64,000 nt of DNA from Bidens hawaiensis (Eukaryota; Streptophyta; Magnoliopsida; Asterales; Asteraceae), in assembly GCA_021521415.1 (NCBI GenBank), contig JAIQDT010000027.1:2875001-2939000 (forward strand), written 5' to 3'. Of the stretch, positions 1 through 64,000 are shown in pieces. The notes under the pieces are model-generated. The model worked only from the letters and a program-made list of their open reading frames with translations. It was not told the origin of the DNA and searched no databases. Numbering within the stretch: the first letter of the stretch is position 1; every line of letters starts with the position of its first letter. Made by a program: the position numbers and the translations under genes.

Positions 1-26
1 CGTGTTTACTCTAGCCACTTGGTTCT

Positions 27-2037
27 TTGCATCCCGATTGCTCTAGATTTCTTGATGATGTCTACAATGTTCCAATGCTTGGTGATGAAACTACGTGTTT
101 TACTTCTAAAGATTTTTATCAGTACTCTCAAGAGGAAAAGAAGGCTTTAAAGATCGAGACTAAAGCATATTCAGCTCTTACTATGGCTTTACCCGATAAT
201 ATATTTCATCAAGTTGGGAGTATCAAGATCTGTGCTTCATTGTTTCAACACATTAAAATGAGAAGCATGGGAAACACAAAAGAGAGGAAGAAAGTAATGT
301 TAAAGTTCCAATTCTAAAAATTTAACTTACTAAAAAAAGAGACTGTGAGGAAATGCTTACTCGTTTTAATCACTTGATAGAAGATATGAATAAGTTAAAG
401 ATGGAACCTTCTGAATCTGACAAGATGGATACGATTAAGAATGCTTTACCAAGTTCATATTCAACATTTTTGATGGTGTTAAGGGAAAATAATTATTTCA
501 ATAAGGAAGATTTAACGGCTTCAAAATATATGCAAAAGATTGAAGCTAGAGAATATGATCTAAAGTGTCAGAAATCGTCATAAGAAATTCAAGATCCATC
601 CTTTTATGGAGGAAGCATGCCATTAAGTAGAACTACATCTCGAATCACTGCATTTCTTACTCAGAATGAAAATGAGGGATCATCAACTTATAGTGATCCT
701 AATGTATGCTTTATGGCATCTGGATTCACTGATAACTCTGGAGGTTCTGGAACATCCACAACAAATCACTTTTCTGCACCACCAAACGTGAACAAGAAAG
801 AAGCTGAACAAAATTTTGCTTTTTTATGTGCTTTCATGACTTTGTATGAGAATATGGTTGGTAGAAAAATTGCCACGAGTGATGAAGATTATGACCAAAT
901 CGATCCTAATGATTTGGAATGTATGGATCTTAGGTGGAACATGGCAACGATTGTGAGAAAAGTGAAAAAATTCATGCAATGAACTGGGAAAGATCTACCA
1001 TCTTTGAACAAGAGGGTTGGGGTTGATAAGTTAAAAGTCAAGTGCTATAATTGTCAAGAATTTGGCCATTTTGCCAAAGAGTGTGGTAAGCCAAAGAAAG
1101 AGTATAATGGACCGCGAAGCCAAGATAGAAGTTCTGTGAAAAAAGGTAATGATGCTGATAAACCTTCTGGTAGTAAACCTTCTGCTTCGGTATCACAAGC
1201 TCTGTTTTCTGCTGCTGATGGGAGTGACTGGACCCAAAGATTTTTATGCAACGATAATCAGAAAAACCTAAACTGGTAAAACCTGATCATGTTAATGCCC
1301 AATCATTTACTGAAAAACATCATGTTGAAAGTAACAAAGTTTTTATTGAAAATGTTGAGAATGTTATCATTGAGGATGTGTTTGAGCCTGAGGTTATACA
1401 CAAAGACCAAAACATTCCAAGTTCAAATCACATTCTATGTGAACCTCAAGAATTTGAGGAGGCGGTGTATGGCTCAAACACACCTTAAGTGAAAAAGGTG
1501 AAACCAGTTAAAGTTAAGGCTAAGTAATCCAAAAAGCCAAAGATTTCAGATCAGGATTTGATGCGTTTTGTCAATCCTATTGCTTCCAAGCCTTCTACTG
1601 GTTGCGTATTTAAGCTGAAGGGGATCAGAAAAGTGTGCACTAAGAAAGATATCCCACTTAATTTAATCAAGCCTGAATTGATTGAAAGTGTCTTTCACAA
1701 TGAAACTTCTAAGTTACAAGACCTTGAACATAAGTTTGTGAACACCAAGACATCAAATGTGATAGATCCTTTGATAAAAGCTAAACATCTGTTAAAATCT
1801 ACTAAGAAAGTTCAATTTGTCAAATCAAATGGAACTGACACCTTACAGAGTTTTTCAAACTGTGCAAACCTTGATTTCTACATGAATAAGAAATATGTGA
1901 CATTCTATAACTTGGACAAAGGTCCAATTGCTGGCATTTATCATCAACCTTCAGTTGCCCAAGTTTCTGCTAAACTGCCACGTGAACGTGTTGACGTGAG
2001 AACATGTTTTCTCTGTGGTGAACAAGGTCGACTATGA
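27..2037 (+). pseudogene. copia gag remnant (element A)
   Basis: This is capsid-type gag broken into several frames (27-317, 353-583, 617-982, 1004-1279, 1558-2037). The segments match the order seen in the better preserved gag of element C: an N-terminal UBN2-like alpha-helical part, an acidic DYDQIDPNDLE segment near 890-925 followed by a basic helix, then a CCHC zinc knuckle (CYNCQEFGHFAKEC) at about 1050-1085. Downstream is a second, incomplete knuckle (CFLCGEQG) at about 2008-2031, where the sequence jumps into the region after integrase. Gag would package element RNA in cytoplasmic particles. Frameshifts between segments rule out a working protein. Family assignment rests on the knuckle and the segment order. 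Confidence 0.75.
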
Positions 2038-2055
2038 TTGGATTTTCGACTATGA
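2028..2055 (+). repeat. 10-bp direct repeat at the protease-integrase deletion junction
   Basis: TCGACTATGA occurs at 2028-2037 and again at 2046-2055. The left copy ends the second gag zinc knuckle. The right copy starts a segment (D-Y-E-I-L-F-N-S-F) that aligns with the region after integrase in element C (D-Y-D-K-L-F-K-S-F). Protease and integrase, which should lie between, are absent. Short direct repeats at such a junction fit deletion by slippage or microhomology repair. Confidence 0.6.
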
Positions 2056-4056
2056 GATTTTATTTAACTCATTTACTCAAATAGTTGATCAAACTGATGA
2101 AGACTTGGTGCGTGCGTATTTAGAGGATCAATTCTTACCACCAAGATCTTCTGTTTCTAATAATAATGAAGCTCCATAAGATGATCTTCCTGATATATCT
2201 GATGTGATTTCTATCTCATCAGATGATGGTCATTTTAATGATTCCTCGGCTCCATTTCCTAAAATACATGAGATTGGTGAATCGTCTCATGATGCTGAGG
2301 AGAATCTAACTAATTTATCTGAAAATATTGTTGTGACATAGAATCCTACTCTTCGAATTCATACTTATCATCCACAAGACAACTTCATTGGTGATCTTCA
2401 TGTAGGTGTGCAAACACGTCATCAAGTTGCTATTTCAAATGATTCTAACATATTATGTGCGTATGCTGATATGCATTCATCGGGAATCATGAATATCGCA
2501 AAATACGCTTGCTTTCTATCCCAAGTAGAACCTACGAATGTTTGTATGGAACTTGAGGATCCATCTTACGTAGAAGCAATGAAAGAAGAGTTGCAACAGT
2601 TTAATCGATTGGGTGTGTGGGATCTCATTGACAAACCTGTTAGAGTTAAGAAACCAATTCCTCCGAAGTGGGTATTTAAATGCAAGAAAGACGATCGTGG
2701 TGTGATTGTATGAAACAAAGCAAGGTTAGTGGTTCCAGGATTTCATCAGCAAGAAGACATAGTTTACATGGAAGTATATGCTCCAGTTGCTCGATTAGAG
2801 GCTATACGAATATTTTTGGGTTATGTGGATTTTTAGAATTTTAAGGTTTATCAGATGCATGTAAAAAGTGTGTTTCTCAATGGGGAACTAGATGAAGAAG
2901 TTTTTGTTTTGCAGCCTCCTGGTTTTGAAGATCCAGATTATTCGGACCATGTTTACCATTTGAACAAAGCCCTGTATGGTCTACACCAAGCCTCAAGAGA
3001 ATAGTATGGCACACTTGCTGACCATATTACTGATAATGGCTTCAAGCGAGGAACTGTGGACTGCACTCTATTTTACAAGAATGTTGGTGATGATTTGCTC
3101 CTTGTCCAGATATATGTTGATGACATTATATTTGGATCAACTAATGACAAGCTGTGTAAGGAATTTGAGAAGTCAATGCAAACGAAGTTTAAAATGAGTT
3201 CGATGGGGGAGATGAATTTCTTTATAGGGTTGCAGGTTCATCCGTCTGATAAGGGAATCTACATTCATCGAACGAAATACGTGAACGATGTCTTGGGTCG
3301 ATTCAAGATAACTGCCAGAAAAATCCCTTCGACACCTCTTCCCGTGGGTCATTTTGTCACCGAAAAATTAGAGGATACCATAGATCCTACCATTTACCAA
3401 GTGATGATAAGTTTAGTAATGTATTTAACTAGTTCTCGGCCTGACATAATGTTTGCAGTTTGTTTGGGTGCTAGGTACCAATCAAGTCCCCGAGTGACTC
3501 ACCTGGCGGTTAAACGTATACTTCACTATCTGAGGGGTAATCCTGACACCGGGTTATGGTATCCCAAGGATGATAGATTTGTACTCACTGCGTTTTCGAT
3601 TCGGATTTTGGAGGATGCAAGATCAACTTTAAGTCGACCACAGCGGGTTGTCAATTCCAAGGAAGCCGGCATGTTTCCTGGCAATGTAAGAAGCAGACAA
3701 GGGTCTTTACTTCAACCGCAGAAGAAAAATACGTGGCAGCCTCAAATTGTTGTTTACTGGTTCTTTGGATCCAGCAACACTTGCGGGATTACGGTTTGAA
3801 GTTTCTTACTACTCCCATTTATATTGATAACTCTGCTGCTATAAGTATCACCAAAAATCCTGTGCAACATTCAAAGACTAAACATATCAAAATTCGATAT
3901 CATTTCATACGGGATTGCTTTGAAAAGAAATTAATTGATATTGAGAAGGTGCACATTGATTTCCAAATAGCCGATCTGTTTATCAAGGCATTTGGTAAAA
4001 CACGTTTTAACTCTCTGCTTGGTCTAAATGTATTAAAACTCTTGCTGATATCCTAA
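2056..4056 (+). pseudogene. copia RT and RNase H remnant (element A)
   Basis: The start of RT is seen at 2540-2720 (V-EAMKEELQQF, WVFKCKKDDRG). The core is seen at 2740-3240, with [24 protein letters not shown] and the catalytic [11 protein letters not shown] box. The tail is at 3240-3560 (FFIGLQV, YLTSSRPDI). RNase H follows in a shifted frame and ends with YIDNSAA, the HxKTKHI-type box and a final stop at 4054-4056. Defects: in-frame stops at about 2711, 2835 and 3002; the first catalytic Asp of RT is replaced (MHVKS where relatives have LDVKS or HDVKS); and a one-base loss near 3595 breaks RNase H. It cannot encode active enzyme. Confidence 0.85.
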
Positions 4057-4129
4057 AACAAGGATAGTTATCTTTATCTTTATTTCGTTTTTGTTTATTT
4101 TCTTTCATTTACTTTTATGTTTTGGGGTT

Positions 4130-4430
4130 TGGGGTGAAAATGAAAAATACAAAAACAGTGTGATTTCGTTTGTTTAAGAAAAACCAAAAACATTAAAAAA
4201 ATCTTGAAAAAAACAAAAATATTGTGATTTTTGTTTAAAATATTTTGAAAAATTCAAAAACATTGAAAAATTTGAAAAATCAAAAATATTGTGATTTTTG
4301 TTTAAAATATTATGAAAAATACAAAAACATTGAAAAATTGAAAATTCAAAAATATTGTGCTTTTGGTTTGTATAGAAAATACCGAAAAGACAAACAGATT
4401 GTGTTTTTTATTGTACAGAGAAAAATCAAA
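4130..4430 (+). repeat. AT-rich imperfect tandem repeat after the first RNase H end
   Basis: About four degenerate units of roughly 70-75 bp are present, each built from an AAAACATTGAAAAAT-like part and a CAAAAATATTGTGATTTTTG-like part. The tract separates the first RT/RNase H copy from the duplicated fragment. It has no counterpart in the spacer of element C, so it probably belongs to the parent that supplied the RT of element A. Confidence 0.6.
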
Positions 4431-4432
4431 AA

Positions 4433-4819
4433 GAGGATACCATTGATCCTACCCTTTACCAAGTGACGATAGGTTCAGTAATGTATTTAACTAGTTCTCG
4501 GCCTGACATAATATTTGCAGTTTGTTTGTGTGCTAGGTACGAATCAAGTCCCCGAGTGACTCACCTGGCGGCGGTTAAACGTATACTTCACTATCTGAGG
4601 GGTAATCCTGACACCGGGTTATGGTATCCCAAGGATGATAGATTTGTACTCACTGCGTTTCCGATTCGGATTTTGGAGGATTCAAGATCAACTTTAAGTC
4701 GACCACAGCGGGATGTCAATTCCAAGGAAGCCGACATGTTTCCTGGCAATGTAAGAAGCAGACAAGGGTCTCTACTTCAACCGCATAAGAAAAATACGTG
4801 GCAGCCTCAAATTGTTGTT
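4433..4819 (+). pseudogene. duplicated RT/RNase H fragment of element A
   Basis: This is a near copy of 3371-3754, beginning at GAGGATACCAT and ending at CAAATTGTTGTT. It encodes the end of RT (YLTSSRPDIIFAVCLCARY) and the start of RNase H. Both copies carry the same frameshift in RNase H just before the DSDFGGC-like box, so the break is older than the duplication. The second copy has a 3-bp gain (GGCGGCGG) and a few substitutions. It then joins directly to spacer sequence at 4821 that matches element C at 27554. Confidence 0.85.
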
Positions 4820-4820
4820 C

Positions 4821-5680
4821 ACAGTCATTGTATGTTACGGTAGCTTTTTATGCTGCGTAAAAGTTAAAGTGATACTAACTAAATCTTCTCGATTTAAAGA
4901 GAAGACACAATAAGAGGTGTGTATGTCTCCATATACATCTTTCCGAATGATAGGCAGAAAAGCGATTACCCAGTCATACACGAGTTCGTGAGTGTTCTGA
5001 TTCCCTAGAAGATAGTGTGTCAAGTACCTGCAGTGATCCAAATTCGGGACTTGCAGTAGTCTACTGTTTGAAGCTGTGTAATCCTTTAAAAAAATAAAAA
5101 AAATAATAATAATTGATGATGTTAAGCCGTCTAAAGCCTATTATGTTATACCTATCAATCAAGAGGCAAGAAAGAGAACGGAATGAAGACTCTAAAGATC
5201 AGATGTACTCACTGTTTAATCAGACACTACGAGTCGATGTCAACTCGGGGTGATTTGGGGAAAACCAAATACGCTTTGAGAATAGATAGGAGACATCACT
5301 TCTCTGATGTGTTGTCAATTTAAATTTTTAGCTTAATTGAACCTAATCCGTATCACAGAAGCGATGAAAACCATACTAAGTAGTTTACCTGCTTACAACC
5401 TGTTTGTTTAAGTCATAATACCGCCGAACATAGATCTATGTGACAGTCACTTAACTAGTATGATTCCTGTTCAGATCTTTTCTAAAACTTGCTAGTCCCT
5501 GTCAATACTGAAATTTGATCCCGTGTACTTAATTACTAAAATTTTCTTGCATATTTGGTTTTATGGTTGAAAAATTGGTTACTTGGTCTTTGATCGTGAC
5601 ATTTAAATCGTTAAAGGGTGTTTTAGAAGACAATCGTATAATGTTCAATTCTATAAGGGACTGATATGTAAATTTCCATA
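4821..5680 (+). other. conserved non-coding spacer after pol (element A)
   Basis: No supported coding region is present. The sequence is closely related to 27554-28400 of element C. Scattered blocks also match 39522-40170 of the otherwise diverged element B: ACAGTCATTG at the start, GAATGATAGGCA near 4946, CTTTGAGAATAGATA near 5273, ACCTGCTTACAACCTGT near 5388 and GAAATTTGATC near 5510. Conservation of untranslated sequence in three copies from two families suggests a role in the RNA rather than in a protein. Confidence 0.7.
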
Positions 5681-5684
5681 TTAA

Positions 5685-6420
5685 GCGAAGTTGCTTAACA
5701 GGCGAAGTTAAGGTGTAAGCGAAGTTAACCCTAACTTCGCCTGTATAACTCAAACATATATTAAGGTCAACTCAGTCAAACCCTTTCATATTCTTATAAA
5801 CAGGCGAACTTATACTCTAATCAACCTCGGCGAAGTTAACTCTCGAATCAAAACTAGTTGTTTATCTCCGTTTTTAATCCGTGTTAAGGTGTGTTGGGTC
5901 GAGAGACTTATATTTTGTGTCAATGTCGTTTTATCAGATGTCGTTTTGGTCCAATTTGAGACCTCGTTCATTCAAACTTTAAACACCCACTTTTCAAGCT
6001 TGTTTTAACGTGTTCGTAACCAACTTGATCGTCTAGATCTCGTTAATTACATGTTTTTATTGTCCACAATCACCAAATTCACCAAACAAGCATCGAGTGG
6101 CCTTCTAAACCTTTGCCGTTTCAGTTCAGGCGAAGTTATCGTTTAGGCGAAGTTGTTCTCAACTTCGCCTAAGGCTTAACTTCGCCTACTGCTTTAACTT
6201 TTAATTAATCAGGGGCGAAGTTATGGTTAGGCGAAGTTATCCTTAACTTCGCCTTAGGTTTAACTTCGCCTGATGCTTTAAATATTATTTAAAAGTTAAT
6301 CTGTTGTCAAGCGAAGTTATTGTATAGGCGAAGTTGTGCTCAACTTCGCCCTATGTCTAACTTCGCCTGCACACTAAAGTTTATCTTAACTTCGCTCATG
6401 GTAATAGGCGAAGTTATGAT
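5685..6420 (+). repeat. cluster of about 19 GCGAAGTT motifs in both orientations (element A)
   Basis: GCGAAGTT, or its complement AACTTCGC, occurs about 19 times, usually inside AGGCGAAGTTA. Between about 6127 and 6370 the copies form three successive modules of roughly 90 bp. Each module has two forward copies followed by two reverse copies, so each can fold as two nested stems (forward1-forward2-reverse2-reverse1). The region lies between pol and the aORF and contains no supported ORF. Similar clusters occur in the leader (20937-21190), LTR and spacer (28400-29150) of element C. Confidence 0.9.
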
Positions 6421-6439
6421 CTACTTTGACGATTTTCTA

Positions 6440-6461
6440 ACTTAGTCCGTTTGTTATGCAG
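6440..6461 (+). promoter_or_regulatory. candidate 3' splice acceptor before the aORF (element A)
   Basis: A pyrimidine-rich tract ending TTGTTATGCAG sits two bases before the aORF start codon (AG|ATATGG). The same AG|ATATGG arrangement is found at 29189, 46323 and, on the minus strand, 58566. An acceptor here would let a spliced subgenomic RNA express the aORF. The matching donor was not identified. Confidence 0.45.
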
Positions 6462-6463
6462 AT

Positions 6464-7553
6464 ATGGCAGCTGTAGCAAGAGCCGGTGGTGCTGGTGGTG
6501 ACGAAGGTGGTGATAACAACCGTCAGTTCTTTCCGGGGCACAATATGTACATAACACTGGACCCGGATGCTAGAGGTGTGGAGGATTATCGCGAGATCAT
6601 CACTTTTCTTATTCGCTCGCGTGTCTTCCATGCTATTACTACAACTCTGCCCATTTCTCTGCCGAACATAAAAGACTTCTGGCAGACGGTTGAATACGAT
6701 TGTAGAGTCGAGCCGCCAGTCATGCGCGCCACAGTTAACAATCAAGTGGAGCAGTTCTCTTCTGAGCAGATAAGGGTTGCCTTGCAGTTCGGGAACGAAA
6801 CGAGAGATGATCCTACTGACTTTGTTGCTCCATTCAGAGATGGTGCATTTTTAAAAATGGGCTATTCTGGTCCATTGGGTGACACTCAGAGGCGCAAGGG
6901 ATTTTTGTTGGACCAGTGGCGCTTTCTAATGCATGTGATGATCGTATGCATGTCGGGTCGTAAGGCTGGAACGGACGGTATGGGTGCCACGATGCAGTCG
7001 GCAATGACAGCACTGACTTACAACAAGCGATACAGCTTCAGTCAGATGTTGTTTTATGAGATCGACTGTCAGAGACGAGCAGTGGCGCGAGAAAGATTCT
7101 TGATGTATCCAAGATTTTTACAAATGATCTTGAAACATGTAGCTCCTACGCTACCTCAGAGCCGACCGATTCGTTATGTAGAGAGTGTCAGCAAGAGAAT
7201 ATTTGCACAATGCAGAGCGTCGAGTGCTCGAAGTAAACCAGAGCTTCGTCCACGACATACTCCACTATTTGGTTATTTGATCAACCCAGCGTATGTTGCT
7301 CCTCGTGGGGACGAGTTTCGGGATCCGGCACCGCAACAGGCTGTTGCTTCCCAACCACCTCTTGTGGTAGAGCAAGCACTACCTGCTGCTCCTGTTGTGG
7401 CACCGGAGGAACACGTAGACCTTGAAGCTGCATTTGGTGGCCAAGGATTTTTTGACATGGAACGAGTTGATTCTGAGGAAGAGGTTCAGGTCACAGTTGC
7501 ACAGGTTTCTAGTATGGATGTGCCGTTGGTAGCTACGTCGGTAGCTACGTCAA
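6464..7553 (+). pseudogene. additional ORF (aORF) after copia pol, N-terminal part only (element A)
   Basis: This is an open frame of about 360 residues, in the same position as the env-like ORF of some large copia elements. The start follows a Gly-rich stretch (GGAGGDEGGD). The main globular part has recognisable blocks: GHNMYITLDPDA near residue 26, ITFLIRS, SGRKAGTD near 166, and FLMYPRFLQMIL near 210. These blocks recur in diverged form in element B at 46505-47134 (NFSKMIFDGM, FLAYPRFLQIIF). I see no signal peptide or membrane segment, so envelope function is not supported. Relative to element C the frame is undamaged up to about 7551, where it runs into unrelated AT-rich DNA; the C-terminal two thirds are missing. 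Function unknown. Confidence 0.75.
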
Positions 7554-7599
7554 TTTATTTAAATATTCTCTATATTCATTTATATACACCTATAATTAT

Positions 7600-8800
7600 T
7601 TTAGGGAAAACTCCGAAAATGTCCCTTCTACAAAAAGAGATCCCGAATATGTCCCCCTAATTCGAGTTTTTGGATTTGTTTCGAAGCTATCCCATCAGCG
7701 ATAACATGTTTGATAATCGAGTCGATGGGTTACTGATCCAATAATAACCCGTCGCCGACGACATATTTTCGAACATAATCCATCACCGACGACATGTTTC
7801 CAAACATAACCCGTCGGCGGCGACATGTTTTAAACGATAATATGTCACCAACAACATGTTTCCAAACATTAAAAACAAAAAACAAGTACAATAACATTAA
7901 ACATTCAAAAGATAAAGTTACATTCAATCTAACGGGGCAACTTCATAGATCAGTAACAAAGGTTTAAAAGGGTTAAAATTAGGTCACTCAACTTTAAAAA
8001 GTGTTCCAATTAAATCACTCAATTTTCATATTTTATTAAATTAAAGGTTTTAACAAGTTTTTTTTAGCGTTTTTCTTATTTGTTTCACATAGGAAATCTT
8101 TTTATCATTTTTTTATGTTGACTTTCAGTGGCGACGTGAGTTTTATTTTTTATTTATGAATTTTAAAATAATTAACTTTTTCAATCTATTTTAAATATAA
8201 CTACATATATTGAAATTTCCGACCCCCACATCTTATCCTCCATTTCTTTCTTGACGTACAAAAAAATCACTGAGACTCGATTTGAAGATTTAGTGACCCA
8301 ATTTGAGAAAAATATGCATGAGTGACCTAATTGGAACCCTTTTGAAAGTTGGTTACTATTCTATGAGCTATTCCCCAATCTAAAATTTGTTGATATCAAA
8401 AGTAAGAACATTGTTCGGAGCTTGAGTTGTGAAGCATGTTGTATGATCACCAAACGTGTTTACATTGGCTCGTGTATTAGCTTTTCAGACCTTCGGAGGA
8501 CGAGGGACTTTTATGTTTGGATACATGTCGTTGGGGACGTGTCATGTTTGAAAACATACCATTAACAGTGTGTTATCTTTGGAAAAATGTCGTTGGCGAC
8601 GTGTTATTTTTGGAAACATGTTATGGGTGACTGGTAATGATTGGATTAGTAACACATCATATCTGGATAGCTTCAGGACAAATCTAGAATTTCGGTTACC
8701 AAACACGTCGTCGTCAACTGGATAGCTTCAGGACAAATCTAGAATTTCAAGACATATCTGGAATCTCTTTCTATATAAAATAAAAATGTACATTCTATAG
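7600..8800. mobile_element. long-inverted-repeat (foldback/MULE-like) element
   Basis: The left arm (about 7627-7870) and right arm (about 8470-8780) are imperfect reverse complements over roughly 250 bp. For example, AAGAGATCCCGAATATGTC on the left pairs with the complement of GACATATCTGGAATCTCTT on the right, and GAAGCTATCC pairs with GGATAGCTTC. Inside each arm are repeated units of about 35 bp containing CGACGACATGTTT. There is no transposase ORF. Exact ends and a target duplication could not be fixed. It sits where the aORF of element A stops. Whether it is a Mutator-type non-autonomous element or another foldback class is open. Confidence 0.65.
7964..8360. repeat. smaller inverted-repeat insert inside the foldback element
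   Basis: AATTAGGTCACTCAACTTT near 7977 and AGTGACCTAATTGGAACCC near 8321 are inverted relatives, with more matching sequence on each side. The roughly 400-bp unit lies in the loop of the larger foldback, so it is either a nested MITE or the inner part of the same element. Confidence 0.5.
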
Positions 8801-9036
8801 AAAGAAATTCAAAACATGAACTTACCTAGCATCATGGACGAAATTCGAACCAGCCGGTGCATTCTCCGTCGCCGGGAACCATTTCTGGCCGTCTGAACTC
8901 GGAAATGTTCAGTTTCTTCCTAAGGTTAAATCCGGTAGAATAATATGTCTCCGGCGAGGTGAAAAGGTGGTGATGGAAGTTTGGTATATTGCCGATTGAC
9001 GAAAGCCAGTGTTTATGGTGATGTTTTGCTATGGCT
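8801..9036. other. unassigned segment between foldback element and copia B
   Basis: This is moderately GC-rich DNA (for example CCGTCGCCGGGAACC near 8868) unlike either neighbour. It has no ORF of note and no repeat partner elsewhere in the window. It may be a captured gene fragment or old flank; I cannot tell. Confidence 0.3.
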
Positions 9037-9703
9037 GATCTTATCGGGAAAGTCTGCTATGGTCAAGAAGATTGAAGTCAGCTATGTGAGTATTTTCTAA
9101 GGAAAATACTCTAAGTAAAGTCTACCCGGAGAACTGTTCACCAGCACACTTCAAGGTTACCAGGTCTACTCGTAAAAGACAAAAGGCACAATGCCTACTA
9201 GGAGAAGAAAAATGACACAAAGTCTACCGGAAGACCTTTTTTTACACTAAGTATAATTTTGAATATGTAATTTGATTATGTACCTATCATCAGGGTTTCT
9301 AGAATTCAGGACAACTGTCAGGTGGTGGCAGCCCTATAAATAGAATAATTTAGGGCACGCCTACCACGGACTTTGGCCACTTTACACTTTTCAGACAAAA
9401 ACAAATATTTCTGATTTGAGTGTGCCGGCTGTCCTAGGATTCTACGTATAAACATTCCAAACAAGAAACCTAATTGATTTTACATTTGTATGAACCTTTA
9501 TATATACGAAAATCTTTTGAGTGATTGTTTGTGTTTGTTACAATTAAGATCCTTAAGCAACAATTCTGTTTGTTTCTGATTCCGCCGTTAACAAAAAGCT
9601 AATCTTACCAAAAATAGCAACGTCACTAACCTTCTTTTCGACACATTTATTGTGTGGGTTGTGACATTTATTGTGAGTTTGAGTGATTAATACGGGACCG
9701 ACA
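9037..9703 (+). repeat. 5' LTR of element B, first ~480 bp missing
   Basis: Aligns with 51750-52419 of the 3' LTR and ends GGGACCGACA directly before the primer site. A TATA box (TATAAATA) is at 9335-9342. The homologous 3' LTR is 1154 bp, so about 484 bp of U3 have been lost at the 9037 boundary. Confidence 0.85.
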
Positions 9704-9705
9704 AG

Positions 9706-9717
9706 TGGTATCAGAGC
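9706..9717 (+). other. primer binding site of element B (initiator Met tRNA type)
   Basis: TGGTATCAGAGC lies 2 bp after the 5' LTR end. It is the standard complement of the 3' end of plant initiator methionine tRNA, used to prime minus-strand DNA synthesis. Confidence 0.9.
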
Positions 9718-10048
9718 TTGTTTGTTGCTGTTTGGGTGAAGATCTGTTGCTTTTTGTTGAATATTTGAAGATGAAGAATAACGTGAGCTGAGTACTGTTC
9801 CATTGAATACTGACGTCAGCAGCTCTGTTTTTCCTTTATTGTTCAAGATCTGCAAATTTGGGTTACTTCTTTTTCTTGTGTTAGTTAAAGTCTGAATTTT
9901 TATCGTTAGATCTTGCTCCAAATCGAATCAGATACATCAAATCTGAAGAGATTCTTCTCAGATCTGATTAATTTTTCAACTATGATTTTTAATCTGTTTA
10001 AGCTTTTCTCTGTTTTCTTTAAAATCGTTTTACAAAAACAGCAAAAAT

Positions 10049-11072
10049 ATGTCTGGTTTTGAAGAGCAAGAGGTATCCACTAACAAAATTCCGAGGCTGT
10101 ATGGGCAGGAGAATTTTATCAAATGGAAAGTTCTGTTTGAGGCTGTTGTGTGCTATAATGACGTTGATACGTGGAACTCAATTAAAACTGGTCCATATGT
10201 TCCTGATGGTGCAAATCCTAATCAATCCGTGGGTGAAAGAATGAGGAAGATTGATGAATGGGCTCTAGTTATGATCAAGCTAGGTCTATCTTGGGATATT
10301 GTGACCAAGGTTGCACATCATACAACAGCAAACACTATGTATGATGCAATACTTGAGATGTTTGAGGCAAACACAGAGATGAAGAATATCAAGAAAAAAA
10401 GACTTAAGCAACAGCTTGAGAGGTTCAAGCACAAAGATGGAGAAAGGCTGAAATCAATTCTTGATAGATTTCTAGAAATTGTGAATGATCTGAGAACCAC
10501 TGATTATGTGATGACAAACTCTGATATGAACACTATGCTGTTATCTTATTTGCCCAAAGAATTGTATAAAACCAGTAAATTCATTATTCAGAAGCCCAAC
10601 ATTGAAAGACTTAAGTTGGATGATGTGATTTGTTTCCTCCAAGCTGCTGAGATTGAGATGATCGAAAATGAAATGATCAAGGAGGAGAAGCCATGTTTCC
10701 AGGTGTCAAATGCACTGATTGCACCTATGGGAAACCTGTCCACTAAAAACCAACAACAGATTCCCATCATTGAAGAACCAAATGAACACGGTGTTGATAC
10801 ACCAAACACATTTGTTGGTGGGAGTACAAGTCACCAAGGTAGCCTGTCAAGGTTCAATATCCAACTTATTGATGACAATGAATCTGCCTCTGTGACAAGT
10901 GGACATGTACCTTATGGTGGTGGAAGCAGTGGACAAGGGAATGAAACTCAAGATTTATTCTCCATGTTTAGAGAGTCCTATAATGCATTTATTGCCAAGA
11001 ACATGATTCACACAAGTGACATCCAAGATGATCTGGAACAGATTGATGCAGATGACCTTGAAGACATGGTTC
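10049..11072 (+). pseudogene. gag of element B, 5' part, interrupted by insertion
   Basis: This is capsid-type gag of the UBN2/copia kind. It starts MSGFEEQEVSTNK and contains the WKVLFEA region near residue 27, an internal helical core and an acidic EQIDADDLEDM segment at the break. The frame is open for all 341 codons to 11072, where element C inserted. If 11073-32599 and one copy of the GGTTC duplication are removed, codons join exactly (E-D-M-V-L-K-W-Q) and the frame continues at 32605. The insertion therefore hit a gag that was still readable at this point. The 33 codons after 11072 come from the LTR of C and are not part of this gene. Confidence 0.85.
11068..11072 (+). repeat. target site duplication of element C, left copy (GGTTC)
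   Basis: GGTTC immediately precedes the LTR of C and is repeated at 32600-32604 directly after the other LTR. Five bases is the normal copia duplication length. Confidence 0.93.
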
Positions 11073-11478
11073 TGTTGGTACATGATGTCAGTAGTTCAGT
11101 ATCTAGTGTCTGTAATTGTGTTAGTTGGTTTTGTTTTTGTGTTTTAGTTATGTTGTCTCACAAGTTCGCCTGATATAAGCGAACTTGTGGACAAGCGAAG
11201 TTATTGACAACTTCGCCTAGTCTGTTAGGCGAAGTTGTCGATAACTATATATGTTTAGCTACGGCTTGTGGTTGTGAGAAGTTTTTCAGAACGTGTAATT
11301 GTGATTGGCATATCACGTGTAAAAGGAGTTGCAAAACAACGTGTCTTTTGAGTATTGTAACGTGTATTTGTGCTTGGGTTTAACGTATATCGCATCATAC
11401 GCTCGTATCGTCTTACGTAGGGATTTCGCACCTACGTACTACGTGATATTTCCGTGTAGATCCGGCTGGGAACCTACA
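11073..11478 (+). repeat. 5' LTR of element C
   Basis: Begins TGTTGGTACATG and ends AACCTACA. Contains a cluster of GCGAAGTT/AACTTCGC motifs (about 11192-11238), plus the related CAAGTTCGCC/GGCGAACTT pair, then a TATATAT box at 11246-11252. Matches 32194-32599 with 11 differences. Confidence 0.95.
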
Positions 11479-11480
11479 AT

Positions 11481-11492
11481 TGGTATCAGAGC
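11481..11492 (+). other. primer binding site of element C (initiator Met tRNA type)
   Basis: TGGTATCAGAGC begins 2 bp after the LTR end. Gypsy D is inserted only 49 bp downstream, so any C genomic RNA now has 9.2 kb between primer site and gag. Confidence 0.92.
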
Positions 11493-11536
11493 GTTTGCTC
11501 GTGATTGTGTGGTTCGGGATTATCACACGAGTGTAG

Positions 11537-11541
11537 AAATC
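11537..11541 (+). repeat. target site duplication of gypsy D, left copy (AAATC)
   Basis: AAATC precedes the left LTR of D and is repeated at 20779-20783 after the right LTR. Removing D and one copy restores the leader of element C. Confidence 0.95.
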
Positions 11542-12405
11542 TGTGACAACCGGTAATTTCCCAAACCCATAAGCTAAGTAATCAACCTAATAATTAGGTG
11601 ACTGTAAATGATAAGCGCGTGCATTTGTTATGTGCGCCCTGCGCGAGCGCGCCATGATAGTCAGCGCGTGCAGTTGTTATGTGCAACCTGCGCGAGCGCA
11701 CCATGTTAAGAACCAGCGTGAGCATATGTTATATGCGCCATGCGTGAATGATTTGACTTTATGTTTTCATGTAACTTCAAAGTTATGTTGTCTATGGGTT
11801 GACCATCCCGCATGATGCTAAGGCGGGTGCATCCTACATCGTTTATGCGCGTGCGGAAGGGAACTAACCTACCCGCATGGCGGGAACGTTGAGAGCTAGT
11901 TTGTCTGAAGCTCCAAGATGGAATTGACTTCAACATGACTGATCACTATGTTGAAATACCAAGACCACCTGGAGAATCTACAAATGAAACTCAAGTCCCT
12001 AACTGCGAGAAGGTTACGCACCTACCCGCAGCAAAGACATGTCCTATACGCAGAAAGCTATGCGCACCAAGTTATACGCGCAGAACACTTGGTCTATTCT
12101 CCAGTTAAGGAGATTACTCCCGCCCGAAAGGAAACAGTAGCGTGTTTCAGAGATTTTCCACTTTTTACTGTACACTGACAAAAGTACCTGAAAAAGCACA
12201 CTGTAACATGAAAAGTCAACTGTCAGCCACCCTATTTTCACCAACCCCAGATCTGCATGTTCTGTCCAAATCAAATCAAAATCTTTTATCCACCACTCCA
12301 CTCTTAAGTAAATAATAATAACTTCTATACTTTATCATCATTACATTTAAATATGAAAAGATTTCAATCCCCTAAAGCAAGGGATTGTGTTCCCTTGAGT
12401 TTGCC

Positions 12406-12412
12406 TATAAAT
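12406..12412 (+). promoter_or_regulatory. TATA box in LTR of gypsy D
   Basis: TATAAAT in the context TTGCC-TATAAAT-TTGTAG, 864 bp into the LTR. The equivalent in the 3' LTR is at 19375. Transcription of D would start roughly 30 bp downstream. Confidence 0.7.
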
Positions 12413-12681
12413 TTGTAGCCTAAATTATCACCCAAAACACACTTCAAAGAACTACAAACTTGCACTAATCCTTTCCCAAGCATCCGTTGTTTCCAGCTCC
12501 GATCCTGTTACTAGGTAAGCCAAGAATATAACCTTGAGACCTACTATCCAACCCTTATATTCTCCTATTTCTTGATCTTAATATATATACTTGTTATTTA
12601 ATCGTATTCTAGACCTTCGATTCCGAGGCCAACACCAAGAAAACCCGAATCTCGATTAATCCCTTAACAAGAACCACAGGT

Positions 12682-12755
12682 GAGTCTCACAGCCCCTATT
12701 TTCACTGTTTTCACTGTTTTAAACTGCTTTCGGGGCGAGGGACACGTACTTAAAT
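12682..12755 (+). promoter_or_regulatory. conserved LTR block with a splice-donor-like AGGTGAGT
   Basis: The block reads ACAGGTGAGTCTCACAGCCC and runs on through an ACTGTTTTAAA and CGGGGCG part. A clearly related block occurs on the minus strand of the unrelated-sequence LTR at 62440-62515, in the same order. AGGTGAGT matches a plant 5' splice donor, but no acceptor in D has been tied to it. Confidence 0.55.
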
Positions 12756-12933
12756 AATGTTTTATCATGGTATACTTACAAGCTATGAAAGCGATTATGT
12801 GTTTGAGTTATGTTTCATGATGAGCAATGCAAACGGTTATCTAAGGTTTTCAATGTATGTGCGCTAGAACTCGAGTAAGTGATCACTTTACCATTGGAAC
12901 TCTAAGGGTAGGGACTGCTGGTTTGATCCGCCC

Positions 12934-13340
12934 ACTCGTAGGGGTCGCACCTCTTTGCATGGACGAGTGCCTGGCATGGGGCAGTACTATGGGGTTGAGC
13001 CCGCTCGTAGGGGTCGCGCCTCTTTGCATGGACGAGCGCCTTGTTTTCCGGCACAACGTCTGCGCGTAACCCGCGGGACGGTATCCTTAGCTCGTAGGGG
13101 CAATGCCTCTTTGCATGGACGAGCACAGTTTCTCAGAATTGTTCGCGCGTAACCCGCGAGACGGTATCCTTAGCTCGTAGGGGCAATGCCTCTTTGCATA
13201 GACGAGCATAGTTTTCCAGAAACGTCTGCGCGTAACTCGCGGGACGGTTTTACGTTATTTTAGCTCGTAGTGGCTGCACCACTTACATAGACGAGCACCG
13301 TATCCAGAATTTGTTCACGCGTAACCCGCGGAACGATTTT
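12934..13340 (+). repeat. array of hairpin-forming tandem repeats in LTR of D
   Basis: Five units begin at about 12934, 13003, 13090, 13173 and 13263, spaced 69-90 bp. Each starts with a CTCGTAGGGG-like arm and ends with the complementary ACGAG arm about 25 bp later, giving a stem. Between units is a second element, GCGCGTAACCCGCGGGACGG, itself containing the palindrome CCCGCGGG in most copies. The 3' LTR has the same array at 19903-20309. Confidence 0.85.
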
Positions 13341-13812
13341 TATCAGAATATTGTCAGAATTATGTGTCAATACGATTTTACCAAGCAGATGTTAATGATG
13401 TTGCCAGAAATGTTTCAGAATGATTTTATCAAGTTACTAAAACTTGTGAACTCACTCAGTTTATACTGATTCAAATGTTTTTACGTGTCTTTCAGGAGAT
13501 AACTAGGTAGCGCAGGGAGTCACACTTAGAGCACCACACGCTGAACATCTAAAACAAGCTTTTTGGAAGATTTTGGTTTTATCCCCTCGATGCGCACGGT
13601 TACCCGCCGCGCAAGGGGATATAGCGAGGAAATCTTCAGTTTTATACTTGGATGTTTCTTTTTGTAATCTTTGAACGATGTAATGTGTTTGTACTAAACT
13701 CCTCATGCGCAATAAAAATCTTTGAATGTTTTGCAATGGCCCGTGCTTAATTATCAATCCCCACTCGTGCGCGCCCGGCTGTTTCCGCCGCTCAGGGCCG
13801 GGTGTGACAGAT

Positions 13813-13824
13813 TGGTATCAGAGC
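13813..13824 (+). other. primer binding site of gypsy D (initiator Met tRNA type)
   Basis: TGGTATCAGAGC begins 3 bp after the LTR end GTGTGACA. Confidence 0.93.
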
Positions 13825-14039
13825 ACTGGTTATAGCGAATTAGGAAAAGAAGTTTTTAACCTAGACTATAACCTTTGGGGAATCGCATGAAATATTTTTC
13901 AAAGAATATTTTCAAAAGAATATTTTCAAAAGAAAAATCACACACGCACTTAGGAACACGGGTCACAGTGTCTAGAGAAGAACATTATGTGCTCTGAGTA
14001 CATGCGCTAAGTTTGTTATATTTTCTTTTTATGAAAAGA

Positions 14040-17000
14040 ATGCCTCCAACCAGAGCCAAGGGAATTACCATGACACCCGAGGAGCTCGCAGAAATAATCG
14101 CGCAGGCGATTGCAACGCATGAGGCCAGCAAGGCCGAATCTAGTCAGGGTCGCCAAGAGAACGAGACCCCAGAACCCGAATCAGGAGCCTTGAACAAAGG
14201 ATGCTCCTATAAAACATTCATGGCCTGTAAGCCTTGGCCGTTCAAAGGCACCGAAGGAGCCATTGGGCTCTACAATTGGATTGACAAGATGGAGACCGTT
14301 CTCTCCATCAGCGGATGTAGTGAAAACCAGAAGGTCCTTTACGCGACCTGCATGTTCCAAGAAGCAGCTTCGTCTTGGTGGAAGCTCCAAGTAAAGACTT
14401 TGGGGCGAGAAGTTGCTCTTCACAAGACCTGGGAAGAATTGAAAGAAATGATGATGAGAAAGTTCTGCTCACGCGCAGAAATTCAGAGCTTGCAACAAGA
14501 ATTCTGGAACCACACCATGGTAGGAACGGATATCGATGCCTACACCAATCGTTTCAACGAGCTTTGCCAGCTGGTGCCAGACATGGCAAACACAGAAGAA
14601 AAGAAAATCGAGAGGTACATCTTTGGGTTACCTCCTGTCGTTAGAGTCCCGCTCAACGCCGCCGCACCTCCGACCTTTGACGAGGCGGTTGCGCGAGCCA
14701 TCACCCTTACAAGGGATACGGTTCGTGCGGGTATGTTGACCGCTCGCTTGAACGAGCAGCGAACCTCTGACTCCAAGAGGAAATGGAACTCCCACCGAGG
14801 GTCAGACTTCAAGCAGCCACCGCCCAAGAAGCAGGAAAGCACAAGGGTTTACGCGATTCAAGCCGCGGAACCATCAAGGAAAGGATACAGCGGGCCTCGC
14901 CCATGGTGCAGCAAATGCAAGTATCACCACGAGGGTGAATGCGCAAAAATCGAATGCGCCAAATGTGGCAGACCAGGACACAAGGCAATGAATTGTCGCA
15001 TCAGAGAAGCTGGATCGAGCGACAGCTGCTACGCATGCGGGAAGCCTGGACACTTCAGTCGGGATTGCCCACAGAAAGGAAACCAAGCTCGCGGGAGAGC
15101 TTTTGTGATCGGCGCGGGTGAAGCAAAGGAAGAGCCGAATGTGGTAACCGGTACGTTTTTGCTTAACGGTCATTATGCATCTGTCTTATTTGATACTGGC
15201 GCTGACCTAAGTTTTATATCCCATGAGTTTAAAAACTCCCTGGGCTTAGCGACCAGTAGGCTAGACAAACCTTATACTATAGAACTAGCCAATGGTAGGC
15301 AGTTATGCGCGAATGAAAGGACTGAGCAATGTGTATTAGTCATGGGAGGTCATGAGTTCAATATAAACTTGTTGCCAATAGATTTGGGAAGTTTCGATAT
15401 TGTGGTAGGTATGGATTGGTTGGTCGAGAATCTCGCGGAGATTGTTTGTCATGAGAAGCAGGTTCGGATTCCACTGTTGAACGGAGAAACTTTGATGATT
15501 CAAGGGGAAAGAAAGGGAGTTGCGACGAAACTGATTTCGTGCCTAAAGGCGCGCAAGTGCCTAAGGAAAGGGTACTACGCCTTCCTGGCGCATGTAATAG
15601 AGAAAGGAGATGAGCGAAGAATTGAAGACTTACCTGTAGTGCGCGAATTTCCAGAAGTTTTTCCTAAAGATCTGCCCGGATTGCCGCCACCGCGACAAAT
15701 CGAGTTTCGAATTGATTTGGTCCCAGGAGCTGCGCCAGTAGCCCGAGCGCCTTATCGATTAGCTCCATCTGAGATGCAAGAGCTATCCAATCAGTTACAG
15801 GAACTTTTGGATAAGGGTTTCATACACCCAAGCTTTTCACCTTGGGGAGCTCCAGTACTGTTTGTGAAGAAGAAGGATGGTTCGTTCCGGATGTGTATTG
15901 ACTACAGGGAGCTGAATAAGCTGACAGTCAAAAATCGGTACCCCTTACCGAGGATTGACGACTTATTTGACCAGTTGCAGGGATCCAGTTATTATTCGAA
16001 GATAGATCTACGGTCAGGATACCACCAACTTAGGGTCCATGAGGAAGACGCGCCAAAGACAGCCTTCCGAACCAGATATGGCCATTATGAGTTCTTAGTG
16101 ATGCCTTTCGGGCTAACTAATGCGCCGGCTATATTCATGGATCTGATGAACCGTGTGTGCAAACCATACTTGGACAAGTTTGTGATTGTGTTTATAGATG
16201 ATATTCTAATTTACTCCCGAACCAAGGCCGAGCATGAGCAACACTTGAGGTTGATTTTAGAATTGTTAAGGAAAGAAAGGTTGTATGCAAAGTTTTCTAA
16301 ATGTGAGTTTTGGCTTAGAGAGGTTCACTTTCTCGGTCACGTTGTAAACGAGAAAGGAATACACGTCGATCCTTCTAAGGTTAAAGCCATCGAAAACTGG
16401 GAAGCGCCAAAAACCCCAACTGAGGTGAGGCAATTCCTTGGACTAGCTGGCTACTATCGACGCTTCATTGAGAACTTCTCCAAGATAGCTCTACCTCTGA
16501 CCGCGCTAACTCAGAAAGACAAGGTGTTTATTTGGGGCGAGAATCAGGAAGCGGCATTTCAAATGTTGAAACAGAAGTTATGTAGTGCGCCAATTTTATC
16601 TTTACCAGAGGGGACGGATGACATCGTCGTTTACTGCGACGCTTCACACCAGGGACTCGGATGTGTCCTTATGCAGCGAGACAAAGTTATAGCGTATGCC
16701 TCGCGCCAACTCAAGACCAATGAAAAGAACTACACAACGCATGATTTAGAACTTGGAGCGGTTGTCTTCGCGCTAAAGATTTGGCGCCATTACCTCTACG
16801 GTACGAAATGTGTAATCTTTACGGATCATAAGAGCCTCCAACATATATTCAATCAGAAGGATTTAAACATGAGGCAACGAAGATGGGTTGAATTGTTGAA
16901 TGATTATGATTGCGAGATCAAGTATCATCCGGGGAAAGCGAATGTGGTAGCAGACGCGCTAAGCAGAAAGGAGCGAATAAAAACACTACAGGTCAAGGCC

Positions 17001-18368
17001 CTAAAGCTAACAATTCACGCAGAGCTCTCTACGCGCATCCGAGACGCTCAGCAAGAAGCCTTGAAACCAGAGTTTGTTAAAGCTGAATTCCTTGGGGGTA
17101 TGATTAAGAATTTGGAACTTAAAGGGAACACTCGATATTTTGCCAACCGCATATGGGTCCCTCTCAAGGGAGGACTGCGCGAGCAGATATTAAACGAAGC
17201 TCACAAGACGCGGTATTCCGTACATCCTGGCGCAGACAAGATGTACCAAGATGTTAAAATGTTGTATTGGTGGCCCAATCTTAAAGGCGCCATCGCGACA
17301 CATGTCAGTAAGTGCCTGACGTGTTCAAAGGTAAAGGCTGAATACCAGAAGCCGTCGGGGTTACTTCGACAGCCAGAAATTCCCATGTGGAAGTGGGAAC
17401 AAATCTCCATGGATTTCATCACCAAACTACCAAGGACACCTGGGGGTTACGACACGATATGGGTTATTGTAGATCGGCTAACTAAGTCAGCGCACTTCCT
17501 GCCGATTAAAGAAACTGATAAAATGGAAAAGTTAGCCCGACTATATATTCGAGAAGTAGTTTCAAAACATGGAGTCCCAGTGTCCATCATTTCTGATAGA
17601 GATAGTCGGTTCACCTCAAGGTTTTGGAGATCATTACAAGAGGGGTTAGGTACTCGACTGGACATGAGTACGGCTTATCACCCCCAAACGGATGGACAAA
17701 GCGAACGAACGATCCAGACATTGGAAGATATGCTGCGCGCATGCGCGATCGATTTTGGAGGAAGTTGGGATACCCACCTTCCGTTGGTTGAATTTTCTTA
17801 CAATAACAGTTATCACACAAGCCTCAAGGCAGCGCCGTTTGAAGCGTTATATGGGCGCAAGTGTAGATCCCCACTGTGTTGGGCTGAAGTGGGCGACAAG
17901 CAAATGACTGGTCCAGAAGTGATCCAAGAAACAACAGACAAGATTTTTCAGATAAGGGATCGCCTTAAGGCAGCACGCGACAGACAGAAAAGTTATGCTG
18001 ATATGAGAAGGAAACCGTTGGAGTTTCAAGTAGGGGATAAAGTACTTTTGAAAGTCTCTCCATGGAAGGGAGTCCCCCGTTTCGGTAAGCGAGGAAAGCT
18101 AAATCCGCGCTACATTGGACCATTTGAGATCCTGGAGAGGATCGGTCCAGTTGCTTATAAACTCCGTCTACCCGCCGAACTCAGTGGAGTTCATGATACG
18201 TTTCACGTATCCAACCTCAAGAAGTGTTTATCTGACGAAACGTTGATTTTACCGTTGGAAGAAATTCATATTGACAAACAGCTGCACTTCGTAGAAGAAC
18301 CCATAGCAGTAACCGATTGGAAAGAACAAAAGTTACGCAGAAGCAAAATCAAGTTAGTAAAGGTTTAG
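14040..18368 (+). CDS. gypsy gag-pol polyprotein of element D
   Basis: One frame encodes about 1442 residues from the Met at 14040 (MPPTRAKG); upstream in-frame Mets at 14013 and 14031 are possible. Order: gag with the [15 protein letters not shown] capsid region (about residues 60-200), zinc knuckles [14 protein letters not shown] and [14 protein letters not shown] (about 305-345), protease [10 protein letters not shown] near 390, RT with [12 protein letters not shown] near 725, RNase H with [10 protein letters not shown] near 870, integrase with the HHCC zinc region near 1065 and DDE residues in [11 protein letters not shown] and GQSERT, then a chromovirus-type C-terminus. All catalytic boxes are present. 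The frame stops at TAG 18366, where relatives continue through a WNSRRGPEFTWERE-like stretch. It could supply copying functions if that tail is dispensable. Confidence 0.95.
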
Positions 18369-18476
18369 TGGAACTCGAGGCGTGGGCCTGAATTCACTTG
18401 GGAAAGAGAAGACCAGATGCGCACAAAATACCCACACCTCTTTCAGAACATGGCTTCTGCCAGCAACGTCTCCTAA
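18369..18476 (+). other. C-terminal tail of D pol cut off by a premature stop
   Basis: The gag-pol frame stays open for 35 more codons after the TAG, to a TAA at 18474-18476. It encodes WNSRRGPEFTWERED and more, typical of the chromodomain-like end of Tekay-type integrases. The TAG is therefore probably a point mutation, not the natural end. Confidence 0.7.
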
Positions 18477-18500
18477 ATTTCGGGACGAAATTCGTTCAAC

Positions 18501-18510
18501 GAGGGGAGAA
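18501..18510 (+). other. polypurine tract of gypsy D
   Basis: GAGGGGAGAA directly abuts the 3' LTR start TGTGACAACC and would prime plus-strand DNA synthesis. Confidence 0.85.
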
Positions 18511-20778
18511 TGTGACAACCGGTAATTTCCCAAACCCATAAGCTAAGTAATCAACCTAATAATTAGGTGACTGTAAATGATAAGCGCGTGCATTTGTTAT
18601 GTGCGCCCTGCGCGAGCGCGCCATGATAGTCAGCGCGTGCAGTTGTTATGTGCAACCTGCGCGAGCGCACCATGTTAAGAACCAGCGTGAGCATATGTTA
18701 TATGCGCCATGCGTGAATGATTTGACTTTATGTTTTCATGTAACTTCAAAGTTATGTTGTCTATGGGTTGACCATCCCGCATGATGCTAAGGCGGGTGCA
18801 TCCTACATCGTTTATGCGCGTGCGGAAGGGAACTAACCTACCCGCATGGCGGGAACGTTGAGAGCTAGTTTGTCTGAAGCTCCAAGATGGAATTGACTTC
18901 AACATGACTGATCACTATGTTGAAATACCAAGACCACCTGGAGAATCTACAAATGAAACTCAAGTCCCTAACTGCGAGAAGGTTACGCACCTACCCGCAG
19001 CAAAGACATGTCCTATACGCAGAAAGCTATGCGCACCAAGTTATACGCGCAGAACACTTGGTCTATTCTCCAGTTAAGGAGATTACTCCCGCCCGAAAGG
19101 AAACAGTAGCGTGTTTCAGAGATTTTCCACTTTTTACTGTACACTGACAAAAGTACCTGAAAAAGCACACTGTAACATGAAAAGTCAACTGTCAGCCACC
19201 CTATTTTCACCAACCCCAGATCTGCATGTTCTGTCCAAATCAAATCAAAATCTTTTATCCACCACTCCACTCTTAAGTAAATAATAATAACTTCTATACT
19301 TTATCATCATTACATTTAAATATGAAAAGATTTCAATCCCCTAAAGCAAGGGATTGTGTTCCCTTGAGTTTGCCTATAAATTTGTAGCCTAAATTATCAC
19401 CCAAAACACACTTCAAAGAACTACAAACTTGCACTAATCCTTTCCCAAGCATCCGTTGTTTCCAGCTCCGATCCTGTTACTAGGTAAGCCAAGAATATAA
19501 CCTTGAGACCTACTATCCAACCCTTATATTCTCCTATTTCTTGATCTTAATATATATACTTGTTATTTAATCGTATTCTAGACCTTCGATTCCGAGGCCA
19601 ACACCAAGAAAACCCGAATCTCGATTAATCCCTTAACAAGAACCACAGGTGAGTCTCACAGCCCCTATTTTCACTGTTTTCACTGTTTTAAACTGCTTTC
19701 GGGGCGAGGGACACGTACTTAAATAATGTTTTATCATGGTATACTTACAAGCTATGAAAGCGATTATGTGTTTGAGTTATGTTTCATGATGAGCAATGCA
19801 AACGGTTATCTAAGGTTTTCAATGTATGTGCGCTAGAACTCGAGTAAGTGATCACTTTACCATTGGAACTCTAAGGGTAGGGACTGCTGGTTTGATCCGC
19901 CCACTCGTAGGGGTCGCACCTCTTTGCATGGACGAGTGCCTGGCATGGGGCAGTACTATGGGGTTCAGCCCGCTCGTAGGGGTCGCGCCTCTTTGCATGG
20001 ACGAGCGCCTTGTTTTCCGGCACAACGTCTGCGCGTAACCCGCGGGACGGTATCCTTAGCTCGTAGGGGCAATGCCTCTTTGCATGGACGAGCACAGTTT
20101 CTCAGAATTGTTCGCGCGTAACCCGCGGGACGGTATCCTTAGCTCGTAGGGGCAATGCCTCTTTGCATAGACGAGCATAGTTTTCCAGAAACGTCTGCGC
20201 GTAACTCGCGGGACGGTTTTACGTTATTTTAGCTCGTAGTGGCTGCACCACTTACATAGACGAGCACCGTATCCAGAATTTGTTCACGCGTAACCCGCGG
20301 AACGATTTTTATCAGAATATTGTCAGAATTATGTGTCAATACGATTTTACCAAGCAGATGTTAATGATGTTGCCAGAAATGTTTCAGAATGATTTTATCA
20401 AGTTACTAAAACTTGTGAACTCACTCAGTTTATACTGATTCAAATGTTTTTACGTGTCTTTCAGGAGATAACTAGGTAGCGCAGGGAGTCACACTTAGAG
20501 CACCACACGCTGAACATCTAAAACAAGCTTTTTGGAAGATTTTGGTTTTATCCCCTCGATGCGCACGGTTACCCGCCGCGCAAGGGGATATAGCGAGGAA
20601 ATCTTCAGTTTTATACTTGGATGTTTCTTTTTGTAATCTTTGAACGATGTAATGTGTTTGTACTAAACTCCTCATGCGCAATAAAAATCTTTGAATGTTT
20701 TGCAATGGCCCGTGCTTAATTATCAATCCCCACTCGTGCGCGCCCGGCTGTTTCCGCCGCTCAGGGCCGGGTGTGACA
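18511..20778 (+). repeat. 3' LTR of gypsy D
   Basis: Same length as the 5' LTR and differing from it at two positions by eye. TATA at 19375, hairpin array at 19903-20309, AATAAA at 20680-20685. Followed by the AATCGTTCCG... leader of copia C after the duplicated AAATC. Confidence 0.96.
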
Positions 20779-20783
20779 AAATC
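20779..20783 (+). repeat. target site duplication of gypsy D, right copy (AAATC)
   Basis: Matches 11537-11541 exactly. Confidence 0.95.
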
Positions 20784-21245
20784 GTTCCGTTCGTCTATTC
20801 GCGGGACGAGTTTACGTTGAAATACCGAGTTTTTATGTCCTACCCATCTCCCACTATCAAATATAACCCATAACACCTTCGCATACCTTGCAATACGTCA
20901 AATTAAAACCTGCAAAAACCTTGTGTTCATCAGGCAAAGTTGCCGTCACTATTCGTAGGGTTTAGGCGAAGATATTAGTTTAAGCGAAGTTATCATTAAC
21001 TTCGCTTGTCTCACAAGTTCGCTTGAATTAAGCGAAGTTAACATCAGGCGAAGTTAAGAAAGAAGCGAAGTTAGGAAGCGAAGTTAATCTCAAGCGAAGT
21101 TGAGAACAACTTCGCCATCTGAGTAAGCGAAGTTGTGGAAAACAAGCGAAGTTAAGCTTAAGCGAAGTTAGGCATAACTTCGCCTACTGGTCACTGTTCA
21201 GAAATAAAAAAAAAATGGTGTTTTCAAGTCGTGTTTCTCTGAACA
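20784..21245 (+). other. 5' leader of copia C with GCGAAGTT cluster
   Basis: This is the untranslated leader between primer site and gag, displaced from the primer site by gypsy D. From 20970 to 21185 it holds about a dozen GCGAAGTT motifs in both orientations, some directly paired (AAGCGAAGTTATC with TTAACTTCGCTT). A CAAGTTCGCTTGAATTAAGC stretch resembles the paired CAAGTTCGCC/GGCGAACTT in the LTR. No upstream ORF of note. Confidence 0.75.
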
Positions 21246-23859
21246 ATGACTTCGATAAACATTACGGAACTTGTGAAAATGGAAGTTGAAGCCGGTTCAG
21301 CTACTAAGGCCCCAAAAATGCTAAAGGGTACCGATTTCGTGGCTTGGAAAGATCGGTTTGAGCAGTATGTTAAATATCAAGATGCTAAGATGTGGGTGTG
21401 CATTCAAGATGGATACATTCCACCAACGGCCTTGTTTGAGGGTCGTGATCAGATTAAGAAATACAATAAGATGGTAGAGGAAGAAAAGAAGATGTATGAG
21501 GCAGAGAGTAAAGCTCATGAAGCAATCACCATGGCTCTTCCACAAGAAATTCTACACACCTTCAAGAAATACAAAACTGCTAGAGAGCTATGGGAAGCTC
21601 TAGAAAACCGATATGAAGGTAATGTGGGGATACGTGCATCCAAGATTAAGCTACTAAAAACCCAATTCTCGGTGTTCAAATATTTGAAAAATGAATCACT
21701 TGATGATATCATCACAAGATATTATCACCTGATGACCGAACTCAACAATTACTCCATTGTATACAAAGAAGAGGAGATAGTAGAGAAACTTCTTGATGCT
21801 CTTCCACCGAAATGGGAAATGTACACGGTTTTTATGAGAGAAGATAAAGAGTTTGCCGATATTGATTTGGAAACAGCAGTCAATAAGTTACGAACTTTTG
21901 AACTAAACATGGTTCGGAAAGAGACACCAACTGATCAGGTTCAGGATCCGGGAATGTACGGTGCAAAAGTTAGTTCAAGCTCAAGTTCAAAGTCAGAATC
22001 CTCTGCTTATTACTCAAAGGGAGAATCAAACTCAAATTCAACTCAAGATGGTCATGTGACTCTCAACATGGATGGTGATGTATGTTTCGTAGCTGCAGGA
22101 AAGAATTCTTCAAAACCTCAAGCCACAACTGGTAACTGTTCATCAAATGTTCCAACCAACAACTACTCTCAGATGCCCATGAGTGTTAAATCAGCTGAAC
22201 AGCAGTTTGCTCTCTATGCATCCTTCATTGCATCTTACGAAAACTACATCAAAGGTAAAATTGTCGACCCTGCAACTTTAGATGAAGACTATGATCAGAT
22301 CGATGCTAATGATCTGGAAGAGATGGATCTGCAGTGGCAGATAGCGATGATAGTAAGAAGAGTTAAAAGGTTCATGAAGAAAACGGGTAGAAAGTTCATT
22401 GGCGAAAGACCAGGGTTTGATAAGTCAAAGGTTCGATGTTATAACTGTCAACAAAATGGTCACTTTGCTTAGGAATGCACAAATGAAAGAATCGAACGTA
22501 GTCAGAACAGGCCTACACAACAGAATGGGGGAGGTAGTGAGAATAGGGCGATGATATCTAGACAGAATGGGGGATACAACTGGAATCTGCAAGTTGAGGA
22601 AGTGTTCGAACAGGCCAACTTGGTAAACATCGAAACTAGAGGAAGCGACAGAGAGATGAGAGAAAATCAAGCTTACATGGCAGAAGTGAACGATCAGTCT
22701 CTAAGGTAAGTTCTGAACTTCATTGTATGAAATGTGAAAATCTGTCTGAACAATTGAAAAGAGTAACTGATTAGTTTGTTAGTTTGGACGCTCAATTTAA
22801 AACGCTAAAAGAAGATCATCATTACACTAAAACTAGAGAAAACAGTTACTCGGTAAAAATAAAAGCTAGCGAAAAAAATATCAGAAGTCTTAAAGCCAGT
22901 CTAGCAGAAAAAATACAAGTAATTGATCTTAGTTATGAAGTGTTAGAAGAAAACACCAAACTAATTGCTGAAAGGGATAAACAGATAGCTGATTACCAGG
23001 TAAAAGTGGTGGAACTAAACAGAAAAATTGAACAGTTTAGAAATTCCTCCGCAATGCTTGATCACATCGTGAGTGTTCAACGTTCCCCAGCTAAAAAGGG
23101 GGGAATTGGATATTCTGAAGTTCCACCACCATATAACCATAACTATACATATGATCCTACCAATCAGAAATCTGTTGATGTTGAGATTAGTCAGACAGTT
23201 CCTGTCAAAGTTTCGATTAAAGAACCTGAAATAGTAAAAGCGAAACGAGTAAGCCTGTTTCAAATGTTTAGATTTTTGTTCCTAGTTCTGTCTCATCAAA
23301 TTCGGACAAGACATCCGAATCTAGTGAGATAAAAGAAGAGGTAGTGTTACTATAACGTGAAAAGAACTCTCCCCTAAACCCGTTTGTCCCACCATATGTT
23401 AGACAAACGAATAGCAATGCAACCTCAACATCTAAAACAACTATTGAGACGAAGGTTGAACACAGGAGTTGTTTCAGATGCAATCAAATAGGACACCTGA
23501 TTGCTGATTGTCCTCTAAATCAGAGATTCAGGAGTATGAGGCCTCAGAAAACTGAGAATAAAACGAAGAGAAATTATTATAATGGTAAGAATGCTAACTC
23601 ATCAAAGTTCAGACATTGGACTAAACCAAGATTTCAAAGATATCAATCTCAGTTTTTCCCAGTTAACAACCAAACCAACAATTATAACTCAGTTAATCCA
23701 CTATGGTTTGGATGGCCTCATAGTCAATTCTCAAGAAGGTATCCTATCAGAATTTACAGAAACTACTCTCAAAATGCCTTTGGGCAATCAAAGTACGGGA
23801 TGCCGTTTAACAGATTTAATCGACCCAAGACCAGTAGGTCTTGGGTCCCCAGATTTTAA
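21246..23859 (+). pseudogene. copia gag of element C
   Basis: Starts [17 protein letters not shown] and is open for 408 codons with the UBN2-like capsid core ([35 protein letters not shown]), a Ser-rich linker, the acidic [15 protein letters not shown] helix and the first zinc knuckle. That knuckle is broken by a TAG at 22470 ([17 protein letters not shown]). Past it come a charged coiled-coil segment in a shifted frame (22784-23332) and a second knuckle, CFRCNQIGHLIADC, at about 23475-23520. Gag ends in an Asn/Arg/Phe-rich tail at 23859, in a different frame from protease, so either a natural frameshift or damage separates gag from pol. Confidence 0.85.
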
Positions 23860-26800
23860 TCTTTTTGTTAACTGTGTAGGAACAGTTGAACAGACTGTAA
23901 ACAATCGTTGGGTTGTGGATAGTGGCTGTTCCCGGCACATGACTGGTAACAAGAATTTGTTACACGAATGGAAACCTGTTCAAGGAGGTAGGGTAAGTTT
24001 TGCTGGAGAGAGTGGTGGTAGAATTACTGGTATTGGAACTGTGACAAATGGTAAAATGAAGTTAGAGAAGGTGAATTTTGTTGAGGAGTTGAAGCAAATT
24101 TGTTGAGCGTGTCTCAGATTTGTGACAAAGAGTACACGGTGCACTTTACTAAAAATGAAGCAATTGTTCTGTATCCTGGTTTCAAGATACCAGAGGCATG
24201 GGTGGTGATGAAAGCTCCATGAGAAAAGAACACATATGTAATGGATATGAGGTCAACTGAGATGGCAACAGAAGAATCATGTCTTCTGTCAAAAGCAACT
24301 GAATCAGAGTCTGAGTTATGGCATCGAAGAATGGGGCATATACATCTTCAAAAAATGAACTACATTGTCAAGAATGGTCTGGTGATTGGTGTTCCCTTGA
24401 AGAATTTCAACTTTGAAGACCAATGCTTATCGTGCAAGAAGGGAAAGCAACATAAGAAACCTCATCACACCAAGAAGGTTTATTCAATTGTCAGTACCCT
24501 AGACCTACTTCACATGGGTCTTTTCGGTCCCGTGAATGTAAAGAGTCTAGGTGGAACATCATACTGCTTGGTAATAACAGATGATTACTCTCGATACTCT
24601 TGGGTATACTTTCTGAAGACGAAAGATGAGACGGTTCAGTTGGTAATTAACCTGATTACCAAGGTTGAAAATATTATGGGAAGAAAGGTTAAGTACATCA
24701 GGAGTGATAATGGAACAGAGTTCAAGAACTACCAGATGGAGATATTCTGCTTACAGAAAGGGATAGACCACCAGTACAGCGCCCCATATACTCCGCAGCA
24801 AAATGGAGTGGCTGAGAGGAAGAACAGGATGCTAATTGTAGGAGCCAGAACCATGCTGGCTGATGCTAAACTTCCCGTGGTGTTCTGGGCTGAAGCTGTT
24901 GCAACAGCCTGTTATATCCTTAATCGTGTTTTAACTGTTAAAAGATTGAATAAAACTTGTTATGAACTTATGCATGGTCGAAAGCCAAACTTGAATGGTC
25001 TCGAACCATTCGGGTCCCCATGTACGATATTAAAGACAAACTCTAAATTTGGTGAGAAAGCCGACGAAGGTATTTTAGTCGGATATGTAGTTGGGACAAC
25101 CAACAGACGAGTCTTTAATATATCGACCAGCAAGGTCGAGGTGGTATGTAACACTGACATCACAAGTTACAAACCACCAAAGCCTAGCACGGGACCCGCT
25201 GAAGCTTTTGACTATGATAAACTGTTCAAATCTTTTAATGTGCCTTACTTGGATTTTGCAGAAGTTGATGAGAAAATTGCTTCACAGATTCTGTATGATG
25301 AGGAAGAAAATATTGAGCAACGTCCGCGATACGATGAGTGTCATCCTTCCTCGTCAAGAACCCCTGATATTCCTGCTGCCTCTACTGAGGAAGAATTCTA
25401 CAATCCCTTTCACTCTCAACACCAATCACCCATTGATGAACTCTCTTCGAACTTGGAAAACAATCTGGAAGTCAGTACGGTTCCGACTATTGGAGTTAAC
25501 AAAAATCATCCTTTGGAGAACGTGATAGGTGATCTGTCCGATGGTGTACAAACAAGACGAAGCTTGAATGAGCACACCTGTGTTTACGCAAGCATTAAGG
25601 AAACTGGTATCATTAATGAGTGCGTGTACACCTGCTTCATCAGCCAGATTGAACCAAAGAACTATCAAATGGCTCTCAAGGTTAGCTCGTGGGTCGAAGC
25701 CATGCAAGAAGAGTTAGCCCAGTTCGAGAAGATGGAAGTGTGGAAATTAGTTGCAAAACCGAAAAATGTGCATGCTATTGGCACAAAATGGGTCTTTAAA
25801 TGTAAGAGAGATGAGAAAGGAATAATCATAAGAAACAAGGCGAGGCTGGTAGTAAAAGAGTTTAATCAGCAAGAAGGAATCGACTACAATGAAGTGTTTG
25901 CTCCTGTGGCGAGATTGGAAGCGATTCGACTATTTTTGGCATTTGCTGCACACAATGACATGAAGGTGTTCCAACTAGACGTGAAAAGTGCCTTTCTGAA
26001 TGGTAAAGTCGATGAGGTAGTATACGTTGAGCAGCCTCTGGGTTTTCATGACCCTGACTTTCCTGATCATGTGTACAAGCTGAGTAAAGCGCTAAATGGA
26101 CTACATCAGGCCCCTCGTGCCTGGTACGCAACCTTATCAGATTACTTACTTGAGAATGGGTTCGAAAGAGGAAAGATCGACAGCACGCTGTTTGTCAAGA
26201 GAGAAGGGCGAGATTTTCTACTAGTTCAAGTCTACGTGGACGACATCATATTTGCTGCATCAAAAGTCGCCATGTGTCAGGATTTTGAAGAAGTGATGAA
26301 AAAGAGGTTTGAAATGAGTGCAATGGGTGAATTAACTTTCTTTTTAGGATTGCAGGTTGATCAGAAGAAAGATGGGATGTTCTTCCATCAAACTAAATAT
26401 GTCCAAGACGTTCTCAAACGCTTCAAGATGGAGGACAGCACTCCATTTGATACTCCGGTTTGCGTCAACCACAAACTGGGTGCTGATTCGGACAGTGATG
26501 AAGACGTGGACCCCACCCAATATCGAGCAATCATAGGTTCTTTAATGTATTTAACTGCATCTAGACCTGATATTATGTTTGCAGTTTGTCTCTGTGCTCG
26601 ATTTCAGGCGAGCCCAAAGGAATCTCACATGAAGGGAGTGAAGAGAATACTGCGGTATCTCAAAGGCAAGCCGAAGCAGGGATTTTGGTACACGAAAGGG
26701 GGAGACTTGGATTTGGACTTGGAAAGGGGGAGACACGAAAGGCGAAGCAGAGTACATGGCAGCATCGAACTGCTGCTCCCAGGTTCTTTGGATACAACAG

Positions 26801-27073
26801 CAATTACGCGATTACGGTCTGGATTTCACTCAAACTTCTATTTGTATTGATAACACTGCTGCAATCTCAGTAACTAACAATCCCGTAAAACATAGCAAAA
26901 CTAAACACATTGACATTCGTCATCATTTTATACGGGATTGTGCTGAGAAGAAATTAATAGTGCTCGAAAAGGTTGATTCGTTAGATAATTTCGCTGATCT
27001 TTTTACTAAAGCGTTTGACAGAGCTCGTTTTCAAAATCTTGTGGAGCTTAATGGGATGATCAATCCAGAGTAA
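23860..27073 (+). pseudogene. copia pol of element C (protease, integrase, RT, RNase H)
   Basis: Protease: VVDSGCSRHMT near 23912. Integrase: H-H-C-C region near 24320-24460, then the core with RSDNGTEF near 24700 and NGVAERKNRM near 24810. RT: WVFKCKRDEKG near 25790, [10 protein letters not shown] near 25976, [11 protein letters not shown] near 26235. RNase H end: IDNTAAIS and the final stop at 27071-27073. Defects: frameshift near 24105; stop at about 24222 (APxEKN, CGA to TGA likely); the first integrase Asp is Gly (LHMGLFGPV where element B has LHMDLFGPV); and roughly 100 bp of RNase H, including its DADYGG-type box, are deleted near 26690-26740. Not functional. Confidence 0.9.
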
Positions 27074-27132
27074 CCGTATTTTTCGTTTTTATGTAAAAAA
27101 AAAAAAAACGTCACTATCGCTTAGAATTATGT

Positions 27133-27395
27133 CGGTTGCTTCCGTTTGAAGGACATATCTTCGGATGTGTTTGGTCCTCACTTCTACCAGTAGATTATGA
27201 GGATAGCAATTAACCAGATGACTGAAAGTGACCGGGGCGGTTTATGATGTGTTTTTATTCTTTCGCTGAAAAATAGTCGTTCATACTTAGTTAGAAGGAC
27301 ACATATTCGTATGCGGTCGGTCCAGCAGATCCATTGGATCTTCAGGATAGCCGTTTACCTGAAGAATTTGACTTGATCGGGGCGATAGAATTTAA
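27133..27395 (+). other. tandem two-hairpin RNA-like module in the spacer of element C
   Basis: Two copies. Copy 1 has hairpin 1 at 27150-27177 (ACATATC/GATGTGT around a TTCG loop, ending in TTGGTCC), hairpin 2 at 27183-27194 (TCTAC/GTAGA), then GAGGATAGCAATTAACCAGA. Copy 2 has hairpin 1 at 27297-27323 (CATA/TATG around TTCG, ending GGTCC), hairpin 2 at 27327-27341 (AGATCC/GGATCT), then CAGGATAGCCGTTTACCTGA. Both copies end in a CGGGGCG stretch. The same module is duplicated in element B (39182-39420) with different stem sequences. Likely a structured RNA element of copia; the role is unknown. Confidence 0.65.
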
Positions 27396-27553
27396 AATTT
27401 TTTTTGGGAGATGATATAATTTTTCAAGTCTACAACTTCGTAAGAAGTTTCTATACAATGTTTCTAAGAAAATTGATCCAACCTTGGGAAGTGATACACA
27501 AACTATTTCTGTGTGCTTAACTAGTGAAGTTATTAGGCCTAAAAGACTCTAGA

Positions 27554-28400
27554 ACAGTCATTGTATGTTATGGTAGCTTTTTATGGTGCGTAAAAGTTAA
27601 AGTGATACTAACTAAATCTTCTCGATTTAAAGGGAAGACTCATTAAGAGTTGTGTATGTCTCCATATACATCTTTCTGAATGATAGGCAGAAAAGCGATT
27701 ACCAAGTCATACACGAGCCCGTGAGTGTTCTGATTTCTGAGAAGATAGTGTGTCTAGTACCTGCAGTGATCCAGATTCGGGACTTGCAGTAGTCTACTGT
27801 TTGAAGCTTTGTAAATCTTTATTATTTAAAAAAAAATGATGATGTTAAGCCTTCTGAAGCCTATTATGTTATACTTATCAATCAAGAGGCAAGAAAAAGA
27901 AAGGGATGAAGACTCTAAAGATCAGATGTACTTACTGTTTAATCAGACACTACGGGTCGAGGTCAACTCGGGGTGACTTGGGGAAAGCCAAATACGGTTT
28001 GAGAATAGATAGGAGACATCACTTCTCTGATGTGTTGTCCATTATATTTTTTGCTTAATTGAACCTAATCCGTATCACAAAAGCGATGAAAACCATACTA
28101 AGTTGTTTACCTGCTTACAACCTGTTTCTTTATGTAATAATGCCGCTGAACATGGATCTATGTGACAGCCACTTAATTAGTATGATTCCTGTTCGGATCT
28201 TTTCTAAAACATGCTGGTCCCCGACAAGACTGAAATTTGATCCCGTTTACTTAATTTCTAAAATTTTCATTGCATATTTTGTTTTATGGTTGAAAACTTG
28301 GTTACTTGTTCTTTGATCGTAACATTTAATCTTTAAAGGAAATTATTAAAAGATAATTGCATTGTATTCAAAGTATGAGGGCCTGTTATGTAAATTTGAT
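27554..28400 (+). other. conserved non-coding spacer after pol (element C)
   Basis: Closely matches element A 4821-5680 and, in blocks, element B 39522-40170. No supported ORF. Starts ACAGTCATTGTATG and includes GAATGATAGGCAGAAAAGCG near 27686. Confidence 0.7.
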
Positions 28401-29150
28401 GCTAGGCGAAGTTGTGCAGGGTAGGCGAAGTAGTTAAGGGGCGAAGTTATGGATAAGCGAAGTTAACCATAACTTCTCCTGGGCATATTCAGATCTATAT
28501 AAAGGTCAACTTAGTCAAATCTTTTATACTTTTCACAAAACCTAAGCGAACTTATCACATAAACCCTCGGCGAAGTTATATCTCGAATCAAAACTTATTG
28601 TTTATCTCCGTTTTAATCCATGTTAAAGGTGTGTAGGGTCGAGAGACTTATAATTAGTGTCAATGTCGTTAATTAAATGTCGTTTTGGTCCGATTTCGGA
28701 TCTCGTTCATGCAAATCATTACACACCCGCTTTTCAAACTCATTTTTAATGTGTTCGTAACTAATGTGATCGTCTAGATCTCTTTAGTATCATGTCTTTA
28801 TTGTCCACAATCACCAAATTCACCAAATTCATATCATCTGGCCTTCTGAACACTCGCCGTTTCAGTTCAGGCGAAGTTATAGTTTAGGCGAAGTTGTTCC
28901 CAACTTCGCCTTAGACTTAACTTCGCCTGCTGCTTTGACTTTTAACTAATCAGGGGCGAAGTTGTTCAAGGGGCGAAGTTATCCTTAACTTCGCCTTTTC
29001 CCTAACTTCGCCTGGTGCTATACACATTATTTAAATGTTAATCTGTTATCAGGCGAAGTTATTGTATAGGCGAAGTTGTACTCAACTTCTCCCTAAGTCT
29101 AACAAAAGTTTATCTTAACTTCGCTCATGGTAATAGGCGAAGTTATGAAT
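28400..29150 (+). repeat. GCGAAGTT motif cluster before the aORF (element C)
   Basis: About 17 copies of GCGAAGTT or AACTTCGC, with two full modules (forward-forward-reverse-reverse) near 28870-29010 and a third that has lost part of its reverse half by a deletion near 29103. Same arrangement as 5685-6420 in element A. Confidence 0.88.
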
Positions 29151-29169
29151 TACTTTGACGATTTTCTAA

Positions 29170-29190
29170 CTTAGTCCGTTTGTTATGAAG
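29170..29190 (+). promoter_or_regulatory. candidate 3' splice acceptor before the aORF (element C)
   Basis: TTGTTATGAAG|ATATGG. The base before AG is A here rather than the C of element A, so this copy may be weakened. The position relative to ATG is unchanged. Confidence 0.4.
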
Positions 29191-29192
29191 AT

Positions 29193-32115
29193 ATGGCAGC
29201 CGTAGCAGGAGCCGGTGGTGCTGGTGGTGACGAAGGTGGTGATAACAACAGTCAGTTCTTTCTGGGGCACAATATGTACATAACACTAGACCCGGATGCT
29301 AGCGGTGTTGATGATTATCGCGAGATCATCACTTTTCTTATTCGCTCGCATATCTTCCATGCAATTACTACAACTCTGCCCATTTCTCTGCCGAACATAG
29401 ATGACTTCTGGCAGACGGTTGAATACGATTGTAGAGTCGAGCCGCCAGTCATGCGCGCAGTTTGTTGGATCAATGGTGCAGTTCTCATCGGAACAGATAA
29501 GGGTCGCCTTGCAGTTTGGGAATGAAACGAGAGATGATCCTACAGACTTTGTTGCTCCATTTAAAGATGGTGCTTTTTTAAGAATGGGCTAATCTGGTCC
29601 ATTGGGTGACACTCAGAGACGTAAGGGATTTTTGTTGGATCAATGGCGTTTTCTCATGCATGTGATGATCGTATGCATGTCGGGTCGTAAGGCTGGTACG
29701 GACGGGATAGGTGCGACGATGCAGTCGGCAATGACACCACTGACTTACAACAAGCGTTACAGCTTCAGTCAGATGGTGTTTTATGAGATAGACCGTCAGA
29801 GACGTGCGGTAGCTCGTGAACGATTCTTGATGTATCCAAGATTCTTACAAATGATCTTGAATCATGTGGCACCTAAACTACCTCAGCGCCGTCCCATTCG
29901 ATATGTAGTGAGCGTTAGCAAGAGGATATTCGCACAGTGCAGAGCGTCGAGTGCTCGAAGTAAACCAGAGCTTCGTCCACGACATACTCCGCTTTTTGGT
30001 TATTTGATCAACCCGGCGTATGTTGCTCTTCATGCGGACGAGTTTCGGGATCCGGCACCGCAACAGGCTGTTGTTTCCCAACCACCACCTGTGGTACAGC
30101 ATGCATTGCCTGCTGCTCCTGTTGTGGCACCGGAGGAACAAGTAGCCCTTGAAGCTGCTTTTGGTGGCCAAGGATTTTTTGATATGGAACGAGTTGATCC
30201 TGAGGCAGAGGTTCAGGTCTCAATAGTAGAGGTTTCTGGTGTTGAAGTGTCAATGGTAGCTACGTCTGTAGCTGATTCTGAAAGAACCGACTCTGACTTC
30301 TCAGGTGATGATGTTGCTGAAGCAAGTCAGATACTGGTCGCCCAAGAAAGAATTCATGGAAAAAGAAAGAAAGATACAGATGACAGTGAGTCTGATTTTG
30401 AGGAGGAGTTGGGTCGTTTGATTCGTCGATCTAAAAGGGTTAAAACTGGTGAAGGATCGGGAGCTGGTGAAAGCTCGAGGGTGGTTCGTTTCTCTCCACC
30501 CGCCTTATCTGGTATGACTATGGTCCCTGCATCCATGACTGTGACAGGACCAATCACCTCGGATGTTCCCGTGGTATCTACATCATCTTCATTTGGCATT
30601 CCACCCACTACTTTTCAGTTTTCGGCTCCAGAAATTGTTTCTTTGCCACCTCCTACACTTAATCCATCGGGGGTTGTTGCAAGATTCGTTGAGTCGACAC
30701 TGGTTGCCACTGCAAGGTTATCTGTTACAATACCATCTGCGGTTACTTATCAGCCTGTTTCTGATGTCCCGGCTACCTTGGGAATCCCTCCACCGTATGC
30801 TCAAGACATTTCTCATATGAGATTTGATTTTGATGCAACTTTATCTGACTCAGACAAGATAGCAGCTCTTGAAAGGGTCGTGGCAGAACAATCAAGAATC
30901 AACCTGATCCAGACTCACGCTATCCAGCGCCTTGTTGCAGAAAATCAGATTCAGTCATCCCTCTTGATTGAGCACGGTAAACTTTTTGATGCTTTACAAC
31001 AGTTCTTAGCATCTCAGGTGGAGACGAGCTGCAAGGGCGATGAGTTGAGGACGAAGAAGAGAAATGATCAAGACGATGATCCCAATGCATCGAATGGTGC
31101 AGGTGGTGAGTTGCCAAGAACTGAACAAAGTCTTGAGACTTCCACATCTCAGGGGGAGTCAGCTGCTGCAACAGGTGGATCAGGGGGTGATGATGTGGTG
31201 GTAGTGGATGACAATATTGTAGGTGATGATGATGTGTTACCGGTTGAAGAGATTGAGAAAATAGGAGCTGACATTGTAATTGACAGTGAGATTGAAGAGG
31301 GAGAGATTGTGGAGGATAACGTTGAGCATGAGATTCCAGAAGTTGATAAGACAAATGTGGGTCATGATATGGGAAGTGATGAGACTGAATGGGAAGAGCA
31401 GCCGAAATGGAAAGAAGAATACGCTCAATGGTTTGTGAAGACAAAGAAGCCAGCGGTTCCTACTATGTTTAAAAAGAGTTATAATATCAAAGGGTATGCT
31501 GAATCGAAGAAGGGGATTATATGCTGGTTATATAATGAGCAGTTGAGGCTGTTTGTGATTAAACGTTTTGACGGAGTTCAGTACTTCAAAAGGTTGTTGA
31601 GATCATTGAATACCTTGCCGGAGTGTGAGGTGAAGGATTTAGCCAAGTTGGGGTTGATAAACAGAAGTGATGATAATATGGCTAGGATTATTGGGAAGAT
31701 CGTTTGGAAAGAAAGTATAAAAGATAAAAAGTTCGAGTTGTTAAAACCGCAGAAAGGAAAGCTCGTTGAAGATAAAGACAGAGGAATGAGAGCTAATGGC
31801 AAGCCTTGGATGGTAATGAAGTATAAGCCGATCCGGTGTCTGAAAAAAGTACCGATGAAACTAATGCCCAAGGATGTCCTAAAGAATCTGAAATGGTGGT
31901 ATGTCGACAGTCAAACAGCTGAAGCGGTTATGGAGGATGAAGATGAACAAGAGGTGCTGAGAGTGTATGATCCTATGCACTTGGTGAATTTGTCTCAAGC
32001 CGACTTGCAGGTGCTGAACGAGAAAAAGATATTCTATATTCCGGCACGGAATGATGAAGCCAAGAAATATCAGAGAGTAGTTTCCGTTTGTGTCAGAGAA
32101 GGCGTTCATGCTTGA
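29193..32115 (+). pseudogene. additional ORF (aORF) of element C, near full length
   Basis: This is the fullest aORF in the A/C family, about 970 codons, broken by a frameshift near 29460 and a TAA at about 29590 and open from 29602 to 32115. The N-terminal globular region has the blocks SGRKAGTD, YNKRYSFSQM and FLMYPRFLQMIL. The middle is Pro/Ser/Val-rich, followed by a coiled-coil-like stretch (IAALERVVAEQSRINLIQ) and an acidic DDDV-rich segment. The C-terminal folded region runs from WEEQPKWKEEYAQW to the end, with WLYNEQLRLFVIKRFD and a final LRVYDPMHLVNLSQADLQVL, which aligns loosely with the C-terminus of the element B aORF. No membrane segment or signal peptide is visible. Function unknown. 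Confidence 0.8.
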
Positions 32116-32178
32116 AGACGGGTGACTAGAGTTTTGGGATTACAAGACACGTGATTGAAGTTAGAGATATGAAGCTAC

Positions 32179-32193
32179 TGCCAAGGGGGAGTC
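32179..32193 (+). other. polypurine tract of element C
   Basis: TGCCAAGGGGGAGTC ends at the LTR start. Confidence 0.8.
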
Positions 32194-32599
32194 TTTTGGT
32201 ACATGATGTCAGTAGTTCAGTATCTAGTGTCTGTAATTGTGTTAGTTGGTTTTGTTTTTGTTTTTTAGTTAAGTTGTCTCACAAGTTCGCCTGATATAAG
32301 CGAACTTGTGGACAAGCGAAGTTATTGACAACTTCGCCTAGTCTGTTAGGCGAAGTTGTCGATAACTATATATGTTTAGCTACGACTTGTGTTTGTGAGA
32401 AGTTTTTCAGAACGTGTAATTGTGATTGGCATATCACGTGTAAAAGGAGTTGCAATACAACGTGTCCTTTGAGTATTGTAACGTGTATTTGTTCTTGGGT
32501 TTAACGTATATCGCATCCTACGCTCGTATCGTCTTACGTAGGGATTCCGCACCTACGTACTACGAGATATTTCCGTGTAGATCCGGCTGGGAACCTACA
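32194..32599 (+). repeat. 3' LTR of element C
   Basis: Begins TTTTGGTACATG (the expected TG mutated to TT) and ends AACCTACA. 406 bp, 11 differences from the 5' LTR. Confidence 0.95.
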
Positions 32600-32604
32600 G
32601 GTTC
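32600..32604 (+). repeat. target site duplication of element C, right copy (GGTTC)
   Basis: Exact repeat of 11068-11072. It is also where the gag reading frame of element B resumes. Confidence 0.93.
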
Positions 32605-34835
32605 TGAAGTGGCAGGCTACCATTTTGGCTCTTAGAAGCAAAAGGCTATACAATTGGACTGGTAGATCTCTCCTATCAGGTCCTAATGAAAGAATCAGAT
32701 TTGACAAGTCAAAGGCCATTTGTTATAACTGCCAACAGTCTGGGCACTTTGCAAGAGAATGCAACCAGCCAAGAAACTTCCAAGTGAATCAATGCCGGAA
32801 TCAACAGCCAAGAAACCAGTTCCAATATCAGCAGAACCAACCAAGAAACAACAACTACAACCCCAATTTCAACAATTATCAACAAGCCCCAATGAACAAT
32901 CAACAGGTGGTGCCTCAGAACCAGAACTACCAAAGAAACAACCAAAACCTTCCAAATGTTCCAAATAAGCCTAACATAAAAAATCAAAATCAACCAAGAA
33001 ATCAAGGGAATGTAGCACTGGCTGCACAACAAGAGGGGGATTTTGATTGGAGTAACCATGCAGATGATATCACCAAAGAAAATGTTGCATTGATGGTGGT
33101 AGTGGAAAATGAGGCTGGAACATCATCTTCTTAGGTACACTCAACCTCTAAAACTGATTTACATGAAACAATTAATGCTTTAAATGTAAAAGTAGACAAG
33201 CTAGAAGGTGAGTGTTTCTATTAACAAAGCATAATTAATGGGTACCAAGCAATTGATATAATCTATGAGGAAAAGATCAGAAGCTTGGAAGATGATTGTG
33301 TGAGTAGCTATAGAACTCAGTAAAGATATGTCACTGAGATAGATGGGTTAAAGAAAATGATTGTTGAAGAGAAGGAGAAGAACACCAAGTTGCAGGTTGA
33401 GATTGATTTTCTAAAGAACTTGGTGTCTATTGGAAACATTTTTGGTATTCAATACAAGATAAGAGAAGAAGATAAGTACAAAGTTGTTCCCCTACCTTTT
33501 AACAACAATTATTCTCTCAAGATTGACAAAGACAAAAGAGATACATATTTGAATCAATTCAGAGAAGTATCTCAAGATAGAGAAGAATTCATTGATAACT
33601 ACAAAATGGTTGAAGTTAATGAAGAAGGAGAGTTTGTGGTGAAGGAAGAAGTGAGAGATGATAAGTCTATTGGAGTGCAAGTGTGTAAAGATGACTTCAA
33701 TGAAGATGATTTGAACCAAGATGATCTAAGTGACTCAAGTTATCAAATCCATGCTGAAGAAATTCAGGCTGCTGAAAGAGGAATAAGATATCAAAAACCT
33801 GATTCAATAAACAAGATGCCTGTTTTACTCAGACTGACTCCCAAGATGGCAAAGATAAATGAAAGAATGAGAAGAGAGCATGTGTCTTTTGACATATGTG
33901 AAAGGTCAAAAGTAAGTTACAATGCTGTCAGACCACCAATCAGAACTCTGTTGAAGAGGTTAGATGAGAAGAACAAGAAAAAGGCAGATAAAACAATTGT
34001 TGGTGACAACTTCATTCTAGTATACCCTGTTTTCTCAAGTCATGAAGTGTTTGACATTGGAGAAGTTGAAACCATGGAGGAGTATGAGAAAATACAATCA
34101 AGAAACAAAGGAAATTTGGAAGAAGAGCCTTTGAATTTGCAGAAAATCATCTTTGTGAAAAGCAAGACTTGAAGACAAGATATCAAGATAAAAGAGTTTA
34201 TTCCTTTCTCAATTGAGTTTGACAGTTTGAAGACTCAGAAAACACTTGGTGTCAAACCCCCTAGACCAAGTGAGAGGTTTAAGAAAGGAATTTCTCATGA
34301 AAAGTTTAAAAAGAAAGTATGGTGTAAAAATTGTGATGAATATGGTCACCATACTGATTTCTGTAATGAAAGATTCAACTTCAAGCCCTTTCATGTTCCA
34401 GATGAAACAAAATTTGGACAAGATTTTGTTTTGTACAAAAAAAAAATATGATGAGTATTTAGGAAAAGGGAAAGTGTGTGAGAAGGAGAAGGCTGTTAAG
34501 AATGTGCAAAAGATTGATAACAGAGAAAAGAATGTTGAAAAAGGTGTAGTGAAACCAAAGAAAAACATGGCTGAAGAAGTCAAAAAAGCAAATCTCCCAA
34601 GAAATCTGAAACTGCTGTCAAAAAGAACTTTCAACCTTTGAGAATTATCCCAAATCAAGACTCAAAATCAGTTAAGTCTGATAATTCTCAAGGATCACCA
34701 AGTGATGATAAGAAAGGAAAGAAAAATGTTTTCTCAAAAAAGAAACCAAAAGAACTAACTGGTGATGAAAATTTCCTATTGAAGCATGGTTTTGACCCTC
34801 AAGGATTTCTTTGGAAACCTAAGGTTGAAGTTTAG
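32605..34835 (+). pseudogene. gag of element B, 3' part after the insertion
   Basis: Continues the frame from 11072 with the KWQATILALRSKRLYNWTGR helix, the first zinc knuckle ICYNCQQSGHFAREC near 32717-32762, then an Asn/Gln/Pro-rich stretch. After stops near 33134 come a coiled-coil segment at 33357-34172 (IVEEKEKNTKLQVEIDFLKN) and a second knuckle, CKNCDEYGHHTDFC, near 34323-34364. The Lys-rich end finishes HGFDPQGFLWKPKVEV at 34835. Multiple stops and frameshifts. The two-knuckle layout matches element C. Confidence 0.8.
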
Positions 34836-35091
34836 AAGGAAAAGAACTTTGACGTGAGAGATTATTCAAGCACAAAGGACTATGTAGTTCAAGGGAATGT
34901 GGTTATGAAACAGATAATTCAGATAATATTGAAACAGATAATGCACAACTTCATATGTGAAAACTCCAAGGGAATGTGGTCATGAGAGCCCATTACTCTC
35001 ACACCCAATACTGCTACTGTTAATGAATCCGATGATTTGCAAGTTGAGATACCTTGCACTTCATCACTCAACTAATCAATTACTTTGATTT

Positions 35092-38000
35092 ATGCATGAA
35101 CCATCCACTCCACTAAATGAAGTATGGTATATGGATAGTGGGTGTTCTAGGCACATGACCTGTGACAAAAGGTCACTTGTCAACTATGAAGAGAAGTTTG
35201 AAGGTCCAGTAGCCTTTGGCAATGATGAGAATGGTGGTAAAATTGTTGTAAAGGGTATCTTAACAAATGGAAAAGTTACATTTGATAGTGTCTTCTATGT
35301 TGAGGGATTACAATATAACGTCTTAAGCATATCCCAGATGCGTGACAAGGGTTATAAGGTGGGATTTGATGATTCTCACTGTTTCATTCTTAGACCTGAG
35401 TTTGTAATCCCACCAGACATGATCATGGTGATGGCCCCAAGGAATGGCAATTTGTATGAACTGAACATGAAGGACGCTGTTTCAAAGGGAGGTACCTTTT
35501 TTGTTTCTAAATCCACTGAAAATGAGTCAAAATTATGGCATAGGAAACTGTATCATGTGAATTTTATGAACATGAACAAACTTGTGAAGGGTGAGCATGT
35601 GATTGGCCTACCTACAAGAGAGTTCAAACTGGATGATATTTGTATCTCATGCCAAAAGGGCAAGGAGCACAAGTCTTCTCATAAGACAAAACTCATCAAC
35701 TCAATTGATCAAGTGCTTGAAATGCTTCACATGGATCTCTTTGGTCCTGTAAGTGTCCTAAGCATAGGTAAGAAAAGATATTGTCTTGTGATCATTGATG
35801 ATTTCTCAAGGTACACATGGGTTTATTTTCTGAGTACAAAGGATGAGACTACATAGTTGATTAAAGGATGTGTAACCAGGATTGAGAATCAACTGGATGC
35901 TAGGGTAAAGGTAATGAGAAATGATAATGGTACAGATTTCAAAAATGGAGTGACGGAATAGTTTTGTACTGCAAAAGGAAATCTTCAGCAATTCTCTGCT
36001 CCTAGAACTCGTAAACAGAATGGTGTAGCAGAAAGAAGAAACAGGACACTTATAGAGGCTGCAAGAACCATGTCGGCTGATGCTTTTCTACCTGTCACTT
36101 TTTAGGCAAAAGCAATCAACACAGCCTGTTGTGTTCAGAATAGAGTGCTTCTCAACAAAAGTCAAGACAAAACTCCATATGAGATTTTGTTTTAAAGAAA
36201 ACCCTACATCAAGTTTCTCAAACCATTTTGATGCAAATGTTCAGTATTGAACACCAAGGATTATCTCATCAAGTTTCAAGAAAATCCTTGGACTGCTTCT
36301 TTGTTAGTTACTCTACACACTCAAAAGTCTACAAAGTATATGTGAAAGATCATCTGAACGTGATAGAATCATCAGATATTGTGTTCAATGAAAATCAATT
36401 CAATACAGTTGATGGTGCTGCAGGGCTGTTTAATCTTGAAAGGCTAATTAAGTCTTTCAAGATTTATCCTGAGGACTTTGATGAAGCTATGTATAAGACA
36501 AGTGTGATTACAGAAGAAACATCAAAGAAACTTGATTTCGACAAGCTGTGGTCAAAGGTTGCTAAAAAAGGTCAAGAATATAATTCCATTAAGCATCCTT
36601 CTACTGATGAAAATGAACAAGTTCTAGATCAAGTTGAGGATCAGAACAATGAACAAGCAAATCCAGATAATCAAGAAAATCAGGATAATACTTTGTTGAA
36701 TGAGGAAAATCCTGATAACACAGAAGAAGCAAGGAGAAATGCAAGATTTGAGGATTTGTTTCAAAGTATGAATGTTGGAAACAATGGTGCATAAACCTCT
36801 CAGATGAACAATGAAGAAGCATCAGTGTTTCATGTTGCAATAACTGATTTGATCATTGATGAACCTGATCTCAATGACACAAATCTTGATTCTGAAATAT
36901 CTACTAATGTAGTTGCTCAATCCTCTTATGTTGAAAAGAATCATCCTTCTGAGAAAATCATTAGAAACATCTATGAAAGAGTAACAAGAAGTGTATCTGA
37001 ATATGCAAGCATCTGTTTGTACTCCTGCTCTCTATCCCAAATAGAAACCAAGAACATTGTTCAAGCATTGAAGGACAACAGTTGGGTAGAAGCAATGCAA
37101 GAGGATTAGGCTCAATTTAGAGATCTGCAGGTGTGGGAAGTTGTAGACAACCCAAAAAACAGATACGCAATTGGTACCAAATGGGTTTTCAGGAATAAAA
37201 GGGATGAAAGGGGTATCGTGATTAAGAACAAAGCTAGACTTGTAGCATTGGGATGTCTACAAGAAGAAAGGATTGACTTTGAGGAAGTCTTTGCACCAGT
37301 TGCAAGACTTGAAGCCATAAGAATTTTCTTAGCTTATGCTGCCTTAAAGAACATAAGGGTATTCCAACATGATGTCAAATCTGCTTTCCTAAATGGAAAA
37401 ATAGAAGAGGAGGTGTATGTAACTCAGTCACCAGGATTTGAGTACCCTGATTATCCTAACAGGGTGTATAAGTTAAACAAAGCCTTGTATGGACTACATC
37501 AAGCTCCAAGAGCTTGGTATGATGAGTTGTCAAAACATTTGCTTGAACATGGTTTCCAAAGGGGAGCCATTGACAAGACCCTCTTTTACAAGAAGAAAGG
37601 AAGAGATTTGCTCTTAATGCAAGTTTATGTAGATGATATTATTTTTGGGTCAACCAATGAACTGATGTGTATGGAGTTTGAAGAGGTGATGAAATCCAAG
37701 TATAGTATGTGCTCAATGGGAGAAATGAACTTCTTTCTTGGATTGCAAGTTCAACAGAAGACTGATGGGATTTTCATTTCCCAGTCCAAGTATATGCAGG
37801 ACATACTAGATAAATTCAAGTGTAATGATTTGAAAACCACTTCAACTCCTATGGATACAAAAGAAAAGATGGTAGCAGATGAAAAGGGGGAGCCAGTAGA
37901 TGAACATGAGTACAGAGCAATTATTGGATCTCTGATGTATCTGACTACTTCAAGGCCGGATATCATGTTTGCTATGTGTGTTTGTGCAAGATTCTAGTCG

Positions 38001-38577
38001 AGTCCTATGGTTTCTTATATGAATGCAGTAAAGAGAATCTTTAGATATTTGATGGGAAGACCAGATCTAGGAATTTGGTATCCAAAGAATCAAGTCCTTG
38101 ATCTGACTGCCTACATAGATAGTAACTATGATGGGTGAAATATGAGTAGGAAGCCCACTTCTGGAGGTTGTCAATTTTCGGGTGACAGATTGGTGTCATG
38201 GCAATGCAAGAAACAGACTACGGTGTCAATCTAAACTGCAGAAGCTAAGTATATTGCTGCATCTACCTACTGTGCACAAGTCCTCTGGATTCAAAATCGG
38301 ATGCTGGATTATGGTCTGAAATTCTTAAATACCCCTATTTACATTGATAACACTGCTGCATCATTTATTGTTAAGAGTCCTATGCAACATTCTAAGACTA
38401 AGAACATTGAAATCAGACATCATTTTATAAGAGATTGTAGTTAAAAAGGTTTAATTGAGTTAAAAAGAGTTGATACAAGTGATAATTTGGATGACCTATT
38501 CACAAAACTACTTGATAGAACCAGGTTCAACATTCTTTCGAAAGCCCTGGGCATGATCAACTCTAATGAAGTCTGAT
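35092..38577 (+). pseudogene. copia pol of element B
   Basis: Protease MDSGCSRHMT near 35132. Integrase zinc region near 35535-35670 and core with LHMDLFGPV, RNDNGTDF and NGVAERRNRTL, so all three acidic residues are still encoded. RT runs 37131-37997 with [26 protein letters not shown] and [10 protein letters not shown]. RNase H at 38000-38577 includes STSGG-type, TAEAKY-type and YIDNTAA boxes. Broken by stops at about 35854, 35959, 36103, 36193, 36229, 37108, 37996, 38137, 38232 and 38442. Some are CAG-to-TAG or TGG-to-TAG transitions and others are transversions. Inactive. Confidence 0.88.
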
Positions 38578-39181
38578 TAATGATGTGTGCTTGATTGTAC
38601 AAACTGATTATCTTTTGAATATCATGTTGAATGTTTGTTTGATTTGTGCCTCTATTTGCTAATTACTATTTTGGTAGAGGATCTAAAATTTATTATGTTT
38701 GAATGTGATTCTGTTTGCTGTTTATTGATCTAAGTTCAATTGATTAACTGGAAATCCTAGGTATTTTTGATGCTGTGGATAATTATCAGTGACTGTATTT
38801 GATATCTAGTTAAGTGCTTGATTTGATTAGATAATTTGTGCTTGTCTGATATCATGATTATGTGTTTTATCAAATGTGATATTGTTAGGATGTGCTAGGC
38901 TATGCATTTTGTGAAGTCTGCTTGTTTTGATGATGCCACTGATGACTTGAATATGTTACACTTGTGTCTATGTCAAAACGTGCTTTTGTGTCAAAAGATG
39001 TTCTCAAATGAAATCTTGTAAGAAGCTTTTGTTCAAAACATTTTTGATAAAACAGAGCAAGTTGTTTAATGGTGCTGAGACTTGATAATACTATTCAGTT
39101 CAAAGCTTTATAGAAGCTTAAAAGGAAATTTTCAACAAAGAGTCTCAAAGAGTTACTTTTGCTTAAAATCATGTCATTTGC

Positions 39182-39420
39182 TCAAGTTGAAAGGGCATAT
39201 ACTTGTATATGTTTGGTCCTATCATATGTTTTCATATTGAAAATATACCCATTAACCTGGAAAACTGAAAGCTTTTGGGACAATTCTAACTTGTTTTCTA
39301 TTCTTTCACTTAAAATTATGTCAATAACTCTAAGTTGAAAGGATATGTATTCTCATATATGTTTGGTCCTGTTAACCACTTGTGGTCAAACAGGATAGCC
39401 ATTTACCTGAAAATTAAGAG
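39182..39420 (+). other. tandem two-hairpin RNA-like module in the spacer of element B
   Basis: Copy 1: hairpin 1 at 39193-39219 (CATATAC/GTATATG, ending TTGGTCC), hairpin 2 at 39224-39237 (ATATG/CATAT), then ATACCCATTAACCTGG. Copy 2: hairpin 1 at 39341-39369 (ATATG/CATAT, ending TTGGTCC), hairpin 2 at 39368-39394 (ACCAC/GTGGT inside CCTGTT/AACAGG), then AGGATAGCCATTTACCTGA. Homologous to 27133-27395 in element C. Stem sequences differ but pairing is kept. Confidence 0.65.
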
Positions 39421-39947
39421 AAATTGGGGTGACTCAATATTAAACTTTGTAATTGGGAAATGTTAGTACATTGACTACTTAGCCAATCATATGGATTTAA
39501 TAGGCTAAAAAGACACTTAGTACAGTCATTGACATGTACTGTTTCTTTCCCATGATGTGTAAAATCCAAGGTGATATAAACTTATAGATACTGCTAAGCT
39601 TAATGTGGAGTTACATTGTTGTCTATGCATGTTCCTTTATATATCTTTTCGAATGATAGGCATAAAAGTGATTATCCAGTCAAACACGAGCCCGTTGGTA
39701 TTTGGTCCCCAAAATGAAGTATTTACAAAAGAATGACAAAGAACAAAGCATGAGCTAAATGTATTGTTAAAACAACACAATGTTGTTATGTGCTCACAAA
39801 AAAAGGGTGTTCTGTCATTAATATTTTTAATAGAACCAAATCCAGGGGGTCAAAGTCAAGTAGGGGGGATCTGGAGAAATCCAAATAAGCCTTGAGAATA
39901 GATATGGAGCATCATATGTGTTATCCATTAGTATTACGCACCCTAAA

Positions 39948-40977
39948 TGAACCTTAATGATATCACTAAAGAGATAAATTTCATGCTAATTCTAGACCTG
40001 CTATTAACCTGTCTAAACTGTCCTAATAATGCTGAGAATAAAGTATTGAGATGCTACTTAGTCAATATGATCCCATACTTGAGATTTTTTCAGCAAAAGT
40101 AAGAAATTATTTTGAAAAGAAAAATGACTGAAATTTGATCTCTTAATGCACCCTTTGCTCTAAAACAATGATTTTTAAGGATGAATATGTTTGATATTTG
40201 GTTTAAATCAAAAAGTGTTGCATTTGACCTTCAAAAGGTTTGAATATGTATTTTCGGGTAAGGTTTGATGCTTTCAACCTTTCCGAGCACACTTAGATGT
40301 TGTTTGTCTAAGTTTATCAATTTCGAGCATGCTTTGATGTTTTACATTATTACGGTTAGACTTGACCGTTTTAGTTGAAGTGTAACCCTTTCGAGATTAC
40401 TTGAAATATGAATATGTAATTACCAACAAGCTTTAACAAGTTCATGTTTTTCTAGCACACTTAACTGTTTTTTGGTAGATTAACAATTAATTGAACATTA
40501 ATCATATCACCAAAGAGATGAAATTCATGTTAAGTCTAGAGATGATGTTAACCTGTCTATTCAGTCATAATAATGCTGAGAATGAAGTATTAAGAAGCTA
40601 CTTGGTCAATATGATCTCATACTTGAGATCTTTTTCATAAAAGAAAGAAATTGTTTAGAAAAGAATTATGACTGAAATTAAATCTCTAAATGCACCATTT
40701 GCTCTTAAACATTAATTTGTACTGATTAATATGTTAGATATTATGGTTTAAGTCAAAAGGAGTTGCATTTTACCTTCAAAAGGTCTGAATATGTATTTTC
40801 GGGTACGGTTTGATATATTCAATATTTTCAACCTTTCCGATCACACTTAGATGTTATTTGTCTAAGTTATCTATTTCTGGCATGGTTTGGTATTTTACAT
40901 AATTTTGGGTAGACTTGACTGTTTCAGTTGGAGTATAGCCCTTCCAAGCATACTTGAAATATGAATATGATACAATA
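39948..40977 (+). repeat. tandem duplication, ~544-bp period, in the spacer of element B
   Basis: The segment beginning TGAACCTTAATGATATCAC at 39948 recurs from 40492 as TGAACATTAATCATATCAC. It stays alignable to CTTGAAATATGAATATG near 40412 and 40960. The copies have diverged visibly, so the duplication is old. Confidence 0.85.
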
Positions 40978-41793
40978 CACTAGCAAGCTTTGTTGATTTC
41001 TAAACTTTCTAGCATAATTAACTGTTTTATAGGTGTTTTAAGTCATACTAGCATGCTTTGTGATTAAATATGGTACTTCCAGGAAGCATTATATGATCTT
41101 AGACTTTATATCATACTTATGTGTTTGTTTTACTATTGGTAATCATTGTAGCAAGCTTCGTGTTCCTTGTGATTATGATTCTTTGAAATTACAAGTGTTT
41201 TCGGGCAAACCGTCTTTCCCGGGCACACTTTATGTTTCGGGCACACTTTGAAATTTTCAAAAGTTCTCTTAACATACTTGGTAATTTCAAAACTTTTCTT
41301 TTCGAGTACACTTTGTGTTTTGTATTATCTAGCACACTTTGTATTCTTGCAGTTTCCAAGCATACTTTACTTCAAAGTATACTTGACTGAATATCTGTAA
41401 ATTATTTGACATATTAGGGTAAGGTTTGTGATAGGTTGCGCTATTCGAGTAAGATTTGTAATTAGAAGTATGTCTAAGATATTTATTTGGGTATCTTAAT
41501 TGATTCCTAGCAAGGCTGCCTATTTGATATTTTGTACATGATTATTTGTCTTGTGATTCAGTTCTCGAGCAATCCTGTATTTCGAGTAAGCTTCCTTCAT
41601 TTTCCTTAGATAACCTTCTAAAATTATAATTTATGAAACGAGCAATCCTTGAGAAAGTGGAAGGTTCTTAGCAAGACTTGTTAATAAACAAATGAACTTT
41701 TTTGAGCAAAGTTTTGTAAATGAACTTTATCGAGCAATGTTATAAATGTGAATATTTTAAATGGTTATTTGTACTGTTTGACAACTATTAACT

Positions 41794-41812
41794 CACTACA
41801 AGAAAAAATGCA
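41794..41812 (+). repeat. CACTA-like terminal sequence without a partner
   Basis: CACTACAAGAAAAAATGCA is the typical end of En/Spm (CACTA) transposons. I found no inverted partner downstream, so this may be a truncated end or chance. Confidence 0.35.
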
Positions 41813-42072
41813 TTTAAAACCCACTTTCAAAAAGGTATGTAAGAGGGAGTTAGAGAAAATTTTCCCCACTTTTCTCTCTCACCTTCCACTCTCTTGCTCC
41901 AGTTTCAGAATCTCAACCGACCTATTGCCATAATCTAAAACATCCTAACCATAATTTACCAGCCCACTTAGGGTGTGTTTGGGATTCCTAATTTAAGTGA
42001 AAAAGGACTTCTTGTTAAAAGACCTTATTAACTTATGAATTTTATAAAAGAAGTTTTTAAAAAAATGTTTGG

Positions 42073-42082
42073 ATTAGCTTAT
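42073..42082 (+). repeat. target site duplication of the non-LTR element, left copy
   Basis: ATTAGCTTAT occurs here and again at 45815-45824, directly after the A-run that ends the non-LTR element. Confidence 0.8.
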
Positions 42083-42589
42083 TACAGCAGAACCCTCTTC
42101 TTGTTCACATCTTCAATATCTTCATTTCTACCTAATTACTTCTTCCATGTGACCAAAACACAGCTATACCATTGATACACACCAACTGTTCGACCTAAAG
42201 ACAGCAGCCCAGTAAAACCGTTTTGGTCAGATAGGTTCATGTTTTGTACAAGTATAAGGACCCGGAACCTATTGCACGCTAGATGTTCGACGAAATTACG
42301 ACTTACGTTCGGATAAGTTAAAGGTTGTTTACTTGCATTTGGGTGCTTAAGGGGGGATTTTGAGTTGGAGTTCTACCCAATTTTCTTTATTTTGGAGTTA
42401 TACCTTCCTCCTCTTATGCCTTAGCGGTTGTTGTGGGGTGCTATATGGGGGGTGAGCAACCCGTGGTTGCTCCCCTCCTTCGAGTGTGAGGGGTTTGGTC
42501 TTTGATTCTTGCTCTAACTCATCTCGAGTCGGGGTCTTTAGGGGTCCGTTGTCTTTTGTGATTTGTTTGTTTTATGTTCTTGTGTGTAC

Positions 42590-43366
42590 ATGGCTACCAT
42601 AAAGAGAATTCGAAACCTAAATACAGGAGGGCTTGGTCCTAGCTCCACTTACGGTTTAAGGCCATGCCACTTTAAGCATTTCCACGAGTTTAAGGATGGT
42701 AGACCTGGGTCCTCGGGGTTTTTCTCGCCTATTTGAGTACATGCAAACTACCCATTTCAAAACGGATACTCAGAAGAACCTTTTAAAAGATTCTATCTCC
42801 AAGGATTTGGACCTTTTTATAGATGTTGGGGAAGCCCTTCGGGCGGGGCATAAATGGTTATGTGGGAGGTGCATGACGTTGCATGCCCTTAGCAGGGGGT
42901 GCAAGCATGTTGATGGTGTCTATTCTTTTTCTGTGGATTCTGGAGATGCTGGAGAATTCATCGTTGGGATCCAGAAACCTAATTGTGTGTCTGTGGATAG
43001 GGACCCAGGTCCATCAGTAGGAGTGGTAGGGGATGTATCCCTTTTGGAATGGGTTTCTCCCTTCCCATTCAAACGGTTAAGAGCATCCCCCAAGTTAACA
43101 TTTGGCGTTTGCTCAGACTTTGGCATGCGCTTTACGCAAGGTAGTGGATTCACTAGGCTCGATTGAGAATTGGGTCAAATTACTATTGTTGCCGCGTTGT
43201 ACTTTAAGGGTGTTGAAACCTTCCACTAGGCAGGAACGCAGGTCAGGGAATCAAAAGTCTTTGCAATGTAGTAGCATACAGCAAGCACATGCGGTGTGGA
43301 AAGATGGATCGGGTTTTGCTGACTTGGTTCTTTCTCTTTTGATAACATGGGGGAAGCACTTTTTCT
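42590..43366 (+). pseudogene. N-terminal region of the non-LTR element protein
   Basis: Three overlapping frames (starting at about 42590, 42696-43166 and 43102-43366) carry the pieces. The second contains a Cys/His group, CGRCMTLHALSRGCKH, near residue 55, which could bind zinc. The third carries LLLLPRCTLRVLKP and NQKSLQCSSI, which I recall as typical of this widespread plant RT-like family (memory, unchecked). It leads into RT after a stop near 43366. At least two frameshifts separate the pieces. Confidence 0.6.
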
Positions 43367-43375
43367 AAAAGTGAT

Positions 43376-45493
43376 GTGGGAGGGGAGGAGGGTTCTGAAA
43401 ACAGCCTCAATATTAAACAATGTCTCAGGAATGTCAGGGATGGTCATTTCACAGCTGCAGTCAAGGTATTATGCTCAAGTGGGGTTGCCCCTCTCGGAGA
43501 TTCAACCATGAAAGCCCTCATTGATAAACACCCAGTGGTGCCGCCTCCGTCCTTGCCTTCTAGCTATGTCGGCCTGCCTACTCTCTCTGTGGATGGGGAC
43601 TGTGTGCTTAGATGTATCTGGTCATTTCCTAAAGGGACCTCATGCGGGAGAGACGGGATGCGGGCGCAACACTTGTCGGACGCTCTTAGTGGTGAGGGAT
43701 CAGTGACTTCCATGGGTCTGCTCTCAGCCATCACTGAAGTCGTCACTGAGTTTATTGCTTCGGCCCCCCTTACCCCTTTATTAAAGCCTGATAATGGAAT
43801 TCGGCCCATTGCTGTGGGGGCTATCTGGCGTAGGTTTGTTTCTAAAGTGGCTATGAAGTTGGTTTGGAAGGAAATGACTCAGTATTTAGGGGACTTTCAG
43901 TTTGGGGTAGGGAACCCTAATGGGGCAGAGGCGGTGCTTCACAGCGTGAACCGGTTTCATAAATCCTTTCACGCTGACGGTTCTTTAGCTATGCTTACCA
44001 TGGACTTCTCCAACGCCTTCAATATGGTCGACCGCACAGCCCTTCTCAGGGAGGTTTATCATCATTGCCCTTCTATCTATCTATGGGTCCAGTTTCTTTA
44101 TGCCCAGCCGGCTAGGTTTTACATTGGTGATGACTATATAGGGGCTACTACTGGGATTCAGCAGGGAGACCCCCTTGGGACCGTCCTCTTTGCGTTAGCA
44201 TTACACCCTCTTGTTCTCCGGGTACAAAATGACTGTAACCTCCCATTTCATGCTTGGTACTTAGATGATGGGACTATTATTGGTGGTGCCAACGAAGTCG
44301 CTAAAGCCCTAGACATTATCAGCTCGGAAGGGCCATCATTGGGGCTGCAACTTAATATTAAGAAAACCGAGGTTTTTTGGCCAGCGTGTAATGAGGTGAA
44401 AGTCAAAGATGGGCTTTTCCCTAGTGGGAATGGTAGACCAGAGAGAGGGGTAAAGCACCTTGGAGGGGTTGTTAGTCGAGATCCCTACTTTATTAAGGAG
44501 TTGGCGAGGCGGAGAGCATCTCGTGCGGTTGATCTTATGAAACTCTTACCTTTCCTTAGGGATCCCCAGATCGAACTCCTCTTGCTTAGGTCTTGCATGG
44601 GGGTTGCTAAGTTGCTTTTTGGGGTACGCACATGCCACCCCCATATGATGGATGATGCAGTATCCTGTTTTGATAAGGGGCTTCGAGAAGCCATCGAAGA
44701 CATAGTTGTATGTGGAGGCCCGTTCTTTGGTGATCTTCAGTGGCGACTTGCATCTTTACCGATGCGCTTGGGTTGTTTAAGCCTTCTTTCGGCTCATGAT
44801 GTTGGGGTTTACGCTTTTGTAGCGTCGAGGGCTCAGTCTTGGAAGCTACAGAATCACATCTTAAGGAATAGCGGAGTTGTCGACCTGGACTCAGACTACG
44901 TGCAGGCCCTGGAACGCCTAAATGGCGCTCTCCCAGACTTTGACATTGGCGGTTTCTCTAATACGGACACCGCCCCACCAAAGCCTCAAAAAACTTTGGC
45001 AAATGCCATTTTTGGCAAAATCGCTCATAGCCTGGGAGATGTTTTTGGATTGTCCCTTCTACAGAAGGCGGTTATTGAATGCTTACAAGGTCCTCATGCC
45101 CAAGATTTTCTGACCGTTATCCCGGTTGATGGCTTGGTCCAAAGCATGTCTGCGGTCGAGTATAGGGCCATTCTAAAGTACCGATTGATGGTCCCAATGT
45201 ACCCAGAAGACGAAACATGTTCGATCTGCCATAAGGCTTGCCTGGATAAATTCGGAGAGCATGCAGTTCATTGCAAGGAGATGCCTGGGTTCAAATACCG
45301 ACATGATTGGGTGCGGGACGTTCTTTGGGACATCTTAAGGCGAGCTGGGATATCAGCTAAAAAGGAAGCCCCAATAAACTTCCTTACAGTCCCCACGGAA
45401 GGGAGATCCACTCTACGTCCGGGAGATTTGCTCGTCTTTGGTTGGGCCGGGGGAAAAACGCTTGTGTTGACCTCACATGGGTATCTCCTTTAG
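43376..45493 (+). pseudogene. reverse transcriptase core and C-terminal knuckle of the non-LTR element
   Basis: An open frame of 705 codons. Entry motifs FPKGTSCGRDGMRAQHL near residue 80 and GIRPIAVGAIWRR near 140; motif A LTMDFSNAFN near 210; motif B IQQGDPLG near 262; catalytic motif C WYLDDGT (44258-44269, YLDD rather than the usual YADD). A long thumb-like region follows. At 45218-45274 a compact Cys/His group (C-x2-C, then H and HC) precedes an RPGD motif near 45416. The frame shifts at about 45450, and the rest continues in the next frame from 45442. Product: RNA-dependent DNA polymerase of non-LTR type; inactive as it stands because of the frameshifts. Confidence 0.8.
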
Positions 45494-45795
45494 CTGGTTT
45501 GAGGGATAATGGGTTTGTAACTGGGCAAGCAATGAAAAGGGCTGAAACGAAGATGGTGGAGAAACATGCTAAAGCCTGCGAAGAGAACCAACATGTTTTT
45601 GTCCATCTGGCTTTTGATACCTTTGGTTCCTTGGCACAGGAAGCTATCCGTTTCCTAACCAGGGTCCAACGGGTTGTGCATAGCAATGTGTCGACTCCAA
45701 AGGGGCAGGTGTATGTCTTTAGCAGGTTAGGGTTTGCAATTCAGAAAGGGGTGGCGGCGCAGCTTGTTGCCCGCCTACCTGCTACGTTGATGTAA
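45442..45795 (+). pseudogene. endonuclease-like C-terminus of the non-LTR element (shifted frame)
   Basis: Continues the RT protein after a one-base shift in the G/A run near 45450. Joined across the shift, the region shows R-P-x-D, about 14 residues, then VDLT, just after a Cys/His knuckle. This order is characteristic of the restriction-like endonuclease of R2-type non-LTR elements (R/K-P-D ... D/E). The frame ends with LAFDTFGSLAQEAIRFL and QKGVAAQLVARLP and stops at 45793-45795, shortly before the A-run. Endonuclease assignment is inference from motif order and needs a profile search. Confidence 0.5.
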
Positions 45796-46302
45796 TATCT
45801 ATGTTTAAAAAAAAATTAGCTTATGTGTTGAAAAAAAACCAAATTGACTAAAAAGGACACTCTTTTTTAAATGAAGTGTAATAAGTTTTGAGGGTTAGAA
45901 GGGTGTAATAGGTAAATAAAACACATTAAGTTAATAAGTTAGAGATTCCTAACTTTTCAAACACTTTATTTGTCTTCCCCATAATTTAAAACCCATAAGG
46001 CCTTATGGTTGGCCAAACACCTTATACACCTTATTAACTATTCAAAAAGTTTATAAGTTATAAGTTGATGAAAATAAGGAATCCCAAACACCCCCTTAAT
46101 CCGACTCGGTAAGCTTCAATTGAGTGTTTTCCGACAATGATTAAGTGAAAATGGGATTTGATTATACATTTTTACTAACTCTTTGTTTATTGTGTAGGTT
46201 ATAAATTTGTCAAAGAACAGGTTGGAAATTTCTTCTTATCTTCTTCAAATTATAACTTGAAATTAGTTAAAGATGTGAACTTTAGGCTAATTTATGCTTT
46301 GA

Positions 46303-46324
46303 ATGTGTTTGTTTGTTTGTTAAG
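46303..46324 (+). promoter_or_regulatory. candidate 3' splice acceptor before the aORF (element B)
   Basis: A T/G-rich tract, GTGTTTGTTTGTTTGTTAAG|ATATGG, precedes the aORF ATG at 46327. A second YAG, TTTATTGTGTAG, lies at 46186-46197 and is also conserved in the inverted copy near 58700. Confidence 0.45.
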
Positions 46325-46326
46325 AT

Positions 46327-47134
46327 ATGGTGGAGGATGATGAACCGACCTATCCATTTGAGCACAAGCACAACATGTGCGCTTTATTGCAAGTGATTCC
46401 TGACAATCAAGAAGTAGCTGTTTTGATCAGTGGCTTCAACAATCAAATATACGATTTGCCTTGACCGAGTGCCCGGTGATATACAAAAATCATTTACTTG
46501 ATTTTTGCGCTCAGCACAATTAGTTGATGATATAAACGGTAGGCGAATAGAGGCTACCGTGGCAAGGCAAGAAATTCAAGTTACTGAGCAAATGATTAGA
46601 AGATGCCTGGAACTACATGATGATGATCACAATTCCATACACTTTACAACGGATCATCTTCTGAAGATATTTGTGCATACGATGGGATATCAGGAGAACA
46701 TGAAGGAAGGAAAATTCCAGAAGCGAATGTTACCAAATTTGTACCGTTACCTGATTCATCATTTGATCCAGGGTTTTGTCCCAAGAAAGGGATCTTGGAC
46801 TCTAATGAGTCGTGATTTAGCAAATGCCACAATTGCTATAGTCTTTGATCTGCCATTCAACTTTTCGAAGATGATTTTTGATGGAATGGTGAGCATCTTG
46901 AAGAAGGCTAACAAAGACAGATTTCTAGCCTATCCAAGGTTTCTACAGATTATCTTCAACCATGAGCTTCACGATTTACCCACAATGGGTACAACACATG
47001 TGCTGCAGAACCCAAATACATTCAAAAGGATTGCTAATCCGGCTAGCACTAGCAATTTATTCCTAATGTTGATCTTCATGTACTACCATGGTTGGTGGAC
47101 CATGATACTGAGATTATGCCGGTGCTTGAGTTAA
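46327..47134 (+). pseudogene. aORF of element B, N-terminal domain
   Basis: Begins MVEDDEPTYPFEHKHNM, followed by LLQVIPDNQEVA. Frameshifts near 46435 and 46500 break the start, and the frame is open from 46505. The order of blocks matches the A/C-family aORF despite low identity: HNM near the start, then a DHLLKIF-GY block, HHLIQGFVPRKGSWTLMSRD, FNFSKMIFDGM and FLAYPRFLQIIF. This shows that the two copia families carry the same extra gene. No transmembrane or signal sequence is seen. I recall similar proteins being annotated in Asteraceae genomes as longin-like, which I would not trust as a function. Confidence 0.7.
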
Positions 47135-49829
47135 CCTCAGAGGAGGAGGATGATGAAATGGAGGTTGATGATGATGAAAGTGATGATGATGGAGATGCAG
47201 GTGATGGTAATGAAGGAGGAGCTGGAGGAGTTTGGATTGAGAATGTAGAAGATCAGGGGGAGAACCAACCTATGCCAACACCACCAACCACACCTATAGC
47301 CACACCACCTCACTCACAACTACCCAACCTATCCAAATCCCACCTGAAACCGTAAACCTTAGCCCACCTCACAACATTACCCAGCCTACCCATGAACCAA
47401 ATATTCTAGACACTCTTCCCACAAACTTATAAACCTTCCCATACCCACCTATTACATCCCTAATACATTCACAAACCACAGACCAACCCATTCCACCTAC
47501 ATTCACAATAAACCCATTGCTTTTCACAACTGAAAAACATTTTTGATAACCCTAACCCCTCCCCACTGACCCAATCCTTCCACAAACTAACCCTTTACTC
47601 GAACCTTTTCCTTTATCACCACCTGAGAGCCCTCCCTTTAATACCTTTTTGCTACAAAGAAGTTTTGATTTAATATGTCAGAACATTGAGTTGAGAGGAG
47701 AAAATACTGATTTAAAAATGGAGAATGATGACTTGAAAGCTCAGTTGTCTCAGGCGCTTACAAAGATTCAAACCCTAGAGCAGGAGGTTGAGAAGACCTT
47801 AGCTGCCCCAAAAAAGGGGGAGAATATTTCAACTGATAAGGCAACTGGAGATAATGAGGAGAATGTCATAGTAAATGTGGAAAGTGAAGCTGTAGCTGAT
47901 GATGGTTTGAAAAACATCTTGAGCGCCTATGGTGATAGTGAACATGAGGAAGATAGTGGAGGGAGAATGATTTTTGATGATGATTATGAAGGTGATAGAT
48001 CTGAGGATGATGAACAGAACTATGATGTGAATAACGAAGTGTGGAACACTGTTGAAAGAGATGATGATGATGATTTATTAAGAAAGGAGAGAGACATGGA
48101 GGATGAAATGGAAAATTTGAATACTGATGAAGTGGGTACAACAGATGTTGCTACTTATTTACAAACTGATATCATGACAGATGTTATGACTACCACTGAT
48201 ATACAAACTGACATTATGACGGATGAAGGAGCTGATACTAAGGAACTTGTACTTACAGAACAAGAAACAAATGAAGTAGGTTCCAAGAGAGTAGAGCAGG
48301 ATGAGAAGATGGATGATTTGGAGAATGATATTGGTAACTTTCCCTCAGAAACAGAAATCGTAAAGAAAAGAAGATTGGAAAAAAGGGAAGCTATTGTTGA
48401 TGAGAATGAGGGGAATGAGCCTATTAAGGCAAATGTTGATGAAGAAGAGGAGGATGAAAATGCTGCTGCTGCTAGAAGGCTTAAGAAAGTTTTAAACAAA
48501 ACTAGTGAGAGGGAATACATTGCCCAAACCCTAACTGTAGAAGAGCTGGCAGGACAGGAAATTTTGATTGAACAGACAAACATTGCCATAATTTTGGATC
48601 AAGAGGAGAATGAGGACCAAGAGGTCGTTGAAACTTTGATAAAAATGAAAAAGGCTGAAGAGGTTGATAATTACTTAGCTATGGTTGTGAGTATGTTCAG
48701 TCAATCACAAAAACAACCTGACAATGAACCTGAGAAGGAAACTAAGAGAGTTGAACAAGAAGAATCCTCAAAGAAGGGGGAAACTGGAGAAACAATAAAA
48801 GAGATGAAAGAAAAGCTCTCCAAGTTACATGAAGAGTTTGCAACAAAGGTGAACATGTTTTCAAAGATATATACAAGAAAAAGGAAAGCTGATGAACAAG
48901 CTGAAAAAGAAAAATCAGCTAAAAGAAGTAAATGGGATGAAAAGAATGAGTATTTTGTTGAAGAGATGGAAAGCCCTTTGAGGTCTGATCCAATCAAGAT
49001 AGTAAGGCCTGATGATTTACCTAATCTAAACAAAGCTAAATGGAATGATGAATATGAGTATTTTGCTGCAAGTCAAGAGGAGCAGGCAAGTACTATAAGG
49101 CCTACTCCAATTCAGGTTGTTAGGCCTGAGAATTTACTCAATCCTGAAGAGGCAAAAATTGATGTTGTGAATGAATCAACTGAGAAGGAAGATACATCAG
49201 AACATGACATTGATGATGAGGAACAAGGTGATAAGACTGTTGAGGCTGAAAAAGTTGACATTGTGTCCCCACATGTTGAAATGTCAAATGAACAAAGGGC
49301 AAATATTCAACAAAGTTTAGATGAAGCTCAAAGGAAAAATCCATTGATTATGAAATTAACTACATTTAGACATAAGTTAGAAGATCTGGCTCCACTTTCT
49401 AAGGAGGAGTTGAAGAATTTGAATGTTAAGGAAAATTATGAGATTAAGAAGAGAATGCAGAAAAAGAACCGTGAATCCTTGAGGTATAGAGAATATCTAA
49501 GAGGATGTGGGTTCTCAGAAAAGGATTTGACTAAGATGACCTTCAAACAACTTGAAGAACACTTTACGTTGTATAGAGAGAGAAGGGAAAAAGAAGAAAA
49601 TGAAAGGCTGAAAGAAAAAATTGAAGAATTGATGAAAAAGTATGGAGGAAAATGTAGTTACTTGATTGATAGAGGTATGGCACCTGAATTGGTAAGCAGT
49701 TTGTCAAAAGCCGCAGTTGAATCTCACTACAACAGACTTTCAAAGAAAGAGAAATCAAAGAGAGATCAACCTGAACCCTCTGTTAAGCAATCAAGGGGAG
49801 ATCAATTTGAACCTCCTGTCAAGAAATGA
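47135..49829 (+). pseudogene. aORF of element B, acidic coiled-coil middle
   Basis: 47135-47640 is a broken acidic then Pro/Thr-rich linker. From 47649 a 726-codon frame is open. It starts with a heptad-like coiled coil (NTDLKMENDDLKAQL, IQTLEQEVEKT), continues through long Asp/Glu-rich stretches and a short internal repeat of TDIMTD-type units (near residue 175), then Lys/Glu-rich segments with two related DPIKIVRPDDLPN and TPIQVVRPENLLN units near residues 450 and 490. Composition suggests an extended scaffold rather than an enzyme. Frame ends at 49829. Confidence 0.7.
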
Positions 49830-50998
49830 AGGATAATGATTCTAAGAGAGAAGCAAAAAGTTGAAATTGAAAAGAATGATTTGAAAAGAGCTTCAACACA
49901 AGACATTCCTATCCCAGTGGAACTAAAGCTAGAACTAGATGAACCACAGATCCATGGGAAAATGTGGAAATGACCAGAATCTTGAAAATGGTAATGGTGA
50001 ATCAAAAGAAAATGAAAGAAAATGTTTTTGACAATTTGGGTCAAGCACAACTGAAACAGCTGTTCTATGAACAGAAAATTGAATGGTAGAAAGTATTGTT
50101 AGAAGGCGTGAATCGTAGAAGCTTTATTGGAGGAAGATTTGTACTAGATGGACAGTTGAATGATAGGAAAATTTTGGATATGATTGGTAGATTACACAGG
50201 GATGGAGGTGAAAACCAAGCTGAACTGGTTAAAATTCCTACTGAGTTGATTGTAGGGATGTATAGAAAGACATTTGGAGTCACAGGGCCCACTAAACCAA
50301 TGAAGTCAATTCCAAAAAGGCCCTCTACTTCAAAGAGATACCCCTCAACAACCACGGGTGAGTCAAGTAGAGCTGGAAATCAAAGGGTTGAAAGGCACCA
50401 AACTGATATAGACTTGCCTATGATACTCTACTATGACTCTATCTCCAATACTTTGAAAGTGATCATGCAGAGGAGAAAACTGAGGGAGATCATTTTCATA
50501 GATGACTTTGCTGAATACAAAAGAGAACAACTTGAAATTATGGCCAATCTTGACTTGTATGATTATCACCAAAGAAACAAGATGGCTGGAAGACAACAAA
50601 ATGAACTGTCCAAATACCTGAGAGATGAAGGTGAAAAGGGATTTCCCTTATTGGACCAGAGAAGGAAGTGGGAGCTGACCAAGCATGAAAAGGAAAGAAG
50701 GGCCAAGCGCATAAGGAGTATAAGAAATGTTGAGTTTAACTTCCTTTTAGAAGTCAGAAAGAAAAACCCACAATCCATGTTAAACACTTGCATCAACATG
50801 AGTAGACGAATGACTCGTCCAAACCATGAAGTCCAGAAGAATGGTCGAATTGCTGAAATCGAATACAAAGAAAATGAAGGGCACTACATTCTTTGTATCT
50901 CTGATGGACTCATACAGGGCATTATGAGGAACGATGAAGATCTGACCTTTATAAGCAATGAAGATTTGAGTGACATATTGGAAATGACTATTCCTTAA
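49830..50998 (+). pseudogene. aORF of element B, C-terminal domain
   Basis: A stretch with stops (49830-50095) leads to a 300-codon frame, 50096-50998. It has PMILYYDSISNTLKVIMQRR near residue 108, LDLYDYHQRNKMAGRQQNEL near 150, a basic KEN-RRMTRPNHEVQKNG region near 240 and an end resembling that of the element C aORF (RNDEDLTFISNEDLSDIL against YDPMHLVNLSQADLQVL). The inverted copy at 57827-58562 preserves the same domain. The shared N- and C-terminal domains around a variable middle suggest that the ends carry the function, which is unknown. Confidence 0.7.
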
Positions 50999-51250
50999 AA
51001 CGACCCTCATTATCAAACATTGTCAATCTTCAAACAAAGAGCAGGTGCAGTGATTGTTGGAAGAAGACAAGCATCCCATAACGCAAGAAGATGAAGATTT
51101 TTAGAATAGGGTTTGCTTTGTAATGTCTACGGACAGAATTTGATTATGCAATATTTTGACTTTTTGATATGTAATTTGATTTCGATTTGATATGTATTTC
51201 GACTAAGTGTATGTAACCTTAGGGGTATTTTGGGACAGCTGAGGTGTTCC

Positions 51251-51265
51251 AATTTAGGGAGAGAT
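51251..51265 (+). other. polypurine tract of element B
   Basis: AATTTAGGGAGAGAT directly precedes the 3' LTR. The inverted relative has TAGGGGGAGAT at the same place. Confidence 0.7.
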
Positions 51266-52419
51266 TGTTGAGTCAAAGATTTGACTTGAATCAAGGGAGA
51301 TTGTAATCTTTTCAACACTCCCCAGAAATGGCTAAGTATGGAAACCGAGCACACTTGGAACTCCCAGCAAGGTATTATTTGTCCTAGCAAGGAATTTTGC
51401 CCTTCGGGCAAGGTGATCTTCTTGAAGTCTTCTTTAGTGTCAATCTGAGCAGGGTTCACTATGTCTAGCAAGGTTTTTCTTCATAGCCAAGCAAGGTTTA
51501 CTTCTGAGTAGGGTCTTTACTAACCAAGATTTTGAAGCCAAGTATTTGGAAGATCTAGCAAGGTATTCATCAATAAAACAATGGTCCGAGCATGCTTGAT
51601 GGAAGTTGATAAAGAATTATCTTAAGGACTTCATCAGGCAAAGTTCAACTCCGAGCAAGATACAGTGTTACCAACACACTTGGTTTTGCTAATACGTTAT
51701 TCTTTAACAAAGAGTTGAAAGGATTTCTGAAGAACAAGTTTGCTCGCTAGATCTTATCGGGCAAAGTCCGCTATGGTCAAGAAGATTGAAGTCTGCTAGG
51801 TGAGTATTTTCTAAGGAAAATACTCTAAGTAAAGTCTACGTGGAGAACTGTTCACCAGCACACTTCAAGGTTACCAGGTCTACTCGTAAAAGACAAAAGG
51901 CACAATGCCTACTCGGAGAAGACAAATGACACAAAGTCTACCCGGAAGACCTATTTTTACACTTAGTATAATTTTGAATATGTAATTTGATTATGTTCCT
52001 ATCATTAGGGTTTCTAGAAGTCAAGACAACTGTCAGGTAGTGGCAGACCTATAAATAGAATAATTTAGGGCACGCCTACCACGGATTTTGGCTACTTTAC
52101 ACTTTACAGACAAAAACGAATATTTTTTATTTGAGTGTGACGGCTGTCCTAGGATTGTACGGATAAACATTCCAAACAAGAAATCCTAATTGATTTTAAA
52201 TTTGTATGAACCTTTATATAAATGGAAATATTTTGAGTGATTGTTTGTGTTTGTTACATTTAAGATCGTTAAGCAACAATACTGTTTGTTTCTGATTCCG
52301 TCGTTTACAAACAGCTAATCTTACCAAAAATAGCAATGTCACTAACCTTCTTGTCGACATATTTATTGTCTGGGTTGTGACATTTATTGTGAGTTTGAGT
52401 GATCAATACGGGACCGACG
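51266..52419 (+). repeat. 3' LTR of element B (1154 bp)
   Basis: Begins TGTTGAGTCAAAG and ends GGGACCGACG (the 5' LTR ends in ...GACA). TATA is at 52050-52057. The first half has at least five AGCAAGG motifs plus variants (GAGCAGGGTT, GAGCATGCTT). The U5 half matches 9037-9703. Confidence 0.9.
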
Positions 52420-52590
52420 ATACTTACACGCTGCACACATACTTACACTATGCATACCTACTTACACGCTGCATACATATACGCTATATTCATATACTTA
52501 CACATACATATACGCCCTATCTAATGCGCTGCTTAGACTTATACGACGTATATACTTATACATCGTATATACTTATACGCCTGTATAAGT
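52420..52590. repeat. degenerate short tandem repeat
   Basis: Repeated variants of ACTTACACGCTGCATACATA and TATATACTTATACAT just outside the 3' LTR of B. Simple-sequence type, no coding signal. Confidence 0.7.
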
Positions 52591-53219
52591 CCAGTTGAGC
52601 TCCTTTATTCCCATTTTTGGGGTTTTTCTTTGATTCTGGCGTCGTCAGCCGCCATTAACCACCATGGTTGATCAGGGTTTGATAGTTTATAACCTAGGTA
52701 GCTTCGGGGTGTCCAGATCTGAGCTAAGGTGGTCCTTAAGCTCGTTTTTGGTTTAATAAACATCCGAATAAAGCTAGATCTAGATTCAAGCGGCTCATTA
52801 GGCATCCCGGGTCAGCGGTGTTGGGTTCTAATATGTTGGGTCAGCTGAGATAAATGATTTCTTACGGTTGGTCACGGATCGTTGTATAAAATAGAGTAGA
52901 GAGTGTTTGACTTGAGTATGTGTTTTTGATGGTGTAGGCTAAGGTGTAAAATGGATGAAAGATGGAAAGGATTATGGTTTAAGAGGTATTTATACTCCTT
53001 AAGCCCAAGGACCTTAGGCTCATCTTTGCTTTTAAGTTCATAATTAATTCCATCTATTCTTCTATCTTTATTATTTTATCATTATTATTATTCTATTAAC
53101 TCAATTTATTTCTTCCAACGCAAATAATATATTTAATTATTATTCTAGAAATTTGGTGATGTTACACCTTGTGACATCAATTAAACACACTCCATAAGCC
53201 ACTTAAAATTTATTAACCA
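52591..53219 (-). other. unassigned region with a possible minus-strand LTR promoter
   Basis: No ORF is supported. On the minus strand a TATAAATA lies at 52987-52994, downstream (in that orientation) of TGTCACAAGGTGTAACATCA near 53160-53180. That could be the start of a decayed LTR, but no partner is seen in the window. Confidence 0.25.
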
Positions 53220-53455
53220 ATCGCTTTCGGGTCAATTTGGTTCGGTTTATTCGATTAGTTTGTTGGTTTTCGCTTTATATCAGATAATAACCAAAACCAA
53301 ACATACGCTAACATTTTTGTTTACAATTATATGAATTGTTTGGTTCGATTCGATTAGCATAGGATACAAAAAAAAATGATAACCGATTTTGGGTTAATCG
53401 GTTTTTGTTTAATTTTAGTTCGATTTCAATTACTGGTTCGGTTATTTATCTACAC
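53220..53455. repeat. low-complexity GGTTCGGTTT-type repeat
   Basis: Degenerate runs of GGTTCGGTTTATTCG, AACCGATTTTGGGTTAATCG and similar. Common simple repeat in plant genomes; no gene. Confidence 0.6.
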
Positions 53456-54197
53456 TAATATTACAGTGGATGTGCAGTTAAAAGTAGTTTTTTTAGTCCG
53501 CATCAACTTTGATCTTCCATTAGAATGTACAAAAACAACCCTTATCTAAAATTAGACCCTCCCATAAATTCCAATAATGAATAAAAAAAGTTAACGTAGT
53601 CAAAAATTTTGGTATTGCCAGTTCAAAGTTGCACAGAATGCATCTTTTATAAAAATTACCTAGATCTTGGGTCTCATCTCTATGATCTTTGAGCCCTTTA
53701 AAACCAATGTGATATATATTTGCATTTAATTGGATATCGAATACTTTACAGTTTTTTAATTACAAAAACAGTTATATTTTTGATAACTGAATAAACTGTT
53801 TGACATTTAAAAAATTGTTTTTATGATTCAAGTTCCTATATAAGGTTCATTGATGTCAAGAACAAAATATACACACAACATGTTTTTACACAACCAAAAT
53901 ATCTTACGAATTCGTCGAAGAAGGTACATAAAGATTTTCGTCAGAATCAAGGTCGTCATCTTGGTTGATTTTTGTATCTTCAAAACAAATCCATACATAG
54001 GAAATTTCTGTTTTAGGACACTACTCGCAGGCCTCAATCTGTTAAGTTCCGTAAATATATTCTGTAATTCAAGTAAGTTTCTCCTTCGTAAACTATTTAT
54101 TGAATACAATTTTATATTTAGTTTGTGTTTGGGATTCAATTGTATTGATTAGTGACTTTTGGTAATAACAATCTAAAACAGAAATAAAGTGAGAAGA
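53456..54197 (+). other. leader or LTR remnant before a copia gag fragment
   Basis: AT-rich, with CTATATAAGG at 53837-53846 about 360 bp before the gag start. No clear iMet primer site. Small ORFs on both strands have no recognisable content. Confidence 0.35.
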
Positions 54198-55390
54198 ATG
54201 GATCAACAATCCATTATCAAATCACATGTGGAAAAACCTGAGAAATTCAAAGGTTCGGATTTCAGGAGATGGCAACAAAAGATGTTGTTCTATTTAACAA
54301 CTCTTCATGTTACCAATGTTCTCACCGATGACACTCCATCATATCCTCATGGAGAAGGATAAAATCCACCCACCGCTGCATAAATGACTGAACATGAAAG
54401 GGCAGTGGAATCTTGGAAAATTAATGAATATAATTGCAGAAATTATATTCTAAATGCCTTAGATGATTCCCTGTATGACATATATTCTACTTTTGCAACT
54501 AAAAGAGAAATATGGGAATCACTTGAGAAGAAATACAAAACTGAAGTGGCATGTTCCAAGAAATTAGTTGTTGGAAAATTTCAAAATTTCAGAATGGTGG
54601 ATACGAAATTTGTCCTCAAACAAGTGGAGGAACTTCAAATAATTGCACATTATCTTGAAATTGAAGGTATGGGCATAAACTCTAACTTTCTTGTTGGCAC
54701 AGTCATAGAAAAACTTCCAACTTCCTGGAAAAATTTCAAATTATATCTTAAACATCTAACCGATGATATGAGTTTTGAACAACTTATATTGAGAATCCGG
54801 GTTGAAGAAGATAATCGATTAAATGAGAAGGCTGATGAAAATTTCTTGGAACCAAGTGAAAACTTTATGAGCGAAGGAAATACATCAAAGCCTACTAATA
54901 ACAACTACAAGAAAGGGAAGTATGCATGCTCCAAAAATTTTCTCAAAGAAGGCAAGTACCATGTTCACAACAAGAAGAACTTAAAAAAATCTTCTGGTTC
55001 TTGATATGTTTGTGGAAAATATGGACATAATGCCAAAGATTGTTATCACAAGAAGGGTTATGGAGGCAATAATGGAGGAAACAATGGAGGGAACAATGGG
55101 AAAAATGGTGGAAATTCTGGTGCAGATACTTTTGGTCAAACCAATATGGTTGAATCACCAAATCAGTTTGTTTCAACAATTTAAACAAACATGGTATTCA
55201 TCTATGTGGATTGGTGAATTGATACCGGAGCAACAAAACATATTTGCAACTCTCTCACCATATTATCCACGTATCAAAAAGTCAATGATGCTGAAACAAT
55301 GTTTATGGGAAATGCAACTTCTGCAAATATCGAAGGAAAAGGAAATGTGAGGCAGAAGTTAACTTCTGATAAAGAACTTTGATGTATATA
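54198..55390 (+). pseudogene. gag and start of protease of another copia family (fragment)
   Basis: Starts MDQQSIIKSHVEKPEKFKGSDFRRW. After two stops (54361, 54382) the UBN2-like capsid core is open at 54384-55004 (LYDIYSTFATKREIWESLEKKYKTE, VIEKLPTSWKNF). A TGA at about 55003 precedes a zinc knuckle, YVCGKYGHNAKDCYHKKG. A Gly/Asn-rich stretch follows, then protease DTGATKHIC near 55218 in a shifted frame. The match ends near 55390 with no integrase or RT. This is a different copia branch from A-C, with a single knuckle and a shorter gag. It is a truncated remnant. Confidence 0.8.
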
Positions 55391-56526
55391 AAATTATACA
55401 TCTTTTCAGCATCAACTAATCTCTAAAACCGCAACTTCTATCAAATGAACTAGCTCAGAAGGCTGCTTATCACACTAAAATGCAATTTCAGGTAAACCCA
55501 AGTCGTAAACGAAGTTACAAGTGAAAAGACAAAGAAAAATGAAATAAAACCCAAGAAAAACCTCAACCACGCCCTCGTGCTCCTAGAACCACACCCCCAT
55601 GCTTCTGAACACAAGAAAAGACAAAAATCTACAAGAAAAGACAAATACTGGACACAAAAGCACGGGGCTGTGCCCAATCAACCACGGGGCCGTCGTCACC
55701 TTCAGATAAAACAAAAAGAAATTAGCACGTATCATTAAAAAGCATGGGGTCGTGCCTCAAAAGCACGCCCCCATGGTGAGTTATCATGTACTATCTGACA
55801 GCATGCAACTGGACACCTGGACATGGGGTCGTGCCTCACAAGCAACGGGGCCGTGCTTCTCTCTCCAGATAGCTTATAAATAATGGCTCATGTTGCACTC
55901 ATTTGGTGTGCTTAAAGAAGATCTCTAAACGGTTTTCTCTTATAAAAACACCCACATTACACTCATATTGAAGATCTTGTGAGGAGTTTTAAGGCTTGGA
56001 GGTTACCATCATCATCCATCATCATCAACATCACCACAATCCATCATCTTTAAGAAGGGAGATTCATCCACATTTGGTTAGATTGTTCTAGTTTAATCAT
56101 GTGTTTGTTATCATCATCTCTTTTTATGTTCATAATATATGCTCATTATGAGCTAAACTCCATTTACCATCTATAATCTATGAAGAAGCTTTGTTTTACT
56201 TGATGATTATGTGAAACATGTGGTTAGTTTGATATAGTACATGGTTATTTTGTAATTATCCATTGATGAAGAAATGTTTTATCACTTTAATTCAATACAT
56301 TAAAGTTGATGATTTATAATCATTCATGTTAAGTCATGTTCTTAGAAACTAGAATTGGTAAAAAGAATACTTTGATAACTTATTCAAGATAAAACATGGA
56401 TCCTTATGTTGTACTTAGAAATGATGAGATATAGGTTATGATCTATTTCTCTAGTTTTGATAATTCTAAAATAACACTGTTAACATGATTGCTTAGGTTA
56501 TAATGCTAGTTAATGAAATCATATGT
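55391..56526 (+). other. LTR-like remnant with CACGGGGCCGTG motifs
   Basis: Between 55660 and 55860 there are six or more variants of the palindrome-like CACGGGGCCGTG (for example CACGGGGCTGTG, CATGGGGTCGTG, ACGGGGCCGTG). A TATAAATA follows at 55875-55882, then an untranslated-looking AT-rich stretch with ATCATCATCCATCATC. The layout (repeat-rich U3, TATA, AT-rich downstream) resembles an LTR, but no second copy is in the window and ends cannot be placed. No ORF is supported. Confidence 0.45.
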
Positions 56527-57619
56527 TGTCGGTCCTCCTCAATATAACGATCGATTCACCACTGTCGTAACCCATACCGTAAGGTGTTGAAAAGATAGGT
56601 TAACGACTTGCTGATTTAAGGTAAGAAAGATATCGTGTCAATGGAGGAATCACTCACAAAATATGTATTTCTTGAAAAATACAAAAGTAAACAAACAAAG
56701 ATTGTTACTCAAACGATTTCCATTTATAGAAATATGAATACAAAAGGGAAACGATTTGGGTTACAGAAATGGAATGTTTTGTCAGGATGTATTAAAGGAA
56801 CGTCTGTCAATATCAATGCCAGGAATAATATGTCTACGTCCGTTGGTTTTTAAGAATGCCCTAATTATTCCTTATATAGGCCTACCTGACAGTTGTCATT
56901 CATTCTAGAAACCCTAATTAAAGATACATATTAAGTAAATCAAATTACAAAATATTCTAAGTATAAAACAGGTCTTCGGGTAAGCTTTGGAGCTTTTGTC
57001 TTCTTCGAGAAGACTTGGTAACCAAAGTGTGCTGGGGAACAGTTCTCCGGGTATACTTTACTTAGAATATTTTGTTTAGAAAATATTCACCTAGCAGACT
57101 TCAATCTCCTTGACCATAGCAAACTTTGCCCGATATGATCTAATGAGCAAACTTGTTCTTCATAGAACCTTTCAACTCTTTGTTAATAAATAACTTATTT
57201 AGCAAACCCAAGTGTGTTGGTAACACTGTAGCTTGCTCGGAGTTGATCCTTGCCCGACAGAGTCATTAAGATAATTCTTTATCAATTTTCTTCAGGCATA
57301 CTCAGGCCACCGTTTATTAATGAATACCTTGCTATATCTTCCAAATACTTGGATTCAGAAGCTTGGTTAGCCAAGAGCTTACTCGAAAGCAAACCTTGCT
57401 TGCTATGAAGTACAACCTTGCTAGACATAGTGAACCGTGCTCGGATAGTCACTAAAGAAGACTTAAAGAAGATAACTTTGCTCGGAAGGCAAAATACTTT
57501 GCTAGGCTTAAGTAAAAGCTTGCTCAGATGTCCAAGTGTGCCTGATGTCCATACTTAGCAATTTTCAAGGAGGTTGAGAAGATTCAAGTCTTCCTTTAAT
57601 CTATTTTCTCATCCCAACA
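56527..57619 (-). repeat. LTR of the inverted B-family fragment
   Basis: On the minus strand it begins TGTTGGGATGAG at 57619 and ends near GGACCGACA at 56527 (1093 bp). The minus-strand TATA is at 56871-56880 (CCTATATAAG). It contains many complements of the AGCAAG/CGAGCA motif seen in the LTR of B. Confidence 0.85.
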
Positions 57620-57631
57620 ATCTCCCCCTAG
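57620..57631 (-). other. polypurine tract of the inverted B-family fragment
   Basis: Minus strand CTAGGGGGAGAT directly before the LTR start. Confidence 0.75.
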
Positions 57632-57826
57632 GTTGGAACACCCTCAGCTGTTTCAATACACTTCTATGGTTACATACACTTAGTCCCAAATACACATCTA
57701 ATCAAAATCAAATTACATAACAAAGTCAAAACATTACAAAGTGAGAATTCTGTCCAGTGGACATTACAAAGAAAAATCTAAGCTAAAAAATGGTCTTCAT
57801 CTTCTTGAGCTTTAGGCTGCTTGTCT

Positions 57827-58562
57827 TCATTCCATTCTCATCGCTCCTACCCATTCCTTGAATATAAACAGTTGATGTTGATGAGTACGATTGACAGGAA
57901 GTGTCCAGTTCATTATATCTTTTAGATCCTCATTATGAAGGAAAGTCAAATCTTCATCAATTTTGATAGTACCCATTGCAAGTCCATCCGAGTTTCTAAG
58001 AATGTAAGATCCATCATTCTTATTATAGTCAATTCTTGCAATTCTTCCATTCTTCTGAACTTCATGGTTGGTCCTAGTCATCCTTCTTCTCATACTTATA
58101 AAAGCCATCATTTTTGCCAAAGGATCATTGTTCCTTACTTTGGAGATGTAGCCAAATTCAGCATATTTGATGTCACTTAACCTCTTTTATCTCTTAGTCT
58201 TTTAATACTCTGACAATATCCATTTCTTCTTCTTGTTTAACAAAGGGAATCCCATCCCTGCTTCAATTCTTAGATATTTAGACAACTCATTATACTGCCT
58301 ACCTGCAAGTCTATTTCTGTTGTGATAGTCATACAATTCCAGACTTGCCATTCTTTCCAGTTGCTCCTTCTTGTAATTAGCCAAAAATGAAGCGAGTGAT
58401 TCCAGTATATCACCGTTGACTCTGTCAAAGCAAAACGTATGTTTGACCGTTGAAGCCATGTAATCATTGGAGCAACATCCTCATTGTCAGGAGTAATCTG
58501 TAACAGAGCGCACATATTGTTCTATGCTCAAACAGATATCTCGGATTAAACTGATTCGCCAT
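57827..58562 (-). pseudogene. aORF of the inverted B-family fragment, internally deleted
   Basis: Minus-strand ATG at 58562 directly follows CAG|ATATGG. The N-terminal piece (MANQFNPRYLFEHRTICALC, later IRFALTES) aligns with the start of the element B aORF. It then jumps at about 58400 into the C-terminal domain (NYKKEQLERMASLELYDYHN, RRMTRTNHEVQKNGRIA, NDEDL-like LTFLHNEDLKDIM), losing the entire acidic middle. Frameshifts near 58200 and between pieces prevent a product. The copy confirms the N- and C-terminal domain limits and the start-site context. Confidence 0.8.
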
Positions 58563-58735
58563 ATCTGAAAACACACATAAAACATATTCAAAGCCAAAAT
58601 TACTCGTAAAGTTCACAACTTTAAGTAATTTAAAGTTATAATTAAATAAGATTGGAAGAAATTTCATTAAAAAAAACCTCATCTTAGACAAATTTATAAC
58701 CTACACACAATAACAGAGAGTTAGTAAATGTTTCG

Positions 58736-59561
58736 GTCAAAAATTAACAAAGTAATATTTGATCAAATTAGTACGTGAGGTAGAGTCCTTGATTAAGAAC
58801 AAAGTGAACACAATGATTTAATTTTGAGGGAAAAAGCCCTTGATCGTGAGGATCTCCGGCACAAAAAACCCCCGGACGGTGAAAACTATCACAGTCTCTT
58901 TTATTAATGATAAAAAGGTGGTTACAACTGGTGGAGCAAATAAAGCTAAGTGCTACAATGAGTCCTAGTAGCTAAATTAGTGAAGTGTGTCCTCTATCGA
59001 TCTTATCAGCTCGTTTAAATAAGCAAAGAGTACAACTGAAATTCTGAAAAATCCAAAATAAACCCTAGACTAGGTCTCCCATGATCCGTTGCTGCCCACG
59101 TTTGAGTTGACCTAGTTTCAATAGTAGCCTTGCAAACCCACGTTCTTATAATCACACTAAACATGTGATCTTATCTGCAAAGCAAAGAAAAATAATAAAG
59201 GACAATTGAATTAGTCAAACATAATCCTCAGAATACTTGCATCGGCAAGACAAGTTAGAATCCTCAAATCACATTCAATCCTGAGGATAAAAAATTTGCT
59301 CCCAACAATTGGCCCCAATTTTTACAGTGAGCGCGTGACAGGATGTAAAAATTTTGAATTTCAAAAAATGAAAATATCTTCTGTGATTTGAAATGGCGGC
59401 ACGCGAATTTAAGAAAATTTATAACCGTCCTTCTAGGTTATAATTAACCCAAATTTCTAATTCATAATACTCTCTTCTCCGCTCGATATCCAGGTCAGTT
59501 TCTCTCTCTCTCATCCTCTTAATTTTCTGAAGCTTTTCATCTAATTCTAACAATAATAAGA
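58736..59561. other. unassigned, no gene seen
   Basis: AT-rich with a GATCTCCGGCACAAAAAACC stretch near 58850 and a CCTCAGAATACTTGCATCGG stretch near 59226. It may include promoter and 5' untranslated sequence of the pseudogene that follows. No repeat partner in the window. Confidence 0.3.
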
Positions 59562-61154
59562 AAAGAACCCCTCAATCGCTCAACCCATACTCATTCATAA
59601 CCTCTGAGGATTTCATCGATCAGGGTCACATCCCTGCTACTGATGAGGATCAGTGCCTTTTCAAAGACCTACACATTAGATTTCTAAAAGAATCTGGCTT
59701 GTTACCCGCTGAGGCCGTCATAGGACCGTACGACCCCAAAGCCAAAGCTGACTTTTCGTCAAAAACCTAGGTTTGCTTTTTCTATTATCCCTTTTTGATC
59801 AACCTTTCGTATCCATTCTCTCCGCTCATTAAGGAGTTCTTCGATATTACCGGGTTCTCTTACTCCCAGGTTATGCCAATGGTGTGGAGAGTCTTGTCTA
59901 CAATAGATCGCTTGAATAGAACCCACGAACTGTCCATAGGGATCCTTGAGATAGCCGCGACCTATAACCTCCGTACACACGGATCCCACCGCTATTGCCT
60001 TTAATCCAAAACTAGCCTCCTTTACATGGTCCCCAAGGTTTCCGGTAATGATCACGATTGGAAGAAGAAATTCTTTTTTGTTCGACGTGACTCTATTCCT
60101 GATGGAGTAAACTTTCCTGTTAAATGGGTTCACAAGGGTAGGAAAAATCCTTAGGATAGAATTTCTTTTTGCAAACGGTTTATATTAATATGGTTTCTTT
60201 TTTGCAGTTATGTTTGAGGATTTGATAAGGTACAGGAAAGATACGAATCGAAGGCTCAAGGCATTGTTCAAAATTCCAGCACCAGAAAGGCAATTTCGGT
60301 TTGAAGAAGAAACATGGGAAACAAGCACGACTGCTGCGAAGTCTCTTGAAAGTATGTCTTCTGGTAAGTATCTTGGGTATTTCGTAGAACTCTTAGGAAT
60401 TCACTTTCTTGAGAATAACTTGGTAAATCAGTGTGCAGAGATGCCAAAACCAAAATCTTCCTTCAGCTTGATCGACTTGGACAATTTTATTGAAGACAAA
60501 ACCGTGGTGAAGCAAAAGCACTCCAAGACTCTTTCCCCAAAGCCGAGGATTCCAACTACTCGCCAAAAGAGCGCTGCCCAGAAGAAAAAGAAGGCCACCA
60601 CTTCAGCCAAGACTGAGCCCTTCGTTAGCATGACTACTGCTGAAATTGGGAAGAAATTGCAAGCTCTTGCAAATCTTCTTGGAACGGTAAGTTTCTTAAT
60701 TTATCGTGAAAATAATATCCTACAAAATTGTATGTTAACTTGAATTGGCTCTGAAAGACTCTGAAGGCAAGATTTCTGAAATCCAACAAATAGTAGACAC
60801 AAGGATCAAGCTTCACAAGAAGAAGGAAAAGAGATTGTGGATCTTAAAGCTTCATTCGAGTTGGAGAAAGCCGAGTTTATTGAAGAAGCCAAGAAGTCTG
60901 CAGCTACAAGTATCCTGGAGTCAATGCTCAAGATGTCAGAGGAGGTGAAGGCAAAGGGCTATTTGATGGATTCTTGGAATTCTACAGCTTGGGCAAAGAA
61001 GCTGAAGATGCTGAGGGGTGAAAAGGTGGAAGAAGCTGAGGTTCCAAGTACTTCAGAAGCGACGAAGGCAGGTGCTAGTGAGGCGATGAAGGAGACGAAG
61101 CCTAGTGAGGTGGTGGAAGCGGAGAAGAAGAAGGGTGATGGTGAGAAGGTTTGA
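59562..61154 (+). pseudogene. Transposase_28-like (putative gypsy-type transposon domain) pseudogene with introns
   Basis: One frame runs from about 59562 to 60137 through two stops (59768, 60001). It encodes LPAEAVIGPYDP, then YPFSPLIKEFFDITGFSYSQ, LEIAATYNLRTHGSHRY and DHDWKKKFFFVRRDSIPDG, which resembles the plant Transposase_28 family (PF04195; from memory). Plausible GT-AG introns: 60138-60207 and 60364-60438, and a GTAAG donor at 60689. Later exons give a Lys-rich linker and a coiled-coil end (LKASFELEKAEFIEEAKKS, YLMDSWNSTAWAKKL) stopping at 61152-61154. The biochemical role of this family is not established. A frameshift near 60825 and the stops make it a pseudogene. Confidence 0.6.
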
Positions 61155-61710
61155 ACCTGGTTTCCAGGTTAATTTGATGCGTTTCCGGTTTGTTTGAACA
61201 ATCTGTTTTTTGGTTATTTATGGATAATATAACATGCCTAGGATAATGTTTTGGGGGAGGGATCCTAGTTCAGAACGAAGCCTAAACCAACTTTTATTTC
61301 ATGTTTTCGAAACAATCTGATGGTTCAGGTGGATGGGCTCCGTTTTGAGTGAAACTTGAATCATCTTTTCCTGCACTATGATATTAGTATAACAACTCTT
61401 TATGACTTATGTTGGTATTATATCCTCGCTTCTGTTATTAAATCTTTAGAGAAAAAAACTGAGTTTATTAGGAAAGAAATTCTTTAGTAACTGTTTAAGT
61501 TTGATTCAATAAACCAATACCAAGTCATAAAATTCATCTTATAAATAAGACAAGTAATACAGAATATAAACAAGAAGTCATACCAGAATCATATAGCAAC
61601 TAACTCTAATAATGTATAGACCATTTAATCCTTGTAATAAGATCTGCAATATTATCCTGAAAATAACTTCATAAATTCCAGCGACAAGACAGAAATAAAC
61701 TGGCGACAAG
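61155..61710. other. 3' flank of the pseudogene, nothing else seen
   Basis: AT-rich, with a purine run TTTTGGGGGAGGGATCC near 61249 that could be a polypurine tract or chance. No ORF supported. Confidence 0.3.
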
Positions 61711-62101
61711 TGTAACACCCCGTAACCGCAGCGGAAACGTAAACGGGATGCCACAGACACGTCTGATATCAACAGCATTGCTTATAAAGAAAACACCACT
61801 ACATTAATTTAAACGTATTACATTGTTCCGAGTTTCGTTACCGTCTAGGCGTTATCACATAAGTTTTACCGATAGTACATTAACATATTTAATACAAAAT
61901 ATAGATCCTTAAGCTTCCACAAAATAGCACACATCATCAAGCACGTATCACTCATTCCAATTTGGATGTACCTAGAAAGCATGTAAAGAAAACGGGTCAA
62001 CTACGAATAGTTGGTGAGTTTCACTAATTTAAGTAAACCATGACAAGTCATTTTAATAATCATAAATTAGCGATGTAATTATGCTGAGCCCACAAGTGAA
62101 A

Positions 62102-62325
62102 CCTCTGTTAACCCAGAGACACACCCAAAACCTCTGGGGACACTGTTAACCCAGAGACACATTTAATAACCTCTGGGGACACTGTTAACCCAGAAACACA
62201 TCTAATAACCTCTGGGGACACTGTTAACCCAGAAACACAATTAATACCCTCTGGGGACACTGTTAACCCAGAAACCCATTTAATAACCTCTGGGGACACT
62301 GTTAACCCAGAACACTGTTTCGGGC
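62102..62325 (-). repeat. 39-bp hairpin tandem repeat in the gypsy LTR
   Basis: Five units start at 62131, 62170, 62209, 62248 and 62287 (exact 39-bp period), with a partial unit at 62102 and diverged ones near 62625-62690. Each contains CTCTGGGG and, 11 bases on, AACCCAGA, so it can form a short stem around GACACTGTTAA. Confidence 0.92.
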
Positions 62326-62439
62326 CGTACAATGTTAGCAACTCAGACAATTACCATCTTAATACATTACCGTACGATTCCCGTACAATAAACATTATAT
62401 AAATGCATTCATTTCCATGCGATCAGCATGTACTTAAAC

Positions 62440-62515
62440 ATTTTGATAGAAACATGCTTTCCGCCCCGGGAAAATATTTAAAACAGTTCAGTAAAAAGGG
62501 GCTCGTGAAACTCAC
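62440..62515 (-). promoter_or_regulatory. conserved GGTGAGT block of the minus-strand gypsy LTR
   Basis: The minus strand reads GGTGAGTTTCACGAGCCCC, then ACTGTTTTAAA, then CGGGGCGG, in the same order as 12682-12755 in gypsy D. Surrounding LTR sequence is otherwise not alignable by eye. Confidence 0.55.
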
Positions 62516-64000
62516 CTTCTCGTGAGTCAGTATGTAGTACAGTGTACAGCTATGAGCCTAAATCTGTAACATGATACCTAAGCCGTTACTATACAATTTC
62601 CATAAATTAAATCCGTGTCAACCGGTACATCTGAGAACACTGTTAACCCAGTACTGTACTCGATCCGGGGACAATGTTAACCCCGAAACACTTCTCAGGA
62701 CTTAGATTGTGATATCGTTAGAGTTTGACCGTCAAAATTATTATTATTTTGTTTTCCTCGTTTCGCGTGCCTAGCACTGTTATCCGTTTTTATGTTTCAA
62801 AATGAGTTTGGTCACACGCGACCCGAAAATAGTTGTTACTGATATTTTAATTAAAGTGGTGAAATTAGAGCTCGGTTTAGACGCCCCGTTTGGCCGCGGG
62901 GCCCGTTTCCGTCTTTAATACACCGGAAACTGTTAAATCGGGTAAAAATGCCCAAATCATCCGAATTATTTTCGGATGATTTATTTTTACTTGATTAACT
63001 TAGTTTCATGAAAATAGTCCATTTTTAAGGTTTTTATACACCGGTCAGCTCGCTTAGGTGAACTTTGCCGGTTTACGCGTTTTAAGCTTTAAAAGTTTGT
63101 TTTTATGTTCTTTTTAGCTCAAATAATTATCCGTTTAGTCTCGAATCTTGAAATTTTGCACAAATCAATTTTTGACAGTAAGGAATTTTATAAAAATATT
63201 TCCAGAATTAATTTTTATATTTAACATTTATTTATCTATTTTTAAACGTCATTTAAACACCAAATATGTCGAAAATACCAAACGACCTTAGAAAAATCCC
63301 AAATTTTTCTGGGATGACCCCTGCCATCCACATGGTTCCCTGTAATATTTCCAGAACCAAAATCTCATTTTTCATGCCATTTTCACTAAAACCGAGCTAG
63401 AAAACCCTAGAACTCGTTTTACCGAAAAGCCTACTTAGACTTCTCCAATGGACCTGAAATTTTGTGTGTGACTTTTACATGTTATGAAAAGCTTATATGG
63501 AATTTTTCAGAATTTTTCATGATGTTTAGCTATTTTTCACCATTTTTGGCCAAAACCGAGCATTAAATTCACCAAATATTCATCCTTTATCCAAAAATTA
63601 CCAAATTTTCACAGATCTCATATTTTCATGTGTAGATCATCTCTGTGAAATTTCATGACCCAACTCTAAGTCTATCACAATCTGTCCAAATCATATAAAT
63701 CATACGAAAAACCGAACTACCTTGTGTTTCTAGCTTTAGATCGCAAAGATCTTGCTTTCTAGCCTTTGCTAGCAACTAGATATAACACCTACAAGCACAA
63801 TAACACCACACCAAGCAAGTTATACCCAAAATCAAGCCATTTCTTTCATGGTTTCGGTTAAGACATCAAAACAAAGATTTTAACCGTAAAAATTCGTTTT
63901 TGACTCTTTTAACTCTTTTCTTGGACCAAGATCCCTTGTATAACTTGTATACATCACTTGATCATGCAAGAATCGGTTTCATCTCGGGTTTTCACCCATT

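Follow-up and report, generated by a model that had tools for sequence, protein, structure and literature searches.

The noncoding RNA behind the pol gene of two nested copia retroelements, here called B and C, carries in each element two tandem copies of a unit of about 145 to 150 nucleotides (nt), and we are highly confident that the fold predicted for this unit has been maintained despite sequence divergence in element families A and C and in family B, subfamily D included. The four units lie in a 64,000-nt stretch of the Bidens hawaiensis genome (contig JAIQDT010000027.1, positions 2,875,001 to 2,939,000 of the forward strand), which we call the window and to which coordinates refer unless a locus is named (Table 1). 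A profile made from the four units recovered all of them in a search of both strands of the window, with E values of 9.5e-22 to 3.2e-19, the next match having an E value of 0.027. An initial annotation made from the letters alone had placed four copies of a module at these sites, and the stems that it quoted, as well as the C(TTCG)G loop of the first copy in C, were found in the sequence. It had described the module as two hairpins spanning 66 to 79 nt; the hairpins stood, but the aligned similarity runs well past them and the whole unit is closed by a basal stem.

By reading, C is inserted in the gag of B with a 5-bp target duplication (GGTTC), and a motif at 11481 is presumably the primer-binding site of C. 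The domains of C follow one another as gag_pre-integrs, rve, SH3_retrovirus, and RVT_2, which places integrase before reverse transcriptase in the Ty1/copia order, and RVT_2 was also found in B. A third element, gypsy-type by eye, lies inside C (gag-pol open reading frame [ORF] 13998-18368, long repeats 11527-13809 and 18499-20778). Before the 3' long terminal repeat (LTR) of C stands the purine tract AGGGGGAG (32184-32191), followed in the window copy by TC and TTTTGG, not AT/TG; in B, the exact AGGGGGAG is absent between 47823 and the 3' LTR at about 51750. Long open frames lie downstream of the units in C, in B, and in two copies of A, behind a long linker, in keeping with the SIRE trait of an extra 3' ORF (aORF). 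The distance from the units to the aORF is about 1.8 kb in C, inferred from a homologous frame at 6446-7660, and about 2.5 to 2.9 kb in two A copies, where the nearest open frame of 110 amino acids or more served as the end point. Among the best 120 of 7,980 matches in a protein similarity search, most of those with a named source came from Asteraceae and a few came from grasses or other groups. The elements that house the units look like SIRE-lineage copia elements with an extra 3' ORF, with the purine tract junction fitting only in part. A passage in PMC6317226 gives such an ORF for 74% of SIRE elements and sorts the ORFs into 19 groups with little or no mutual similarity.

Several other features were seen in these elements. 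The 5' leader of C (20779-21250) holds many AAGCGAAGTT-like boxes, and similar boxes with an inverted pair (28403-28479) precede the C aORF; their distribution resembles that of Sirevirus RM boxes, with a different core. ORFs at 42660-45493, in the B linker between the units and the aORF, have by eye the look of a non-LTR-type reverse transcriptase. The start of the B aORF (46502-47131) has a weak Pfam match to Transposase_32 (E value of 3.7e-5, 24.1 bits, below the curated cutoff of 45), and the aORF of family A is similar by eye to that of B around a short FNFSEMIF-like stretch.

Folding of individual copies, several of them better preserved than those of the window, gave a recurrent architecture that forms one closed structure. 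From the base inward, it consists of stem P0a, a 2x2 internal loop, P0b, a 10-nt A-rich bulge, P1 to P3, P4 (AGG:CCT), and a three-way junction that bears P5, which is hairpin 1 of the initial annotation, and P6. The latter is built of P6a (TGGT:GCCA), a 3-nt bulge, P6b (CCT...:...AGG), and P6c, with a 4-nt loop in most unit classes. RNAalifold, run on the four window units, likewise paired the basal ends and extended hairpin 2 into the tail that had been annotated as invariant. In the predicted fold, the 5' and 3' ends of the unit pair together, as seen in one exemplar copy for each of eight unit classes. Minimum-energy folds of the decayed copies and of C2 depart from the common architecture, C2 being the poorest fit among the units, and in C1 one of the five P0a pairs is formed in the aligned register.

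Table 1. Positions of the RNA units, their helices, and associated features in the window. R1 is a model built from B and C units only; hairpins 1 and 2 are those of the initial annotation.
Feature	Position	Strand	Remarks
pol stop codon, element C	27071..27073	+	31 nt to unit C1 as aligned
RNA unit C1, first tandem copy, element C	27105..27250	+	128.8 bits with R1; row among those from which R1 was built
C1 basal stem, 5' strand	27110..27121 (P0a 27110-27114, P0b 27117-27121)	+	partner 27236-27247
C1 A-rich bulge, 10 nt	27122..27131	+	
C1 long stem P1-P3, 5' strand	27132..27147	+	partner 27219-27235
C1 P4, 5' strand (AGG)	27150..27152	+	partner 27214-27216; one of three pairs mismatched in C1
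C1 hairpin P5, loop TTCG	27153..27170	+	upper part of hairpin 1
C1 hairpin P6	27172..27209 (P6a 27172-27175:27206-27209, P6b 27176-27181:27197-27202, P6c 27183-27186:27191-27194)	+	hairpin 2, extended
C1 basal stem, 3' strand	27236..27247	+	
RNA unit C2, second tandem copy, element C	27253..27400	+	P0a 27256-27260:27388-27392, P0b 27263-27267:27381-27385
C2 inner helices	P4 27296-27298:27358-27360, P5 27299-27316, P6a 27318-27321:27350-27353	+	stem of hairpin 2 within 27327-27341
pol stop codon, element B	38574..38576	+	569 nt to unit B1 as aligned
RNA unit B1, first tandem copy, element B	39146..39297	+	decayed; P0a 39152-39156:39286-39290, P0b 39159-39163:39279-39283
B1 inner parts	bulge 39164-39173, P5 39195-39212, P6 39214-39251	+	
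RNA unit B2, second tandem copy, element B	39298..39447	+	146 bits with R1; row among those from which R1 was built
B2 parts	P0a 39299-39303:39435-39439, P0b 39306-39310:39428-39432, bulge 39311-39320, P5 39343-39362, P6 39364-39401	+	
Conserved noncoding stretch 3' of the units	C 27530..27722; B counterpart 39497-39695; also 4821-5010	+	

This architecture changes the reading of several parts of the module. The "nearly invariant single strand" of the initial annotation (AGGATAGCC-ATTTACCTGA) is mostly base-paired, as AGG:CCT in P6b, GCCA:TGGT in P6a, and CCT:AGG in P4. The lower stem of hairpin 1, AGGAC:GTCCT, is 95.0% paired in the B and C units, but none of its five pairs is changed there on both sides. 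Covariation was seen in competing pairings, namely in several pairs of P6b, in a single pair of P6a (through C2), and in a single pair of P4, the last confined to family A. In A, the inner P4 pair is A-U in nine units and G-C in nine; B and C have AGG:CCT at P4, apart from the mismatch in C1. The stems of hairpin 2 had been described as paired in all four copies; B1 of the window is decayed in the lower stem, which its sister copies mostly retain. Farther 3', a noncoding stretch of about 200 nt is conserved at about 69% between C and B and is possibly another functional domain of the linker. The consensus fold of that stretch was weak (28 pairs, 2 with a double change), and no convincing common fold emerged.

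The claim that paired changes in the stems mark a selected RNA structure found strong support, which held in tests outside the sample from which the fold was read. For families B and C, 32 units (6 C1, 6 C2, 10 B1, and 10 B2) picked from 116 were scored over 52 pairs. Standard pairs filled 84.3% of the cells, compared with 35.0 to 40.3% when the partner strand was slid by one to three columns. Doubly changed cells that were still paired numbered 162, against 79.5 in shuffled alignments, and the covariation score was 0.275, against 0.165; on neither measure was any of 500 shuffles as high. Two of the five shuffle measures were not exceeded, namely the 22 double-change pairs (263 of 500 shuffles as high) and the number of further pair types (500 of 500). 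The covarying pair types were CG/UA and GC/AU in P0b, AU/GC in P1, UA/CG in P5 and in P6a, and several in P6b and P6c. One MAFFT alignment (A4) misplaces hairpin P5 of B2 and was left out of the counts.

Folds predicted from a single copy also transferred to units that had no part in the prediction. These held-out tests used one copy per class, chosen as well preserved (C1 and C2 of locus L002, B1 of L029, and B2 of L017). The fold of the B2 copy, carried over to the two C units, paired 77 of 93 cells and 16 of 21 doubly changed cells, for which the null mean was 5.1 and none of 2,000 nulls was as high. The B1 fold on C was equaled by at most 1 of 2,000 nulls and the C1 fold on B by none, while the C2 fold on B failed against its null, which was as high in 126 of 2,000 draws for cells paired, 373 for changed cells, and 623 for doubly changed cells. 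Transfers within an element beat their nulls, B2 on B1 with 0 of 2,000 as high and C1 on C2 with 4 to 22 of 2,000. When strands were swapped among units, own-strand pairing gave 172 pairs over all helices, compared with 169 for the best of 23 other assignments and a mean of 156.9; P3 and P4 taken alone had no own-strand preference.

Family A provided a sample that had not entered the model. Copies were collected from the 3.47-Gb host genome, and the query for A was a piece of DNA from element A of the window that covers the end of pol and the first part of the spacer and contains no unit sequence. From the best 40 of 5,703 candidates that were scored, 12 loci were taken, one of them the window itself, and all 11 of the others carried two tandem units as judged by the profile. 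R1 reported 20 of these 22 units, with E values of 1.8e-28 to 1.4e-17. In the alignment fitted to R1, 89.1% of the cells of the 20 A units were paired, compared with 38.2 to 44.3% when slid; 14 pairs had a double change, a count reached in 16 of 500 shuffles, and covariation scored 0.322, against 0.213 (0 of 500). Further pair types in these 20 units were not above shuffles, 491 of 500 being as high. De novo folds, which are free of any fit to the model, recovered a mean of 49% of the model pairs in the 20 A units (range, 0 to 98%), whereas 1,200 shuffles gave a mean of 0.6% and a maximum of 26%. The extremes were unit 1 of L065, with 0%, and unit 2 of L068, with 46 of 47 pairs. The A copy within the window (L064) has undergone rearrangement and lost its units; a 390-bp piece of pol is repeated in it at 95% identity (3370-4822), and at 4821 it changes to a C-type linker and aORF (4821-7546).

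The module had been annotated in two copia families, and its occurrence in family A and in subfamily D shows a wider range. The 3' part of element D lies near the right edge of the window (56857-58728, minus strand), with its pol end just beyond; D is 81% identical to B at the pol end and has two units at positions 7961-7667 of L078. The D-unit query gave 41 matches (the best 40 of 3,579 candidates were scored), of which 20 were made into loci; 3 of these 20 coincide with places already found by B, and we therefore treat D as a subfamily of B. Overall, units were found in 90 of 93 genome loci, two of them in 89 of the 90 and four in L087. These loci are drawn from the best 40 of 1,338 (C) and 4,077 (B) candidates and from the A and D sets above, and the 90 represent 86 distinct places (repeats L078/L079, L083/L049, L089/L039, and L096/L041). 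The queries for B, C, and D covered both units and so are biased toward two-unit copies, which the A query was not. The three loci without units are the rearranged A copy and two stretches taken further downstream (L076 and L077). In L087 (1166-1802), the four units are arranged as two pairs, the second unit of the first pair being incomplete, a possible duplication of the unit pair.

At default settings, R1 called two of the four window units; in a set of 15 loci drawn from A, B, C, and D, it called 20 of 30. The missed calls may come from neighboring units that overlap at the ends of the model. The 20 units fitted, among which C2 is absent, were 89.4% paired and had 24 double-change pairs, against 18.3 in shuffles (0 of 500 as high), with a covariation score of 0.379 (0 of 500); further pair types were as high in 68 of 500 shuffles.

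Among the model pairs, G·U was commoner than A·C, which is what a G·U pair becomes when the opposite strand is read; the counts were 181 and 35 in B and C and 163 and 27 in A. The sense RNA is therefore the strand that folds. Folding energy gave less. The pairing is better than chance by covariation, and by folding energy only moderately so, the four window copies having z scores of -1.22, -2.51, -0.75, and -2.48. Over six unit classes, the mean z score against dinucleotide shuffles was -1.64 to -2.59, with 2 of 138 units above zero. Antisense units scored alike (mean z of -3.06 for C2, -1.75 for C1, -1.48 for B1, and -1.30 for B2), as did five of the 14 flanking-window sets (means of -1.41 at B -400, -1.78 at B +1200, -1.67 at C +300, -1.95 at C +1200, and -1.28 at C -1200), the other nine having means of -0.66 to 1.14. 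Energy z scores were for this reason dropped as main evidence and kept as support.

The two unit types may be older than the families. In the best tree of 30 units, C1, B1, and A2 stand against C2, B2, and A1, with support of 85/82. A grouping of A1, B1, and C1 by order was not rejected (p-AU of 0.267), and grouping by family was at best weakly rejected (p of 0.046 for C, 0.078 for A, and 0.114 for B). We set aside homology by order for the best tree, which swaps A. That tree would mean two old unit types whose order is swapped in A, and the support for it is only moderate.

As to function, we tentatively favor a reading in which the unit pair would act in cis as a post-transcriptional element of unspliced, full-length RNA, serving its export, its stability, or its escape from decay. 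The pair would form a double binding platform for proteins of the host (or of the element), through which RNA that extends very far beyond the pol stop could leave the nucleus and escape decay, much as happens with the transport elements and stability elements of retroviruses. Joint action of the two units would explain the near-constant count of exactly two per collected copy. What recommends this reading is the position behind the pol stop, the look of a tandem protein platform, and the parallel with the Rous sarcoma virus (RSV) stability element and the mammalian transport elements; in B, C, and two A copies, the units sit between the pol stop and a distant aORF. A simple role in decay escape close to the stop codon is harder to reconcile with the variable gap between the pol stop and the first unit: 31 nt separate them in C, 569 nt in B, and about 310 nt in one A copy, by the position equivalent to that in the window. 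Passages of PMC6277124 also count against such a role, reporting that in plants an unstructured stretch 3' of the stop codon protects from decay, although a readthrough structure is reported there to protect as well.

The main rival, which we consider rather unlikely, is a packaging or Gag recognition signal, in which the two units would bind the zinc-knuckle region of Gag, mark the RNA for particles, and perhaps aid dimer formation. Sense-strand RNA with two structured units in 89 of 90 unit-bearing loci would suit it, and a 3' site is compatible by analogy with yeast Ty1 and Ty3, whose Gag sites are described as not precisely defined in a part of PMC4974528. The units lie behind pol, however, away from the 5' end, and the apical loops of four exemplar copies (TTCG, TTCG, CTTG, and TTCTCA in P5; CCAG, CCAT, TTTT, and CTTG in P6) are non-palindromic, so that self-dimers by loop-loop contact are unlikely. 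The position after the pol stop and before the aORF, as annotated, is correct, and an element for aORF expression, acting by internal ribosome entry, readthrough or reinitiation, formation of RNA ends by decay arrest, or splicing control, would draw on the long open frames downstream and on the way in which a tandem pair of structured units recalls viral decay-resistant RNAs. We regard it as improbable: the distances to the aORF given above weaken any role tied to it and make entry or readthrough less likely, anywhere from 31 to 569 nt separates the units from the pol stop, and each unit is closed by a basal stem, whereas decay-resistant RNAs have a threaded 5' end.

Two further explanations fare worse. 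It is very improbable that the structure serves to feed or to evade silencing by small RNAs, or that the units are repeats at the DNA level like the Sirevirus palindromic boxes. Parts of the literature give this view some footing, in that palindromic regions of maize Sireviruses draw small RNAs (PMC10760457) and the boxes cluster ahead of the envelope-like gene (PMC2829016); but the units are branched, covarying, sense-biased, and nearly always two, not short many-copy CGG-CCG palindromes, and selection to keep a silencing trigger is unlikely. That there is no selected structure at all, the pairing being an appearance due to relatedness and base composition, was already disfavored and is hardly credible. 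Few independent lineages are at hand (three families with two units each), two of five shuffle measures in B and C were not exceeded, energy z scores resemble those of antisense and some flanking sequences, and the fold was first read from the same sequences, in copies chosen as well preserved. The out-of-sample result in family A and the single-copy held-out tests speak against this explanation, as do slid controls that are only 35 to 44% paired.

Within the window, ARAGORN found no tRNA-like genes and Rfam 15 gave no matches at the gathering score, and we discarded a tRNA or known RNA family as an identity for the units. The DNA palindrome boxes of Sireviruses (RM boxes, with a many-copy CGG-CCG core) were not found in the unit sequences when these were compared by eye with table 3 of PMC2829016. 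Relatives in viral and prokaryote collections were also dismissed: pattern matches (L009 to L011) had no unit, another search found none, and two matches in bacterial records (L062 and L063) were taken as chance. A 241-amino-acid piece of reverse transcriptase found nothing among viral contigs, and searches of open-licence PMC papers turned up no such RNA element. The tandem folded pair points to an unrecognized working part of the element RNA. In maize, about 21% of the nuclear genome consists of SIRE-lineage elements (Sireviruses), according to a passage in PMC3599292. A short, well-bounded, strongly covarying RNA element lends itself to a covariance model with which elements of this kind can be found and classified, and the units could be used as bait for host proteins that handle SIRE-lineage elements.

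Several known systems invite comparison. The tandem exonuclease-resistant RNAs of flaviviruses are, like the units, two tandem copies with a three-way junction in a noncoding region. In those RNAs, an unpaired 5' end passes into the fold through the ring of a pseudoknot, whereas the two ends of our unit pair together in the predicted fold of the exemplar copies, where no threading pseudoknot is evident. The linker of Sireviruses, a matching region of comparable elements, holds conserved noncoding motifs (multiple polypurine tracts [PPTs] and RM boxes) according to portions of PMC2829016. Those portions report for Sireviruses purine tracts, palindromic boxes, an inverted repeat located at the PPT, a promoter region that is conserved, and an integrase signal. 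The linker motifs are unlike the units, being an 8-nt purine tract and short CGG-CCG palindromes, with no 145-nt branched RNA described in those portions. Closer in size is the RSV RNA stability element (RSE), in passages of PMC2925335 a structured RNA of about 150 nt that lies 3' of a stop codon in full-length retroelement RNA whose post-stop region is very long; the minimal form of the RSE is 155 nt and directly follows the gag stop. Here, in contrast, two homologous closed units stand behind pol at a variable distance, and the likeness is claimed without a sequence relation. The constitutive transport element (CTE) of Mason-Pfizer monkey virus (MPMV) is a cis element that exports unspliced RNA. 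The IAP RTE and musD MTE of mouse, treated in parts of PMC12786077, likewise export unspliced retroelement RNA in cis, as the units may do by analogy; those elements work through NXF1 in mammals (PMC12786077), a difference that we count against the favored reading. A bolder and doubtful proposal is that the units represent a new class of RNA control in plant retroelements, an obligate pair of unlike units, X and Y, whose split would predate the families, in the order X-Y in B and C and Y-X in A, forming a two-part protein platform that would provide the genomic RNA of the SIRE lineage with an export route and a decay protection of its own, as a plant counterpart of CTE/RTE-type elements.
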